Shown here one piece after another: positions 1 to 64,000 of a stretch of DNA of 64,000 nucleotides (positions are counted from its first letter, which is position 1; each line of letters begins with the position of its first letter). The translations under genes were made by a program, and so were the position numbers. Source of the stretch: Marivita sp. GX14005 (lineage in GTDB: Bacteria > Pseudomonadota > Alphaproteobacteria > Rhodobacterales > Rhodobacteraceae); the NCBI RefSeq assembly GCF_023370775.1, contig NZ_JAMCCQ010000001.1, forward strand, positions 310,001-374,000. The letters are read 5' to 3'. The notes beneath the pieces were generated by a model, which was not told the origin of the DNA, did not search any database, and saw only the letters and a list, made by a program, of their open reading frames with translations.

Positions 1-238
1 TTCGGGCAGCGTCTCCCTTATCGTTCTGGGTGCGATTGTCATCGTTCTGTGCATCGTGGTAGCGGCTGAGATCCTGCTGCTTCGACAAGTCGATCTCGGT
101 ATCGCCTATATCACGGTGACCGCAACCGAAACGCTTCTTGTCCTGGCCGCCACGTTCCTGATCGGCGAAACCCTCTCGCCGAAGGAGCTTTTCGGCGGTG
201 CGCTGGTCGTTCTGGGTGTCGCAATGGTCAGCTTTTGA
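1..238 (+). CDS. C-terminal end of a small multidrug/DMT-type transporter (partial)
   Basis: Only the last 78 codons are present, read in the frame that starts at base 2 and stops at a TGA at 236-238. The protein is almost entirely hydrophobic, with two visible membrane segments joined by a short loop (LGIAYITVTATET, then FLIGETLSPKELFGG, then ALVVLGVAMVSF). The last two helices of SMR/DMT superfamily exporters look like this, with Gly-Glu before the final helix. Substrate cannot be read from this fragment. The next gene is convergent, 17 bases away. Confidence 0.6.
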   Translation, partial: SGSVSLIVLGAIVIVLCIVVAAEILLLRQVDLGIAYITVTATETLLVLAATFLIGETLSPKELFGGALVVLGVAMVSF

Positions 239-255
239 CCCTGATCCACCCGTAC

Positions 256-1017
256 TCAGGCACGGATGCGCCAGCCCGTCTTGAAGATCCACCAAATGAT
301 TCCCAGGCAAAGCGCGGTGAAACCCGCAATCGCGAGCAGGCTCAAGACGATGGGCACATCCGCCACCCCGAAGAACGACCAGCGGAAGCCGGAGATAAGG
401 TAAACCACCGGATTGAAGAACGAAATCGTCTGCCACGCGGGCGGCAGCATGGAGATCGAGTAGAAGGAGCCGCCGAGGAACACCAGCGGCGTGACCACCA
501 AAAGCGGAATCAGCTGCAACTGCTCGAAATTCTGCGCCCAGATGCCGATGATGAAACCGAAAAGCGCGAAGCTTAGACAGGTCAGCACCATGAAGGCCAG
601 CATCGCCAGAGGGTGCTGGATGCTCAGATCGACGAAGAGCGACGAGGTGCCGAGGATCACCAGCCCGATGAAAAGCGCCTTGGTCGCCGCCGCACCGACA
701 TAGCCCAGAACGACCTCCAGGAAGTTGATCGGCGCGGACAGTAGTTCGTAGATCGTGCCGATGAATTTCGGGAAATAGATGCCGAAGGACGCGTTGGAGA
801 TCGCCTGCGTCATCACGCTCAGCATGATCAGCCCCGGCACGATGAAGGCGCCGTAGCTGACCCCCTCGACCTGATCGATGCGGCTGCCGATGGCGGCGCC
901 GAAGACGACGAAATAAAGCGAGGTCGAGATCACCGGAGAGACGAAGCTTTGCAGCAGCGTGCGGAAAAACCGCGACATCTCGAATACATACATCGCCCGG
1001 ATCGCGCGCCAGTTCAT
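256..1017 (-). CDS. yadH: ABC-2 type transporter permease (YadH-like)
   Basis: A 253-residue membrane protein with six hydrophobic stretches, starting [20 protein letters not shown], which fits the ABC-2 permease fold. It is the membrane half of an exporter; its start codon overlaps the stop of the ATPase gene upstream by 4 bases, so the two are translationally coupled. Length and sequence resemble E. coli YadH (about 256 residues). Substrate is unknown; ABC-2 exporters move drugs, polysaccharides or lipids across the inner membrane. The YadH assignment is by recognition of the pair and is fairly secure at family level. Confidence 0.85.
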
Positions 1018-1949
1018 GCCGCGTCCCCCTTGTCGCCGACGAGCCCGACGAAAATATCCTCGAGCGAGTTCTGCCGCGTCTGCAGATCGCGCAGGACCAG
1101 CCCCGCCGCGCTCAGATCGGTGATGAGGGATGTGATGCCGGTCCGCTCCTCGGCCGTGTCATAGGTATAGACGATGACGCAGCCATCCTCCTCCAGCTGC
1201 AGCCCGCGCCCGGCCAGCGCGCCGGGAAGCGCCTCGATCGGTTCCTGCAACTCGATGCGGAGTTCCTTCTGGCCCAGCCGCGTCATCAGCGCATCCTTTT
1301 CCTCGACCAGCAGGATACGCCCCTTGTCGATCACCGCGATACGGTCCGCGATGGCCTCGGCCTCCTCGATGTAATGCGTGGTCAGGATGATCGTCACGCC
1401 GCCCAGCTTGAGCTCGCGAACCACCTCCCACATATCGCGGCGCAGCTCGACATCGACACCGGCGGTCGGCTCGTCGAGAAAAAGCACGCGCGGCTCATGC
1501 GCCAGCGCCTTGGCGATCAGCACGCGGCGTTTCATACCGCCCGAAAGCTCCATGATCCGCGCATTGCGCTTGTCCCAGAGCGACAGCTGGCGCAGGATCT
1601 TTTCCAGAAAGCCATCGTCCTTCGGCTTGCCAAAGAGGCCGCGCGAAAAGCGCACGGTGTTCATCACGCGCTCGAACGGCTCCAGATTGATCTCCTGCGG
1701 CACCAGCCCGACAAGCGCTCGTGCGCCGCGATACTCGGCTACCACATCGTGCCCACCGACCCGGATCGTCCCATCGGTGGGGCGCGTGATGCCGCAGATG
1801 GCGGAAATCAGCGTCGTCTTGCCTGCCCCGTTCGGCCCAAGCAGCGCGAGGATCTCGCCATCCTCGATATCGAGCGACACGCCGTTCAGCGCACGAAAGC
1901 CGTCCTTGTATGTCTTGGAGACATCGCTGATCTCGACCATCGGCTGCAT
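1014..1949 (-). CDS. yadG: ABC exporter ATP-binding protein (YadG-like)
   Basis: A 311-residue ABC ATPase. Walker A is GPNGAGKTT near residue 40, the signature is LSGGMKRR near 136, Walker B is [12 protein letters not shown] near 155, and the switch histidine lies in [11 protein letters not shown]. The stretch around [16 protein letters not shown] is close to E. coli YadG, which also has about 310 residues. An alternative start at the fourth codon (Met-Val-Glu-Ile) is possible. It energises the permease encoded immediately downstream with a 4-base overlap. Substrate is not known. Confidence 0.88.
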
Positions 1950-2000
1950 CAGGGCACCTTTCGCGGTTTCCGCGCCGACGAGACGTCCGGCATCGGCGCA

Positions 2001-3035
2001 TCACGCGCCGCGCACGGTCTCCACCATCAGCTTGACGTTCTCGGGATCGGCATCCGGCGTGATCCCGTGACCGAGGTTGAAGATATGAGGGCCGTTCGAG
2101 AGCGCCTCGACAACGCGGCGCGTCTCGTCGACAAGGGCCTGGCCGCCTGTGACCATGTGTTTCGACGCGAGATTGCCCTGAACGCAACCGCCAGGCTGCA
2201 CGTGCTTTGCAACCCATTCGGGGGAAACGCTGTCATCGACCGCGACGCAATCGGCGCCCGTGGCCTCATGGAACCCGATATAGCCCCCCCCGGCCTGCCG
2301 CGGGAAGGCGATAACGGGAATCCCTGGATGGCGTCGCTTGAGTTCCTGCGTGATCTGTTTCGCAGGCTCCAGCGCATAGCGGCGGAAATCCTCTCCGTTC
2401 AGCGATCCGGCCCAGCTGTCGAAAATCTTGACCACTTCGGCCCCGGCTTCGATCTGCGCCGAGAGATAATCGATCGTTCCTTCGGTCAGCCGCTCCATCA
2501 GCGCGTCGAACAGCGCGCGGTTCTCGGCCTTGAGCGCATGGGCCGGCCCCTGATCGGGCGTGCCCCTGCCCGCGATCATGTAGGTCGCCACCGTCCAGGG
2601 CGCGCCGGCAAAGCCGATCAGCGTGGTTTCCTGCGGCAATTCGCGGCGCAGGATGCGGATCGTTTCGTAGATCGGGTTCAGCGTGTCGTGGATCATCTCG
2701 CCGCGCCCGAGCTTGTCGAAATCGGCCTGCGTCGTCACGGTGGACAGGCGCGGCCCCTCGCCGGTGACGAACCACAGATCCGCGCCCAGCGCCTGCGGCA
2801 AGAGCAGGATATCGGCAAAGAGGATCGCCGCGTCGAACCCGTAGCGCCGGATCGGCTGCAGCGTAACCTCGGCGGCGAGTTCTGGATTGTAGCACAGCGA
2901 CAGGAAATCGCCCGCCTCGGCGCGCGCTGCGCGATATTCCGGCAGATACCGCCCTGCCTGGCGCATCATCCAGATCGGCGGGGTCGGCAGCGTCTCCCCA
3001 GCCAGCGCGCGGAGGATGGTTTTCGTCTCGGCCAT
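2001..3035 (-). CDS. hemE: Uroporphyrinogen decarboxylase HemE
   Basis: A 344-residue cytosolic enzyme that decarboxylates uroporphyrinogen III to coproporphyrinogen III in haem and (bacterio)chlorophyll synthesis. The family signature [17 protein letters not shown] is near the N-terminus, with the conserved Arg pair. [14 protein letters not shown] and the C-terminal [16 protein letters not shown] are further HemE hallmarks. The start at 3035 is chosen because an AAGGA ribosome-binding site lies 7 bases upstream and [11 protein letters not shown] is the usual N-terminus; a further upstream ATG would add 15 unsupported residues. It is divergent from hemC, with about 100 bases between them. Confidence 0.97.
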
Positions 3036-3134
3036 GAAACATTCCTTGTCTTTACGCCCGGATCTTATCTTGCCGCCCATAAGTCAAGCCGGGTACGCTT
3101 GTCAGGACAAGATTACGCGCCTACACACGGCGCC

Positions 3135-4085
3135 ATGACGATTGATTTGCCCAGCCCCGCCAAACCCCTGAGGATCGGAACCCGTGGATCGCTGCTCGCG
3201 CTTGCGCAGGCGAACGAGACACGCGACCGGCTCGCCCATGCGTTCGATCTGCCTTTCGAGGCGTTCAGCATCGTCGCCATCAAGACCTCGGGCGACCGGA
3301 TCATCGACCGCCCCTTGAAGGATATCGGTGGCAAAGGGCTCTTCACCAAGGAGATCGAGGACGCGATGTATGCCGGCGAGATCGACATCGCTGTCCATTC
3401 GATGAAGGACATGCCGGTCGAGCAGCCGGAAGGCTTGACCCTCGATTGCTACCTGCCGCGCGAGGATGTGCGCGATGCGTTCATTTCGCCTGAGTTTTCC
3501 GCCATTTCGGAACTCGCCGAAGGCGCCATCGTCGGCACGTCATCGCTGCGTCGCCGCGCGCAGCTTCTCAACCGCCGGCCCGATCTCAACGTCGTGGAAT
3601 TTCGCGGCAACCTTCAGACCAGGCTGAAGAAACTCGATGACGGGGTGGCGTCCTGCACCTTCCTTGCGATGGCCGGGCTGAACCGGCTGGCGATGAAGGA
3701 TGTGCCGAAGACGCCGATTCATCCAGACGATGTGCTCCCCGCCGTGGCGCAAGGCGCAATCGGCATCGAACGCCGCACCGAGGACAACCGCAGCGCCGAG
3801 ATGCTGGCCGCCATTCACGATATCGAAACGGCCCAACGGCTCTTCGCCGAACGTGCATTTCTCGCCAAGCTCGACGGATCCTGCGAAACGCCGATTGCGG
3901 GCCTCGCCGAACTGCATGGCGGCACGCTGCGCCTGCGCGGCGAAGTGCTGCGCCCGGACGGGTCTGTCTCCCATGCCGATGAGATCAGCGGCCCGATCGA
4001 GGATGGCGCAAAAATGGGCACGGCACTTGCGCAAACGCTGCTCGATCGCGCGGGCCCCGGCTTTTTCGACTGGCACACGACCTGA
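3135..4085 (+). CDS. hemC: Hydroxymethylbilane synthase (porphobilinogen deaminase) HemC
   Basis: A 316-residue enzyme that polymerises four porphobilinogens into hydroxymethylbilane. RIGTRGSLLALAQA at the N-terminus, TSGDRI, GGKGLFTKEIE and HSMKDMP are classic HemC motifs. The Cys in LDGSCETPIAGLAEL is the one that carries the dipyrromethane cofactor. The frame stays open for more than 1.7 kb upstream across the hemE antisense strand, but homology begins at MTIDLPSPAKPLRIG, so the start is placed at 3135. It is divergent from hemE, which acts two steps later. Confidence 0.97.
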   Translation: MTIDLPSPAKPLRIGTRGSLLALAQANETRDRLAHAFDLPFEAFSIVAIKTSGDRIIDRPLKDIGGKGLFTKEIEDAMYAGEIDIAVHSMKDMPVEQPEGLTLDCYLPREDVRDAFISPEFSAISELAEGAIVGTSSLRRRAQLLNRRPDLNVVEFRGNLQTRLKKLDDGVASCTFLAMAGLNRLAMKDVPKTPIHPDDVLPAVAQGAIGIERRTEDNRSAEMLAAIHDIETAQRLFAERAFLAKLDGSCETPIAGLAELHGGTLRLRGEVLRPDGSVSHADEISGPIEDGAKMGTALAQTLLDRAGPGFFDWHTT

Positions 4086-4102
4086 ACGGGCGGCGCGACT
4101 GG

Positions 4103-4570
4103 CTAGGCCGATCTGGCGAGCCTCGCTTCGATCTCATCGCGATATTGCGCCATGCGCTTTTGCACGCGCCGGTTGATCGATGAGCGCGCCAGCTTGAACG
4201 ATTGAACCAAAAGCCGCGCCGACAGGGTTTTCGGCGTCATCTTGAACACCAGATTGACGCGCGTGCGCGATGGCGAAAGCGGCACAAGTTCGATCAATGT
4301 GTCTGTTTCCAGCCCCCCGGAACGGCCGCCGAAGCGGAGCCCGTCGAAGGGGCGATACTCCTCCAGAACGATGCTCGCCTCGCGCTCCTTGCCACGAAAT
4401 GCGAAACGCAGCATCCACCCCTCACCGGCTGTAGGAAGATCGCCCTTGAAGCGCCGCTGCACCTCGATCCCGCGCCGCATGGCATACCGCTCCAGAACCT
4501 CGAAGGAGGTCAGCTCGGAAAAGACATGATCGACCGGCGCGGCCACATCTTCTGTCGCGGTGATTTGCAT
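4103..4570 (-). CDS. SRPBCC/START-like domain protein
   Basis: A 155-residue soluble protein with an SRPBCC (polyketide cyclase/START-like) pattern: N-terminal VAAPVDHVFSELTSFEVLERYAMRRG, a central set of beta strands and a long C-terminal helix (SARLLVQSFKLARSSINRRV). Such folds bind hydrophobic ligands. The start at 4570 (MQITATEDVAAPVDHVF) is the usual position; an upstream ATG would add an unrelated tail. Ligand and role are unknown. It lies just downstream of nudC on the same strand, with 37 bases between them. Confidence 0.75.
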   Translation of the reverse strand: MQITATEDVAAPVDHVFSELTSFEVLERYAMRRGIEVQRRFKGDLPTAGEGWMLRFAFRGKEREASIVLEEYRPFDGLRFGGRSGGLETDTLIELVPLSPSRTRVNLVFKMTPKTLSARLLVQSFKLARSSINRRVQKRMAQYRDEIEARLARSA

Positions 4571-4607
4571 GGCTCGGCCCTTTCGGTCTGGCGTTGAACG
4601 GATTGCG

Positions 4608-5573
4608 TCAGTCCAGCCTATCGGCAAGCCAGTTGCGCAGCAAGAAATGCGCGATGGCGCCCTTTCGTGCGGGCAGCAAACCGGTGCGCAGGCCGGCGAA
4701 GGCGTCCATAACGTCCTCGCGGCTGAACCAGATCGCATCCTCGATCTCGCTCGGATCGATGCTGATCTTTTCGGTCAAGGCAGCGGCGTGGCATCCGACC
4801 ATGAGCGAGGCCGGAAACGGCCAGGGTTGGCTCGACAGGTAACGCACCGCGCCCACCTCGATCCCGGCCTCCTCATACACCTCGCGCCGCACCGCCGCCT
4901 CGATCGCCTCACCGGGTTCGACGAAACCGGCAAGGCAGGAATACATCCCCACAGGCCACCCTGGTGAGCGGCCGAGCAGCACCTTGTTGCCGCAGGTGAC
5001 GAGCATGATGACGACCGGATCCGTGCGCGGATGATGGCGCGCCCCGCAAGCCGGGCAAACACGCTGCCAACCCGAGAGCGTGACCTCGCTCTTCGCGCCG
5101 CACCGGGCACAAAACCCGTGCGTCTCGTGCCAGCCGAGAATCGCCTTGGCCGAGGCCGCAAGTTCCGCATCCCGCGGGCTCAGCGTCGTCATGACCTGCC
5201 GCAACTCGGTGAACACATGGCCCGGCGCGTCCGGGTGGCGCTGCTCGCTCGCATCGAAAAAAGCACCGAGCGTGCCTGTGCCCTCTGCCGGCTCCCAGCG
5301 TGAGATATCATGCGCGAATCGCACCTCTGTGCCCTCGCGTCCCAGTAGGATCGGTGGCTCCACCGCTTCATTCAGGATCGGATGGGCCAAGGGCAGACGC
5401 GCGAGCGCAGTCACGTCTCCGCCGTTCGCCAGAAGCGGCTTTCCGCGCCAAAGCACGATCGTGCGGCTGGAGGGATCCTGCATGGCCATTGCCACCGCCG
5501 GGACGTTTCCGCGCATCTCGGTCGCCCGGTCGAATTGCGAGCCCCCGAATGTGACATGTTCGGCATTCCGCAT
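4608..5573 (-). CDS. nudC: NAD+ diphosphatase / NADH pyrophosphatase NudC
   Basis: A 321-residue Nudix hydrolase. In order it has an N-terminal domain, a four-Cys zinc ribbon (CARCG and, 18 residues on, CPACG), the Nudix box (GFVEPGEAIEAAVRREVYEEAGI) and the NudC-specific SQPWPFPASLM motif that selects NAD(H). NudC hydrolyses NAD(H), and in E. coli also removes NAD caps from RNA 5' ends. The start at 5573 follows a GGGAAGG ribosome-binding site by 8 bases; an earlier ATG lacks one. It is transcribed away from the SRP RNA gene. Confidence 0.93.
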   Translation of the reverse strand: MRNAEHVTFGGSQFDRATEMRGNVPAVAMAMQDPSSRTIVLWRGKPLLANGGDVTALARLPLAHPILNEAVEPPILLGREGTEVRFAHDISRWEPAEGTGTLGAFFDASEQRHPDAPGHVFTELRQVMTTLSPRDAELAASAKAILGWHETHGFCARCGAKSEVTLSGWQRVCPACGARHHPRTDPVVIMLVTCGNKVLLGRSPGWPVGMYSCLAGFVEPGEAIEAAVRREVYEEAGIEVGAVRYLSSQPWPFPASLMVGCHAAALTEKISIDPSEIEDAIWFSREDVMDAFAGLRTGLLPARKGAIAHFLLRNWLADRLD

Positions 5574-5690
5574 CGCATTTCCCTTCCCGTCCTTGGCCTG
5601 CGATGCCACGATGCCGTGGCGCGCGCAATCGCCCGGCTCCGGTTTTTCCCATCGGCCTTGCAATCCACGCCGTGGCGCATTACCTCACCC

Positions 5691-5788
5691 TTGAGAGGTT
5701 GGCGCGGGCGAGCGCCTCGCCAACCCGGTCAGGTCCGGAAGGAAGCAGCCGTAACGAGCCCCGCTTGGGTCGTTGTCCAACCTCTCAC
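5691..5788 (+). ncRNA. ffs: Small signal recognition particle RNA (4.5S type)
   Basis: The universally conserved SRP core (GGTCAGGTCCGGAAGG followed by AAGCAGCC) is at 5727-5750. The ends pair perfectly: GAGAGGTTGG at 5693-5702 with CCAACCTCTC at 5777-5786, giving the long rod of a bacterial 4.5S RNA with the Ffh-binding loop at its tip. The RNA binds Ffh and directs co-translational membrane targeting. Exact ends are inferred from the pairing. Its 3' end runs into the stop codon of the convergent gene. Confidence 0.93.
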
Positions 5789-6300
5789 CTTTCGCCGTCA
5801 TGCCGCAGAAAAACCGCCGGCTCGCGCCGCGCGCGTCTGGCCCATTGCATCTGCTCCGCTGTTTCGATCGCGCAGGGGCGCACGCCCCGCAAACGGCTCA
5901 GCGCTTCGTCCGGCGCCTCGCCAAGCTCGATCATCAGCCGTAGCGCAACCATCCCCGAACGTCCGCAGCCGCGGCGTGAATGCAACAGCACCCGCCCGCC
6001 GCCGACCAACGCGCGCCGCGCATTCTCGCTGATCCTCGGCCAGATGGCGTCGAACGCCTCATTGGCGCCAGCCCCGTCGCCGATGGGCGGCTGCTCCCAG
6101 CGCGTGCCGGCCTCGACCAGCAAACGCCCGAGTTCCGCCGCACCAGCGGCCACAAGCTCCACATCCGTCACCAGCGACAGGACCATCGCCGGCTTCCATT
6201 CCTTCAAATGCTCCACATCTCCACGGAAATCGCCCTCCAGGCCGGGGATACGGGACAATCCGAGGATTCCGCGATCGACCGGAAGCGCATAGACGATCAT
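5785..6300 (-). CDS. Protein-tyrosine-phosphatase-like protein with Ser in place of catalytic Cys
   Basis: A 171-residue protein with a dual-specificity/tyrosine phosphatase layout. The active-site loop reads HSRRGCGRSGM at residues 107-117. In this fold the residue after His should be the nucleophilic Cys (HC-x5-R); here it is Ser108 (codon TCA on the coding strand), while the P-loop Arg114 and Ser115 are kept. A second Cys at 112 is in the wrong place to replace it. It begins one base after the stop of the metallopeptidase gene, so the two are coupled. It may be inactive or a phosphoprotein-binding pseudophosphatase; that is inference. Confidence 0.72.
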   Translation of the reverse strand: MIVYALPVDRGILGLSRIPGLEGDFRGDVEHLKEWKPAMVLSLVTDVELVAAGAAELGRLLVEAGTRWEQPPIGDGAGANEAFDAIWPRISENARRALVGGGRVLLHSRRGCGRSGMVALRLMIELGEAPDEALSRLRGVRPCAIETAEQMQWARRARREPAVFLRHDGER

Positions 6301-6301
6301 G

Positions 6302-7132
6302 TCACAACCGCTGCGCGCCGAATGTGTCGCACGCCCCGATCTCGCCGCTGCGATACCCTGTCTCGAACCAGCGCGCGCGTTGCTCCGATGTGCCATGCGT
6401 GAAGGTATGCGGCTGCGGCACGCGCCCGGCGCGGCGCTGCAGATGATCGTCCCCGATCATCCGCGCTGCGTTCAGCGCCTCTTCGATATCGCCCGGCTCC
6501 AGCAAATCGCCCACAAAGCGCGCCCAAACGCCCGAGAGGCAATCGGCCTGCAATTCGAGCCGCACCGTCAGCGCATTGGCGCCGGCCTCGTCCGCGACCT
6601 GACGTCGTTGATTGACCTGCGCGAGGATGCCCAGCTCGTTCTGCACATGATGCGCGACCTCATGCGCGACGACATAGGCGGCCGCGAAATCGCCGCGCGC
6701 GCCCAACTGGCGCGCCATCGTGGCGAAGAACGCCGTGTCGAGATACGCCTTGCGATCCGCCGGGCAATAGAACGGCCCCGTCGCGCCACTCGCCCCGCCG
6801 CAGGGCGATGCGGTTGTGCCTGAAAACAGAACGAGCACGGGTGGATCATAGGACGCGCCGAGTTGCGATGCGAACAGCTCGGACCAGATTTCTTCCGTCG
6901 TTGCCAGAACGCGGCCGCTGAACTCCGCCGCGCGCTCCTCCTCGGCGCTGAGCGAGCGCGTCTCCTCCGGCGCGATGCCTTGCTGCAACAGCGGCGTGAC
7001 ATCGATGCCTGCGAAATATCCGATCGCCAGCACGACAAGCAACCCGACTCCGCCGAGCCCAGCCTTCGCGGTGCCCCCGCGGCGACGTCTGTCCTCGATA
7101 TTCCGGCTTCGCCTTATACCCCTGAGACGCAT
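6302..7132 (-). CDS. ypfJ: Neutral zinc metallopeptidase, YpfJ family
   Basis: A 276-residue protein with an Arg-rich N-terminus (MRLRGIRRSRNIEDRRRRGG), one membrane anchor (LLVVLAIGYFAGI) and a periplasmic domain. The zinc-binding motif HEVAHH is in AAYVVAHEVAHHVQ, followed by the conserved CGGASGATGPFYCP/DRKAYLD region (upstream) and ADCLSGVWAR (downstream) typical of YpfJ/KPN_02809-type proteins. Substrate is unknown in this family. The downstream phosphatase-like gene starts one base after its stop. Confidence 0.9.
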   Translation of the reverse strand: MRLRGIRRSRNIEDRRRRGGTAKAGLGGVGLLVVLAIGYFAGIDVTPLLQQGIAPEETRSLSAEEERAAEFSGRVLATTEEIWSELFASQLGASYDPPVLVLFSGTTASPCGGASGATGPFYCPADRKAYLDTAFFATMARQLGARGDFAAAYVVAHEVAHHVQNELGILAQVNQRRQVADEAGANALTVRLELQADCLSGVWARFVGDLLEPGDIEEALNAARMIGDDHLQRRAGRVPQPHTFTHGTSEQRARWFETGYRSGEIGACDTFGAQRL

Positions 7133-7192
7133 GTCATTCTCCCGTCAACCGGGATCATGATACACACCCTCGATGCAGGCGATAGCCCCCGG

Positions 7193-7984
7193 TCAGTCCG
7201 CGCTTCGGATCACCTTGGCGAAGGCATCGAATACCTGGTTGTTCGCAGCAAGCACCGTGCCGTCCTCGAGCGGCACCTGACCCTCCCGAACACCTTCGAT
7301 CAGCGCCCCGGCCTCGGACGCGATGAGTGTCGCCGCTGCAAGCTCCCAGAGCTTTGCCTCCCGCATCCAGAGGCCATCCAGCCGACCCGCGGCCAGATAG
7401 GCCAGATCGAGCGGAACAGAGCCCGAGGCCCGCAAACCGGAACATTCCGGCATGACCCGCGCCAGATCTTTCATGGTAGCCGGCAAGGTCCGCTTTACGC
7501 CGAACGGAACGGCATGGCCAAAGATGCAATCCACCATTTTCGACCGGCTCGACACACGCACGCGCTTGTTGTCGTTTAGCCAGGCGCCTTGCCCCTTCTC
7601 GGCATAGAACATCTCGTCCTTGGCCGGGTCGAACACGACTGCCGAGGCGATCCGCCCTTTATGCTCAAGCGCGATGGTGACCGCGAAATGCGGCTGAGCG
7701 TGCCGGTAATTCACCTCCCCATCGAGCCCGCAAACGATCCAGCGCCGTGTCGGATCCTCACCCGCGACCTCGCCCGCAGGATCGAGATACCCGTAGGTCG
7801 CCCGGGCGCCGATCAGATCACCGCGCAGACTGTCCGACGCCGCCCGCGCCGCGCGCGCGGCGAAATCCACCGCACTCGCATCGGAGGTCTGTAGATTTTC
7901 GATCTCGCGAAAATCCTTGTTGAGCGACCGGCCCGCTTTCCGCGCGGCCTTGATCATGATGTTGAGATTGGCACTGCCCTGCAT
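7193..7984 (-). CDS. Degenerate inositol-monophosphatase-family protein (SuhB-like)
   Basis: A 263-residue SuhB-type protein. MQGSANLNIMIKAARKAGRSL and PFAVTIALEHKG-like text place it in the family, but metal ligands are altered. The hallmark DPLDGT is CGLDGE (residues 85-90), the upstream acidic EE motif is replaced by LDPAGE, and the C-terminal WD is WE (213-214). Only the central Asp88 is clearly kept. Of two adjacent ATGs (7987 and 7984), the second has better spacing (6 bases) from a GGAGG site. Catalysis is doubtful; a regulatory or scaffolding role is possible. True SuhB is presumably elsewhere in the genome. Confidence 0.8.
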   Translation of the reverse strand: MQGSANLNIMIKAARKAGRSLNKDFREIENLQTSDASAVDFAARAARAASDSLRGDLIGARATYGYLDPAGEVAGEDPTRRWIVCGLDGEVNYRHAQPHFAVTIALEHKGRIASAVVFDPAKDEMFYAEKGQGAWLNDNKRVRVSSRSKMVDCIFGHAVPFGVKRTLPATMKDLARVMPECSGLRASGSVPLDLAYLAAGRLDGLWMREAKLWELAAATLIASEAGALIEGVREGQVPLEDGTVLAANNQVFDAFAKVIRSAD

Positions 7985-8182
7985 CATGGGCCTCCGGCTG
8001 TTCGCGATCAGACCGGGCGTATATGCAAGACGTCCGGCAATGCCAAGGGCCGGTGCGCGATCATGCGAAAGACGCGACCTGATCCAGATACCTCCCTATT
8101 GCGTCAACTTGGACCCTTTCTGACGCTCAGAGGTTAACAGACGGCGAAGGACTGAAGCGAAAATCCGGCGAATTTGAACGAT

Positions 8183-9118
8183 CTAGCCGAAAAGCGCCTG
8201 GAACTCGCGCCACTCCCCCTTGGACATGCCGGACGTTTCCTGCGTCACGTCCTCTCCGCCCAGCATGCGCCGCACGCAATCCAGGCCCGTTTTCGACAGT
8301 TGCGCACCACCCATCCGGTAATCCTCGAAGGCGCGGTAGGCGAACGGCACCCAATCGGACACGATCCTGCAAATTTCGTCGGCGTAAACCCTTATTTCAT
8401 ACTGCGCGTGCGAATCTGCCCTCAGTCGCAGGAAATGGAGCAGATTGTGCAGATCGACCTTCCAATACCATTGCGTGTAGATATTGGCCGGCAGGTTCAT
8501 CCGCGCCAACTCGCGCGCCAGCCCCTGTTGCCCGTCCTGGTCAATCATTTGCTCGTAATGATCGTAGCAACGCATCGCGTCCTCACGCAGATGGCGCAGT
8601 ACCCGATCCGCCTCCTCCCCCCCAAGGGCTTCGCCGCGCCCCTGGTTGTTGACCACCGATTGCGCAGCCAGATGCTCGGGCTCCGGGATGTAGAATTCCC
8701 GGTCGAGGATCGAATATCGGGCGGAATATTCGTTCACATTCGCGGTGCGGTGGCGAATCCACTGGCGTGCCACGAAGACCGGCAATTTAACGTGCAGCTT
8801 GATCTCGCACATCTCGAAGGGCGTCGAATGCCAGTGCCGCATCAGGTAGCGGATCAGCCCTTCGTCATTCTGAACCGATTTGGTGCCCTTGCCGTAGGAC
8901 ACACGCGCCGCCTGACAAATCGCCGAATCGTCTCCCATGTAATCGACCACGCGAACGAAACCGTGGTCGAGCACCGGATTGGCTCGATAAAGATGGTCTT
9001 CCATGCCATCGCTGACGGCGCGAAGCGTCTGCCGATGGCTCGCGCGTTGCTCTTCGATTTCGGCTTTCTGGTCAGATGACAGGGGCACGGTTAATCCTTC
9101 GTGAAGGTGAGTCGACAT
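8183..9118 (-). CDS. thyX: Flavin-dependent thymidylate synthase ThyX
   Basis: A 311-residue enzyme that makes dTMP from dUMP using methylene-tetrahydrofolate and FAD/NADPH. The ThyX motif [11 protein letters not shown] is at residues 122-132. The dUMP/FAD-binding context ([44 protein letters not shown]) is complete. The start at 9118 ([14 protein letters not shown]) is chosen over a longer frame because upstream residues show no conservation. It is divergent from the lipoprotein gene, with 185 bases between them. Confidence 0.96.
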
Positions 9119-9303
9119 GGCCTCTATATTAACAGCCACGGCCGAACGGTACGTCAACGCCGCTCTTTTTGAGAACCGTGCACAAGCTGTTGTCGCGCCG
9201 CCGCATCTTTCGATCGACCGCACGGCGCGACGTTGACTTTCCCGCGGTGCTGCCGGACGTTCAGGCAAACTCGACAAACCAATCAGACCGAGGCAGTTTT
9301 CTA

Positions 9304-10452
9304 ATGACGCGTACCCTACTTCTGATCCTGTGCCTCGGCATGTTGACAGCCTGCGACAGCGGCGGCGGCGACGTTCTGCAAACGCCCGACGAAGAAGAGA
9401 GCGAGAATGGCGGGCAGAACGGGAACCAGGGTGAAAATCCCGGCAGCGATGGCGACCCTATAGACAGCGACGGCCGCTTGCCTGCGCTGCCGCCGGGAAC
9501 AACATCGCCGGACCCGAACGCTGGTATCGTGCGGGTCGAACCGCGTGATGACGAGACCGGCGGAGGGTTCGCAACCGACATTCAATATCGCAACGATCAA
9601 GGTCAGGACGAATTCTACGTCGACAACATCGCTTTCGATGGGGACAACGTCTACACGAGGGGCGATCCGGTGACAGGCGTTGCCCAGCTCGGCCCGTACG
9701 GCGTTTACGAAGGCAAGGAGCAGGCGACCGATCCTGTAACCGGAACCACGCTCGATACCTTCACATACCGCGCACTTTATGGCCGCAGCACGACAGGCCA
9801 GACCGAATTCGCGATTGTGAGATCGGGTTCCTATATCGATTACGGGTTCGGCGGCTTCGTATATCAGCGCAACGATGTGGATGACGCTGGCAATCCCGTG
9901 CGTCTGGTCCTGCCGGATGAGGGAGATGCAAGATATTTGGGCGACTATGCCGGTATCCGGATCTTCGAGGGGCGCAGCGGGCTGGAATATGTCCAGGGCG
10001 ATGCCGAAATGTTCGTGGACTTCAAGGATTTCAACAATGGCAATCGCGGCGTGGCTCTCTATGTCAGGAACCGTCAGATTTTCGACAGCACCGGAAAAAA
10101 CGTAACACCCGAGTATCTGGCAAGCTTTGAAACCGACAGCGATGGCGGAACGTCCTCGCCCGGTATCGCAGCCGAAGTCAATGATCGCGGCGAGTTGGTT
10201 CTGCCGCCGTTGCGGCCTGTAATCTCTCCCAATATTGCGGATTCGAATGGTGAGATCGCCGGCGAATTGCGGGAGGTCGGTACGTTCGAAGATGGTGCGA
10301 CCTCGGTTACTGCGGAGGGGAACTATTACGCAATCGTTTCCGGCGAGGATGCCGGCGAAATCGTCGGTGTTCTGGTCATCGAGGGCGATGATCCCCGCAC
10401 CGACAACACCTCGTTCCAGGAAACCGGCGGATTTATCATCTACCGTCAATGA
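9304..10452 (+). CDS. Lipoprotein with TbpB-like barrel features; candidate SLAM substrate
   Basis: A 382-residue lipoprotein. [17 protein letters not shown] is a type II signal peptide with lipobox LTAC and lipidated Cys17, followed by Asp18 and a long acidic, Asn/Gly-rich linker (residues 18-70). The rest is beta-rich, with repeated Gly-aromatic strands ([14 protein letters not shown]). It ends in a TbpB-like sequence ([11 protein letters not shown] then [12 protein letters not shown]). Its stop codon overlaps the next ATG by 4 bases, and that gene encodes a SLAM-like outer-membrane protein, so I infer this lipoprotein is its surface-displayed client. Ligand unknown. Not strongly similar to a named protein I know. 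Confidence 0.8.
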
Positions 10453-11813
10453 TGATCGCAAAATTTCTCAGGATCGCGATTTTTGCGGTTGCGCTGCTAT
10501 CCACAGGATATGCAACGGCTCAGGTCGTTTTGTCGCCGCAGGAAATGCGCGAACTCGCAGGTCAAGCGGTTCTGCAAGGCCGCCCGGAGTTGGCCTATGA
10601 CCTTTCCGGGGCGTTGATCTCGCGCGATTCCAACGATTTGAATGCCCAGTTGATACGGTCCAGATCGGCACGTGATCTGGGCTATACCGGAAAGGCAACG
10701 GCGCATGCGAAGGCGGCATGGGCCCTGTCACGAACCCCAAGTGAAAAGTACGCCTCCTCTCTCGCCATGGCCCAGGCGTTGTCCTCCGCCGGGCGGCGCA
10801 CATCGGCGCAGCTTTGGTTGCGGCGGGCGGTGCATCATGCGCCGAGCGATGCGCTCAAGGCGCGGGCGGCGCGGGATTTTCGGTATGTCCGGTCGCAAAA
10901 CCCTTGGTCCACCGCCTTTTCCTTCTCGGTCGCGCCGAGCTCGAACATCAACAACGGCAGCCGGAACGAAACCTCCGAGCTGTTTGGTCTGCCCTTCGAA
11001 TTCCAGCTGGAGGGCGAGGCGCGAGCGCTTTCCGGCGTCGAGGTTTCGACAGGGTTTCGCGCGCGCTACCGGCTGATGTCCACGCCCACCCGGCGCCGCG
11101 ATCTGTCGTTCCGCGTCTCGCACCGAACATACCAGCTATCGGACGATGCAAAGGACATCGCGCCGGATGTCGAAGGATCCGATTTCGCCACCAGCTCGGT
11201 CTTTGCCGGGATTTCCGAGAGCCATGCGTTGTCCGCCCTGCGCGCGCAGGCGCGCTGGGACCTTGGCATTGGCGGCGTCTGGTATGGGGGCGATCCGCTG
11301 TTTCATTATAACCGTGCGGGAATTGGCCTTACAAAACCCATCAGCAAAGATGCCAGGATCGATCTGGGCCTCACCCGCGAGGGCCAGATCGGACAGGGCA
11401 GGCGCGAGGATGCAACCATTTGGTCCGCGCGGCTGGGCTATGACCTGACGGCGCAAGGCGGCGACAGGTTCGCCATGTCGGTGGGGCTGACACGCTCTTC
11501 TAGCGATGGGGATTACCTCGATTATACGCAGCGCGATCTGTCCCTGCGCTACGCGCTGGCGCGCCCCATCGGACCTGCGCTGCTGGATTTCGGGGTGACA
11601 TTGTCGGACAAGAATCATGACCGGTCGGCCGTTTCCATGGATGGACGCGACGAGCGCAGCATCGAAGCCTCGATCACGGCCGCCTTTCCGGGTCTCGACG
11701 CCTACGGCTTCATCCCGACCGTCACCTTCAATGCCGAGCGCACGGATGCGAATATCGATCTTTACGAGACAGAGAATTACGGCATCCAGTTGGGCATCCG
11801 CTCCGTCTTCTGA
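10449..11813 (+). CDS. Surface lipoprotein assembly modifier (SLAM/DUF560-like) outer-membrane protein
   Basis: A 454-residue protein with a signal peptide (to about TGYATA/QVV), an alpha-helical tetratricopeptide-like region (roughly residues 30-150) and a C-terminal beta-barrel of about 290 residues starting PWSTAFSFSVAPSSNINNG and ending in an aromatic residue (GIRSVF). The SSNINN motif at the barrel start and the TPR-barrel order match SLAM proteins, which move lipoproteins across the outer membrane (type XI secretion). The first ATG overlaps the stop of the lipoprotein gene. Barrel strands are evident in the alternating hydrophobic pattern. No nearby TonB receptor is present. Confidence 0.8.
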   Translation: MMIAKFLRIAIFAVALLSTGYATAQVVLSPQEMRELAGQAVLQGRPELAYDLSGALISRDSNDLNAQLIRSRSARDLGYTGKATAHAKAAWALSRTPSEKYASSLAMAQALSSAGRRTSAQLWLRRAVHHAPSDALKARAARDFRYVRSQNPWSTAFSFSVAPSSNINNGSRNETSELFGLPFEFQLEGEARALSGVEVSTGFRARYRLMSTPTRRRDLSFRVSHRTYQLSDDAKDIAPDVEGSDFATSSVFAGISESHALSALRAQARWDLGIGGVWYGGDPLFHYNRAGIGLTKPISKDARIDLGLTREGQIGQGRREDATIWSARLGYDLTAQGGDRFAMSVGLTRSSSDGDYLDYTQRDLSLRYALARPIGPALLDFGVTLSDKNHDRSAVSMDGRDERSIEASITAAFPGLDAYGFIPTVTFNAERTDANIDLYETENYGIQLGIRSVF

Positions 11814-11877
11814 CGCTTCGGCTGGACACCGCGCCGAATTGTTCTAGCCTTGCGCGCGAAGAACAAGGAGGTGACAC

Positions 11878-12306
11878 ATGCCGCTGCGCTATTTGCACAC
11901 GATGGTCCGCGTCAAGGATCTGGACGCATCGATGAAATTCTACGAGCTGCTCGGCCTGAGGGAAACGCGCCGCACCGATAATGACAAGGGCCGCTTTTCG
12001 CTCATCTTTATGGCGCCGGAAGGACAGGAGGAGTGCCCGATCGAGCTGACCTATAACTGGGACGGCGATGAGGGGCTGCCTTCAGACAGCCGGCATTTCG
12101 GGCATCTGGCCTATGGCGTGGATGATATCTATGCAATGTGCCAGCACCTCATGGACAACGGCGTGACCATCAATCGCCCGCCGCATGACGGGCGGATGGC
12201 CTTTGTAAGGTCGCCCGACAATATCTCGATCGAGCTTCTCCAAAACGGTGATCCCCTGCCCCCTAAAGAGCCATGGACCTCGATGGGCAATACCGGCCAT
12301 TGGTAG
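11878..12306 (+). CDS. gloA: Lactoylglutathione lyase (glyoxalase I)
   Basis: A 142-residue glyoxalase I that converts the methylglyoxal-glutathione hemithioacetal to S-lactoylglutathione. LHTMVRVKDLDASMKFYELLGL, ELTYNWD, RHFGHLAYGVDDIYAMC and DNISIELLQ hold the four metal ligands (His, Glu, His, Glu). A perfect AAGGAGG ribosome-binding site at 11865-11871 is 6 bases from the ATG. It stands alone, convergent with ldtR. Confidence 0.95.
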   Translation: MPLRYLHTMVRVKDLDASMKFYELLGLRETRRTDNDKGRFSLIFMAPEGQEECPIELTYNWDGDEGLPSDSRHFGHLAYGVDDIYAMCQHLMDNGVTINRPPHDGRMAFVRSPDNISIELLQNGDPLPPKEPWTSMGNTGHW

Positions 12307-12318
12307 GCCAGCGCTGCA

Positions 12319-12816
12319 TCAATAGATATAGCGGATCTGATCCGTCCAGTAGCGTTCCATGCGGCGGAGCGTATCGCTCATATCCCCAAGCGTCATATCG
12401 TCGATCACGTTCTGATCGAGCAGGCCCGTCGCATGGCGCGCGAAAAGCGCGGAAATCAGATCGCGGATTTCCCGCCCCCGCGCCGTCAGCCGCACGCGCA
12501 CCGATCGCCTGTCGATCTCGCAACGCTGGTGATGCATGTAGCCCATCTCGACAAGCTTCTTGAGATTGTAGCTGACATTGCTGCCCTGGTAATACCCGCG
12601 CGTCTTCAACTCCCCTGCCGTGACCTCGTTATCGCCGATATTGAACAGCAAGAGCGCCTGAACGGCGTTGATCTCGATCACGCCGACGCGTTCGAATTCG
12701 TCCTTGATCACATCGAGCAGCAGCCGGTGCAATCGTTCGACAAGCGCGAGCGCCTCAAGATAGCCGTGCAAAACGCCCTTGGTCCGGGTGTGATCAACAG
12801 ATGTGTGAATGCTCAT
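12319..12816 (-). CDS. ldtR: MarR-family winged-helix regulator, LdtR-like
   Basis: A 165-residue regulator. The central segment (INAVQALLLFNIGDNEVTAGELKTRGYYQGSNVSYNLKKLVEMGY followed by an HHQRCEIDRRSVRVRLT wing) is nearly the same as the LdtR proteins of Liberibacter and rhizobia. In those organisms LdtR controls an L,D-transpeptidase and envelope stress genes. The DNA target here is not visible. It lies convergent to gloA with a 12-base gap. Confidence 0.85.
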   Translation of the reverse strand: MSIHTSVDHTRTKGVLHGYLEALALVERLHRLLLDVIKDEFERVGVIEINAVQALLLFNIGDNEVTAGELKTRGYYQGSNVSYNLKKLVEMGYMHHQRCEIDRRSVRVRLTARGREIRDLISALFARHATGLLDQNVIDDMTLGDMSDTLRRMERYWTDQIRYIY

Positions 12817-12897
12817 TCGTCTCTCCGCCTTACCTGTTGCGGAGGAGCATGCGTCATATTCCCGAATAATCGGTTAAGCCACGAAATTTTCCCGTGT

Positions 12898-13158
12898 CTA
12901 CCCCTGAAAGGCCACGTTCGAGATATCCTCGATAAGCGGGCGCAGCCTCTCGGGCGGCGTTTTCTGGCCACTGACCCACTGATAGAGATCCTGATCGTTC
13001 TCCGACAAAAGCGCGTCATAAGCGTCCAGATCGGACTGATCGAAACTGTCCAAGCGCCTCTCGGCATAGCGCGACAGGATGATATCCATCTCCTTGATGC
13101 CGCGCCGCATCGAACGCATTTTCAGCCTCTTGAGCCGATTTTCACGCGTCTCGTTCAT
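12898..13158 (-). CDS. sdhE: Succinate dehydrogenase flavinylation/assembly factor SdhE
   Basis: An 86-residue all-helical protein with the RGIKEMD motif (RRGIKEMDIILSRYAE) that defines SdhE/Sdh5/YgfY, and the DQDLYQWVSG end. It helps attach FAD covalently to SdhA. Its ATG overlaps the stop of the upstream XRE regulator gene by 4 bases (ATGA), so the two are co-translated. The sdh operon itself is not in the window. Confidence 0.94.
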   Translation of the reverse strand: MNETRENRLKRLKMRSMRRGIKEMDIILSRYAERRLDSFDQSDLDAYDALLSENDQDLYQWVSGQKTPPERLRPLIEDISNVAFQG

Positions 13159-13550
13159 GGCTCGGCCCTCGCCATCACGCGCAAACGCTTTTCCAGCCGA
13201 GCAAGCCGCTCCGCCTTCTTGTGAAGATCGGTCTTCAATTCGCGCAGTTCGAGAAGCACCTCGACGATATCTGCCGGCATATCGGTTTCTCCGGGGGAAT
13301 CGACCCCTTCGCCCTCACCGTTGATGAGCCACATCATCGACACATTCAGCAGCCCGGCCATCATCGAAAGACGGTTGGCGCGCGGCTCGGACAGGTCGTC
13401 CTCCCAGTTCCGCAGCGTCAGCTTCTTGACGCCGAGCCGCTTGGCAAGCGCCTCCTGCGTCATTCCCGAGGCCTCGCGCGCGGCGGTCAGACGGTCGCCG
13501 AATGTCGCGATTTCAGGGGCATACCAGTCCTGTTCGCTCTCAGTCATCAT
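13155..13550 (-). CDS. XRE-family helix-turn-helix regulator
   Basis: A protein of 130-131 residues. The N-terminal Cro/C1-type helix-turn-helix is FGDRLTAAREASGMTQEALAKRLGVKKLTLRNWEDD, followed by a helical C-terminal part (VLLELRELKTDLHKKAERLARLEKRL) that looks like a short coiled coil for dimerisation. Two adjacent ATGs exist; the second (13547) has the better spacing from an AGGAG site. It is coupled to sdhE downstream and divergent from the aminotransferase gene with 82 bases between them, where its operator may lie. Target genes unknown. Confidence 0.82.
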   Translation of the reverse strand: MMTESEQDWYAPEIATFGDRLTAAREASGMTQEALAKRLGVKKLTLRNWEDDLSEPRANRLSMMAGLLNVSMMWLINGEGEGVDSPGETDMPADIVEVLLELRELKTDLHKKAERLARLEKRLRVMARAEP

Positions 13551-13575
13551 GTCTCCTTTCGCGATCCCCGCTTGA

Positions 13576-15257
<1,682 letters not shown>

Positions 15258-15374
15258 AGGTCAGCGCAAGGAGCCAGACCCGGCCCTACGGCTGCGCGCC
15301 AAGGCGCTAGGCGCTTTCCCCGGCCTGCGCGCTCTGCCATAATGGCTGGCAAACCAACAATACAGAGCAGCGTG

Positions 15375-17333
15375 ATGGCCGAAGACCTCCTGACAGGGCA
15401 TGAACCGACCGATTATGACGCCTCTTCCATCGAGGTTCTGGAAGGGCTGGAGCCGGTCCGAAAACGGCCGGGCATGTATATCGGCGGCACCGATGAAAGG
15501 GCGCTCCATCATCTTGTCGCCGAGGTTCTCGACAACTCGATGGATGAGGCGGTCGCAGGGCATGCCAACCGGATCGAAGTGGAACTGCACGAGGATCACG
15601 CCATCACGATCCGCGACAACGGGCGCGGGATTCCGATCGATCCGCATCCGAAATTTCCCGGCAAATCCGCACTCGAGGTGATTCTCTGCACGTTGCACGC
15701 AGGGGGCAAATTCTCCGGCAAGGCCTATGAGACCTCGGGCGGGTTGCACGGCGTCGGTGCATCGGTCGTCAACGCGCTTTCGGATTCGATGGTCGTGCAG
15801 GTCGCGCGCAACCGCGAATTGTTCGAACAGCGTTTCTCGCGCGGCGTGCCGCTCGGCCCGGTCGAAAAGGTGGGCCAGGCGCCCAACCGTCGCGGCACCA
15901 CCGTGACGTTCCACGCCGATGAAGAGATTTTCGGCCATCACCGGTTCAAGCCCGCCCGGCTTCTGAAGATGGTGCGGTCGAAAGCCTATCTCTTCTCCGG
16001 CGTGGAGATTCGGTGGAAATCGGCGGTCGATGACGGCGAGACACCGCGGGAGGCGACCTTTCATTTTCCCGGCGGCCTGTCCGATTACCTGATCGAGACG
16101 CTGGGCAAGGCCTCGACCTATGCCGAGCGACCCTTCTCCGGCACCGTGGATTTCCGCGAGAAATTCGGAGCGTCGGGCAAGGTGGAATGGGCGATCAACT
16201 GGACGCCGTCGCGCGACGGGTTCATTCAGTCCTATTGCAACACCGTTCCCACGCCCGAAGGCGGCACCCATGAGGCGGGGTTCTGGGCGGCGATCCTCAA
16301 GGGCATCCGTGCTTACGGCGAGTTGTCGAATAACAAGAAGGCCGCGCAGATCAACCGCGATGATCTGATCACCGGAGGCTGCGCGCTGGTTTCCTGCTTC
16401 ATCCGCGAGCCGGAGTTCGTGGGCCAGACCAAAGACCGTCTGGCCACGACCGAAGCGCAGCGCATGGTCGAAGGCGCCGTGCGCGATCACTTCGACAACT
16501 GGCTGGCCGCCGATACCAAATCGGCGGGCGCGATCCTCGATTTCCTCGTTTTGCGTGCCGAAGAGCGGCTGCGGCGCCGTCAGGAAAAGGAAACGGCCCG
16601 GAAAAGCGCGACGAAAAAGCTGCGCCTTCCCGGCAAGCTGGTGGATTGCTCGGCAACCTCGCGCGAGGGAACGGAGCTTTTCATCGTCGAAGGCGACAGC
16701 GCCGGCGGATCGGCCAAGATGGCGCGGGACCGCAAAACGCAGGCGTTATTGCCGCTGAGGGGAAAAATTCTGAACGTTCTCGGGGCAGCCTCCTCCAAAC
16801 TGGGCACGAATGCGGAAATCAACGATCTGACCCAAGCACTGGGCGTCGGGCTCGGGACAAAGTTCAATGTGGACGATCTTCGTTACGACAAGGTTATCAT
16901 CATGACGGATGCCGACGTGGACGGCGCACATATTGCATCGCTTTTGATGACCTTTTTCTTCACTCAAATGCGCCCAATGATCGACGCGGGCCATCTCTAC
17001 CTCGCCTGCCCGCCGCTCTACCGGCTGACGCAGGGGGCCAAGCGGCTCTACGTGGCGGATGATGCCGAGAAGGATGAGATGATGGAAAAGGGTCTTGGCG
17101 GCAAGGGCAAGATCGACGTGCAACGCTTCAAGGGTCTGGGCGAGATGGACGCGAAGGATCTGAAGGAAACCACGATGGACCCGGCGTCGCGGAAACTGAT
17201 CCGGGTGACGATAGACGAGGATGAGCCGGGGGAAACCGGCGATCTGGTGGAGCAGCTGATGGGGAAAAAACCGGAGCTGCGGTTTCAGTATATTCAGGAG
17301 AATGCCCGGTTTGTTGAAGAACTGGATGTGTGA
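15375..17333 (+). CDS. parE: DNA topoisomerase IV subunit B ParE
   Basis: A 652-residue ATPase subunit of topoisomerase IV, which unlinks daughter chromosomes. GHKL ATPase motifs: EVLDNSMDEAVAGHA, DNGRGIP, GGLHGVGASVVNALS. The TOPRIM domain has EGDSAGGSAKMARDRKTQA and DADVDGAHI. The C-terminus carries the GLGEMDAKDLKETTMDP segment. PLRGKILNV follows the TOPRIM Glu motif as in GyrB/ParE. The start at 15375 (MAEDLLTG) matches other rhodobacterial ParE proteins; an ATG at 15342 lacks a ribosome-binding site. Confidence 0.96.
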   Translation: MAEDLLTGHEPTDYDASSIEVLEGLEPVRKRPGMYIGGTDERALHHLVAEVLDNSMDEAVAGHANRIEVELHEDHAITIRDNGRGIPIDPHPKFPGKSALEVILCTLHAGGKFSGKAYETSGGLHGVGASVVNALSDSMVVQVARNRELFEQRFSRGVPLGPVEKVGQAPNRRGTTVTFHADEEIFGHHRFKPARLLKMVRSKAYLFSGVEIRWKSAVDDGETPREATFHFPGGLSDYLIETLGKASTYAERPFSGTVDFREKFGASGKVEWAINWTPSRDGFIQSYCNTVPTPEGGTHEAGFWAAILKGIRAYGELSNNKKAAQINRDDLITGGCALVSCFIREPEFVGQTKDRLATTEAQRMVEGAVRDHFDNWLAADTKSAGAILDFLVLRAEERLRRRQEKETARKSATKKLRLPGKLVDCSATSREGTELFIVEGDSAGGSAKMARDRKTQALLPLRGKILNVLGAASSKLGTNAEINDLTQALGVGLGTKFNVDDLRYDKVIIMTDADVDGAHIASLLMTFFFTQMRPMIDAGHLYLACPPLYRLTQGAKRLYVADDAEKDEMMEKGLGGKGKIDVQRFKGLGEMDAKDLKETTMDPASRKLIRVTIDEDEPGETGDLVEQLMGKKPELRFQYIQENARFVEELDV

Positions 17334-17373
17334 AACGGAATGTTAACAATCTTCGCGGAAACTGAGCCGCGAC

Positions 17374-17841
17374 ATGGGAACCGTTCACTTCAAGATACCG
17401 GAAGAGATGCTTCGTGTCGGCGCGATGCTCGCTCGAGAGGACGATATCAGCCTCGGCCAACTCTTGCGTAACCTGCTGGCGAAGGAAATCTCGCGCCGAA
17501 AGAACGCGAGGCCGCCCAATCGGGCGGACGAGCTGCTCATCGCGCCCTTGCGAGCGCGCCTCGCACCTGAATTTGCCAATGCGACCGGCTGGGAAAGTCT
17601 GCGACATCGTTTGAAGGAATGTGGCTACGAATTGAGGCCGGCCGGCGGCGGCCTTGCGCTATTCACTTATCCTGAAGGAAGCAGAGTCTGCAAAGGATCC
17701 GAATTGGGCTTTTCTTACAGCAAGCTTGTTGAACGGTTCGAAGCGGGGTTTCCCGGGCATACTCATACATGGATCGCCGAGCGGTTTGCGCAGCGGCGCG
17801 AGCCAATGCGGGCACCCGACCCGCGGTTCTTTGACTCATAA
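17374..17841 (+). CDS. Hypothetical protein with relaxase-tail-like C-terminus
   Basis: A 155-residue protein, not recognised by name. The N-terminus (MGTVHFKIPEEMLRVGAMLA and LGQLLRNLLAKEISRRKN) resembles a ribbon-helix-helix DNA-binding domain. The C-terminal half (WESLRHRLKECGYELRPAGGGLALF, then SELGFSYSKLVERFEAGFPGH) resembles the short domain that often follows relaxase/MobA domains. No relaxase is present nearby. It lies 40 bases after parE. Function unknown; a domesticated mobilisation-associated DNA-binding protein is one reading. Confidence 0.65.
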   Translation: MGTVHFKIPEEMLRVGAMLAREDDISLGQLLRNLLAKEISRRKNARPPNRADELLIAPLRARLAPEFANATGWESLRHRLKECGYELRPAGGGLALFTYPEGSRVCKGSELGFSYSKLVERFEAGFPGHTHTWIAERFAQRREPMRAPDPRFFDS

Positions 17842-17842
17842 G

Positions 17843-17865
17843 ATCCTCGGGTCGCGCCCGAGGAT
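17843..17865. terminator. Perfect 9-bp hairpin after the 155-residue gene
   Basis: ATCCTCGGG (17843-17851) pairs with CCCGAGGAT (17857-17865) around a 5-base loop, directly behind the stop codon of the upstream gene. No strong T-run follows on either strand, so it may act as a Rho-assisted terminator or mRNA 3'-end protector. Confidence 0.5.
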
Positions 17866-17947
17866 GACAAACTCTCGCGAAAACGCGTCATCGACGCGCT
17901 CGATCCGGCGGCCTCTGCACCCAAGGAATTCTTGCGCCTCGCGGATA

Positions 17948-17973
17948 TGCGGGCCGCGACCGCGCGGCCCGCA
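17948..17973. terminator. Bidirectional terminator-like GC hairpin
   Basis: TGCGGGCCGCG (17948-17958) pairs perfectly with CGCGGCCCGCA (17963-17973) around a 4-base loop. It lies between a plus-strand gene and the 3' end of the minus-strand nucleotidase gene, whose stop codon is at 17980. Position and stability suggest it ends transcription from both sides; the T-rich stretch is only modest. Confidence 0.55.
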
Positions 17974-17979
17974 CTTCGT

Positions 17980-19539
17980 TCATTCCTGAACCGTGATCCG
18001 ACCGTCGGTATAAGGCTGATAAGGGCTGTTCTCGGCGAGATATTCTGCCGTCACATCCGCCAGATCGGGGCCGAAATCATAGGCGTTCTGAGCCTCGACG
18101 AACATCTTGTAGCCGTCGCCGCCGTTGCGCACGTAATTGTTCGAAACCGCGCCGTAGATCTTGTCCATCTCCACGGGCTCGCCGCCGACCATCACCTCGG
18201 ATACGCGGCTACCGGGTTCGGCATTTGGATCGACGGTGAAGCTCATGCCCGCGACCTGCGGGAAACGGCCCGCGACCTCCTCGATCTGGCTCACGCCGTT
18301 TTCCAATGCCTCCACCAGTGTCTCGCCGGTGATCTGGAACGTCGACAGCGTGTTGTTGAAGGGCAGAACGGTCAGAACCTCGCCCATCGTCACCTCGCCG
18401 GAATCGATCGACGCCCGCAGCCCGCCGCTGTTGACGATGGCGATGTCGATGCCCTGATCCTTCACCCGTTCGAGCGAGGCGTCGGCCACCAGATTGCCCA
18501 TTGGGCATTCCTGCACGCGGCAAACCTCTCGATTGCCCTCGATGGCTTGCTCCGTGCTGGCGACGACCTTGTTGCGGATCTCGTCGAGCGGTTTGGCCGC
18601 TTCGGAAATCCGTTCCTTGGTGACATCGTCCTCGGTGACCGAATGATCCATGATGATCGGCGCGCCGACCGCTTCGATGATCTTTCCCTCATCGTCGAAA
18701 GTGACGTTTAATTCGCCAAGGAACTTGCCATAGGCATAGGCCTGCACGATCGCGGTATCGCCCACCATCGTGGGATAGACACCGGCCGCGCGGTCCATAT
18801 CGCCCAGCAGCGTGTTGGAATGGCCGCCGACGATCACGTCGATTCCCGTGGTGCGTTCGGCGATATCCATATCCACCCCGTAGCCCGAATGGGACAGCAC
18901 GATGATCTTGTCGATTCCCTCTTCGGTCAGCCGGTCGACCTCTGCCTGGACCGCCTCGACCGGATCGGTGAAAATCACGTTCGGGCCCGGGCTGGCAAGC
19001 TCGTCCGTATCGCGCGGCGTCAGCCCGACGAGGCCGAGCTTTTCACCGCCGCGTTCGATCACCACCGATTTCTGGATCGCGTCCGCGAGTTGCGGCTCCT
19101 GCGAGACATCGGCATTCGACATCAGCACCGGAAACTCAACCGTGTCGACGAAGGCGCGCAAGACTTCGGGTCCGTCGTCGAACTCATGGTTGCCGACGGT
19201 CATTGCGTCATAGCCCATCTTGTTCGTCATCTCGGCGGCCAGCTTGCCCTTGTATTGCGTATAAAAGAGCGTGCCCTGGAACTGATCGCCGCCATCGACG
19301 AGGATATGGTTGTTGCTGCGCTGACGAGCATCGTTGATCGCCGTGACAAGCCGTGCCGATCCGCCGAAACATTCGCCCGCCTCGTTATCTTCGGCGGAGC
19401 AGCCGGAATCGTATTTGCTGATCGGCTCGAAACGGGCGTGGAAATCGTTCGTGTGCAGGATGGTCAGGGAATACTCCGCCTGTGCCACACCCGCCGAAAG
19501 CGCCAGCGCCGCTGCGCTGGTGAGTAGTCGATACGTCAT
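17980..19539 (-). CDS. Periplasmic 5'-nucleotidase / bifunctional metallophosphatase
   Basis: A 519-residue UshA-type enzyme. The signal peptide is MTYRLLTSAAALALSAGVAQA. The N-terminal calcineurin-like metallophosphoesterase domain has ILHTNDFHARFEP, DGGDQFQG, VGNHEFDDG and the late LSHSGYGVD...VGGHSN motifs that bind two metals. The C-terminal 5'-nucleotidase substrate domain has VNSGGLRASIDSG, TVLPFNNTLSTFQITG and NNYVRNGGDGY. It releases phosphate from extracellular nucleotides in the periplasm. Cys residues in the segment DSGCSAEDNEAGECFGG may form a disulfide. Confidence 0.93.
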   Translation of the reverse strand: MTYRLLTSAAALALSAGVAQAEYSLTILHTNDFHARFEPISKYDSGCSAEDNEAGECFGGSARLVTAINDARQRSNNHILVDGGDQFQGTLFYTQYKGKLAAEMTNKMGYDAMTVGNHEFDDGPEVLRAFVDTVEFPVLMSNADVSQEPQLADAIQKSVVIERGGEKLGLVGLTPRDTDELASPGPNVIFTDPVEAVQAEVDRLTEEGIDKIIVLSHSGYGVDMDIAERTTGIDVIVGGHSNTLLGDMDRAAGVYPTMVGDTAIVQAYAYGKFLGELNVTFDDEGKIIEAVGAPIIMDHSVTEDDVTKERISEAAKPLDEIRNKVVASTEQAIEGNREVCRVQECPMGNLVADASLERVKDQGIDIAIVNSGGLRASIDSGEVTMGEVLTVLPFNNTLSTFQITGETLVEALENGVSQIEEVAGRFPQVAGMSFTVDPNAEPGSRVSEVMVGGEPVEMDKIYGAVSNNYVRNGGDGYKMFVEAQNAYDFGPDLADVTAEYLAENSPYQPYTDGRITVQE

Positions 19540-19680
19540 CTCAATCCTCTCTGTTGTCTTGTTCTGAAACGATGGTGCAACGCGCCGGGGGCGGAGTCAA
19601 AAGCGAAGCGTATGGAAGATGGAGGAAAACGGCACCGGCGAATGCTTGACCTTGCTGCCCCCAGACGGCACATCGCGACC

Positions 19681-20016
19681 ATGATCTACAAGATTCTCCG
19701 ATCCGGCGAGTGGGACGCGCTGCAAAGCCGCGGTGTCATCGAGGGCGCGCCTGTGGATGTGGCCGACGGCTTTGTGCATTTCTCGACAGCCGCGCAGGTG
19801 CCCGAGACCGCTGCCCGGCATTTCGCCGGCGAAGACGGGCTTATGCTGCTGGCCTTCGATGAAAAGGCGATCACCGGCGATCTGCGGTGGGAGCCGTCGC
19901 GCGGCGGCGCGCTTTTCCCACATCTCCACGCGCCCCTGCGCCATTCCGATCTTGTTTGGGCCAAACCCCTGCCCCTCGGCCCGGACGGCCATGTTTTTCC
20001 GGACGATCTGGCATGA
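19681..20016 (+). CDS. DUF952 family protein
   Basis: A 111-residue protein with the DUF952 pattern: a short N-terminal strand-helix ([18 protein letters not shown]), [52 protein letters not shown] and a conserved final [12 protein letters not shown]. No enzyme activity is established for this family, though it resembles glutathione/ADP-ribosyl-type small folds. The start at 19681 is the family start. Its stop overlaps the pyrD ATG by 4 bases. Confidence 0.88.
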
Positions 20017-21071
20017 GTGCCGTCGAGAAGGCGGGGCTCGCCTTGCTGCACCGCCTCGATCCCGAAACCGCGCATGGGTTTGCGCTGCGTCTTTTGCAAC
20101 TGGGCGCTGCACCTTCGGCCGGCACGCTGACTTCGGCGCGGTTGCGAACCGAACTGGCGGGCCTGACGCTTCCGAACCCGGTCGGTCTGGCCGCCGGGTT
20201 CGACAAGAACGCTGTCGCGCTCAGGCCGCTATCCCGAAGCGGTTTCGGATTTCTTGAAGTCGGCGCTGCCACGCCACGCCCGCAGCCCGGCAATCCCAAG
20301 CCGCGGCTGTTCCGCCTGAGCGAGGATCGCGCGGTGATCAACCGCTTCGGCTTCAACAATGACGGGATGGAGGCCATCGCGGCGCGGTTGGCCGCGCGCC
20401 CCCGCGACACGGTGATCGGTCTCAATCTCGGCGCGAACAAGGACAGCGCGAACCGCGCGGGGGATTTCGCAACCGTTCTGAAAACCTGCGGCGCGCATCT
20501 CGATTTCGCAACGGTGAATGTCAGCTCGCCGAACACGGAAAAACTGCGCGATCTGCAGGGAAAGGACGCGCTCGGCGCGCTTCTGTCCGGTGTGACCGAC
20601 ACGAGAGATACGCTTGCCAAGCGGGTTCCGGTGTTCCTCAAGATCGCGCCCGACCTTTCGGACGGCGAGATCGCGGATATCGCGGAAATCGCGGTGACCT
20701 CCGGTATCGACGGGCTGATCGCGACCAATACGACGCTGGACCGGTCCGGCCTCGCCTCTGCGCAGGCGGGAGAGGCCGGCGGGCTTTCGGGGCGTCCGCT
20801 CTTCGATAAATCGACCCGCGTTCTGTCGCGGCTCTACCGGGAAACACAAGGCTGCCTGCCGATCATCGGGGTCGGCGGCATCGGCTCTGCCGAAGACGCC
20901 TATGCCAAGATCCGCGCCGGTGCATCGGCGGTGCAGCTCTATTCCGCGCTCGTCTATGAAGGTCTTGGGCTCGTTCCGAGGATCGTGACCGGGCTGGAGG
21001 CGCTGCTCGAACGGGACGGGTTCGCAAGCGTTGCGGATGCGGTCGGCACGAAGGGCGAAATCCGGGCCTGA
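20013..21071 (+). CDS. pyrD: Dihydroorotate dehydrogenase (quinone), class 2, PyrD
   Basis: A 352-residue inner-membrane-associated flavoenzyme of pyrimidine synthesis, oxidising dihydroorotate with quinone. The class 2 N-terminal helical extension is residues 1-40. Motifs are [43 protein letters not shown], the catalytic Ser in [21 protein letters not shown] and the FMN phosphate site [20 protein letters not shown]. It is translationally coupled to the DUF952 gene. Confidence 0.96.
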
Positions 21072-21113
21072 CCGTTTCGGTCGACCGAAACGGCCGGATG
21101 CGTCGACGCATCC
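21072..21113. terminator. Twin palindromic hairpins between convergent pyrD and trpF
   Basis: Two perfect hairpins sit side by side. CCGTTTCGG/CCGAAACGG (21072-21093) starts on the base after the pyrD stop, and GGATGCG/CGCATCC (21096-21113) ends 5 bases before the trpF stop codon. Both have the loop TCGA, so each is a full DNA palindrome. Their symmetry means they can work for transcription from either side. Confidence 0.65.
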
Positions 21114-21118
21114 GCGCC

Positions 21119-21754
21119 CTAGACGCCGAGAAACGATCTGATCAAGACGGGATCCTTGACGCCTGGCGCCGATTCCACGCCAGACGACACATCAACCTGC
21201 CGCGCGCCCGTCAGCGCGATGGCTTCGTCCACATTGTCGGGCGTGAGCCCCCCTGCCAGCATCCACGGCACATTCCAGCGCCGGTTCGCGATCAGACGCC
21301 AATCGAAGGCTACCCCATTGCCGCCCGGCAAATCGGCCCCCTGCGCCGGTTTGGCATCGACGAGGATTTGATCGGCAACCACGCTGTAGCGGTCGAGCGC
21401 GGCCACATCCTCCGGCCCGGCGACCCCGACAGCCTTCATCACCGGCAAACCGTAGCGATGCCGAACCTCGGCCACACGTTCGGGAGGTTCGGAACCGTGC
21501 AGCTGCAACATGTCAAGCGGCACGACAGAGGTGATCGCATCGAGCAGATCGTCGCCGGCATTCACGACCAGCGCCACCTTCGCGATGCCGACCGGCACAT
21601 CGATCGCCAGATCGCGGGCCGTTTCGATGGTCACGTTGCGCGGGCTCTTGGGGAAGAACACGAACCCGACATAGGCCGCACCCGCTTCGGCAGCGGCGGC
21701 GACCTCCTCGTCGCGGCTCAAACCGCAGATTTTGACGCGTGTTCCGGGAACCAT
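21119..21754 (-). CDS. trpF: Phosphoribosylanthranilate isomerase TrpF
   Basis: A 211-residue TIM-barrel enzyme of tryptophan synthesis. [12 protein letters not shown] holds the catalytic Cys, [12 protein letters not shown] follows, then [20 protein letters not shown], the catalytic Asp region [34 protein letters not shown] and [14 protein letters not shown] for the phosphate. It is the last gene of an ihfB-lapA-trpF operon with gaps of only 7 bases. Confidence 0.95.
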
Positions 21755-21761
21755 GCGCGGA

Positions 21762-22112
21762 TCAGCTGGCCTGATCGAGAAGGGCGATGACTTCGTCCTT
21801 GTCTTTGTCGCGCTGCGCCTTGGTGCGGCGCAATTCGCGCTCCAGGCGCTTGATCTCGGCCTCCCGGCGCGCGGCGGCGGCGCGGTGCTTGTGCTCGCGC
21901 AACCATTCCCACACGAAGCCGATCATCAGCCCCGCGACGACCCCGCCGAGGATCACCACGAAAAGCGGCAATTCGATCACCCGGTTCATTCCCGCCAGAT
22001 CGGCCAGCGCGGCTGGCAGCAGCTGCAGTGTGACCATGCCGCGATTGGCAAGCGCCACAGACACAAGCGCGATGGCAAGCACCGCAAGAAACGCATAGCG
22101 AATGTAACGCAT
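21762..22112 (-). CDS. lapA: LapA-domain (DUF1049) inner-membrane protein
   Basis: A 116-residue protein with two membrane segments ([18 protein letters not shown] and [22 protein letters not shown]) and a cytoplasmic charged coiled-coil tail ([26 protein letters not shown]). In E. coli LapA acts with LapB in controlling LpxC and lipopolysaccharide amount. LapB is not encoded here. Placement between ihfB and trpF is common in Rhodobacterales. Confidence 0.85.
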
Positions 22113-22119
22113 CTGATCC

Positions 22120-22401
22120 TTACTTTCCGTTCAGCCTGTCTCGAAGCAGCTTGCCGGTCTTGAAAAACGGCACATGCTTCTCTTCCACTTCAACCGCTTC
22201 GCCCGTCCTGGGGTTCCGCCCCGTCCGCGCATCGCGCTTTTTCACCGAAAACGCTCCGAACCCGCGTAGCTCGACCCGGTCGCCCCGCGCCATGGCATCG
22301 ATGATCTCTTCGAAAATGGTGTTCACGATGCGCTCGACATCGCGCTGATATAGATGTGGGTTGTCGTCGGCAATCTTCTGGATCAATTCCGAGCGTATCA
22401 T
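22120..22401 (-). CDS. ihfB: Integration host factor subunit beta
   Basis: A 93-residue DNA-bending protein of the HU/IHF family. [27 protein letters not shown], and the DNA-contacting arm [22 protein letters not shown] with the intercalating Pro are all present. [15 protein letters not shown] is the IHF beta ending. It heterodimerises with IhfA. A GGGAG site lies about 10 bases before the ATG. First gene of the ihfB-lapA-trpF operon. Confidence 0.96.
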
Positions 22402-22769
22402 AATCTCGTATCTCCCTGTCGCACGCAAAATACCGGCGCGTTGCAGGCCAGAGTATACGCAGGCGCGCTCACAACGAAACCCATAGCCGCGTCCGCACGC
22501 GCAAATAATTGCGCGCGCCAAGGCGCTTAGGCGGAAATCGCGCTGCCCCGGCGGGTTCGGTCGGCGCGGCAGCGCCGCCGTGCAAGCCGCGGCAGCCAGC
22601 CGATTCGCCCCTTCGGCGGCTCACCCGGGGGCAAGCACCCGCGACTTTCACCTCAGATCCTCAGTTCCCGGAAATCGTCGCCGGGGCACAAATGAAAGGT
22701 TGATCTTTTCGCGATTGCAACGGTAGTCGTCGCCGCGAAAAGGGCGTGTCTCATCGTGAACGGAAGATC
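22402..22769. other. Intergenic region between divergent ihfB and pit
   Basis: 368 bases without a convincing gene; very GC-rich in the middle (about 22500-22640) with short self-complementary runs such as GCGGC-AGC-GCCGC. It must hold the promoters of both divergent operons, but I could not pick a clear -35/-10 pair or a Pho box. Confidence 0.6.
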
Positions 22770-24257
22770 ATGACACAGGAACAGGGCGATCCCCGCCACC
22801 TCGAAACCCTCGACCGCGATCTGGCGCGGTTCTCCAAGCTTGAAACCGCCACCAGCTACATATCGCGCCCGATGGTCGGGCCAGGCATCGCGCTGGTCTT
22901 CATCATCTTCGCGGGCCTCGCCGCGATGCTGTTCTTCGGACAGACCACCAATTCGCTGATCGTCGTCATCGCCGCCTGTCTGGGCGCGTACATGGCGCTG
23001 AACATCGGTGCGAACGACGTGGCCAACAACATGGGTCCTGCCGTGGGCGCCAACGCGCTCTCGATGGGCGGCGCCATCGCCATCGCCGTGGTCTGTGAAA
23101 GCGCCGGCGCGCTGATCGCCGGCGGAGATGTGGTTTCTACCGTTGCCAAGGGAATCATCGCGCCACAAAGCATGGACACCGCCTCCATCTTCGTCTGGGC
23201 GATGATGGCCGCGCTGCTGTCGGCCGCGCTCTGGGTGAACCTGGCGACATGGATCGGCGCGCCGGTCTCGACCACCCATTCCGTCGTGGGCGGCGTAATG
23301 GGCGCAGGCATCGCCGCCGCCGGCTTCGCTGCGGTGGATTGGCAGACCATGGGCGGCATCGCCGCAAGCTGGGTGATCTCACCCGTTCTGGGCGGGCTGA
23401 TCGCCGCCGGTTTCCTGTGGCTGATCAAGTCGCGCATCATCTATCGGCCCGACAAGATCGCAGCCGCCCGCGTCTGGGTTCCGATCCTTGTGGGGATCAT
23501 GGCTGGCGCCTTTGCCGCCTATCTCGCCCTCAAGGGCCTGAAAAAGATCATGGATATCGACATGCCCTCCGCGCTGATGATCGGCCTCGGTCTCGGGCTC
23601 GGCGTATGGTTGGTGATGATCCCGGTGATCCGCCGGCAATCCGAAGGGCTGGAGAACCGCAACAAGTCGCTCAAGGTGCTTTTCGGCATACCTCTCGTTG
23701 TATCCGCCGCCCTGCTCAGCTTCGCCCATGGTGCCAATGACGTGGCCAACGCCGTTGCGCCGCTCGCCGCGATCGTGCAGGCCTCGCAAACCGAAAGCTT
23801 CGGCGATGCGATCAACATCCCCCTCTGGGTGATGATCATCGGCGCGTTCGGCATATCCTTCGGGCTTTTCCTCTTCGGGCCGAAACTCATTCGCATGGTC
23901 GGCGGGCAAATCACCAAGCTGAACCCGATGCGCGCCTATTGCGTCGCGCTGTCGGCGGCGATCACCGTCATCGTGGCAAGCTGGCTCGGTCTGCCCGTCA
24001 GCTCGACTCATATTGCCGTCGGCGGCGTGTTCGGCGTCGGATTTTTCCGCGAATGGGACGCAGAACGTCGCATCCGCAAGGCGCGGCTCGCGATGCCCGA
24101 GCGCACCACCTACTCCGCCGAGGAACGCCGCCGCCGCAAACTGGTGCGCCGCTCGCATTTCCTGACAATCATCGCCGCATGGGTGATCACGGTTCCGGCC
24201 GCCGCGATCCTGTCCGGCGTGATCTTTTTCGTCATCCGGGCGGTCACCGGAAGCTGA
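22770..24257 (+). CDS. pit: Inorganic phosphate transporter, Pit/PHO4 family
   Basis: A 495-residue integral membrane protein with about ten hydrophobic segments. It shows the internal duplication of PHO4 carriers: GANDVANNMGP with APVSTTHSVVGG in the first half, and HGANDVANAVAPL with PVSSTHIAVGG in the second. These carriers import metal-phosphate by proton or sodium symport. A cytosolic N-terminal tail of about 40 residues precedes the first helix. Start at ATG 22770; a GTG at 22746 would add 8 residues. No regulator or PhoU-like gene is adjacent. Confidence 0.93.
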   Translation: MTQEQGDPRHLETLDRDLARFSKLETATSYISRPMVGPGIALVFIIFAGLAAMLFFGQTTNSLIVVIAACLGAYMALNIGANDVANNMGPAVGANALSMGGAIAIAVVCESAGALIAGGDVVSTVAKGIIAPQSMDTASIFVWAMMAALLSAALWVNLATWIGAPVSTTHSVVGGVMGAGIAAAGFAAVDWQTMGGIAASWVISPVLGGLIAAGFLWLIKSRIIYRPDKIAAARVWVPILVGIMAGAFAAYLALKGLKKIMDIDMPSALMIGLGLGLGVWLVMIPVIRRQSEGLENRNKSLKVLFGIPLVVSAALLSFAHGANDVANAVAPLAAIVQASQTESFGDAINIPLWVMIIGAFGISFGLFLFGPKLIRMVGGQITKLNPMRAYCVALSAAITVIVASWLGLPVSSTHIAVGGVFGVGFFREWDAERRIRKARLAMPERTTYSAEERRRRKLVRRSHFLTIIAAWVITVPAAAILSGVIFFVIRAVTGS

Positions 24258-24385
24258 CCCCCTCGGCGCAGACCGCGAGCCGTCAAAACCATTGACAGCG
24301 CACTTGAAGCAAGGCGAAGCTTCCGTTGCGTAAGGCGCCCACGCCGCTCGATCGCTGGGCAGCCTATCGACAATGGGAGGAACTG

Positions 24386-25651
24386 ATGACTTGCAGAAAT
24401 ATCGCGTCTGGGCTTCTGCTCAGCACTGCGTTGGCTGCGCCGACATTGGCGCAGGACAACATGGACAAGCTTTCCAACATGCAAAAGACGGATGCAACCT
24501 TCACCTTCATCGAACAGGAAGGGGAACGGGCGGAGGCGCTCAACAACATCGTCGAACATATCAACGTGCCCGATGGTTTCGAGGTCAGCCTCTACGCTGT
24601 GGTTCCCGACGCCCGCTCGATGGCCATGGCACCTCAGGGCACCGTCCTCTTTGCCGGAACGCGGAAGGACAAGGTCTGGTCGATCGTCGATCGTGACCGC
24701 GACCGTGTTGCCGATGAGGTCAAGGATTTCGCGCCGTCGGTTACTTTCGACATTCCCAACGGGCCCTGTTTCTCGCCCGACGGATTTCTCTATATCGCAG
24801 AACGCAACCGCATCCTTGTGTTCCCCGCAGCGGAGTTTTTCTTCGAGAGTCCCGATATCGCCGTTGGCACCGTCGTGCCGCAGGGAGAATTGATCCCGCC
24901 CGAGGAAGAAAGCTTCAATCACTCCGCACGCGTCTGCGACATCGGACCCGACGGGATGCTTTACGTCTCGCTCGGCCAGCCTCACAACGTGCAGCCGGTC
25001 GAAAAGATCGAGATGTATGACAAGATCGGTATTGGCGGCATCATTCGCATGAATACGGATGGAACGGGGCGCGAAGTCTACACGCGCGGTGTGCGCAACT
25101 CGGTCGGACAGGATTTCAATCCGGAAACGGGCGAGCTGTGGTGGACCGACAACCAGGTGGACGGGATGGGCGACGACATTCCGCCAGGCGAGTTGAACCG
25201 GCAAACAGCGGCGGGCCAGCATTTCGGCTTTCCGTGGACGAATTCCCGGATCGAAATCGTATCGGAATCCGACCATCCGCGGCCAGAGGGCGTTGAATTC
25301 ATCGAACCCCAACTCGAATTGACCGCCCATGCCGCGGATCTCGGTATGCGCTTCTACCATGACAGCAGCTTTCCGGAAAAATATCACGGCGGCATTTTCT
25401 GGGCGCAACACGGTTCCTGGAACCGCACGACCCCCGTCGGGGCACGCGTGATGTTCACCGCGCTCGATCCAGAGACGGGCGATGCGGTGGGCGCCGAGGT
25501 TTTCGCCGATGGCTGGCTCAATGAGGAGACCGGCGAGTATCGTGGCCGCCCGATGGATATCGAATTTTTGCCGGATGGCTCAATGCTCGTGTCCGACGAT
25601 TTCGCCGGTGCCATCTGGCGGATCGCCTACAACCCGCAGACGCCTGAATGA
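24386..25651 (+). CDS. PQQ-dependent sugar dehydrogenase family protein (sorbosone dehydrogenase-like)
   Basis: A 421-residue secreted six-bladed beta-propeller of the sGDH/L-sorbosone dehydrogenase family. The signal peptide is MTCRNIASGLLLSTALAAPTLAQ. Family text includes VPDGFEVSLYAVVPDARSMA, GPCFSPDGFLYIAERNRI, HSARVCDIGPDGMLYVSLGQPHN, RGVRNSVGQDFNPETGELWWTDN and FWAQHGSWNRTTPVGARV. It probably oxidises a sugar or alcohol with PQQ in the periplasm. A GGGAGG site sits 5 bases before the ATG. Its stop overlaps the start of a dihaem cytochrome c gene, the likely electron acceptor. PQQ synthesis genes are not in the window. Confidence 0.9.
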   Translation: MTCRNIASGLLLSTALAAPTLAQDNMDKLSNMQKTDATFTFIEQEGERAEALNNIVEHINVPDGFEVSLYAVVPDARSMAMAPQGTVLFAGTRKDKVWSIVDRDRDRVADEVKDFAPSVTFDIPNGPCFSPDGFLYIAERNRILVFPAAEFFFESPDIAVGTVVPQGELIPPEEESFNHSARVCDIGPDGMLYVSLGQPHNVQPVEKIEMYDKIGIGGIIRMNTDGTGREVYTRGVRNSVGQDFNPETGELWWTDNQVDGMGDDIPPGELNRQTAAGQHFGFPWTNSRIEIVSESDHPRPEGVEFIEPQLELTAHAADLGMRFYHDSSFPEKYHGGIFWAQHGSWNRTTPVGARVMFTALDPETGDAVGAEVFADGWLNEETGEYRGRPMDIEFLPDGSMLVSDDFAGAIWRIAYNPQTPE

Positions 25652-26229
25652 TACGGCTTGCCGCGACAGCTCTCCTCGGCGGGCTCCTGCTCGCCGGGGC
25701 CAACGCCGCGACGGCGGGCGATCCGGCCGCTGGACGGAAGATCGCGACCATGTGCCAGACCTGTCACGGCATCGACGGCTATGCACGAATTCCGCTCGCC
25801 CCGCATATCGGCGGCGAGCCGAAAGACTATCTCGAAGCACAGCTCATGGCGTTCAAGACCGGCGCGCGCACGCACGAGATGATGTCGGTGGTCACAGCCG
25901 ACCTCACGGCGCAGCAAATATCGGACGTCGCGGCATGGTATGCCGCGCATGAGGCGACAGCGACACTGCCCCCGGGCGCAACGGGGGCCGATGCTCCCGA
26001 TGCCTGCGTGTCGTGTCATGGGGCCGATGGCATCTCTGCGGCGCTCGATGCGCCGAACCTCGCCGGCGAGGTGAATATCTATATCGACACCCAACTGAAG
26101 GCCTTTCGGAGCGGGAAACGCAGGCATGACATCATGTCACAGATTGCCGCCAAGCTGACGGACGCCGAGATCCGGGCCATCTCCGACTGGTATGCAGAAA
26201 TCGAACTGGAAATCGCCCCGGCGCAATGA
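25648..26229 (+). CDS. Periplasmic dihaem cytochrome c (c4-like)
   Basis: A 193-residue protein with a signal peptide (LAATALLGGLLLAGANAATA) and two cytochrome c domains. The haem sites are CQTCH (about residue 36) and CVSCH (about residue 121), each followed by a Met-bearing segment (EMMSVVTADLT; DIMSQIAAKLT) that can supply the sixth ligand. The tandem layout is that of cytochrome c4. The 4-base overlap with the sorbosone-dehydrogenase-like gene implies they work together, passing electrons from PQQ to the respiratory chain. It is the last gene before the transposon. Confidence 0.92.
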   Translation: MIRLAATALLGGLLLAGANAATAGDPAAGRKIATMCQTCHGIDGYARIPLAPHIGGEPKDYLEAQLMAFKTGARTHEMMSVVTADLTAQQISDVAAWYAAHEATATLPPGATGADAPDACVSCHGADGISAALDAPNLAGEVNIYIDTQLKAFRSGKRRHDIMSQIAAKLTDAEIRAISDWYAEIELEIAPAQ

Positions 26230-26280
26230 TCGGCAGGGCCATTTCGCCGGGCCTTTCGCTTGCCCCCCAGGGATCGGCGA

Positions 26281-26285
26281 TGGCC
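26281..26285. repeat. Left copy of 5-bp target-site duplication
   Basis: TGGCC immediately before the left transposon end. The same five bases follow the right end at 49831-49835. A 5-bp duplication is the known signature of Tn7/Tn5053-type transposition. Confidence 0.8.
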
Positions 26286-26315
26286 TGTGGAGACATAGCA
26301 AAACGTGACCATTCC
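26286..26315 (+). repeat. Left terminal inverted repeat
   Basis: The element begins TGTGGA, then a 24-base block (26292-26315, starting GACATAGC and ending CCATTCC) that occurs in perfect inverted form at 49802-49825. The outermost bases TGT also match the right end (ACA on the plus strand), though the spacer between TGT and the 24-mer is one base longer on the left. Confidence 0.93.
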
Positions 26316-26361
26316 GCCACTCTGAAGTATTGATTTCATTGGATAATTATTATCCACCGGC

Positions 26362-26400
26362 GACCAAAATGACCTTTTGCACAGATCAAATGGCCATCGA
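26362..26400 (+). repeat. Left subterminal transposase-binding-type repeats
   Basis: Two imperfect copies of the core found in the terminal repeat (CAAAA-CGTGACCATT): GACCAAAATGACC at 26362-26374 and GATCAAATGGCCATCGA at 26384-26400. The second is nearly identical to a copy at the right end (49760-49778). Multiple spaced sites at each end are typical for TnsB/TniA-type transposases. Confidence 0.65.
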
Positions 26401-26472
26401 AAGTTCGAAAAATATGCCGCTCGAAAGCGGCAATTTGGAAAATCGTTGGGCTTTCAAGCCACTGAAGCCCTT

Positions 26473-28023
26473 TCACCCCATCCAAAACCGAATCTCGTTA
26501 GAGGCATTGGGCGGCGGATCTTCGATGCATGCCATGATCTCATCCGGTGAAACCAAGACCGCTTCTAACCCGTGGCAACCCTGTAGCCGATAGACCGTTT
26601 GCAGGAATTGCCCAAATAGCATTTCGAGAATGGCCCGTAGTGTGACCCGGGTTTTCTCCGCAGCTTTGGCTAGGTGGACGTGGGTTTCGGGAGGCTTCTC
26701 TACAAGCGGGCCGAAACCTTCGATGAAGTTGAGCGTCCGTTGAACCGACCGTCCGTCAATCGACTTCCCCAGCTTGCTTTGCAGCTGACCGTGGTCCTGT
26801 ATTCTCGTCAGCTGTCCTAGTGAAATCAACTCAGCCACAATCGGACGGGACGCGGAGAGCATATCAGGCACTTGTGTCACCGGAACCGCGCGCTTTGCCC
26901 TGTCGATCAGGTCCTTCGCCTTGGCATAGTCGGCAACCACATTCCGAACGCTCTTTTGCTCCTTTCCATCCTCAATCACCCCGGCGACACGGAGGACATT
27001 GGCCAGTGTCTTCGAATGCAATCCCTCAGCCTTCGCGATTGAGGCGATGCTTGACAACCGCGGATGTTCCACTGCCTTGCCGAGCAGCATCTGGCCCGGG
27101 ACCAGAGGAACATGTTCGATAATGACGTCTCGAACGAGATCGCGAATTGGCCCTGGATCTTTGGTCAATCGGCTGGCGAACAGCCACCCGTAGAGCATGC
27201 CGAATGCGCTGCATGGGCTCGGATGCCCGTTCTGACGAAGACAGCCTTTGAGGGTTTCAGCGAGAACCGTCCGAATTACCTCAGGACCATCCTCCAACAG
27301 TGACCAACCGGTGCGGCCCGCAGCGTCCCACATGTCTTCCGTCATCCCGGCAGCCTTTGTGGCAGGCCCGTAATGCAATAGGCCACCCAGCATTTCACCG
27401 GCGCGGCAGACTTGGTCGACCCTCTGAAGGTCCAGCCAAGCGGCGCCTGCCTCACCCTTCAACCGACATTCCACGTATGTCTGCAAAGGAGACGGCTCTC
27501 TCCGGGCACCTGTCCTCGCAACATCCAGCTGCTCCGTGAGTGCTTCCGGCACGGCCTGAAGCTCGTGGAGCATGTCGCTCCACTTTCCCATGCGGATGTC
27601 GCTCATTGGCAGATTGTGTTTCGGACAGGTCCGATATGGCGCAAGCCGCCACTGAACCCGGTGACGCATCGCCTCACCGGGATGTCGATGGCCGTCGACG
27701 TCCTCAGCAATGCAGAGCGGACAAAACCGAGTGACCGGCCCCGTGGTGAACTCTGCTGAGAATTCCTGGCCACAAAGTTCGAAGCGACGAAGTCCGACAG
27801 CGACGATGCTGTTGCGGATCACCTCTGCAGGATCTTCGCCAGCCTTCGCACAGAGCCTCACAACTGCTTCACGCTTGCCACGAGCTAGATCGGCAACCGG
27901 GATCCCCAGATCGTTCAGGAACGGGACGACGCGGCCTCCCGTATGGAAGGCCGCCTGCCGCGATGCCCATGACATCGGCGTTTCGCCGGTATGGAGCTCG
28001 ATTTTTGGAAACAGCATGCTCAT
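26473..28023 (-). CDS. tniQ: TniQ/TnsD-family transposition target-selection protein
   Basis: A 516-residue protein. The N-terminal TniQ domain starts LFPKIELHTGETPMSWASRQA and carries the zinc-binding pattern C101-x2-C104 ... C133-x2-H136 (RFCPLCIAEDVDG; YRTCPKHNLPM). The C-terminal half is longer than in short TniQ proteins and may bind target DNA, as in TnsD. Its ATG overlaps the tniB stop by one base. It links the ATPase to the target site. The nearby nrdJ 3' region could be its recognised site (inference). Confidence 0.9.
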   Translation of the reverse strand: MSMLFPKIELHTGETPMSWASRQAAFHTGGRVVPFLNDLGIPVADLARGKREAVVRLCAKAGEDPAEVIRNSIVAVGLRRFELCGQEFSAEFTTGPVTRFCPLCIAEDVDGHRHPGEAMRHRVQWRLAPYRTCPKHNLPMSDIRMGKWSDMLHELQAVPEALTEQLDVARTGARREPSPLQTYVECRLKGEAGAAWLDLQRVDQVCRAGEMLGGLLHYGPATKAAGMTEDMWDAAGRTGWSLLEDGPEVIRTVLAETLKGCLRQNGHPSPCSAFGMLYGWLFASRLTKDPGPIRDLVRDVIIEHVPLVPGQMLLGKAVEHPRLSSIASIAKAEGLHSKTLANVLRVAGVIEDGKEQKSVRNVVADYAKAKDLIDRAKRAVPVTQVPDMLSASRPIVAELISLGQLTRIQDHGQLQSKLGKSIDGRSVQRTLNFIEGFGPLVEKPPETHVHLAKAAEKTRVTLRAILEMLFGQFLQTVYRLQGCHGLEAVLVSPDEIMACIEDPPPNASNEIRFWMG

Positions 28024-28991
28024 TAGTTGCGCGCCTTGCCTTGACGGCGCTTGGGAAAAGCAAGCGCGTCCTCATCGGCATCAGGTTTGAGAAGCACGTA
28101 GCTGTCCGCGTAGAAGACATTCTGCGATGCAAGACATGCCTCGTTCATGGCATAGGCGGAGGCAAAGTCGTCGATCGTCAGATGCTCCGCATTGCGGGCA
28201 ATCGCGAACTCCATGGCAACCAGCAAGAGCTCGACAGCGCGGCCAAAGCGATACCGTGCGCCATGGAAAACGCGCGCAACAAGGTCGGCTTCCACCGGTG
28301 GCTCAAGGTCGACCCGCGCACAGTAGTCCGACATCACCGTGCAGAACATGTCTCCATGAGCCGCCTCGGTGAGCTCCGGCAATACCATCGCAGTGAATCG
28401 ACGTTTCACCTGGGGGTCAGTCCGAATGACCTGTGCAAGATCGTCGGTGCCAGACAGGATAACGGCGACAGCATCATCGCCCTGCATCAGCGACTTGAGG
28501 GCCCGCAGGATGGCCTTGCGATCGGCACAGAACAAATCCTGCGCCTCATCAATCCAAAGCACTGCGACCCCCAACTTGCTCAGTCGATGCCGAAAGAGCT
28601 GCCAGAGCGACCATGCCTCCTGCCGCGGATTAGCATCGGGATATCCAGACCGCTCCAGTAGCGCGAGGGTCATGCTTTTGAAGGTCGCAGGACTAGGCAC
28701 TGGACAAGCAATGACACGCGGCACCCCATCATCGGCCGGAGCCAGTTCGGGAATCTTGGTCAGCGTTCGGTCCATCAGGTGCGACTTCCCGCTGCCGGGA
28801 TCCCCGACGAGCATCATCCCACGAGTCTCCCCTGTCTTGGTGAAGTAGCGGGCCTTGGGGATGAGATTGCCCTCCCCGTCCCGTGCGAGCAGCCGCTTGA
28901 CATGCATGGCAGCCTCAGCATCCCAATCCAACCCGATGTGCAGTTTGCGGACCGCGTCCAGAGCGGCTTCCTTGTTGACGAAATCCTTCAT
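28023..28991 (-). CDS. tniB: TniB/TnsC-type AAA+ transposition regulator
   Basis: A 322-residue ATPase. Walker A is GDPGSGKS at residues 63-70, Walker B is LWIDEAQDLF at about 145-154, and sensor-type VILSGTDDL follows. It binds target DNA and activates the transposase. It lies between tniA (2-base gap) and tniQ (one-base overlap) in a tight operon. The KTGETRGMMLVGDPGSGKSH context is that of the TniB family. Confidence 0.93.
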   Translation of the reverse strand: MKDFVNKEAALDAVRKLHIGLDWDAEAAMHVKRLLARDGEGNLIPKARYFTKTGETRGMMLVGDPGSGKSHLMDRTLTKIPELAPADDGVPRVIACPVPSPATFKSMTLALLERSGYPDANPRQEAWSLWQLFRHRLSKLGVAVLWIDEAQDLFCADRKAILRALKSLMQGDDAVAVILSGTDDLAQVIRTDPQVKRRFTAMVLPELTEAAHGDMFCTVMSDYCARVDLEPPVEADLVARVFHGARYRFGRAVELLLVAMEFAIARNAEHLTIDDFASAYAMNEACLASQNVFYADSYVLLKPDADEDALAFPKRRQGKARN

Positions 28992-28993
28992 GA

Positions 28994-31201
28994 TCAGTCC
29001 TCCTCGATCGTGATGTTGGTTGACTTGGCGGGCAGGTCCGAGGGTGCGGTCGCATCGCCAGACGGCTTTTTCGGCGCGTTGTGATCCATGGGAACACCGG
29101 TCAGTTCTTCCGTGGACGGAATATGATGGCCCAGTTCACCCTTCTGCTGAGCAGGCGCCTTGCGCTCGAAGAACTCGACGCCGACCAACAGGTCCCGCTC
29201 GGCGCGCTCCATGCGCTCCTCCGACCAGTCCTCAAGGTTCAAGCTGGACGCCTGCTTAGCCTGCTCGTTGCGATCATTGATGGCCTTGATGGCTTCGCGC
29301 ACCGCCACATTGGCCAAGCGGTTCGAGGTCGGGTTGGCCGAACGGGTATGCCGGATAGCCGTCAGCCAGGTCTGTGCAGCAACCCCTTTCAGGGAAGTGT
29401 CCAGGGCCGGAACCTCGAACCATTCCTTGCCCAACCGAACCGAAATCGCACCCATATCCTTTGGGTGCCACCGCACATCAACCATGTGCGGATCCTTGCG
29501 GCGCATATAGGTTTGCAGATGTTCAGCCTGGTAACGCACCCCAAGGATCGTGATCCCGGTCTTGTCGAGACGATACTGGCGCTGCTGCCCGAAACACAGG
29601 CGCATCATTTCCATATCAGGCGGAGGAAGAACCCCGTACTCCTTGCTCAGGCGACGCCACGCGTTGACGGGTGTCTCGCCATTCAGCCCACCGTGAGGCG
29701 TATTGTGGTAGATGTCCGTCACCCAACGGATCAGGGCAAAAGTGAAGTCATCCAGGGTTAGGACGGCCCGCTTCTCCGGATCGGCATCACCTTTCTCGAT
29801 GATGCTGCTGAAAGTGTGACCGGTCAGTCGTGGTGCAAAATCGCTTGCGAAAGTACCAAACACCCGCTCGATGGTTCCGCGGTTCTCAGGCACACCGTTC
29901 ATTGCCATTTCCCATGCGACGCCGAGATCGCTAGCCGACATGCGAAACCGCTGCGACTTGAAGGCTGCGCCGCCGTCGAAAACGATTAGTTCAGGCGTGC
30001 CATGCATGTCCCAAGGCGTCATGCCGCCCACAGCATCTGACCACGCGCCTTTGTTGGTCGTGATCATCTGCAAAAGCTGAATAGCCGCTTCCTCTCCGGG
30101 ATTGCGGCTCAAAACCATCCCAACGATGCAGCGCGTGGCACAACAGATTGCGGCGGTCAGTGTCCAGCGACCACACTTTTTGCGCTTCGTCTTGCCCGAT
30201 CCATCTTCATCACCTTCGACGTAGAGACCCAGCGAACGCTTCGCGTCATCCTCCAGGAGGTCATAAATCCCGCTGCTCTGCATCAGCGTCATGACATCGA
30301 CCGTCCACTCGTCAATCTCAACGCGCTCCAAAGGCCGCGTCACCGAGACGCCGTTCAGAACCGGCCGGAACTTCTTGCGCGCGGCGGCTTCCCCGTTACG
30401 GGCCAATTCAACCTGATAGGGGTCCAGCGCACGGATGGCGCGGCGCACGGTTTCGCGGCTGGGGATGGTAAGCGGTGATTGTCCGTTCGCGACGCGCTGC
30501 TCGTTGCGGTCATGAAAGCTGATCTGCACCTGTTCATGGATATGCTTGATCGATGGCTTTTCCGGAGAGAGATACGTGCGCACCTCTTTCATCACCAGAC
30601 CGATCGCTTCCGGTCCCATGCGGCATGACCGATTGCCGCGGCTGTCGATCCGATCAATAAGGCCGCTCGGGCCGAACTTTTCCATAGCGCTCAGCCACCG
30701 GCGCAGCGTTCTTGGCGATGGAGGAATGCTGAAATCCTCAGCTTTGGGAAGCTTGTCTTTCCCAGAAGGATTTAGATTGTCCGCAAGCTTCATTGCCTTG
30801 GCAATCAGCAAGTCTTCATTCGCCTTAAGGGATTCGTCGGTCTTTTTCAGCGTGCCCTTGTTATAGATCTCCAAAAGGGCTTGCGCGTAGGCTTCACGCT
30901 TGGTCACACGTGTCTTTCTGCCCGAAACAAGACCACCGTAAGCAGTGCTCATCTGAAGTTGGCGCTTTGCCGCAAAGCGAGGATCAAAGTATCCTTGCTC
31001 AACCCGAATTGCGTGTGCATTGCCGAGCCGCTGCATCTCCTGATGTGGGAAGTGCCGTGCGAGTTGCGTTTCGTCATCGCGAACGAACACAAGGCCAACT
31101 TCCGTTTCCTGATGGAGCCGATATCCGACGCCTTCAATGGTGACGCGATCAAACTTGCCAAAGGCGTAGTGGGCATTTTTGTTGGTGAACGAGAGATCCA
31201 T
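28994..31201 (-). CDS. tniA: TniA/TnsB-type DDE transposase
   Basis: A 735-residue retroviral-integrase-fold transposase. N-terminal helix-turn-helix domains (about residues 95-260) include PSPRTLRRWLSAMEKFG. The catalytic triad is Asp297 (VEIDEW), Asp409 (ELIVFDGGAAFKS) and Glu445 (ENRGTIERVFGTF). The Mu-type C-terminal barrel (YRLDKTGITILGVRYQ, VRWHPKDMGAISVRL) and a charged tail that usually contacts TniB follow. It cuts and joins the 3' ends of the element. Confidence 0.95.
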   Translation of the reverse strand: MDLSFTNKNAHYAFGKFDRVTIEGVGYRLHQETEVGLVFVRDDETQLARHFPHQEMQRLGNAHAIRVEQGYFDPRFAAKRQLQMSTAYGGLVSGRKTRVTKREAYAQALLEIYNKGTLKKTDESLKANEDLLIAKAMKLADNLNPSGKDKLPKAEDFSIPPSPRTLRRWLSAMEKFGPSGLIDRIDSRGNRSCRMGPEAIGLVMKEVRTYLSPEKPSIKHIHEQVQISFHDRNEQRVANGQSPLTIPSRETVRRAIRALDPYQVELARNGEAAARKKFRPVLNGVSVTRPLERVEIDEWTVDVMTLMQSSGIYDLLEDDAKRSLGLYVEGDEDGSGKTKRKKCGRWTLTAAICCATRCIVGMVLSRNPGEEAAIQLLQMITTNKGAWSDAVGGMTPWDMHGTPELIVFDGGAAFKSQRFRMSASDLGVAWEMAMNGVPENRGTIERVFGTFASDFAPRLTGHTFSSIIEKGDADPEKRAVLTLDDFTFALIRWVTDIYHNTPHGGLNGETPVNAWRRLSKEYGVLPPPDMEMMRLCFGQQRQYRLDKTGITILGVRYQAEHLQTYMRRKDPHMVDVRWHPKDMGAISVRLGKEWFEVPALDTSLKGVAAQTWLTAIRHTRSANPTSNRLANVAVREAIKAINDRNEQAKQASSLNLEDWSEERMERAERDLLVGVEFFERKAPAQQKGELGHHIPSTEELTGVPMDHNAPKKPSGDATAPSDLPAKSTNITIEED

Positions 31202-31287
31202 GGGAATTTCCTTTCAAGGGATCAGGCGGCATGAGGCCGCGGGAAATGCATGCTTTCGCAGGCGGTACAGCGGTCCGAAGCGCTGTT

Positions 31288-31458
31288 TTATTTGCGAGTT
31301 CTCAGCAATGAGGGCGGAGCGATGCTCATCCAGCAATCGTCGATCTCCACCCGCTCAAAGGGTGAAGGTTTTCGATCGACGCCATTTAGGGAGACAAGCT
31401 GATAGCTAGCGATTGTCCGGTCAGAGTTCATAAGAACTTCTAAGAAGAATCGGGGCAT
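31288..31458 (-). pseudogene. 56-codon remnant of a TniA-type transposase, between tnsA-like and tniA
   Basis: An open frame begins at ATG 31458 after an AAAGGA site and ends at TAA 31288-31290. Its middle reads LNGVDRKPSPFERVEIDDCW, which aligns with residues 282-298 of the TniA encoded next door (LNGVSVTRPLERVEIDEW), including the first catalytic Asp. The rest of the catalytic domain is missing. It therefore looks like a relic of a second, divergent TniA, although its intact ribosome-binding site means it could still be made. The remaining sequence between 31202 and 31590 shows no other gene. Confidence 0.6.
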
Positions 31459-31590
31459 TATTTGTCCTTTCGTCAGGCGTAGAGAGGTCGAACCCAGGCG
31501 AAGGTCGCCTCGGCGGAATCAGGAAAAAGGGGGGGGTGAAGATCAGCCACGCTTAATCACTTGGAACTGGCCGACCTTCGGAGAGAAAGA

Positions 31591-32268
31591 TCAGATCATG
31601 CGCGTCCGCATGATTTCCGTGCTGCGCTCGATGCGTTCATGACGCACCATCTGGAGGTGGCCTGAACGGATCAGTCGAACGATGGCGCGAAAGCCCATTC
31701 CCTCGAGGCGTGTCTCGTCCACAAGGGCACCAACGGTCGTGGTGCCGCAGACCTTTCTGGATGCATCCTGAGCGACGGGGTCCGCAAAGGCATCAGGGCG
31801 ACGTACCGAGTGGAACAGCTTCGCATTGTGTAGTTCGACCGGGCAGACGTCCTCTTCGGTGAACAAGCGGAAATCGTCCAGAAAACACTGCGCAATGGCC
31901 TGCTCTTTGATACGCGCGAGCTTGCACTCATAAGCTTGGCTGACCCGGCTCGCCGGACGAACGGCGTAGCCGCAGACGGTGCCATCGATCCGTGTGACGA
32001 CCAGGTCGATGAAATGGTCAAAAAACTCGCCGTGCTCATCATACCATGCGAACTGAATTTGTTCGACGAGGTCCAAAGTGTTTGGACGGTAGCCCAACAA
32101 CAGGGCAGCGTTAGTCTCAAGATGGCTTTCAGTGCCAAGGCGCACGCCTTCCTGATCACCCAGGACGAGGCCGCCGGTAAAGTGCTTGGTCGAGCCAACT
32201 TGGGTCTTACGGTTGCCACGGCTGAATGCGGGAAGGCGGATACCGCCGAATTGGAAGTGATAGGACAT
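31591..32268 (-). CDS. tnsA: TnsA-like transposon endonuclease
   Basis: A 225-residue protein. The N-terminal part has the TnsA nuclease layout: ESHLET (Glu47/Glu51), then LVEQIQFAWYDEHGEFFDHFIDLVV with catalytic-type Asp88, then a strand ending YAVRP. In Tn7 TnsA the last position is Lys; here it is Arg104. The C-terminal part (GMGFRAIVRLIRSGHLQMVRHE) resembles a winged-helix for partner or DNA contact. TnsA cuts the 5' ends so the element leaves the donor cleanly. Start at 32268 is preceded by a GAAAGAGA site; a longer frame to 32397 lacks support. Confidence 0.75.
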   Translation of the reverse strand: MSYHFQFGGIRLPAFSRGNRKTQVGSTKHFTGGLVLGDQEGVRLGTESHLETNAALLLGYRPNTLDLVEQIQFAWYDEHGEFFDHFIDLVVTRIDGTVCGYAVRPASRVSQAYECKLARIKEQAIAQCFLDDFRLFTEEDVCPVELHNAKLFHSVRRPDAFADPVAQDASRKVCGTTTVGALVDETRLEGMGFRAIVRLIRSGHLQMVRHERIERSTEIMRTRMI

Positions 32269-33226
32269 GATCGTCTCTTTCTTTCGAACATAAGAAGGGG
32301 ATCGCTGCCCGAGAGTTCGGAAAGCGGTTGACCCCAGAAGCCGTCCAACCGATTTCGCCAAGGCGCTGAGCACCCGTCGTGAAACTGCTGAAGACAAGCC
32401 TCTCCTGTCCCCATCTGGAGATGGGTTGGGCGGGATCTGTCATGTGTGAAAAGACCGATGTCCTTGAAGCGATCGCGTTAAGGTGATAGCTTCACGTTGA
32501 AGTCAGGAAGACCTCGGTCTTTCGAGTTAAGTCGCGGTCTGTTGGCGCAGATCGCGATTTTCATTTTTAAGGTTCGGGCATCATCGTTCCTTTACTTGTT
32601 TTTTCTCAGCGTTCGGCTGTCGGTACGCTACCAACAAACTCAGCTTGAGAAAACTTTTTTCCGTTTTAATTCAGAGCCTTACGAAACTCAGAGCGACTCA
32701 TTTTTCGCATATGGGTCCCCAGCTGTAGTTGTGTTTGCCCACGGCTGCCTTGCGAAACCCGGTATCGACCAAGTCACCACGCACTTCCGAACGACGCGCG
32801 AAAAATTACCTGAGTCTTTATATCAGGAATTATTCTTTGTCTTACCTTCCACAAATGATTCCGGAGTCTAGTCCATCAAACCATGGGATTCGCAGGGCGA
32901 ATATAGGCATCGCGTCAATTCAATATGGCCGAGGCCAGAAGGAAGGTACCTGGAGAAAAACACGGTCTTCGCTTTCGCACGCTTCTTTCGAACCCGGCGC
33001 GCGGAACCGCACCGAGGTGGCCTGAGTCAGGCTATCCGTATGAGACGGGAAAAGTTATGAAGCGTTCTTTGTGTCATGGGCCAAGAAATGCACAATGCGC
33101 TGATCGAAAACAAGAAACGCATTGGCAATCGGGACCCGCGGTGTGACGGATTGTGGCGAGGTCGCAACAAAACCTGACTGCGTGAAGAGTAGATATTGTT
33201 AAGGCTTGTGTCGATGAGCTACCTCC

Positions 33227-33268
33227 TCCCTATCAGATGCCAGATGCCCTACCGATCGCTGATAGGGA
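33227..33268. repeat. 10-bp inverted repeat, possible operator
   Basis: TCCCTATCAG (33227-33236) is repeated inverted as CTGATAGGGA (33259-33268), 22 bases apart, with a tandem GATGCC pair in between. It could be an operator or a hairpin; no T-run follows. Confidence 0.4.
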
Positions 33269-33479
33269 GCATGTATGTGAATTGGCACCGCACTCCAAAA
33301 CTCACATTTTCCTCGGAAATTTTATTTCTCAGCGACCCTTGAACGGTGACCGAACTTCCACCAGCGGTCGTTTCCTTCTCTTGACACGAGCTGGCCATGG
33401 ACCTCTGCGCAGAAGAGAGAATAGCGCAACCATTTGAAATCAAACGACAAACGTCGAAGCCTCAACCAACAGTCAATCA

Positions 33480-33508
33480 TTGATCAACCTTGTTCTAAAA
33501 AGTTATAT
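33480..33508 (+). promoter_or_regulatory. Putative sigma-70 promoter for the cargo operon
   Basis: TTGATC (33480-33485) and TTATAT (33503-33508) are 17 bases apart in an A+T-rich stretch, about 75 bases ahead of the first cargo gene. A good match to the bacterial consensus by eye. Confidence 0.5.
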
Positions 33509-33581
33509 GCTGACTTTCTTGTTTTTGCTTGACTTTGAAGTTTAGTCGATCCATGTATCGAAAATGAAAACAGAGGTCCTC

Positions 33582-33857
33582 ATGAACAAAACAGAACACA
33601 TTGATACCAGAATGAACCATCGTGCCATTCGCGGAGATCTCGTAGCCCTCACAATGGAGATTGGTGACGTAGAAGGCGATCGCATCGTCTTATCGTCAGA
33701 AGCGATCAGCGCAGAGGAGGCCGAGCTGCGACATCGGCTTAAGTTGCTCGCGGACGCTCGAAAGAAAGGTGGGGTGGTTGTGGTTGCCGAAGGCGAAAAC
33801 CTTATAACCACCTACCGCAAATCCAACTTCAATGCTAACTTGATAAGAAATAGTTAG
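33582..33857 (+). CDS. Small DUF4258-like protein
   Basis: A 91-residue protein (start at ATG 33582 after AGAGG; an ATG at 33564 would add 6 residues). The pattern TEHIDTRMNHRAIRGDLVAL, GDVEGDRIVLSS and the end KKGGVVVVAEGENLITTYRKSN resembles DUF4258/BrnT-like small proteins, which include toxins of toxin-antitoxin pairs; here no antitoxin gene is seen. It is 20 bases ahead of the pseudo-methylase gene and likely in its operon. Confidence 0.6.
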   Translation: MNKTEHIDTRMNHRAIRGDLVALTMEIGDVEGDRIVLSSEAISAEEAELRHRLKLLADARKKGGVVVVAEGENLITTYRKSNFNANLIRNS

Positions 33858-33877
33858 GTTTATACTTTAGGATAGGC

Positions 33878-35605
33878 ATGAAACTACTAGACTCTCTTTC
33901 ACAATTCCGCAGTACGATGCGCTCCGATGAGAGCTTTGCGCTTTTCGTCAAGGTCGCAGCGGCAGTCGCGCGCGGCGAAACCCCGCAAAATCCGATCGCT
34001 AGGACAATTTCCGACATTGATCTGGATACGCTCATTGCAACATCGCAACGGCTTCTGTCAGAAGCGCCGTCGGAGCGCTTCGCAGCAATCATGGACTATG
34101 TCGATGCGCTGATACTTGGGGCGTCCAATCACGGCCCAGATGTTTGGATCCGCAAAGGTGCCTGTTTGCAGCTTACGAAGCTCATTGGCGATGCCCCGCA
34201 GGTACGCTTTTCCTTCGGCATGAGCTTAAGACCATGTATGACTTTTCTCGCATCCAAGCGAGATCAAGGGACCACCGCTACTGCTGAGTTCTGTTCTCCC
34301 AATACGGACGAATGTGATTTTGCCTCAGACTTGGCCGCGATTGCAGATCTTGAAAGCCACCTGACTATCGTACAGGCGATGCCCTGGGACGACCATACGA
34401 CGCGGAAAGATGCTATCGAAGTCATCTTGCCCCCATTCGGACTAGACGTGTCAAAATATGAGACCTTACCCCAGAGCCTGCTGTCGTTCCTCGACTTGGA
34501 TGAAAGGCAATCGGTTCGACTGAATTGCGAAACAGCCTCTATTTCTAATGCCCTTCAACGCACATTAAACCGCGTCATTATCTCGACCTCTGACGGTGAG
34601 CTTTTCCGCATGGTTGGCACTGAAAAAGTCGCGCGGCGAAACTTGATCGATAGTGGACGTCTGAAAGCTGTCATGGCTGTTCCTTCAGGGATGATGTTCG
34701 CGAACACAGGCATCAAAACGAACCTCGTGGTGATTGATCCCGCCGACAAGAAGGCCGACACCGTGCGGCTCGTAGACCTCGGCCATGCAACCGTCACGCA
34801 GAAGGGGCGTCGTGGTAGGTTAGAGGTCGCCGATGATGCTGATTGGCGCGCCCTCCTCGACTCGCAAGGCTCTGAAGACCCCACCCTTGTCCGGGATGTG
34901 GATTTGGACAAAGTCATGGCCAATAACACCGTGCTCGTGCCCGTGCGCTACCTCAACAGTGGTGCGCGCGATCGGATTGACGCTCTTCTGGCCAAGTCTG
35001 ATGTTGCGGCGCTCGAAGATATTGTCGAACTGATCCGCCCTGTCACGATCTCCGAGGACGAAGAAGGCGAGTACACCCTCTTCGAAGCCGCCCCGGGCGA
35101 CGTGAACAAACGAGGCTTCATCGCCGAGCCGCGCCGCGAAATCAGCGTCTCACGACCAAAGTACAACAAGGCCTTCAACCAGCAACTCCGCCCAGGCGAC
35201 GTACTCCTCTCTATAAAGGGGAATGTGGGGATCACGGCCCTCGCGCCGGATGATGTGCCCAAGGAAGGAGAGAGCGTGATCTGGACCTCAGGGCAATCCA
35301 TGATGATCCTGCGCCCAAAGCAACGTATCCATGTCAGTAGTCTTGCCCTCTTCGAATATCTCTCCAACGCGACCGTAAGGGAGCATCTGCAATCCATCGC
35401 CGGTGGAACAGCGATCCAGACGCTTGCCATGAAGGATATCAAGTCGCTGCCGATCCCGGTGCCGGATGACAAGACCCTTGCAGATGTCGAAGCCGGCTTT
35501 GCCGAACGGCAAAAGCTATTCGATCAGATCGACGCGTTAGAGCATGCAGTGGCCAAGACAAGAAACCAAAGCTGGCCCCATAAAGTGCTTTTTGAGGGCG
35601 GATGA
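33878..35605 (+). CDS. Degenerate N6-adenine methylase fused to an HsdS-like specificity domain
   Basis: A 575-residue protein. Residues 1-330 follow the layout of HsdM-type methylases, with LIDSGRLKAVMAVPSGMMFANTGIKTNLVVIDP as in the region after the catalytic motif. The motif expected to be NPPF reads LPPFG (DAIEVILPPFGLD), and no DPACGTG-type SAM motif is present. Residues about 400-575 resemble an HsdS target-recognition domain (LRPGDVLLSIKGNVGI, IAGGTAIQTLAMKDIKSLPIPVP, then a coiled coil). It is probably not a methyltransferase by itself. It lies 112 bases ahead of hsdM on the same strand and may add specificity or sense DNA. Confidence 0.75.
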   Translation: MKLLDSLSQFRSTMRSDESFALFVKVAAAVARGETPQNPIARTISDIDLDTLIATSQRLLSEAPSERFAAIMDYVDALILGASNHGPDVWIRKGACLQLTKLIGDAPQVRFSFGMSLRPCMTFLASKRDQGTTATAEFCSPNTDECDFASDLAAIADLESHLTIVQAMPWDDHTTRKDAIEVILPPFGLDVSKYETLPQSLLSFLDLDERQSVRLNCETASISNALQRTLNRVIISTSDGELFRMVGTEKVARRNLIDSGRLKAVMAVPSGMMFANTGIKTNLVVIDPADKKADTVRLVDLGHATVTQKGRRGRLEVADDADWRALLDSQGSEDPTLVRDVDLDKVMANNTVLVPVRYLNSGARDRIDALLAKSDVAALEDIVELIRPVTISEDEEGEYTLFEAAPGDVNKRGFIAEPRREISVSRPKYNKAFNQQLRPGDVLLSIKGNVGITALAPDDVPKEGESVIWTSGQSMMILRPKQRIHVSSLALFEYLSNATVREHLQSIAGGTAIQTLAMKDIKSLPIPVPDDKTLADVEAGFAERQKLFDQIDALEHAVAKTRNQSWPHKVLFEGG

Positions 35606-35717
35606 CCCAATGCACCGCAATCCACAACTATAGCGATAACACGGATTCCAATTCCTCGCACTGGCTCCTAAGCTCGTCAAAACTTGGATTGAATCCCAAT
35701 ACTTTAGGAGACCGGCC

Positions 35718-37757
35718 TTGAGCACGGACACCATCAATAACAACGCTTCTTTCATCTGGTCTATCGCGGAACTGCTGCGCGGTGATTTCAAGCAATCCGA
35801 ATATGGCAAGATCGTCTTGCCCTTCACCATCCTGCGGCGGCTTGATTGCCTTTTGGACGGGACCAAACAAGCTGTCCTCGACGAGGTCGCCAACATGCCC
35901 GAGGGCATCGACGACGAGATGCGCATGGACATCCTGTGTGATGCGGCGGACGCGGGCGGACAGATCTACAATGAAAGCCAATTCACCTTCGCAACCCTGC
36001 GCCAGCAGGACGCGGGGCAGCTGCGCACCAACCTCGTGGACTACCTGGCGGGCTTCAGCCCCAATGTTCGCGACATCTTCATCGAGAAGTTCAAGCTGAC
36101 CGAGATTCTGAAAGACCTCGACGAGAAAGGCTCGCTCTGGATGGTCTTCGACCGCTTCTGCCAGATCGACCTGCACCCCGACAAGATCACCAACCTCGAA
36201 ATGGGATACCTTTTCGAAGAGCTGATCCGTCGCTTCTCCGAAATGTCGAACGAGACCGCGGGGGAACACTTCACCCCGCGCGAGGTCGTCCGCCTGTTGG
36301 TTGATCTGCTGCTGGCCAATGACGAAGAGGCGCTGTCGGGCAAGGGCATCATCCGCCGGGTCTATGACCCTGCTTGCGGCACGGGCGGCATGCTGTCTGT
36401 GGCCGAGGAATCCATGAAAGCACTCAACGACGGGCTCAAGGTCGACCTCTTCGGGCAGGAACTGAACGGCGAGTCCTTCGCGATCTGCAAATCTGACATG
36501 ATGGTCAAAGGCCACGACGCCTCACGCATTGCCTATGGTAACACCCTGACTGAAGACGCCCACCGCGCTGAGACCTTCCACTATATGCTCTCCAATCCGC
36601 CCTACGGCGTCGACTGGAAGAAATACGCCGCCCCCATCAAGGAAGAAGCCGAGGACCTGGGCCACCAGGGCCGCTTCGGCGCGGGCCTGCCCAGCACGTC
36701 TGACGGGCAACTCCTGTTCGTGCAGCACATGATCTCCAAGATGCGAGACGATGAAAAGGGCTCGCGCGTGGGGATCGTCATGAACGGCTCGCCGCTGTTC
36801 TCGGGTGGCGCGGCCTCGGGCTATTCCGAAATCCGCCGCTGGCTCATGGAAACCGATCTTGTGGAGGCGATCATCGCCCTGCCCACGGACATTTTCTACA
36901 ATACCGGCATCCAGACCTACATCTGGATTCTGTCCAATCGCAAGCCTGCGGAGCGGCGCGGCAAGGTACAGTTGATCGACGCCAGCGGCGAGCGGTTCTG
37001 GCAGTCCATGCGCAAGTCTCTGGGGTCCAAACGCCGCGAGATCGGCGATGTGGCACGGGCCGAGATCGTGCGCATCTATGGCGATTTCCTGAATGGCCAG
37101 TCGGGCTATGGCGACGTGTCCAAGATCTTCGACACGACCGACTTCGGCTATCGCGAGATCCGGGTGGAACGCCCCCTACGGCTTAGGCTTGAAATCACCC
37201 ATGATCTGCTGGGCGCCCTCAAGGCCGATGAAAAAGCCATGGCTGCGCTGGAGAAGGCGGGCAAGAAGTTCGATGGCTTCACCGACAAAGTGCGCGCCAT
37301 GCTGGAGGAGAAACTGGGCGAGGCCTGGATGGATCGCGCCGTGTTTATCGCTGACGTGACGGACGCCATGGCCGAGCGCGGGGTCAAGCTGCCTGCCGCA
37401 GCGCTCAAGGTGCTGGTGGCGCAGTTTTGCAAGCCGCACGAAGAGGCCGAGATCTGCACCGACAAGAACGGCGATCCCGAACCCGATACCAAGCTGCGCG
37501 ATCACGAGCTGGTGCCCCTGGGCGAGGACTGGCAGGCGTATTTCGCGCGCGAGGTCGAGCCCTTCGTGCCCGACGCCTGGGTGGATACATCCCATGTGGA
37601 CGCTACCGACCGTCAGGTGGGCCGCGTGGGCTACGAGATCAACTTCAACCGGTATTTCTATCAGTACGTGCCGCCGCGGCCGCTGGAGGAGATTGATGCG
37701 GAGCTGAAGGCACTGGAAGCCGGTATTGCAGGGCTGCTGAAAGAGAGTGTGGCGTGA
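35718..37757 (+). CDS. hsdM: Type I restriction-modification DNA methyltransferase HsdM
   Basis: A 679-residue N6-adenine methylase. The N-terminal HsdM helical domain is SFIWSIAELLRGDFKQSEYGKIVLPFTILRRL-like. The SAM motif DPACGTGGM is at about residue 217 and the catalytic NPPYG at about 293. The C-terminal extension is longer than in classical HsdM. It protects host DNA and pairs with HsdS. The start is TTG at 35718, 7 bases after AGGAG. Its stop overlaps the hsdS ATG (TGATG). Confidence 0.95.
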   Translation: MSTDTINNNASFIWSIAELLRGDFKQSEYGKIVLPFTILRRLDCLLDGTKQAVLDEVANMPEGIDDEMRMDILCDAADAGGQIYNESQFTFATLRQQDAGQLRTNLVDYLAGFSPNVRDIFIEKFKLTEILKDLDEKGSLWMVFDRFCQIDLHPDKITNLEMGYLFEELIRRFSEMSNETAGEHFTPREVVRLLVDLLLANDEEALSGKGIIRRVYDPACGTGGMLSVAEESMKALNDGLKVDLFGQELNGESFAICKSDMMVKGHDASRIAYGNTLTEDAHRAETFHYMLSNPPYGVDWKKYAAPIKEEAEDLGHQGRFGAGLPSTSDGQLLFVQHMISKMRDDEKGSRVGIVMNGSPLFSGGAASGYSEIRRWLMETDLVEAIIALPTDIFYNTGIQTYIWILSNRKPAERRGKVQLIDASGERFWQSMRKSLGSKRREIGDVARAEIVRIYGDFLNGQSGYGDVSKIFDTTDFGYREIRVERPLRLRLEITHDLLGALKADEKAMAALEKAGKKFDGFTDKVRAMLEEKLGEAWMDRAVFIADVTDAMAERGVKLPAAALKVLVAQFCKPHEEAEICTDKNGDPEPDTKLRDHELVPLGEDWQAYFAREVEPFVPDAWVDTSHVDATDRQVGRVGYEINFNRYFYQYVPPRPLEEIDAELKALEAGIAGLLKESVA

Positions 37758-38260
37758 TGCGGCTTCGACACCTGCTCAGTGTTGCGCCGTCACCATCGGA
37801 AATCGGTGAGATTGGTGACGGCGATGAGGTAACATTCGCACCCATGGATGCGCTCCAAGATGGCCTTGGAGGTCTTGATACAAGCATAACTAAGCCATTG
37901 GGTGAAGTGCGATCAGGCAGTTACAATTTCTTTGCAGATGGTGATGTCCTACTGGCAAAAGTGACACCCTGTTTTGAAAACGGCAAAAAAGCCCTCGCAA
38001 CCAAGCTTATGAACGGAATTGGCTTTGCTACATCCGAAGTTCATGTCGTGCGTCCGAACCGATCAAAGCTTGATCCCCAATTTCTGATCTACCTTCTTTC
38101 TAGTGAAGACTTTCGAGCAGAAGGCCTGAAAAGTATGACAGGCGCGGGCGGCTTGAAGCGAGTTAGCGAAAAAGCAATCTTGAACTATCGACTAGTTGTA
38201 ACCGACCTCCCCACCCAAAAACGGATCCGCCTTCCTCGACCGCGAAACCGCGCGCATTGA
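37757..38260 (+). pseudogene. hsdS: HsdS, N-terminal half (frameshifted specificity subunit)
   Basis: 167 residues: a first target-recognition domain (SYNFFADGDVLLAKVTPCFENGK, GIGFATSEVHVVRP, GAGGLKRVSEKAILNYRLVV) and the beginning of the central conserved helix (DLPTQKRI). The frame then leaves the HsdS sequence and stops at 38258-38260. The missing continuation FLDRETARID is in the next frame from 38232, so a single-base insertion or two-base deletion occurred at about 38227-38229. The ATG overlaps the hsdM stop. Confidence 0.88.
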
Positions 38261-38261
38261 T

Positions 38262-39044
38262 ATGCTGATCGAGTTGCGCGCAAAATTTGAGGCAAAAGTA
38301 CAAGAGAGCCGAGAAGCCCTTGTTGCTAGTCTACTGGTTGGATTGCCGGAAGAAAGCCAGCGCCCATCCACGACCGACTGGCTTGAAAACCTGCCGTGCG
38401 AGATCAATCGAGAACGGGCGAAGGTCCATTTTCGGGAGCGCGTGGAGCTAAGTGAGAATGGCGAAGAGGAATTGCTCACCGTTTCACATCTCGCGGGCGT
38501 CACAAAGCGTTCAGAAAAAACCGTGAACATGATCATGGCCGAAAGTCATGAGGGTTATAAGCTTGTCCAGCCTGATGACCTTGTGATCAATACGATGTGG
38601 GCGTGGATGGGCGCCATGGGTGTCAGCAAAGAAGCCGGCCTCATAAGTCCAGCCTATGGGATTTATCGCCCGACCAGTGGCAAGTTGTTACCTGAATACC
38701 TGGATCTTTTGGTGCGCTCCAAACCTTTCGTCGCCGAGGCAACGCGGCGCAGCAAGGGAATCCACTCTTCCCGACTTCGCCTATACGCGGACGCGTTCTT
38801 GGATATGCGCTTGCCCGTTCCAACTTTGGAACGACAGTCAAGAATATTGCAGCAGGTCAGGGCACGTGCTGCCCGAGAAGACACGCTCGTAAGAAAGAAT
38901 GCGAAGGCTACAGAACTACTCCGCGAATACCGTGCCGCCCTAATCACCGCCGCCGTCACAGGCCAAATCGACGTGGACAGCTACACCCGCACCGAAACGA
39001 CCTCCGCCACCCTCGACCGGATTGAAGGGGAGATGCAGGAATGA
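38262..39044 (+). pseudogene. hsdS: HsdS, C-terminal half (frameshifted specificity subunit)
   Basis: 260 residues in the frame after the shift: the rest of the central helix (MLIELRAKFEAKVQESREALVAS), a second target-recognition domain (KTVNMIMAESHEGYKLVQPDDLVINTMWAWMGAMGV, then SKGIHSSRLRLYADAFLDMRLPVP) and the C-terminal conserved helix (REYRAALITAAVTGQIDV). The ATG lies one base after the stop of the first half, so re-initiation could make two half-subunits instead of none. Its stop overlaps the CBS-HEPN ATG by 4 bases. Confidence 0.85.
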
Positions 39045-39883
39045 ATGCGCCTGTCGTATCGGTCGCCAGCTACCGAACAGGGGATCACTCTGCCCTGCAG
39101 GCGCAGCTGACGGTAGACCAGATCATGACCCCAAGGGATGCATTCCTCTGCGCACTCGAGGGTCAGACCGTTGCCGAGGCTTTTCAGCACGTGCCCGAAG
39201 TCTATGACGCGCTGCCCGTCATCGAAGGCAATGACCCAAGGGACCCCGCAGCGGAAGTCATCGGCATCATAGACTGCCGGGAAGTCGCACCAGCTGAGAT
39301 GCGTCAGTCAGTGTCAACGCACATGCAGGAGCGACACTGTGTGGGCATCCGCAGTACCCTTCCCCTGTTGGAGTTCGCGGCAAGCGGACGCGTTGATGAG
39401 CTGACATTTGTGACCGCAGACGAGCGGTCCATTGTGTGTGGCCTCGTCACCGTTCACGATTTGCAGAGGCTGCCTGTTCGGATTGCCTTATTCGCTGCTT
39501 TGACCGATCTGGAAGAGGACATTGCAGGGTTGCTCGATCTTGCCGCTCCTGATCCGGCTAAATGGCACACGTTGGTCCACGATCCACGCGGGATCATCAA
39601 GATCGAGATTGAAAAAGGGCTCAAGCGCGCGGCCAGGCGTGACGATCTTGGGTCGCCTATCCTGACTTTGTCCTTCGGGATCAAACTTGCCCTGCTTGAA
39701 GGGCTGAAAAACAGTGGACAGCTTGCAGGCGTTGCCATTCCGAACCTTCGAAACATCCGGGATGCCCGAAACGATATCGCCCACGGCATTCCATTCGAGC
39801 GCATTGAGATCGTGCCTAAGGCGGCACGGGATCTGCGCAACCTGCATTCATCTGTAAAGACATTGATTGCGAGACACCAATGA
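39041..39883 (+). CDS. CBS-domain protein with HEPN-like C-terminus, inside the hsd operon
   Basis: A 280-residue protein. Residues about 20-150 form a pair of CBS-like repeats (LTVDQIMTPRDAFLCALEGQTVAEAF; VIGIIDCREV; ERSIVCGLVTVHDLQRL), which commonly bind adenine nucleotides. Residues about 155-280 are helical and contain ARNDIAHG, with Arg243-x4-His248, the signature of HEPN RNases. Both ends overlap neighbouring hsd genes by 4 bases, so it is translated as part of the restriction system. I infer a nucleotide-sensing RNase or regulator of HsdR; neither is shown. Confidence 0.75.
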   Translation: MNAPVVSVASYRTGDHSALQAQLTVDQIMTPRDAFLCALEGQTVAEAFQHVPEVYDALPVIEGNDPRDPAAEVIGIIDCREVAPAEMRQSVSTHMQERHCVGIRSTLPLLEFAASGRVDELTFVTADERSIVCGLVTVHDLQRLPVRIALFAALTDLEEDIAGLLDLAAPDPAKWHTLVHDPRGIIKIEIEKGLKRAARRDDLGSPILTLSFGIKLALLEGLKNSGQLAGVAIPNLRNIRDARNDIAHGIPFERIEIVPKAARDLRNLHSSVKTLIARHQ

Positions 39884-42800
39884 CCAGCCCCGAAATCTCC
39901 CGAGACAAGCTGCACACCGAAGAAGCGGTCGAAGTACATCTGGTGGACCAGCTCGTCCGTCAGCAAGGTTGGGTCGAGCGGCCCTGGCAGGCCTTTGACC
40001 GCAAGACAGCGCTGGACTCCGAGATGATCGAGCAGTTCGTGCGTAACACGCAAGCGGCCGCTTGGGACAAGCTCTGCGGGCAGTACCCTGGCAAGGAGCG
40101 TGAGACGCTCGTACGGCAGGTGGAGGCGCGTCTGAAGGCCGTGGGCACCCTCGACGTGCTGCGCGGCGGCATCACCATCGTGCCGGGCATCAAGATCGAC
40201 CTGTGCGCCTTCAAGCCAGCGTCTGGCCTTAATCCCGCGACCTTGCGCGCCTATGAGGGCAATATCCTTGGGGTCATGCGGCAGGTGCGGTATTCCCAGC
40301 GGTCCGAGAACGCAATTGACGTGGTGCTCTTCGTCAATGGCATTCCTGTGGTGACGTTGGAGTTGAAGAACACCCTCACCGGATCGACCTATCAGACCGC
40401 TGAGGCGCAGTATCGCAAGGACCGCTCGCCCAATGGCGAGCCTCTGCTGACCTTCAAGCGCGGCGGGTTGGTGCATTTCGCGTTGGATCAGGACAACGTG
40501 TCGATGACCACGCGGCTGGACAATGGCCGCACCCGCTTCCTGCCCTTCAACCGGGGCCGCGATGGCGGTGCGGGCAACCCGGACGTGGAGGACGAGTTCC
40601 GCATCGCATATCTATATCGCGATATCGGCGCGCGGCAGGCGGTGTTCTCGCGCGAGGTGTTCCTGTCGATCCTGCATCGCTTCGTTCTGGTTGATGAGGT
40701 CGAACAGCCCGGCGGCAAGGTCAAACGCACGACGATCTGGCCGCGCTTCCAGCAGCTCGACGCAGTGCGGATGCTGGTGCAGGACGCTAAGACCAACGGC
40801 GCCGGGCAGAACTACCTATTTCAGCATTCCGCCGGCTCTGGAAAATCCAACACGATCGCATGGGCCGCGCATCACTTGGCCACGCTGCATGACGATGAGG
40901 ACAAAGCGATCTTTGATACGATTATCATTGTGACCGACCGCGTCGTTCTGGACCGCCAGTTGCAGCAGACAGTGAAGTCCTTCGCTCAGACCGACAAATA
41001 TGTTCGACCGATCGACGGCACCTCGCGACAGCTGAAAAAAGCGATTGAGGAAGGCGCGAAGATCATCATCTCAACGATCCATAAGTTCTCGACCGATCAG
41101 CTGTCGGTTCTAAAAAATGAGGACGGCAAGCGCTTCGCAATCATCATCGACGAGGCGCATAGCTCGCAATCGGGCAAGCACGCCGACAGCATGGCAAAGG
41201 TGCTGGCCGATGGGGAATTGAGCGATGAGGAAAAGGAGCTGGCCGCCACCGAGCAGGCCCTGCTGGAACTGCAACGTCTACGCGGCCCTCAGGCCAATCT
41301 GTCATACCTCGCCTTCACTGCAACACCCAAGAACGTCACGCTGGAGCGTTTCGGCCAAATGGGTGAAAACGGCCCAGAGCCCTTCCACCTCTACTCGATG
41401 CGGCAGGCCGTGGAGGAAGGCTTCATCCTCGATGTCTTGCGAAACTATCAAACCTACAGCTCCTACGCAAAGCTGGAGAAGGCGATCGAAGATAATCCCG
41501 AGCTGCTGGAGCGAAAGTCCGCCCGCAAGGTCGCGCGATTCATCGATTTCCATGAGTATTCCATGAGCCAGAAGGCCGAGGTGATCGTCGAGCACTTCCG
41601 TCGCCATGCCCTGCCGGAGCTGTCCGGTCAGGCCAAGGCCATGGTGGTCACGGCCAGCCGCGAACACGCGATCCGAACCCAGATGGCCATCGCCAAATAC
41701 ATCGAAGATCATGGCTACACCGACGTCCGCGCCCTGGTTGCGTTTTCCTGCGAAATCAACGTGGACGGCCAGCCCTACACCGAAGCCGGCATGAACGGGT
41801 TTGGCGAAACGGAACTGCCACGGCAATTCGACGGGAACGGCTATAACGTCCTCGTGGTAGCTCAGAAGTACCAAACGGGGTTTGATCAACCGAAACTGGT
41901 GGCGATGTATGTGGATCGCCGTCTGAGCGGTCTGCAAGCCGTCCAGACACTTGCGCGCCTTAACCGGATCTACCCATGCAAGGATCGCACCTTCATTCTC
42001 GATTTCCGCAATTCCGTCGAGGAGATACAGGAGGCGTTCAAGCCCTACCACAACGTCACGACTCTCGAAGACCTGTCCGACCCCAACCAGGTCTATAACC
42101 TTGAAGCACGCCTCAAGACGTTTGGAGTCATTGATCAGGCCGAAATCGACCGGTTCATCGAGCGCTTCCTTGCGGCGCGCCAGAGGGCCGACGAGAGGCC
42201 GATCCTGGAAGGCATAGTCCGTCAGGCTGTCTCGCGGTTCTCCGAGAACCTGAACGAGGAGGATCAGGAAGAATTCCGGCAGGTCCTCGCTTCTTTCCTG
42301 CGCTTCTATTCCTTCATCGCGCAGGTGGTCGATATGGGCGACACGGACCTTGAGAAGCTGCATGTCTACGGGTCATGGCTCAAGCGCATCCTGCCGAGCC
42401 GGCAGGCGCCCCACGGGGAGGATGTCACTGACGACATGCTGGAACTTGAGGCGTACCGACTGGAGAAAGAAGGCGGCCCCATGGATGCAAGCCTCGATCG
42501 GGACGACAATGCACCGCTTAGCCCGATCGACCGGTTCGGTGCCAACCCCTTCACCGAAGAAGAGTCTAAAACTCTTGCCGAGATCATTGAGGCCTTCAAC
42601 AGCCGCCATGGGACCAACTTCACCGACGATGACTACATTCGGTTTGAGGCGGTGAACAACGACATCTTGGCTGACGATGATTTCGCCGAGATGCTCCGCA
42701 ACAACGATCCTCGCGACGTCCGCCCCCATTTTGACAAGGAATTCATGCGCCGTGCCCGGCAGGCCTTCCAACGGGATAACGCTATGCGGAACGCATTCAT

Positions 42801-42885
42801 GCAGGACGAGGAGGCGCGCAAGATGCTCATGGCGTTGATGTTCCAGCGAGCAATGCGGGGGGCGGGAAACACAGCTCCGAGGTGA
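39880..42885 (+). CDS. hsdR: Type I restriction endonuclease subunit HsdR
   Basis: A 1001-residue translocating nuclease. The N-terminal PD-(D/E)xK site is NAIDVVLFVNGIPVVTLELKN (Glu-x-Lys at about residue 160). The SF2 motor has Walker A HSAGSGKSNT at about 316-325, IIIDEAH at about 422-428 and YLAFTATP motif III; motif VI lies around KYQTGFDQPKL / LARLNRIYPCKD. The C-terminus is helical and binds HsdM-HsdS. It cleaves unmethylated DNA at a distance after translocation. Start overlaps the CBS-HEPN stop. Looks intact although hsdS is frameshifted. Confidence 0.95.
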   Translation: MTSPEISRDKLHTEEAVEVHLVDQLVRQQGWVERPWQAFDRKTALDSEMIEQFVRNTQAAAWDKLCGQYPGKERETLVRQVEARLKAVGTLDVLRGGITIVPGIKIDLCAFKPASGLNPATLRAYEGNILGVMRQVRYSQRSENAIDVVLFVNGIPVVTLELKNTLTGSTYQTAEAQYRKDRSPNGEPLLTFKRGGLVHFALDQDNVSMTTRLDNGRTRFLPFNRGRDGGAGNPDVEDEFRIAYLYRDIGARQAVFSREVFLSILHRFVLVDEVEQPGGKVKRTTIWPRFQQLDAVRMLVQDAKTNGAGQNYLFQHSAGSGKSNTIAWAAHHLATLHDDEDKAIFDTIIIVTDRVVLDRQLQQTVKSFAQTDKYVRPIDGTSRQLKKAIEEGAKIIISTIHKFSTDQLSVLKNEDGKRFAIIIDEAHSSQSGKHADSMAKVLADGELSDEEKELAATEQALLELQRLRGPQANLSYLAFTATPKNVTLERFGQMGENGPEPFHLYSMRQAVEEGFILDVLRNYQTYSSYAKLEKAIEDNPELLERKSARKVARFIDFHEYSMSQKAEVIVEHFRRHALPELSGQAKAMVVTASREHAIRTQMAIAKYIEDHGYTDVRALVAFSCEINVDGQPYTEAGMNGFGETELPRQFDGNGYNVLVVAQKYQTGFDQPKLVAMYVDRRLSGLQAVQTLARLNRIYPCKDRTFILDFRNSVEEIQEAFKPYHNVTTLEDLSDPNQVYNLEARLKTFGVIDQAEIDRFIERFLAARQRADERPILEGIVRQAVSRFSENLNEEDQEEFRQVLASFLRFYSFIAQVVDMGDTDLEKLHVYGSWLKRILPSRQAPHGEDVTDDMLELEAYRLEKEGGPMDASLDRDDNAPLSPIDRFGANPFTEEESKTLAEIIEAFNSRHGTNFTDDDYIRFEAVNNDILADDDFAEMLRNNDPRDVRPHFDKEFMRRARQAFQRDNAMRNAFMQDEEARKMLMALMFQRAMRGAGNTAPR

Positions 42886-43067
42886 GCGTCATTGGGAATC
42901 AACGCCGGCTCAAATTTTACCTGCCACCTCAAAGTGCCGCAATTTGGTTCACCAATACTGCCGATTTCGCAAAGAACATCTACCTGTCGATGCAAAAGTC
43001 GGGACCCGGGCGTTTCGGCCACTCACTGTGCTCGACTTTACCCACAGACTTTTTCAAATCAGCCAAC

Positions 43068-44360
43068 TCACCGCTCCAGATGGATTCGAACTGAAAACCC
43101 TGACAGCTGATCCACTTGGATCGGGCCGAACGTCCAGAAATCTCGTAGGACTTCTGCATGCGGGTGGCCGTAGCTAAGGCTTGGCTCAGAGCTAAATACG
43201 CTTGTCGTCGGCGCAGCAAGTGCCGCAAGGCCATCGTGCCAATTGGCCCTCGCACCATGATGCGCAACCTGAAACACGCTAACGCGTCTTGCGCGGCGCG
43301 CATCAAGGTAACTCTCAAAACTGTCCCATTTCTCCGCAGCGTTCAGATTCCCATCGCCTGTTAGCAGAATCGCACCTCTCGTTTCATGTTCCTTCCAACA
43401 GCCGCAAGCGCCGATAAGTCGGCGATAAACGCAATCACAATTGCAAATCCTTTGCCCCATCCAAGGTCCAACTGCACCGCCATAAAGGAGTAAACTGACA
43501 TTGTTCATCGCCGCCCCACGACCGAAGTTAGTCTCATAGAGCTTCCTTAGGTCATCAAGGGCACTTTGCCGTTTGTTTTCGCTGCTGTTCAGCAGCGAGC
43601 CTCGATATGTGTCGACTTTTGAAGCAAACCCAAATGTGTCATCTGGTTTTGTCGCGGGATCATTGTAAGGCAGAAATTCCCAAACCCCATAGATGGCAAT
43701 TGCGTTGCCAGGAGGAAGCATCCGAATGCGATGGTCCAAGTCACCGTACGCACCTTCCAAATCGCCATATGAAACTGGTTCGCCGGGCCCAGACGGCTTT
43801 TCGGGGTCATCAAACTCTTCGGGCGGTTCGGGAGCTGCAGTTGGTTCGGGTGAGAATGGTGGCCCATCATCGTTAGAGGGCATAACGAACAGGACCTGTT
43901 CAAACCCGTCACCCGCCTCCTGGGTGAAGTATTGCACTGGGTCGACATAGAACAACATCTCGGGGTCTTCTGCCCTCAGCCCTTGTTCAAAACCGATCAG
44001 TAGGCGATGCCACAAGGGTGCCCACGGTAGCATTACTGTCTTGGCACCGATCACATTCAGCAGTTCAACTACACCGCTGATATGGTCATTGTGGAAATGC
44101 GAAAGGGTGAGAAGGTCGATTTTCTCACCACGGCAATCACGTTTCAAATCGTCGATCGCGTTGGTGACTAGCCGCTTTCCCGAACTGGATCCACAATCAT
44201 AGACCCAGCGATATGGCCCGAGCGGTGCCGGTCTCGACGGTCCGCCAGTATCTACAATTCGGCGCGGTCTTCGTCGGGGAGGCCAGAACTCTACCGAACC
44301 GGTGGCAAACAAGCCTTGCCCAACTGGAAAGAACCGATGAACCGCGCGAATTTCGGTCAT
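43068..44360 (-). CDS. MBL-fold metallohydrolase (ComEC-type catalytic domain)
   Basis: A 430-residue metallo-beta-lactamase-fold protein. The metal motif is LTLSHFHNDHISGV at about residues 86-99 (HxHxDH). The C-terminal VFQVAHHGARANW corresponds to the ComEC-like HHG motif. An acidic, Pro-rich insert (PEPTAAPEPPEEFDDPEKPSG) sits in the middle, and CNCDCVYRRLIGACGC is a Cys cluster that may bind an extra metal. No membrane segments. Its ATG overlaps the stop of the 64-residue HsdS-tail-like gene by 3 bases. Substrate unknown; nucleic acid is plausible. Between hsdR (42885) and this gene I see nothing. Confidence 0.8.
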   Translation of the reverse strand: MTEIRAVHRFFPVGQGLFATGSVEFWPPRRRPRRIVDTGGPSRPAPLGPYRWVYDCGSSSGKRLVTNAIDDLKRDCRGEKIDLLTLSHFHNDHISGVVELLNVIGAKTVMLPWAPLWHRLLIGFEQGLRAEDPEMLFYVDPVQYFTQEAGDGFEQVLFVMPSNDDGPPFSPEPTAAPEPPEEFDDPEKPSGPGEPVSYGDLEGAYGDLDHRIRMLPPGNAIAIYGVWEFLPYNDPATKPDDTFGFASKVDTYRGSLLNSSENKRQSALDDLRKLYETNFGRGAAMNNVSLLLYGGAVGPWMGQRICNCDCVYRRLIGACGCWKEHETRGAILLTGDGNLNAAEKWDSFESYLDARRARRVSVFQVAHHGARANWHDGLAALAAPTTSVFSSEPSLSYGHPHAEVLRDFWTFGPIQVDQLSGFSVRIHLER

Positions 44361-44551
44361 GCGTTGACTGATCCTACAGAAGGCCTCAGTGCCTCGTGCA
44401 GGACGAAGTTGGGGAGTTTGCTTCGGATAGTGGCGGTGAGGCTGGCCTCCAGCCGGTCGCAGGGTGCCATCAGGGCATCGACATTGGCCGCGATGCAGTG
44501 TTGTTCGGCGAGGGGCTGAAGGCGGACATACTGCTTAGTCGCCTGTTCCAT
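44357..44551 (-). CDS. 64-residue HsdS C-terminal-tail-like protein
   Basis: The whole sequence resembles the last segment of an HsdS subunit: LQPLAEQHCIAANVDALMAPCDRLEASLTAT followed by LHEALRP. No target-recognition domain precedes it, and stops occur just upstream. It nevertheless has an AGGAG site 9 bases before its ATG and is coupled by overlap to the MBL-hydrolase gene. It may be a relic of an older restriction system, or a retained small protein that mimics the HsdS helix to dock on HsdM/HsdR. Confidence 0.7.
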   Translation of the reverse strand: MEQATKQYVRLQPLAEQHCIAANVDALMAPCDRLEASLTATIRSKLPNFVLHEALRPSVGSVNA

Positions 44552-44666
44552 AGTTCGAATCTCCTTCAGCAGCGATGGTACTAGTTGCTTGCATCGATAA
44601 GATGTATTGATATCAAAGGCAAAGCGGACGGCATTCAGAACGAGCCATGATACAGTTGGTATCGCT

Positions 44667-47300
44667 TCAAGAAACCCGGTTCATCTTGGAGCGCAAACCT
44701 TCAGTCCAGTCCTGCAACGACTTAATGTCAGCCATGACTTCCGATGGCTCTGGTGGCTCGGGATCATGGCCGCGGGAAGGATCATGCGCGTCGACAAAGT
44801 CGCAGCATTTTTTGAACCCTTTTTGGAAAATCTGCACATCGGCCTCTTCCAAGGCTGTGACGCGTTTCAGATTTTTGGTGTCAATGTAATCGCGGTGGCG
44901 CATTACAACTTTGTTAAATACGATGTCCTCTAGCGCCCGTTCCCAAGTCGCACGCAATCGGCTGTAGAGCGAAGATACTGCCGTTTTGTAGGCCTCGTCG
45001 TCATTCTCCTCGAACAGGCGCGTTGCCGCGCGAGCTTCTTTTTCAAGTTTGTCAATCCGGTCTCGAATACTAGAGGCCGTCCAAGGCAAGTCCTTGTTTA
45101 CGATGCCGACGACATCCTGTCCGCGCGTAAGATGCGCCAGCTTAGTCGGCGTATTTCGCTGCGAAGCCAACTGTGCCAGATCGTTGACGAAGATCATGTC
45201 ATGCGTGAACACGATTACTTGCCGCACGCCGGCTTCCTTTGCCAGGCGCTTGGCGACTTTTGAACGCCAGCGATGATCGAGCGAGGAAACCGGATCATCG
45301 AACACAAGCGCCGATGTGTGCGATGCGTTCGCTAGTTCGGTAAGGTATGAAGCCAACGCAACGCACGTCTGCTCACCCTCGCTGAGCACATCATGAACCT
45401 TGGCCTTAGGGTTGGCATAGAGCTTTACTTCATATTGCGGTGAACCGAATTTGCCCCCCGAGCGCACGACCTCGACCCGCACCCGATTACCAGCCAGCGC
45501 AACGATCTCTTGTTGAAACCGGTCGCGCATACGCGGCGTGATAAGATTGTCGGCGATTTCGTTCCCGAGCCGCGTGATCGCAGTGGTGGCAGTGTCGCGC
45601 AAGCAGTCTTCAATGCGCTTTAACTCTGCGAGCCTCGCGATCTCTGTTTTCGCAATATCCAGCAACTCGTGACTTTGTTTCCGATCCTGCAAATCGGCCT
45701 GTTCATCGAGCAAGGCTTCCCGTGCTTCGCAGCCGGATGCATCATCGAGAGAAGCCGCATAGACTCGTGTCTGCGCAGCTTCGGTGTTTACCGCCTCCGC
45801 GACGGATTCCGGCAAAGCCAACGGATTCGGAACATCTTGGCCGGATAGCTGTGCAAGAGTCTGCCCCTGTACACGCCGCGCAAGCGCGATGAACCTCAGC
45901 ACTTGCCTTGCGAGCGCGAAGTTTCCGGCTCTCAAACTTCGATATGCCGCCGAGACCTTGTTAACGTGAACGACCATGGAGCGGAATTTTTGCTCTGCTT
46001 CCTTGAAGGCGTGCTCAGCTTCAGCCGCTTTAGTTTCTGTGTCCTTCTTGATGAAATCTTCAAAGCCAAGCATCCGCGCCGCGGTAGGCTCGTCGATTTG
46101 CTGATGGCACAGAACGCAGATATCTCCAGCCGATGGTGGAAACGGCGTACCACCTTCCTTCGCCATTTGCGAATATGATCTGGCGGATTCCCAGAGAGTC
46201 CGCCAGACGGTTTCACCAACGCCAACAAGCGCCAATCCAGAGAACGCATCATGCGCTGCCGTGTTGGCGGCCATGCGCATGTCGTCAGCACCCTTTTTCG
46301 TCGCATGTAGCGCCTGACGGGCCTCGTCATTCAGCGTCTGCTCGATCCGCTTCAAATAGGTTTCCAATTGATCGAGCTGGGCTGCGTAGTCGCGTTGGGC
46401 TTGTGCCGCCACGGCGGAGTCTTGAGCGAGATCGGATTGAAGCTTGATCAGGCGCGCTTCGTCTGCATTCGAAAAGGCTGTCTTGGGCGTTACGGCGCCG
46501 ACATCGGTATCATGACGAAGCGAAGACAGGGCTTTGCCAAGCTCAGAGCGGCTTGACCAGATCGGATTGAGGAAAACAGAGTTACGTTTTTGCTCCAGTG
46601 TTTCTTGCTCGGTCGTCAGGCGCGCCTTTATTTCCTGACAAACACCGGCGAGGTCATCCGGAATATCAAGGCCGAAGGGGCGGAACCAAACCTCATTCTT
46701 CTTCTGAACGTGTACCGAAGCCGCATCACGGTCGAAGACCGTAATGGCGGAAAGCATCTCTTCGGTCTGACCCTCATCTTCCCATGCGACCGTTTCCGCT
46801 GTGCCACTGGCACGCGAAATTTTCAGCTCGGCCTTTGCAGTGCGCGTTGGCGAAGCGCTGTAAACATCAGGCATGATCTCGCCGGCATGTCTTGAGCGAC
46901 AAGCCCTCTTGAGAATCCGAGTGTAGCCAGATTTTCCGGTGCCGTTCTGGCCGTAAACTATGGTCAGGCCTGACTCCTCAAAGTTCAGGGTCTGACCGGT
47001 TGCCAGCTGATTGACACCAGAAACATTTGCGATGCCGGACAGGGAAACTGACTCGCCGACACCAGGATCAACCGGCAGGTGGTCCTTCGAGAGTGGCCTG
47101 GCTGCCAAAGTCACCGTCTCATCGCCGTGCTCTTTCTTGCAGAGCGCCAATAACTCCTCGAACGCAGCTTCGTCCGGATAGCCGTTTAGTACAATGCGGC
47201 GCAGGGCATCGCGTTGCCATAGCGGGCGGTTTTCCGACCACGCTAGAATTCGCATAGGGACAGTATCGTCGCTTTTTTCTATATTCGCGCTGTCCGGCAT
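44667..47300 (-). CDS. AAA_13-type ABC ATPase, PrrC/RloC-like
   Basis: An 877-residue SMC-like ATPase. Walker A is YGQNGTGKSG at residues 116-125. A central coiled-coil region (about 250-620) carries CVLC at about 394, a possible zinc hook. The signature region is VLSEGEQTCVALASYL and Walker B ALVFDDPVSSLDH is at about 667-680. The C-terminal segment RATWERALEDIVFNKVVMRH is typical of AAA_13 proteins; relatives PrrC and RloC cut tRNA and guard restriction systems, but I cannot show a nuclease site here. Start at 47300 follows GAGGGG; a longer start at 47345 is possible. Located beside hsd genes on the opposite strand. Confidence 0.78.
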   Translation of the reverse strand: MPDSANIEKSDDTVPMRILAWSENRPLWQRDALRRIVLNGYPDEAAFEELLALCKKEHGDETVTLAARPLSKDHLPVDPGVGESVSLSGIANVSGVNQLATGQTLNFEESGLTIVYGQNGTGKSGYTRILKRACRSRHAGEIMPDVYSASPTRTAKAELKISRASGTAETVAWEDEGQTEEMLSAITVFDRDAASVHVQKKNEVWFRPFGLDIPDDLAGVCQEIKARLTTEQETLEQKRNSVFLNPIWSSRSELGKALSSLRHDTDVGAVTPKTAFSNADEARLIKLQSDLAQDSAVAAQAQRDYAAQLDQLETYLKRIEQTLNDEARQALHATKKGADDMRMAANTAAHDAFSGLALVGVGETVWRTLWESARSYSQMAKEGGTPFPPSAGDICVLCHQQIDEPTAARMLGFEDFIKKDTETKAAEAEHAFKEAEQKFRSMVVHVNKVSAAYRSLRAGNFALARQVLRFIALARRVQGQTLAQLSGQDVPNPLALPESVAEAVNTEAAQTRVYAASLDDASGCEAREALLDEQADLQDRKQSHELLDIAKTEIARLAELKRIEDCLRDTATTAITRLGNEIADNLITPRMRDRFQQEIVALAGNRVRVEVVRSGGKFGSPQYEVKLYANPKAKVHDVLSEGEQTCVALASYLTELANASHTSALVFDDPVSSLDHRWRSKVAKRLAKEAGVRQVIVFTHDMIFVNDLAQLASQRNTPTKLAHLTRGQDVVGIVNKDLPWTASSIRDRIDKLEKEARAATRLFEENDDEAYKTAVSSLYSRLRATWERALEDIVFNKVVMRHRDYIDTKNLKRVTALEEADVQIFQKGFKKCCDFVDAHDPSRGHDPEPPEPSEVMADIKSLQDWTEGLRSKMNRVS

Positions 47301-47565
47301 CACCGTTTCAACCCCTCTCTCACACAACATACTTTTCAAAAACAAAAGGCTACAAGTGTCGGGTCAATGACGGAAGCTCATTTTCTTATTGGCTGTTGAA
47401 TCTATTAAAGGCGCAAGAAGTCATGGCGTATGGATGTATGCGCGACGCTATTGCGAGCTTACGCTCATGGTAACTCGATAGCTTGCGAATGCCTCGAACA
47501 GCCGCTCTTCGCGCATCTTGTAGTCTGACGTCACGCTTTGGCATGTATCAGATAATTTGATGAGT

Positions 47566-48411
47566 TCACTCATGCCTGAGCGCGCCGGGTGTCCCGATAT
47601 TTATTTTGACCAAACCATCCCAGGCGGTGTGGTACCATAATAGCCCTCCAGCTTTGACCTGTTCCTCCACAAACCGGTAGTCTGGCCCGTCATCCAAATG
47701 GCGAGATACCGCAATCACCGATTTCGCACCTCTTGCCGAGAGCCGACGTAAATTCGTGCGCAGCTCTTCGCCCCCGTCGAAGAAATCGTTATCCAAGTTG
47801 GTAACAATCGGCGCGAAGTCCGCTACAAGTTTTTCAAGGGTCTTTACTGCGAAGCCGGCCATTGGAACCTGACCTTCGAGCAGCAACACGGCGTCAAAGA
47901 TGAAACGCCCATGGGTCAAAAGCCTATGGGGATCCTCCATGGAGCCAAGATCGAGGTCCAGCGGCAACAGGATTGTATGCGCCATCTCGGGTTCAGCTGG
48001 TATATTTCCCCGGAGCGAGGCGCGGCGATGGCTATTAGAAAGGCTTTGGAGACGGGGAATCGCTTCTTCTAACGGAGTTCTGGAAACGCCTTCCGGTGTG
48101 GCACCGTTTTCCATCACACCCGTGACCCACAATACATCAGACAGCTCGCAAAACGCCATTTTCGTCATCATGTTCAATGCCTGCTGGCTGTCTTGAGCGA
48201 CGGAATTTCGTGGGGCTTCTATGTCCTTAAGGGGGGCTGGCATGCTGCCTACAGATGAAGCGATCACGATGATGGGCAACCCAGTCGCAATTGCGGCCTC
48301 GCTGATGCCATCAAGGACGCCACACATACGTTCAGCACCACTTTCGACCGACCCGAGGTGCAATATGATCACCTTTGGGCGGCTCTTAACGGAATGAAAA
48401 TTCCTATCCAT
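47566..48411 (-). CDS. Unrecognised protein, partner of the right-end AAA+ ATPase
   Basis: A 281-residue soluble protein that I do not recognise. Alternating hydrophobic strands and helices (KVIILHLGSVESG, LPIIVIASSVGS, TILLPLDLDLGS, FDAVLLLEGQVP, AKSVIAVSRHLDDG) suggest a Rossmann or P-loop-like alpha/beta fold, but no Walker A is present. It starts 13 bases after the stop of the AAA+ gene, forming an operon with it. The 220 bases between this gene and the AAA_13 gene show no coding sequence. Confidence 0.65.
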   Translation of the reverse strand: MDRNFHSVKSRPKVIILHLGSVESGAERMCGVLDGISEAAIATGLPIIVIASSVGSMPAPLKDIEAPRNSVAQDSQQALNMMTKMAFCELSDVLWVTGVMENGATPEGVSRTPLEEAIPRLQSLSNSHRRASLRGNIPAEPEMAHTILLPLDLDLGSMEDPHRLLTHGRFIFDAVLLLEGQVPMAGFAVKTLEKLVADFAPIVTNLDNDFFDGGEELRTNLRRLSARGAKSVIAVSRHLDDGPDYRFVEEQVKAGGLLWYHTAWDGLVKINIGTPGALRHE

Positions 48412-48424
48412 GTCTTTCGACCTT

Positions 48425-49525
48425 TCAGTTCAGCATCGGTCGATGGGCCAAAGTCTCCGCCCTGTCCAACATCCGGCTGACCGTGCGCAGGCTCAATCGC
48501 GCGTTCGAGATGGCGCCGCAATCGAAGACGTCGACCAGTGCTACCAGCGCTGGTTCAGGGAAGCCGCGTCGCGTTCCTTCCGCGATCGCGAAGTGCCGAA
48601 GTTGCTCCGGCGTCAGGTCGGGCAGGTCCAGAACGACGCAGCGGCTTTGAAAGGGCTCGGGCAAGCCCTTTCGGCTGTTGGCCGTCAGGACGAAATTCAC
48701 CCAGGACATGTCCATGTGTATCTGAAAGAACGGGCATTGCCATTCGCAGGCTGTCATGCGTTCCAACAGGGGCAGTAAGGCATCGGTGAGCGTATGGCGT
48801 GAGCCTTTGTTCGAATAAACCTCGTCAGCCTTCTCGACCTCGTCCACGATCATCAGCGGCCCCGCGTGACGGTCCCGCAGCACGGTTTGCACCAGTTTGC
48901 CCGGCGATGCACTGCCCCAGCCCTTTTGCAAGCCAACAATGGAAAAGGCGGCAGGTTCTCCGGTGGCTTCGATCTTGGTCGTTGGGACATTCAGATGATG
49001 CGCCAATCGTCGGGCCCAGAAGCTCTTGCCGATCCCGGGTGAACCGACCAGCACCATGGGATTGAACCGAAGGCCTGGTAGTCCCTCACGCGCTGATGCG
49101 CGCAATCCGTGCCACACCTCTTCCGTCGCAGGGGCCATCCAAGGCATCTCGGCGTGAAGGGCTGCCGCGATCTCGTCGGCCTCGTGCTCGGTTGTGATCT
49201 TGGCGACCGGCAAGCCGCCGCGCAGGGGCGTCAGGCGGGCGCGGTGTTCTTCACTCAGGTGATACATACCCGTCTTGGAATGCGCGCGTTCGAGCAGACG
49301 CATGGCGCGGCGTTTGATGCGGCGGCGGTCAAACTCGTCGAGCAGGTCATAAGGGGCGACCAGATCTTCCTTTGTGATCTTCCCTGCCGCAAGGTCCGCC
49401 TCCTGCGCCTCTCGACGGAAATGCTTGAGGAACCTCTTCCACCGCTCCTCGATATCGCGGAGTTTGGCGATGTCGTCCATGAAGGTCAGGTTGTGAAACG
49501 GTATGGTCGTCGTGGCGCGGGTCAT
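48425..49525 (-). CDS. AAA+ ATPase (Lon-like ATPase core) at the right transposon end
   Basis: A 366-residue ATPase. The N-terminal 140 residues are helical and basic (RRRIKRRAMRLLERAHSK). Walker A GSPGIGKSF is at 161-169, Walker B LMIVDEVEKAD at 224-234, and FVLTANSRKGLPEPFQSRCVVLDLPDLTPEQL holds the sensor and arginine finger; the ATPase core resembles Lon-type AAA+ proteins but no protease domain follows. Being the outermost gene at the right end, it may belong to the transposon backbone (target choice or regulation) rather than to cargo; this is inference. Confidence 0.75.
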   Translation of the reverse strand: MTRATTTIPFHNLTFMDDIAKLRDIEERWKRFLKHFRREAQEADLAAGKITKEDLVAPYDLLDEFDRRRIKRRAMRLLERAHSKTGMYHLSEEHRARLTPLRGGLPVAKITTEHEADEIAAALHAEMPWMAPATEEVWHGLRASAREGLPGLRFNPMVLVGSPGIGKSFWARRLAHHLNVPTTKIEATGEPAAFSIVGLQKGWGSASPGKLVQTVLRDRHAGPLMIVDEVEKADEVYSNKGSRHTLTDALLPLLERMTACEWQCPFFQIHMDMSWVNFVLTANSRKGLPEPFQSRCVVLDLPDLTPEQLRHFAIAEGTRRGFPEPALVALVDVFDCGAISNARLSLRTVSRMLDRAETLAHRPMLN

Positions 49526-49759
49526 GGTGGAATCCTTTCAATGCGCGAAGACGTCTCCGCGCAGGTCGCCCAAGCCGAAATCAGTCGGGCGGTGAGATGT
49601 GAAAGGTTCCGGAACCCTGTAGAACTTTTAGGGAACATCCGTGACGCAGAGCAAGCCCTTGGCACAATGCTCGCACGGTACAGTCCGCTTAAAGACACCT
49701 CATACGTCGAATTCGGACAAGGCATTGAATACAAACGAAAACCACCGAAAGCAGTGCTC

Positions 49760-49778
49760 TCGGTGGTCATTTGATCTG
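49760..49778 (-). repeat. Right subterminal transposase-binding-type repeat
   Basis: On the minus strand this reads CAGATCAAATGACCACCGA, differing from the left copy (CAGATCAAATGGCCATCGA at 26382-26400) at only two positions. It lies 52 bases in from the right end. The rest of the stretch from 49526 to the right end has no convincing gene. Confidence 0.75.
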
Positions 49779-49801
49779 TGTCGAGAGGTCAAAAAACCTC
49801 A

Positions 49802-49830
49802 GGAATGGTCACGTTTTGCTATGTCAGACA
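49802..49830 (-). repeat. Right terminal inverted repeat
   Basis: 49802-49825 is the exact inverted copy of 26292-26315, followed by AGACA, so the element ends in ACA as the left end begins with TGT. Immediately beyond is the TGGCC duplication. Confidence 0.93.
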
Positions 49831-49835
49831 TGGCC
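49831..49835. repeat. Right copy of 5-bp target-site duplication
   Basis: TGGCC, identical to 26281-26285. It lies 20 bases beyond the 3' end of nrdJ, so the chromosomal gene is intact. Confidence 0.8.
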
Positions 49836-49855
49836 TCACACCCCGCCGCGAGGCT

Positions 49856-52150
49856 TCATCCGCATTTGCTGTGACCGCACGATCCGCAGGTCATGCAACC
49901 CTCGATCATCCGCATGTCATACTGGCCGCAGGCCGGACATGGCGCGCCGCGCGGATTGTCGAGATTGACGACCTGCGCCCGCGGGTCCGATTTCAGCCCC
50001 ATGCCCTCGCCCTCCAGGAACCCGATCGCGATCAGATGCTGCTCGATCACCCCGCCGATCGCAGCGAGGATCGATGGGATGTATTTGCCCTGAACCCAGG
50101 CGCCGCCGCGCGGATCGAACACCGCCTTGAGCTCCTCGACCACGAAAGACACATCCCCGCCGCGCCGGAACACCGCCGAGATCATCCGCGTCAAGGCCAC
50201 CGTCCAGGCGAAATGCTCCATGTTCTTCGAGTTGATGAACACCTCGAAAGGCCGCCGATGCCCGCCGACGATGATGTCATTGATCGTCAGATAGATCGCA
50301 TGTTCGCTGTCGGGCCATTTCAGCTTGTAGGTATTGCCCTCCAGCGTCTGCGGCCGGTCGAGCGGTTCGGACATGTAGATCACATCGCCATGCGGCTGCT
50401 GAGGCTCGCCGCCCGTCGCCGCCAGAACCTCGGGCGCCCCGCCCTCGGTCTTCTCTTCAGAAATACTCAATACCGATCCGGTGACGTCATTCGGACGGTA
50501 GGTGGTGCAGCCCTTGCAGCCGGTTTCGAACGCCTCCATGTAGACGTCCTTGAAGGCCTCGAAGGAGATGTCCTCCGGGCAGTTAATCGTCTTGGAAATC
50601 GACGAATCGACCCATTTTTGCGCCGCCGCCTGCATTTTCACATGCTCCAGCGGGGACAGGGTCTGAGCGTTCACGAAATGATCCGGCAGCGGGCGGTCGC
50701 CGAACATCTCGCGCCACATCTGCACCGCGTAATCGACAACCTCCTCCTCCGTTCTTGTGCCATCTTTCTGCAGCACCTTGCGGCTGTAGCTATAGGCGAA
50801 GACCGGCTCGATCCCCGACGACACGTTTCCGGCGTAAAGCGAAATGGTGCCCGTGGGCGCGATCGAGGTCAGCAGCGCGTTGCGGATGCCATGCTCGCGG
50901 ATCGCCTCGCGCACATCCTCGTCCATCCGCTGCATCATGCCCGAGGCGAGGAATTTCTCCGCATCGAAAAGCGGGAACGCCCCTTTTTCCTTCGCCAACT
51001 CGACCGACGCCAGGTAAGCGGCGCGGGCGATCGCGTGGAGCCAGCGCTCCGTCTGACGCGCCGCCTCGTCCGAACCGTAGCGCAGCCCTAACATCAAAAG
51101 CGCATCGGCAAGCCCCGTCACGCCCAGCCCGATCCGCCGCTTCGCCTGCGCCTCTCGCGCCTGCGCCTCGAGCGGGAAATTCGACGCATCGACCACGTTG
51201 TCCATCATCCGCACGCCCGTCGCCACCAGCTCGTCCAGCGCACCTGTATCGAGCGCTGCGGCGTCCTCGAACGGATCGGTCACCAGGCGGGCGAGGTTGA
51301 TCGACCCAAGCAGACACGCGCCATAGGGCGGCAGGGGCTGCTCGCCGCAGGGGTTGGTCGCCGCGATGGTTTCGCAATAGCTCAGGTTGTTCGCCTCGTT
51401 GATCCGGTCGATGAAGATCACCCCCGGCTCGGCATAGTCATAGGTCGCGCGCATGATGCGGTTCCACAAATCCCGCGCCTCGACCGTGCGATAGACCTTG
51501 CCGCCGAATTGCAAGTCCCACGACCCATCCGCCTTGACCGCCGCCATGAAATCGTCCGTCACCAGAACGCTGAGGTTGAACATGCGAAGCCGCGCGGCAT
51601 CGGCCTTGGCGGCGATGAAGGCCTCGATATCGGGATGATCGCAGCGCATCGTCGCCATCATGGCACCGCGTCGCGAGCCCGCCGACATTATCGTGCGGCA
51701 CATCGCGTCCCACACATCCATGAAGCTGAGCGGGCCGGACGCATCCGCCGCGACCCCGGTCACATCCGCGCCCTTGGGCCGGATGGTGCTGAAATCATAG
51801 CCGATCCCCCCGCCCTGCTGCATCGTCAACGCGGCTTCCTTGAGCATCTCGAAAATCCCGCCCATGCTGTCGGGGATCGTTCCCATCACGAAGCAGTTAA
51901 AGAGCGTCACCTTCCGCGCGGTGCCCGCCCCGGCGGTGATCCGGCCCGCGGGCAGGTATTTGAAATCCTCCAGCGCGGCGTAGAATTCCGCCTCCCAACG
52001 GGCAGGGTCGTCCTCCACGCTGGCCAATGAACGCGCGATGCGCCGCCAGGTGTCCTCGACCGTGTTGTCCACCACCGTCCCATCGGCCTTTTTCAGCCGG
52101 TATTTCATATCCCAGATCTGCTCGGCGATCGGCGCGGTGAAGCGGGTCAT
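49856..52150 (-). CDS. nrdJ: Adenosylcobalamin-dependent ribonucleotide reductase NrdJ
   Basis: A 764-residue class II reductase, making deoxyribonucleotides without oxygen dependence. Active-site features: TLFNCFVMGT, GGGIGYDFS, the radical Cys region NPCGEQPLPPYGACLLGSINLARL, and SIAPTGTISLYAGNVSSGIEP. The Cys-rich tail CPACGQYDMRMIEGCMTCGSCG provides redox cysteines for turnover. The start at 52150 (MTRFTAPIAEQIWDMKYRL) is 10 bases after AGGGA; the frame continues upstream without conservation. The transposon sits just beyond its stop. No NrdR box was seen upstream. Confidence 0.95.
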   Translation of the reverse strand: MTRFTAPIAEQIWDMKYRLKKADGTVVDNTVEDTWRRIARSLASVEDDPARWEAEFYAALEDFKYLPAGRITAGAGTARKVTLFNCFVMGTIPDSMGGIFEMLKEAALTMQQGGGIGYDFSTIRPKGADVTGVAADASGPLSFMDVWDAMCRTIMSAGSRRGAMMATMRCDHPDIEAFIAAKADAARLRMFNLSVLVTDDFMAAVKADGSWDLQFGGKVYRTVEARDLWNRIMRATYDYAEPGVIFIDRINEANNLSYCETIAATNPCGEQPLPPYGACLLGSINLARLVTDPFEDAAALDTGALDELVATGVRMMDNVVDASNFPLEAQAREAQAKRRIGLGVTGLADALLMLGLRYGSDEAARQTERWLHAIARAAYLASVELAKEKGAFPLFDAEKFLASGMMQRMDEDVREAIREHGIRNALLTSIAPTGTISLYAGNVSSGIEPVFAYSYSRKVLQKDGTRTEEEVVDYAVQMWREMFGDRPLPDHFVNAQTLSPLEHVKMQAAAQKWVDSSISKTINCPEDISFEAFKDVYMEAFETGCKGCTTYRPNDVTGSVLSISEEKTEGGAPEVLAATGGEPQQPHGDVIYMSEPLDRPQTLEGNTYKLKWPDSEHAIYLTINDIIVGGHRRPFEVFINSKNMEHFAWTVALTRMISAVFRRGGDVSFVVEELKAVFDPRGGAWVQGKYIPSILAAIGGVIEQHLIAIGFLEGEGMGLKSDPRAQVVNLDNPRGAPCPACGQYDMRMIEGCMTCGSCGHSKCG

Positions 52151-52261
52151 GTCTGCGATTCCCTGTCTGACGGCGGAGACCCAGACTAGCCCGGCACGGC
52201 GCGGCATGGAAGCACTTGCGCCGCCCGGCCCGGCGCTTATGTTCTGCGCAAAGGAAATCCG

Positions 52262-52693
52262 ATGCCCGATCATATCCACCTCATCAAGCTTTCCGTCGGC
52301 TCCGACAGTGTCGAGCAGATGGAGGATTGGCAGAAGAACCGCTCGCGCCAGCGGCGGGACGACTATTATTATCACCTGACCCGCATGTGGCCCAAACGCG
52401 AGGCCGAGATCGTGAATGGCGGGTCGATCTACTGGGTGATCAAGGGGGTGCTGCAGGCCCGCCAGCGGGTCATCCGGCTCGACGAGATGATCGGCGATGA
52501 CGGTATCCGCCGCTGCGCCATCGTGCTCGACCCCGAGATTGTTCGCACCGCCACCGCACCGAAACGCCCTTTCCAAGGCTGGCGCTATCTCAAGCCCGAA
52601 GACGCGCCGGTCGATCTCGGCAAGGCGCGCGCGAGTGACGATACGCTGCCGGCCGAGCTGGCCGGTGCCCTGGCGGAGATCGGCGTTCTCTGA
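52262..52693 (+). CDS. DUF1489 family protein
   Basis: A 143-residue protein of the alphaproteobacterial DUF1489 family, recognised by HLIKLSVGSDSVEQMEDWQ, the basic YYYHLTRMWPKR region, GGSIYWVIKGVLQARQRVI and KRPFQGWRYLKPEDAP. Function unknown; the fold may be nucleic-acid binding. It is divergent from nrdJ with 111 bases between them. Confidence 0.88.
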   Translation: MPDHIHLIKLSVGSDSVEQMEDWQKNRSRQRRDDYYYHLTRMWPKREAEIVNGGSIYWVIKGVLQARQRVIRLDEMIGDDGIRRCAIVLDPEIVRTATAPKRPFQGWRYLKPEDAPVDLGKARASDDTLPAELAGALAEIGVL

Positions 52694-52783
52694 ACCCGGC
52701 GCACAGGCCCTGCGCGGCAGCGCGCTGGCGCCCTGTCCCACATCCCCTAGATTAGAAATACCAATTTCCAAGGAGCGACGATC

Positions 52784-53647
52784 ATGGCCGATGCCTATAC
52801 ACCCCCGAAGGTCTGGACCTGGGACCAGGACAATGGCGGCCAGTTCGCCAGCACGAACCGCCCCATCGCCGGGCCGACCCATGACAAGGACTTGCCGGTC
52901 GGCGATCACCCGTTCCAGCTTTACAGCCTAGCGACCCCGAACGGGGTGAAGGTGAACATCATGTTCGAGGAGCTTCTCGAAGCCGGGCACAAGGGCGCGG
53001 AATACGACGCGTGGCTCATCCGCATCGGAGAGGGCGATCAGTTCGGCTCCGGCTTCGTGGAGGTGAACCCGAATTCCAAGATCCCCGCCCTTGTCGACCG
53101 CTCCGGGACGACGCCGGTGCGCGTGTTCGAATCCGGCGCGATCCTGATGCATCTGGCCGAAAAATTCGGCGCCTTCCTCGGCCCCGACGAAATCCGCCCC
53201 GAAATGCTAAGCTGGCTTTTCTGGCAAATGGGCAGCGCGCCCTATCTGGGCGGCGGTTTCGGGCATTTCTACGCCTACGCGCCGGAGAAAATGGAATACC
53301 CCATCAACCGTTTCGCGATGGAGGCGAAGCGGCAACTCGATGTGCTGAACCGCGCGCTTGCGGATCGAAAATTCATCACCGGCGATCACTACACCATCGC
53401 GGATATCGCGATCTGGCCCTGGTATGGCAATCTCGCGCTCGGGCGTCAGTATGATGCGGGCGAGTTCCTGTCGGTGCACGAATACGAACACGTCGTCCGC
53501 TGGGCCGAAATGCTCGATGCGCGACCCGCTGTGCAGCGCGGGCGCAAGGTCAACCGCACCTTCGGCGATCCGAGCGAGCAACTTCACGAACGCCACGATG
53601 CCTCTGATTTCGACACCAGAACGCAAGACAAGCTCGGCGGCAACTGA
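52784..53647 (+). CDS. yghU: Glutathione-dependent disulfide-bond oxidoreductase YghU
   Basis: A 287-residue glutathione transferase-fold enzyme of the nu class. The N-terminal extension is YTPPKVWTWDQDNGGQFASTNRPIAGPTHDKDLPVG; the thioredoxin-like domain has YSLATPNGVKVNIMFEELLEAG and the C-terminal helical domain holds GDHYTIADIAIWPWYG. In E. coli YghU reduces disulfides using two bound glutathiones. Preceded by AAGGAGCGACGATC with a good AGGAG site. Confidence 0.94.
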   Translation: MADAYTPPKVWTWDQDNGGQFASTNRPIAGPTHDKDLPVGDHPFQLYSLATPNGVKVNIMFEELLEAGHKGAEYDAWLIRIGEGDQFGSGFVEVNPNSKIPALVDRSGTTPVRVFESGAILMHLAEKFGAFLGPDEIRPEMLSWLFWQMGSAPYLGGGFGHFYAYAPEKMEYPINRFAMEAKRQLDVLNRALADRKFITGDHYTIADIAIWPWYGNLALGRQYDAGEFLSVHEYEHVVRWAEMLDARPAVQRGRKVNRTFGDPSEQLHERHDASDFDTRTQDKLGGN

Positions 53648-53689
53648 GCGCCGCTTGCCGCTTCGGGTCGGCGCGTTACCTTGCGCGGC

Positions 53690-55009
53690 ATGACACGGCC
53701 CACCGATCCACGATCCCGCCCCGTCCCGACGGGCCGCGCCGCCCGCGCCCTGCGCATGGGAGGGATGACGGGCGGGCTTCTGGGCTCGGCTGCGCTGTCC
53801 GGCGCGAAACAGCTGCTGAACGGCAAACGCCCGGCGCCGCGTGATCTGCTGCTCACGCCGGGCAACGCGCGGCGGCTGACCGCGCATCTGTCGCATATGC
53901 GCGGCGCAGCCATGAAATTCGGGCAACTCCTGTCTCTCGAAGCCGGCGACATGCTCACGCCCGAACTCGCCGCGATCTTAGCGCCGCTTCAGGCGCAGGC
54001 GCATATCATGCCGCCCAAACAGCTCAAGCGCGTGCTGAGCGACGCATGGGGCAACGATTTCACGCGCCGTTTCAAGCGGTTCGATCCCCGCCCCATCGCC
54101 GCCGCCTCGATCGGACAGGTTCACCGCGCGCAAACCCGCGACGGCCGCGATCTTGCGATCAAGGTGCAATATCCCGGCATTCGGGACAGCATCGACAGCG
54201 ATCTGCGCAACCTCGCCACCTTGCTCCGCGCGTCGAACCTTCTGCCGCGCGACATCCCGCTCGACTCGCTTTTTGAGGAAGCGCGGCAACAGCTTCATGA
54301 AGAAGCGGATTACGCGGCAGAGGCGAAAAACCTGTCCGAGTTTGGCACGCTTTTATCCGACGATCCGCATTTCACCGTCCCGCGGCTCGAAGCCGATCTA
54401 TCGGCCCCGAGCGTTCTGGTCATGGAGTTCATTCCCTCCGAGCTCATGAGCGCGTTGGAGCGCGCGGATCAGTCCACGCGCGATGCAATGGCCGAACGTC
54501 TGATCACGCTCTTCATGCGGGAGGTGTTCGAGTTCGGTTTCGTTCAATCCGATCCCAACTTCGCCAATTTCCGCTGGCAACCGGAGCGGGGCAAGATCGT
54601 CCTGCTCGATTTCGGCGCGGCCCGGCGGATACCGGACACGATTGCACGAAACGCCCACCACCTGCTGCGCAGCGCGCTTTCGGGAAACCTTGAAGAGATC
54701 GAAGACGCGCTCGAACATCTCGGGCTTCTGGACCCGGCGATGCCGCAGGACGCCCGCCGCGACATTCTCGCGCTGGTGGAGCTTGCAAACCCGCCGCTTC
54801 TTGACGCGAACGGGTTCGATTTCGGCCAAACCGCGCTCGTCGCCGAACTGCGGCAAAAAGGCATAGAAATCGGCCGCGACAGGCGGGTGCAGCACATCCC
54901 GCCCATCGACATGCTGTTCCTGCAACGCAAGGCGGCCGGGCTCTTCCTGCTGGCAACGCGGCTGGGCGCGAAGGTGGATTTGCGCGCGCTGTTCGAGCGC
55001 TACGCCTGA
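53690..55009 (+). CDS. ABC1/UbiB-family atypical kinase
   Basis: A 439-residue protein of the UbiB/AarF/ABC1 family. The signature KxGQ is MKFGQLLSLEAGD, followed by the Ala-rich loop AAASIGQVHRA, the LAIKVQYPGI lysine, the QSDPNFANFRW catalytic loop and LLDFGAARRI. Relatives act in ubiquinone synthesis or lipid handling and work as ATPases. The start at 53690 (MTRPTDPRSRPVPTG) is the first ATG; a TTG at 53681 is possible. Convergent with hisG, with only 6 bases between stops. The bona fide ubiB usually lies with ubiE, so the exact role is uncertain. Confidence 0.88.
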   Translation: MTRPTDPRSRPVPTGRAARALRMGGMTGGLLGSAALSGAKQLLNGKRPAPRDLLLTPGNARRLTAHLSHMRGAAMKFGQLLSLEAGDMLTPELAAILAPLQAQAHIMPPKQLKRVLSDAWGNDFTRRFKRFDPRPIAAASIGQVHRAQTRDGRDLAIKVQYPGIRDSIDSDLRNLATLLRASNLLPRDIPLDSLFEEARQQLHEEADYAAEAKNLSEFGTLLSDDPHFTVPRLEADLSAPSVLVMEFIPSELMSALERADQSTRDAMAERLITLFMREVFEFGFVQSDPNFANFRWQPERGKIVLLDFGAARRIPDTIARNAHHLLRSALSGNLEEIEDALEHLGLLDPAMPQDARRDILALVELANPPLLDANGFDFGQTALVAELRQKGIEIGRDRRVQHIPPIDMLFLQRKAAGLFLLATRLGAKVDLRALFERYA

Positions 55010-55015
55010 TGCGCG

Positions 55016-55708
55016 CTAAACGCCAAGCATGTGCGCCAAAAGCCGCAGCGTTTCGCGATCTGCGTCCGATTTCTCGGACCTACGGCTGAGGAACAGTGTC
55101 GCCTGGCTTTCCAGCACCGGAGGATCGCTGAGGATTTTCAGGTGATTGGCGCGCAAGGTCTCGCCCGTGGAGGTGATATCGGCAATCGCTTCGGCGGTGA
55201 GGTTCTTCACCGTGCCTTCAGTCGCCCCCTGGCTGTCCACAAGCTGATAATCGGCCACGCCACCGCGCCTGAGATAATCGCGCACGAGCCGGTGATATTT
55301 CGTCGCGATCCGCATCCGAAATCCGTGTCGCGCCCTGAACGCCGCCGCCGCGCCATCGAGATCATCGAGCGTGTCCACATCGACCCAACACTCCGGCACC
55401 GCGACGATCAGCGTGGCCTGACCGAAACCGAGCCCGGCGAGCGGCTTGACCTGCTGATCCCACTGGACCAGCTTTTCCTCGATGAGATCGTTGCCGGTCA
55501 CGCCAAGATGAATGCGCCCGGCGGCCAGCTCGCGTGGGATTTCCCCGGCCGAGAGCAGCACGAGATCGACATTCCCGATGCCTTCGACCGATCCGGCATA
55601 TTCGCGATCCGAGCCGGTGCGCGACAGGGCAATGCCACGCGCAGCGAACCAGTCGAACGTCTTTTCCATCAGCCGGCCCTTCGAGGGCACCCCCAGCTTG
55701 ACGCTCAT
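55016..55708 (-). CDS. hisG: ATP phosphoribosyltransferase, short form HisG
   Basis: A 230-residue enzyme that begins histidine synthesis by joining ATP and PRPP. LGVPSKGRLMEKTFDWFAARG is the N-terminus, and IATKYHRLVRDYL, VDSQGATEGTVKNLTAEAIADI and LKILSDPPVLESQATLFLSRR are family text. At 230 residues it lacks the long-form regulatory domain and so needs HisZ, encoded directly upstream with a 4-base overlap. Feedback control is expected through HisZ. Confidence 0.95.
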   Translation of the reverse strand: MSVKLGVPSKGRLMEKTFDWFAARGIALSRTGSDREYAGSVEGIGNVDLVLLSAGEIPRELAAGRIHLGVTGNDLIEEKLVQWDQQVKPLAGLGFGQATLIVAVPECWVDVDTLDDLDGAAAAFRARHGFRMRIATKYHRLVRDYLRRGGVADYQLVDSQGATEGTVKNLTAEAIADITSTGETLRANHLKILSDPPVLESQATLFLSRRSEKSDADRETLRLLAHMLGV

Positions 55709-56790
55709 GACCCCGCCTCCAGAAGCAGCACCATGTCGGGCCGGATAACCCCCCCGACAGCCGGGATCTCTCGCCCACGCCCCAATCTTCGCGTCAACGC
55801 ATCGTAGCGCCCACCTGTCGCGACAGGCGGAAGATCGGGCCGGGCTTCGGCGTAGAAGCCGAAAACGAAACCGTCGTAATATTCCATCGAACTGCGCCCG
55901 AAGGAGGCTTCGAATTGCAGGGACTCGACCGCAACACCTTTCGCGGCGAGCGCTTCGCACCGTGCCTCGAAGCGTTCGAGCGCGGGCAGGATCGCAGGCA
56001 TATCCACCGCGATATCGCGCAGTTGCTCCAGCGCGTTTGGGCAGGTTTCCGACACCGATAGCACCGCAGAAATGAGCGCCACCGCCTCTGCGTGCAGCGG
56101 CGGCTCCTCGGCATCGGCCCTGAGTGCCGCGATGCGTGCTGCGATCTCGTCCTCACCGCGCAGCCCGATCAGCGGCGCAAGCGATGCCATCGGATCCGCC
56201 CGTGCAAGCAGCGCCGCACGCGTCGGCGGCACCGGCGTCAGACCGGCGAACCGCTTAACCAAAGCGGTAAACCGCGCCGGGCGCCAGATATGGCGCATCA
56301 GCGCCGCGCGCCGGTCCTCGGACAGATCGAGCGCGGAGACCATCGCGATCAACAGCCCGACATCGCCAGTCACCGCCTTGAGTCCGAGAGGAGCCAGCGC
56401 ACCCGCGATAAGCGCGAACACCTCCGCATCGGCTGTCGCGGGAGCCGCGCGATCGAATATCTCGAAGCCCACCTGGATATATTCCGATGCCCGGTCGGGG
56501 TGATCTTCCTGCCGGCGAAACACCTCCCCGGCATAGGTATAGCGCGCCGGATCGGCGCCTTCGGCCATGTGGCGTTCGACAACCGGCACCGTGAAATCCG
56601 GCCTCAACATCATCTCGCCCCGAGAGGGATCGCGGGTGACGTATGTCCGGGCGCGGATATCCTCGCCATAGAGATCGAGCAGCGTTTCAGCCTGTTGAAG
56701 GATCGGGCAGTCCACCGGAACCGCGCCCGCGTCTTCGAAAATCGCGCAGAGCCGTGCTGCTTCCGTCCGGATATCGGCAATATCGGCCAT
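55705..56790 (-). CDS. hisZ: HisZ, regulatory subunit of ATP phosphoribosyltransferase
   Basis: A 361-residue paralogue of histidyl-tRNA synthetase. Class II motif 2-like RPDFTVPVVERHM, EVFRRQEDHPDRASEYIQVGFEIF and C-terminal GGRYDALTRRLG are present, but the anticodon-binding domain is missing. It forms the octameric HisG-HisZ complex and gives feedback inhibition by histidine. Its ATG overlaps the hisS stop by one base, and its own stop overlaps the hisG start. Confidence 0.95.
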   Translation of the reverse strand: MADIADIRTEAARLCAIFEDAGAVPVDCPILQQAETLLDLYGEDIRARTYVTRDPSRGEMMLRPDFTVPVVERHMAEGADPARYTYAGEVFRRQEDHPDRASEYIQVGFEIFDRAAPATADAEVFALIAGALAPLGLKAVTGDVGLLIAMVSALDLSEDRRAALMRHIWRPARFTALVKRFAGLTPVPPTRAALLARADPMASLAPLIGLRGEDEIAARIAALRADAEEPPLHAEAVALISAVLSVSETCPNALEQLRDIAVDMPAILPALERFEARCEALAAKGVAVESLQFEASFGRSSMEYYDGFVFGFYAEARPDLPPVATGGRYDALTRRLGRGREIPAVGGVIRPDMVLLLEAGS

Positions 56791-58262
56791 CAATACTGGC
56801 CCAGGATCTCTTGCACTTTGGCCACCAGATCGGCGCGCGGCACTTCGAACTGGTTGGGCCGGTCCTGCCACTCCTCGAGGCTCGCGCTTTCGGCGATTTT
56901 CGCGCCGAGGATCAGATCCTTGATCTGGACGATGCCCTTTTCATGCTCCTCCGCACCCGCGATCACCGCCACCGGCGCATTGCGTTTGTCGGCATATTTC
57001 AACTGGTTGCCGAAATTCTTCGGATTGCCGAGATACACCTCGGCGCGGATGCCCGCATTGCGCAGCTCCGTCACCATCGCCTGATAATCGCTCATCCGGT
57101 CGCGATCCATGACGGTGACCACCACCGGGCCATGATCCTCGCGGCCAATACGGCCCTTTTCGCGCAAGGCAGCCAAAAGGCGATCCACGCCGATACTGAC
57201 CCCGGTGGCCGGCACGGCCTGCCCGGTGAAACGCTTGACCAGATCGTCATAGCGCCCACCGCCCGCAACCGAGCCGAACTGCCGTTTCCGCCCCTTTTCA
57301 TCGAGGATTTCAAACGTAAGCTCCGCCTCGAACACGGGCCCGGTGTAATAGCCCAGCCCGCGCACGACAGACGGGTCGATGACGATACGGTCGGCCCCAT
57401 AGCCGCCCGCATCCAACAGATCAGCCATCTGCCCAAGCTCGTCCACGCCTTCCATGCCAATCGTGCTGTCACCGACCGCATCCCGCAAGTTGCCCAAGGT
57501 CTGCGCGGCACTATCGCCCCTGGACGTTAAGAAAGCGATAACGGGCGCGGCCTGTTTATCGTTCAGGCCCACGCCGTCGATATAGGCGCCCGAGGCATCG
57601 AGCCGCCCCTTGCCAAGCAGCTCACGCACGCCCGCTTCGCCGACCTTGTCGAACTTGTCGATGGTGCGCAGAACCGCGTTGCGCTGGCTGTCATCGCCCA
57701 CGCCCATCGTTTCGAGCACGCCATTCAGCACCTTGCGGTTGTTGACCCGCACCAGGTAATCGCCGCGCGGGATGCCCACCTCTTCGAGCGCATCGCAAAG
57801 CATCGCGCAGATCTCCGCGTCGGCAGCCACGCTCGCCGCGCCCACGGTATCCGCATCGCATTGATAAAACTGGCGAAACCGCCCCGGCCCCGGCTTTTCG
57901 TTGCGCCAGACCGGCCCCATCGCATAGCGCCGGTAGGGCAGCGGCAGATCGTTGCGGTGCTGCGCATAGACGCGGGCCAGCGGCGCGGTCAGGTCATAGC
58001 GCAGCGCAAGCCAGTCGCCGTCATTATCCTCTTGCCAGGCGAAAACGCCCTCATTGGGGCGGTCCACATCGGGCAGGAACTTGCCCAGAGCCTCGACCGT
58101 TTCGACAGCCGAACTTTCCAGCGCATCGAAGCCATAGCGATGATAGACCCCGGCAATCGCGTTCAGCATCGCGGCGCGTTCGGTGACGTCGCGTCCGAAA
58201 AAATCGCGGAACCCCTTGGGGGTCTGCGCCTTGGGGCGCGGGGCTTTCTTCTGCTTGGCCAT
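56790..58262 (-). CDS. hisS: Histidyl-tRNA synthetase HisS
   Basis: A 490-residue class II synthetase. Motif 1 region [19 protein letters not shown], motif 2 [27 protein letters not shown], the histidine motif [17 protein letters not shown], motif 3 [15 protein letters not shown] and a C-terminal anticodon-binding domain. The start at 58262 ([17 protein letters not shown]) has a GGGAC site; upstream residues lack homology. First gene of the hisS-hisZ-hisG operon. Confidence 0.96.
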
Positions 58263-58447
58263 GATATGGTCCCGGCTGTGGGTTGTGTCCGCGCACCCTC
58301 TAAACGCTGGGGGCAGAGGGGGCAAGGCGGCCGAGGGGAACGGGCGGGGCAAAAGGTCCGCATCGGACCCAATGTTTCGCATGCGAAACAATAGGGCGCG
58401 CATGTTGACCTATTGCCAAGAGCGCGCTCCGGGCGCATGTCTGGGCG

Positions 58448-58648
58448 ATGGACAGGACAGACCTCGAAGAGAAGATCGCGCATCTGATGCGCACGACCGA
58501 CGACCTTTCGGACACCGTCGCCGCGCAGGCGCGCGAGATCGAACGGCTGACCGCGCGCGTCGAAAGGCTGATGCAGCGCGAAGCCGAACGCGAGGCCGAA
58601 GGAAGCGGCGGCATCGTTCTGGGAGACGAACGTCCGCCGCATTACTGA
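58448..58648 (+). CDS. slyX: SlyX family protein
   Basis: A 66-residue protein made of one coiled coil (LEEKIAHLMRTTDDLSDTVAAQAREIERLTARVERLMQRE) and a short tail ending DERPPHY, the conserved C-terminus of SlyX proteins. Role unknown. Divergent from hisS with 185 bases between them. Confidence 0.9.
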   Translation: MDRTDLEEKIAHLMRTTDDLSDTVAAQAREIERLTARVERLMQREAEREAEGSGGIVLGDERPPHY

Positions 58649-58652
58649 TCGG

Positions 58653-59411
58653 TCAATTGCTGCGAATGTCGGTATCCACGATCCGCCCGTCATGCAGCAG
58701 GATCGTTTTCCAGGCCGGGTTCGAACCGAAACGCTCATAAACGCTCAGGAACACGGTATCGCGCGACAGCCGCCGCATGGCCGAGCCGCAGGGCTTACCC
58801 TTGGGCGCACGGCAGATTTTTGCCTTGATTTTCTCGTAAGCGGCATCGGTCTTCGAATAGGGCTGCACCTGCGATGGCAGGCCATAGCGCAACTGCTCAT
58901 GCGTCTGGGGGGAGCCGAACATGCTCATCGCGGCGGTGAACTGGCGGGCGCACCCATCCTCGAACCCGGTCACGTAGAACGTATGCGGCGCGGTATTGCC
59001 CGGCTCTGAATCGTAGAGTGTGTAAACCCCGCGCCCTTCGGGATAGCGATCGACGCGCGTGCCGAGTTGGCGCGGACCAACACCGCAGACCCGTGCCAAT
59101 TCGCCATAAGGCAGACGCGCGCCCAGATCGACGATCCGTGCATCCGCCGCACCGGGCGCGATGGCACCGTCGTCCGGCTCTGCCTTCGCCGCCTGCGCCG
59201 CGCGGCCCAGAAACCCGAGCAATCCGCCCCCGGCGGGCGCGTCTGACGGAACCTTTTGCTTGGCCGTGCTATCCGGGCCGGCTTGCAAGGTCGCCTTCAT
59301 CTCGCCATCGGGAACGTCAGCCTCCGACAAGCGCGGCACTTGCCCCAGCGGATCGGACGTGCAACCGCCAAGGGCGGCGGCAATGCAGATGATCGCAGCG
59401 ATACGTCGCAT
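58653..59411 (-). CDS. Lipoprotein of unknown function
   Basis: A 252-residue lipoprotein with signal MRRIAAIICIAAALGGC (lipobox LGGC, Cys17) followed by TSDP. The body has a predicted soluble domain with four Cys in likely pairs (ARVCGVGPRQLG, GCARQF, ICRAPKGKPCGS) and a conserved-looking GSNPAWKTILLHDGRIVDTDIRSN ending. Not recognised by name; similar lipoproteins occur in related Rhodobacterales. Convergent with slyX, 4 bases between them. Confidence 0.78.
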   Translation of the reverse strand: MRRIAAIICIAAALGGCTSDPLGQVPRLSEADVPDGEMKATLQAGPDSTAKQKVPSDAPAGGGLLGFLGRAAQAAKAEPDDGAIAPGAADARIVDLGARLPYGELARVCGVGPRQLGTRVDRYPEGRGVYTLYDSEPGNTAPHTFYVTGFEDGCARQFTAAMSMFGSPQTHEQLRYGLPSQVQPYSKTDAAYEKIKAKICRAPKGKPCGSAMRRLSRDTVFLSVYERFGSNPAWKTILLHDGRIVDTDIRSN

Positions 59412-59494
59412 GGCGCCCCTTCCCTGCAGGCGCGCACAGCCTAGCGGCGCTGCGTTGGACGGTCCAGCGACGCGACTGCGGCATGGCGTCCCGT

Positions 59495-62400
59495 TCAAAG
59501 CTCCTCGACCTCCACAACCCCGCCGAGCGATTTGATCGCGCCCTTGATCTCGGGCGTGATTGGAAACTCGCGCCCTAGCGCGACATCCACCTCACCGGGC
59601 AGTCCCGGCGCGCCGAGGCAGCAAATGCGGATCGGCCCCTTGCCCGCCTTCGGCAGTTGATCGGCGGCGCGCGACAGGACCGAGGCGACATGCGGCACCG
59701 CGCCCGGCTCGTCCACGAAGATGCGCAAGCCCATGCTGACCGCATCGGCAACCGCGATATCGACCGGCGCGACCGAGCGGCCCAGCAATTTCAATTGATC
59801 GCTTTCAAGCGTCGCCTCACAGGTGACGATCACTTTCGATCCGGTCTCAAGGTGATCGCGCGCCGTCTCGAGCGTATCGGCGAAAAGCGTCACCTCATAG
59901 GCGCCGGTCGGGTCGGAAAGCTGGGCGAAGGCGAAACGGTTGCCGCGTGCCGATTTACGCTCCTGCCGGCCGGCGACGACACCGGCCATCTTGACGACGC
60001 AAGGCCCGCCCTGCGCCTTGGCCAGCACATCGTCGAGCGTTTTGACGTCCTTGCGCCTGAGCGCCGCCATGTAATCGTCGAGCGGGTGGCCGGAGAGATA
60101 GAAGCCCACCGCCTTGAACTCTTCGGCCAGCCGCTCGGCGGGCAGCCAATCGCTGACCGGCGACAGGCGCGGTTCGGGCAGGTCGTCGCCTGCCTCTCCG
60201 AAGAGCGACACCTGCGCGGAAGCGCGCTGCTCGTGGATGGCGGCGGAATAGGCGACCAGCGCGTCGAGGCTTTCGAACACCCGGCGGCGGTTGCGGTCAA
60301 GCTGGTCGAACGCGCCGGACCGCGCCAGCATTTCCAGCGGACGCTTGCCGACTCGCTTGAGATCGACGCGGCGGGCGACATCGAAGAGCGTCGCGAAAGG
60401 CTTGTCGCCCCGCCCTTCGACGACAAGCCGCATCGCGTCCACGCCGACATTTTTCAAAGCGCCCAGCGCATAGACCAGCGCGCCATCCTGCACGTCGAAC
60501 ATCGCCTCCGAACGGTTCACGCAAGGCGGCACCCAAGGCAGGTTCAGCCCCTTCTTGACCTCCTCGAAGAACACGCCGAGCTTGTCGGTCAGGTGAATAT
60601 CGCAATTCATCACACCGGCCATGAACTCGACCGGATGGTTCGCCTTGAGCCATGCCGTCTGGTAGCTGACCACTGCATAGGCAGCGGCGTGGGACTTGTT
60701 GAAGCCGTAATTGGCGAATTTCTCCAGAAGGTCGAAGACTTCCTTGGCTTTCGCAGGCGCGACCCCGTTTTCTGCCGCGCCCTTCTCGAACTTGGGGCGT
60801 TCGGCGTCCATCGCCTCCTTGATCTTCTTGCCCATCGCGCGGCGGAGCAGATCCGCGCCGCCCAGGCTGTACCCCGCCATGACCTGCGCGATCTGCATCA
60901 CCTGTTCCTGGTAGACGATGATACCTTGGGTTTCCTCAAGGATATGGTCGATCAGCGGATGCACGGATTCGCGTTCACGCAGCCCGTTCTTGACCTCGCA
61001 ATAGGTCGGGATGTTCTCCATCGGGCCGGGCCGGTAAAGCGCGACAAGTGCCACGATGTCTTCGATACAGGTGGGCTTCATGCGCTTCAGGGCATCCATC
61101 ATGCCCGAGCTTTCCACCTGGAACACCGCCACAGTCTTTGCGGCGGCGTAGAGTTTGTAGGTGGTTTCATCATCGAGCGGAATATGCCCGATGTCGTTCT
61201 CGGCGCCCGGTGCGGGTGCGTAAAGCTCCGTCCCGTCGGCGGCGATATGCAGGGGCCGCCCGGTCTTGAAAATCATGTCCAGCGCATACTGGATCACCGT
61301 CAGGGTTTTCAGACCGAGAAAGTCGAACTTCACCAGCCCCGCCTGTTCGACCCATTTCATGTTGAACTGGGTCGCCGGCATGTCAGAACGCGGATCCTGA
61401 TAGAGCGGGACCAACTCGTCGAGCGGGCGGTCGCCGATCACCACGCCAGCGGCGTGGGTGGAGGCATTGCGCAAAAGTCCCTCGACCTGCTGGCCATAGG
61501 TGAGCAGCCGGTCCACCACCTCTTCCTCGCGCGCTGCTTCTCGCAGACGCGGCTCATCCTTGAGCGCCTTTTCGATGCTGACGGGTTTGACGCCTTCGAC
61601 CGGGATCATTTTCGACAGCCGGTCCACCTGCCCATAGGGCATCTGCAAAACGCGGCCCACGTCGCGCACGGCAGCCTTGGACAGCAGCGCACCGAAGGTG
61701 ATGATCTGGCCGACCTTGTCGTGGCCGTACTTATCCTGAACGTAGCGGATCACCTCTTCACGCCGATCCATGCAGAAATCGATGTCGAAATCGGGCATCG
61801 ACACCCGCTCGGGGTTCAGGAACCGCTCGAACAGGAGCTGATAGCGCAGCGGATCGAGATCGGTGATCGTCAGCGCATAGGCCACCAGAGAGCCCGCGCC
61901 GGAGCCGCGCCCCGGCCCCACCGGAATATCCTGCTCCTTGGCCCATTTGATGAAATCGGCCACGATCAGGAAATAGCCGGGAAAGCCCATGCCCTCGATG
62001 ATGCCGAGCTCGAATTCGAGCCTTTTCTCGTATTCCTCGACAGGGGCGGCGTGGGGGATCACCGCGAGCCGCGCTGCAAGGCCTTCGCGCGCTTGCCGCT
62101 TCAGTTCCTCGACCTCGTCATCGGCGAATCTCGGCAGGATCGGATCGCGCCGATAGGCCATGAAGGCGCAGCGGCGGGCGATCTCGACGGTGTTCTCTAT
62201 CGCCTCCGGCAGATCGGCGAAAAGCGTTGCCATCTCCTGCGGCGACTTGAAGTAATGCTGAGGCGTCAGCCGCCGGCGCGGCTCCTGCTGGTCCACATAG
62301 GCACCGTCGGCAATGCAGATCAGCGCATCATGCGCCTCGTACATCTCGGATTCCGGGAAATAGACATCATTCGTCGCCACCAGCGGCAGGCCCATCGCAT

Positions 62401-62995
62401 AGGCCATTTCGACAAAGGGGCGTTCGGTCAGCCTTTCGGCCTCGGGCAGACCATTCTCGCCCGGATGGCGCTGCAACTCGACATAGAGCCGGTCGCCGAA
62501 CATGCCCGCCAGCCGCTTCATCACCGCTTCCGCCGCACCCCGATTGCCCTGCTGAAGCATCCGCCCGACAGCGCCTTCCGGCCCCCCGGTGAGACAGATC
62601 ACGCCATCGCAATGCCGCTCCAGCTCGTCGAGCGTTATATGCGCAAGCTCGCCGTCATGGCGCAGGTAGAGACAGGAATTGAGCTTCATCAGATGCTCGT
62701 ATCCGGTTTCCGATTGCGCCAGCAGGACCACCGGCGCAGGCGGCGCGGCCCGTTCGCCCGGCGCAGGTTCGGCCACGCGCAGATCGATCTGACAGCCAAT
62801 GATCGGCTGCACCCCCTCCCCCGCGGCGGCAACGGAAAACTCCAGCGCGGCGAAGAGGTTGTTGGTATCGGTCAGAGCAACGGCGGGCATCTGCATCGCC
62901 GAGCAAAGACCCGGCAGCTTCTTGAGCCGCACGGCCCCTTCGAGCAGCGAATATTCGGAATGAACGCGCAGGTGAATGAATCGGGGATCTGCCAT
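59495..62995 (-). CDS. dnaE: DNA polymerase III subunit alpha DnaE
   Basis: A 1166-residue replicative polymerase. The N-terminal PHP domain begins FIHLRVHSEYSLLEGAVRLKKL. The palm has PGRGSGAGSLVAYAL and the catalytic SMPDFDIDFCMDRREEVIRYV with its paired Asp. The beta-clamp-binding and OB-fold parts (VVKMAGVVAGRQERKSARGNRFAFAQLSDPTGAYEVTLF) complete the C-terminus. The length is that of family 1 DnaE, so I take it to be the main replicative enzyme, not DnaE2. Confidence 0.97.
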   Translation of the reverse strand: MADPRFIHLRVHSEYSLLEGAVRLKKLPGLCSAMQMPAVALTDTNNLFAALEFSVAAAGEGVQPIIGCQIDLRVAEPAPGERAAPPAPVVLLAQSETGYEHLMKLNSCLYLRHDGELAHITLDELERHCDGVICLTGGPEGAVGRMLQQGNRGAAEAVMKRLAGMFGDRLYVELQRHPGENGLPEAERLTERPFVEMAYAMGLPLVATNDVYFPESEMYEAHDALICIADGAYVDQQEPRRRLTPQHYFKSPQEMATLFADLPEAIENTVEIARRCAFMAYRRDPILPRFADDEVEELKRQAREGLAARLAVIPHAAPVEEYEKRLEFELGIIEGMGFPGYFLIVADFIKWAKEQDIPVGPGRGSGAGSLVAYALTITDLDPLRYQLLFERFLNPERVSMPDFDIDFCMDRREEVIRYVQDKYGHDKVGQIITFGALLSKAAVRDVGRVLQMPYGQVDRLSKMIPVEGVKPVSIEKALKDEPRLREAAREEEVVDRLLTYGQQVEGLLRNASTHAAGVVIGDRPLDELVPLYQDPRSDMPATQFNMKWVEQAGLVKFDFLGLKTLTVIQYALDMIFKTGRPLHIAADGTELYAPAPGAENDIGHIPLDDETTYKLYAAAKTVAVFQVESSGMMDALKRMKPTCIEDIVALVALYRPGPMENIPTYCEVKNGLRERESVHPLIDHILEETQGIIVYQEQVMQIAQVMAGYSLGGADLLRRAMGKKIKEAMDAERPKFEKGAAENGVAPAKAKEVFDLLEKFANYGFNKSHAAAYAVVSYQTAWLKANHPVEFMAGVMNCDIHLTDKLGVFFEEVKKGLNLPWVPPCVNRSEAMFDVQDGALVYALGALKNVGVDAMRLVVEGRGDKPFATLFDVARRVDLKRVGKRPLEMLARSGAFDQLDRNRRRVFESLDALVAYSAAIHEQRASAQVSLFGEAGDDLPEPRLSPVSDWLPAERLAEEFKAVGFYLSGHPLDDYMAALRRKDVKTLDDVLAKAQGGPCVVKMAGVVAGRQERKSARGNRFAFAQLSDPTGAYEVTLFADTLETARDHLETGSKVIVTCEATLESDQLKLLGRSVAPVDIAVADAVSMGLRIFVDEPGAVPHVASVLSRAADQLPKAGKGPIRICCLGAPGLPGEVDVALGREFPITPEIKGAIKSLGGVVEVEEL

Positions 62996-63128
62996 GGGCG
63001 CAGCCTATGCTTTGACTATCCTCGATGAAAGCCAATCCTGCACGTCAAAGATGCCGAAAATTGGAACTTTTTAATTCTGATGGATTCAGTAAGCCATTCG
63101 CCATCAAACCCGACAAAAGGAATCGGAT

Positions 63129-63434
63129 ATGTTGAAATCCCTCGCCACAACCGCTCTCTTCACTGCTATCGCGTCTCTCGCTGCGGCATCCGGTTCAGGC
63201 GCGCCCGGCACGCATGAGGTGAACGGCGGCGCCTTCACCTACGAGGCGTTTGAAACCGCCGTCGCCCATGCCGATCTGGCCGAATGCCCCGCGCCTTTTG
63301 ACAACGATACCGCCTTCTGCCGCCTGACACTCAAGGACGACATGGCACATGTCTTCGTTTTCTCGCTGGACGGCGATCAGCCCCTGATCGCGGTGCAGAG
63401 CCGCGATCTGAACGACGGGCTGCTGTCCTTCTGA
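63129..63434 (+). CDS. Small secreted protein of unknown function
   Basis: A 101-residue protein with a signal peptide (LKSLATTALFTAIASLAAASG). The mature part has a Cys pair (LAECPAPFDNDTAFCRLTLKD) that likely forms a disulfide, and a short beta-rich ending AHVFVFSLDGDQPLIAVQSRDLNDG. Not recognised. AAAAGG lies about 7 bases before the ATG. It is divergent from dnaE. Confidence 0.72.
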   Translation: MLKSLATTALFTAIASLAAASGSGAPGTHEVNGGAFTYEAFETAVAHADLAECPAPFDNDTAFCRLTLKDDMAHVFVFSLDGDQPLIAVQSRDLNDGLLSF

Positions 63435-63593
63435 TCCAGCCTCCGGCGGGCACGTCAAGCGCCCGTCCGATCCCGCCACGGCGCGCGCCGCGTGCCCCGC
63501 CGGTCACAAATCGACCGGCGTTCGCGTCGAGACAATTGCCATCCGCATCCCGCCGTAGTTATTGGGCATAGCAGCCCGAGCCACAGGTGCAGA

Positions 63594-64000
63594 TTGTCCG
63601 ACATCCTCCTTCGCCTTTCTGGTCTGACGAAAGCCTATCCCGGCGTCATCGCCAATGACGATATCTCCTTCGATATTCGCGAGGGCGAGATTCATGCCCT
63701 TCTCGGCGAGAACGGAGCGGGCAAATCCACGCTCGTGAAAATGATCTACGGGCTCGTCAAGCCGGACAGGGGCGAGATGACCCTGCAAGGCAAAGCCTAC
63801 GCCCCTGCCTCTCCCGGACAAGCGCGCGAGGCCGGCGTGGCCATGGTGTTCCAGCATTTCTCGCTGTTCGACGCGCTGGATGTCGCCGAGAACGTCGCGC
63901 TCGGCATGGAGCACCCGCCGCGTCGGCGCGATCTGGCCCGGCGCATCCGCGATGTCTCCGAAGCGTATGGCCTGCCGCTCGATCCCCACCGCATCGTCGG
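63594..64000 (+). CDS. ABC transporter ATP-binding protein, nucleoside/simple sugar type (partial)
   Basis: The reading frame starts at a TTG and runs off the window. The protein begins LSDILLRLSGLTKAYPGVIAND and has Walker A LLGENGAGKST, then MIYGLVKPDRGEMTLQG and the Q-loop VAMVFQHFSLFDALDVAENVALGM. This pattern fits the ATPases of BmpA-type nucleoside or RbsA-type sugar importers. An AGGTG site lies 4 bases upstream. The permease and binding-protein genes, if linked, lie beyond the window. Confidence 0.82.
   Translation, partial: MSDILLRLSGLTKAYPGVIANDDISFDIREGEIHALLGENGAGKSTLVKMIYGLVKPDRGEMTLQGKAYAPASPGQAREAGVAMVFQHFSLFDALDVAENVALGMEHPPRRRDLARRIRDVSEAYGLPLDPHRIV

Follow-up and report, generated by a model that had tools for sequence, protein, structure and literature searches.

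Why does a gene for a predicted nucleotide-gated RNase lie inside a type I restriction operon, and does its product depend on the restriction enzyme encoded around it? The question is raised by a gene of Marivita sp. GX14005, found in a stretch of 64,000 nucleotides that is called the window below. The gene (39041-39883, forward strand) is an intact open reading frame of 280 amino acids situated between hsdS and hsdR. It shares four bases with hsdS, which ends at 39044, and four with hsdR, which starts at 39880; both junctions read ATGA. The overlaps reported in a preliminary description of the locus are therefore real.

The protein consists of a CBS pair (approximately residues 16-142), a linker with the sequence DLQRLPVR (140-147), and a HEPN-like helical domain (144-279). 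This order, a CBS-like pair followed by a helical domain with ARNDIAHG, had first been read from the sequence and is borne out by profile searches and by an AlphaFold model with a pLDDT of 85. The CBS pair is of known fold, as judged by profiles and by structure comparison of the model. It begins near residue 16-26, and its Pfam match reaches 19.4 bits against a cut-off of 24.

In the HEPN-like part, the model places helices at residues 144-168, 172-178, 185-199, 212-224, 236-248, and 257-279. The motif A242-R243-N-D-I-A-H248-G249 contains the predicted RNase active site, R243-N-D-I-A-H248 (codons 39767-39784), and its R-x4-H pattern falls at the end of the helix 236-248, as in HEPN RNases. 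HEPN families are matched below their curated cut-offs by the window protein (12.3 bits against 28.4 in Pfam) and by its relatives. Among 16 members, the weak matches are to RiboL-PSP (8), Swt1 (4), DUF4145 (3), Apea (2), and Abi_2 (2). The fold matches listed for the model are filled by CBS pairs and include no HEPN structure, so that this list hardly probes the second domain. A profile search of solved structures returned no significant HEPN protein, the best matches being bacterioferritins (E 0.02); HepS (9oij) matches weakly, over 37 positions (E 0.09). No ATPase domain was matched in the window protein by Pfam, PADLOC, or NCBIfam profiles.

Evidence for the predicted active site can also be provided by its conservation. 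An alignment of 27 rows was used, comprising 18 standalone proteins of the window type, five proteins with an additional HD domain (HD-CBS-HEPN), and four DS-11 proteins. R243 and H248 have the same letters in all 27 rows, and N or D follows the arginine in 26 of 27. The aligned pair is credible in 26 rows; the remaining one, an HD-CBS-HEPN protein (L052), retains its HD motif but lacks R-[ND]-x3-H and has a tail that looks damaged, so its aligned arginine and histidine are due to chance. E158 is present in every row. Within the HEPN parts of 16 standalone proteins, the invariant residues are E158, W175, R183, K215, R243, and H248. The HEPN active site is described, in an extract of PMC3710099, as Rx4-6H with a polar residue after the arginine and an extra acidic residue, and the pattern of conserved residues fits this description.

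CBS repeats can carry a ligand-type motif, G-h-h-[T/S]-x-x-D. It is kept in the second repeat, where G134 and D140 occur in 27 of 27 rows and T/S137 in 25; the first repeat lacks T/S-x-x-D. Taken together, the modelled CBS pair and the conserved R-x4-H most likely mark a predicted RNase of the HEPN type. The R-x4-H pair that had been singled out in the window protein is thus conserved in its homologues. The window row itself has a very long branch in the tree (1.97), and its activity may therefore have drifted.

The family is sparsely distributed. With the window protein as query, matches are found in three of 195 relatives, its own genome among them. In a sample of the phylum, five of 398 genomes match at E 0.01, and CBS-HEPN proteins are seen only in the own genome and in Frateuria (G393). 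More relatives are reached with a three-row alignment (A1), in which the window and Frateuria rows both come from hsd operons. It matches 64 of the 274 genomes from Frateuria's class, mostly through the CBS region of longer proteins, four of 385 in the window's own class at E 1e-8, and 17 loci in a scan of 84,980 species. Neither a scan of genome contigs with the window protein alone nor a plasmid search with it gave a match. The Frateuria protein has three plasmid matches, all haloarchaeal, with no hsd gene in view. One viral-contig scan, made with a single short peptide pattern, revealed no virus-borne copies. A random insertion or chance reading frame is ruled out by the homologues in hsd operons and elsewhere.

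To see how often the gene accompanies restriction genes, 16 intact standalone bacterial loci can be compared: 14 of the 17 scan loci, the window, and L059. Loci that run off the contig (L065), have a truncated or broken frame (L069, L071), or are archaeal (L042-L044) were left out. The gene belongs to a type I operon at five of the 16, versus none of eight HD-CBS-HEPN and none of four DS-11 loci; the count is three of 14 once the two hsd-derived query rows of A1 are set aside. Four other hsd operons besides that of the window thus hold a relative.

If X denotes the CBS-HEPN gene, the arrangement is hsdM-hsdS-X-hsdR in the window. Frateuria terrea has X-hsdM-hsdS...hsdR, with a four-base ATGA overlap of X with hsdM. 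An alphaproteobacterial metagenome-assembled genome, or MAG (L060), has hsdR...hsdM-hsdS-X, with an EcoEI-type hsdR that includes DUF4145. In L064, a Rhodobacteraceae MAG, the order is hsdM-hsdS-X-OGG-like-hsdR, with a four-base ATGA overlap of X with hsdS. Finally, Maritalea (L070) shows hsdM-hsdS-Y-OGG-like-X-hsdR. Both the position of the gene and the type of HsdR therefore vary.

A BLAST control (E 1e-8), with hsd queries from the window and Frateuria operons only, detected hsd genes at four of 30 other loci, namely L060, L064, L070, and Frateuria. Several contigs are short (L050, 4.5 kb; L062, L072, and L075, 7-8 kb; L045 and L100, about 9 kb), so the absence of hsd genes there counts weakly. 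L064 and L070 are sister rows in the tree (support 98/97), and their placements may represent one event. With L052 left out, the hsd label needs two changes on the tree, although the placement may have a single origin.

No hsd operon is in view at the remaining 11 of the 16 loci, which makes the protein seemingly independent of HsdR. One of these standalone genes adjoins a helicase, with Dcm- and Vsr-like genes recognized by eye (L066), and another adjoins helicase-like and DUF262-like genes, also by eye (L076). Others, such as L062, lie among housekeeping genes. Two alphaproteobacterial MAGs (L072, L074) have common neighbours of the gene, including a J-domain-like gene assigned by eye, and no hsd gene in view.

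The operon of the window begins with hsdM (35718-37757, +; PADLOC MTase_I PDLC03029, 884 bits; Pfam N6_Mtase and HsdM_N). Two pieces with PADLOC matches to Specificity_I follow, one of 168 amino acids (37754-38260, +) and one of 260 (38262-39044, +). A congener (L121) has an intact HsdS of 420 residues; the first piece aligns with its residues 1-158 at 59% identity, and the end of the second matches its residues 334-418 at 40%. Since the two pieces match the start and the end of one reading frame, hsdS is frameshifted in the window; the frameshift may be real or may be an assembly error. The second piece starts with an ATG one base past the first stop codon, so the two might conceivably be made as half-subunits by coupled translation. 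The operon ends with hsdR (39880-42885, +), which matches Pfam HSDR_N, SWI2_SNF2, and a T1R_D3-like domain, and scores 199 bits with TIGR00348, short of its cut-off of 284.55.

Upstream of hsdM lie genes for a 97-residue protein of unassigned function (33564-33857, +) and for a 575-residue HsdM/HsdS-like protein that has the C-terminal portion of N6_Mtase and one specificity domain (33878-35605, +). Both have homologues at the matching place in another operon, L122 (43% identity, E 2e-24, and 37%, respectively), so the two genes may belong to this subtype of restriction-modification system.

The gap between hsdS and hsdR can be followed beyond the window. The window HsdR has relatives in 20 of 176 related genomes, its own included (E 1e-100), and in 760 plasmid records (E 1e-50). 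Twenty loci were surveyed, ten from genomes and ten from plasmids, and the junction is readable in 14. The others were dropped because hsdS was not in view (L116, L117, L124), was not found (L125), or was not the annotation of the upstream gene (L131, L132). The gap is empty in three of the 14 (L127, L130, L134) and holds other cargo in 11; BLAST finds no CBS-HEPN gene in any of the 14. It is a variable cargo slot.

Three loci (L118, L122, L123) carry a family of 130-136 amino acids, and a fourth (L119) carries a 421-residue protein that joins the N-terminus of this family to HNH_2. A VCH_CASS14 protein, HNH_2, and a 203-residue protein with RNAVAH occupy L120, and a 197-residue homologue of the latter with RNSVAH (31%, E 3e-29) occupies L121. 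The rest hold Mrr and two unknowns (L126), an unknown protein (L128), AAA and HNH (L129), DUF5655 (L133), and VapC with small proteins (L135). Such a slot is a hunting ground for more defence genes. The proteins of about 200 residues with R-N-[A/S]-V-A-H, from two congeners (L120:5763-6374 and L121:6611-7204, both reverse strand), are HEPN-like by motif only and have no Pfam match. One of the surveyed loci, L123, is the second type I operon of the window genome; an Abi_2 gene (199.9 bits; L123:10033-10941, reverse strand) lies there between hsdM and hsdS.

The whole operon is carried by a complete Tn7-like transposon of 23,545 bp (26286-49830) with TGT...ACA ends. The ends have perfect 24-nucleotide inverted repeats (26292-26315 and 49802-49825) and a second pair at 88%, and the element is flanked by a 5-bp target duplication, TGGCC (26281-26285 and 49831-49835). 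Profile matches identify TniQ (26473-28023), TniB/TnsC (28023-28991), and a TnsB-like Mu-type transposase (28994-31201), all on the reverse strand; together with the ends and the duplication, these genes define the element as Tn7-like. A TnsA-like gene (31591-32397, reverse strand) was recognized by eye only and has no Pfam match.

Besides the hsd operon, the cargo includes a second, defence-like gene cluster. The genes carried outside the operon encode a metallo-beta-lactamase fold, a PDC-S06 ATPase, and an AAA protein. The metallo-beta-lactamase-fold protein (43068-44360, reverse strand) has weak matches to the defence proteins LmuA, Avs1a, and 6A-MBL. An AAA/SMC-type protein (44667-47345, reverse strand) matches the candidate defence family PDC-S06 with 682 bits and has a CxxC at residue 410; it is RloC-like by layout only. 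Defence cargo is known on Tn7-like elements (PMC8649781, extract).

The reading that best accounts for these observations is that the gene encodes a phage-defence HEPN RNase, gated through its CBS pair by an adenine-type nucleotide, which would serve as a second defence layer in a mobile type I operon. Its probability is put at roughly 0.62, judging from sequence, model, and analogy. The recurrence of the subfamily in hsd operons, the proteins with R-N-[A/S]-V-A-H in the slot of two congeners, and the Abi_2 gene of the second operon count in its favour. The N-terminal CBS pair would bind the nucleotide. Infection would alter the ligand pool, and a putative CBS dimer would then rearrange the HEPN dimer, which would cut RNA and halt growth. 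The working mode would resemble that of DS-11 and, by analogy, that of the CARF-HEPN RNases Csx1/Csm6. The gene would be translated together with its neighbours from its place in the cargo slot. The suggestion of the preliminary description, a nucleotide-switched abortive RNase, is supported as the best available account, with catalysis, ligand, trigger, and outcome all predicted; its other suggestions, that the protein modulates HsdR or responds to failed restriction, are conjecture. The kind of ligand is hinted at by the closest sister group, in which an HD_4 domain, kin to RelA/SpoT hydrolases, is fused to CBS-HEPN: it may be alarmone-like. If so, the ligand of DS-11 becomes testable.

A tie to the restriction enzyme itself could take the form known from PrrC, which is silenced by its type I restriction-modification enzyme and freed by the phage protein Stp (PMC2610378, PMC3710099, both in extract). 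The HsdMSR complex would keep the HEPN RNase silent, and a phage protein that disables restriction would release it. Members in five hsd operons, and four-base overlaps with hsdS and hsdR (window), hsdS (L064), or hsdM (Frateuria), speak for such a partnership. However, the sequence in view around 11 of the 16 intact standalone genes shows no hsd operon, and both the position of the gene and the type of HsdR differ between operons. The CBS-HEPN gene of the window is intact beside a broken hsdS, and if the frameshift is real the silencing complex would be missing. The protein also has a sensor of its own, so a silencer is unneeded. Control of the PrrC kind is possible, but the lone relatives and the broken hsdS make it an unlikely choice. 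Still less probable, to the point of being hard to sustain, is a protein that cuts nothing and instead senses ATP or an alarmone to tune HsdR, as in restriction alleviation, with the HEPN domain as a binding module. The gene does adjoin hsdR, and HEPN domains without the motif are regarded as modules for binding (PMC3710099, extract), but R-x4-H and E158 are conserved, and no HsdR is in view near the same 11 of the 16 relatives.

Conversely, the gene may have no functional tie to restriction and be a self-contained, DS-11-like system that settled in a tolerant, co-mobilized slot. The slot is empty in three of 14 related operons and otherwise holds such different cargo as Mrr, AAA with HNH, HNH_2, DUF5655, VapC, and unknowns, and relatives of the protein also occur alone or adjoining other systems. 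Against this stand the repeated choice of hsd operons and the overlapping frames, which suggest selection for co-expression. This explanation falls a little short of an even chance; it shares its biochemistry with the preferred second-layer RNase, and the odds of the two overlap. A wider view that would join the observations is doubtful. CBS-HEPN proteins would form a nucleotide-signal class parallel to CARF-HEPN, in which an alarmone-type nucleotide is sensed by the CBS pair. In one branch the signal would be removed again by the RelA/SpoT-like HD domain fused to the protein, an off switch. In the hsd branch the signal would come from restriction, for example from the drain of ATP by HsdR translocating on uncut DNA, and RNA would be cut after restriction has failed.

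One of the closest known systems, and the experimental anchor for the second-layer RNase proposed here, is DS-11, a CBS-HEPN protein from DefensePredictor whose anti-phage activity was demonstrated in 2026; the extract of PMC13092281 also reports that defence is lost on mutating CBS Y157 (Y157A) or HEPN residues, and that AlphaFold3 predicts ATP binding. DS-11 and the window protein are both single proteins in which a HEPN domain with R-x4-H comes after a CBS pair. The two are distantly related by hhalign in the CBS part (96%, E 2e-9) and in the HEPN part (72%, E 3.5e-5). Membership in DS-11 (NF053863) was rejected, since the window protein scores 20.3 bits against a cut-off of 260 (E 2.5e-4) over residues 39-143 only, and lacks the longer N-terminal part that precedes CBS in DS-11 reading frames of 353-362 amino acids. 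The four DS-11 members (L077-L080) differ further in carrying R-N-[D/E]-[V/I]-M-H and in having no hsd gene in view. By sequence, the window protein belongs to a separate CBS-HEPN subfamily. No homologue with a known activity lies close to it, and DS-11 is reached by profile comparison only. A shorter subfamily is thus added beside the one validated anti-phage CBS-HEPN protein, and its invariant residues are available for mutation.

The closest HEPN domain (hhalign 99.7%) is that of the HD-CBS-HEPN proteins, of the alr3009 type listed in PMC3710099 (extract), which have the same order of CBS, linker, and HEPN. They differ by the N-terminal HD domain (HD_4, PF13328, 55.8 bits in L046:223-1578, forward strand) and have no hsd gene in view at eight loci. 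All eight (L045-L052), from genomes of the class of Frateuria, have HDxVED, and seven have R-N-[H/N]-L-A-H. The fusion as such is not new: CBS-HEPN proteins were already listed in 2013 (PMC3710099, extract), DS-11 has been validated, and HEPN proteins in restriction-modification contexts are known. The earlier impression of novelty was too strong as regards the fusion; it holds for the recruitment of this subfamily, repeatedly, into restriction operons, for which no description was found in the open-access literature searched. A related placement is that of the rlo genes, rloC included, inserted within the type I hsd loci of Campylobacter (Miller et al. 2005, via PMC2610378); the extract of that source does not mention CBS-HEPN.

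The CARF-HEPN RNases Csx1/Csm6 also combine a nucleotide-sensor domain with HEPN, and a few of 12 relatives have weak PADLOC matches to them. Their sensor is CARF, not CBS, and no CRISPR link was seen at loci of the window family. PrrC, encoded with EcoprrI, and RloC have ABC-ATPase sensors instead of CBS, a domain that the window protein lacks, and PrrC is kept silent by the restriction enzyme. What the window protein has in common with them is genetic linkage to a type I locus, which holds for RloC only sometimes; like them, it would be a HEPN-type RNase acting as a second line of defence.
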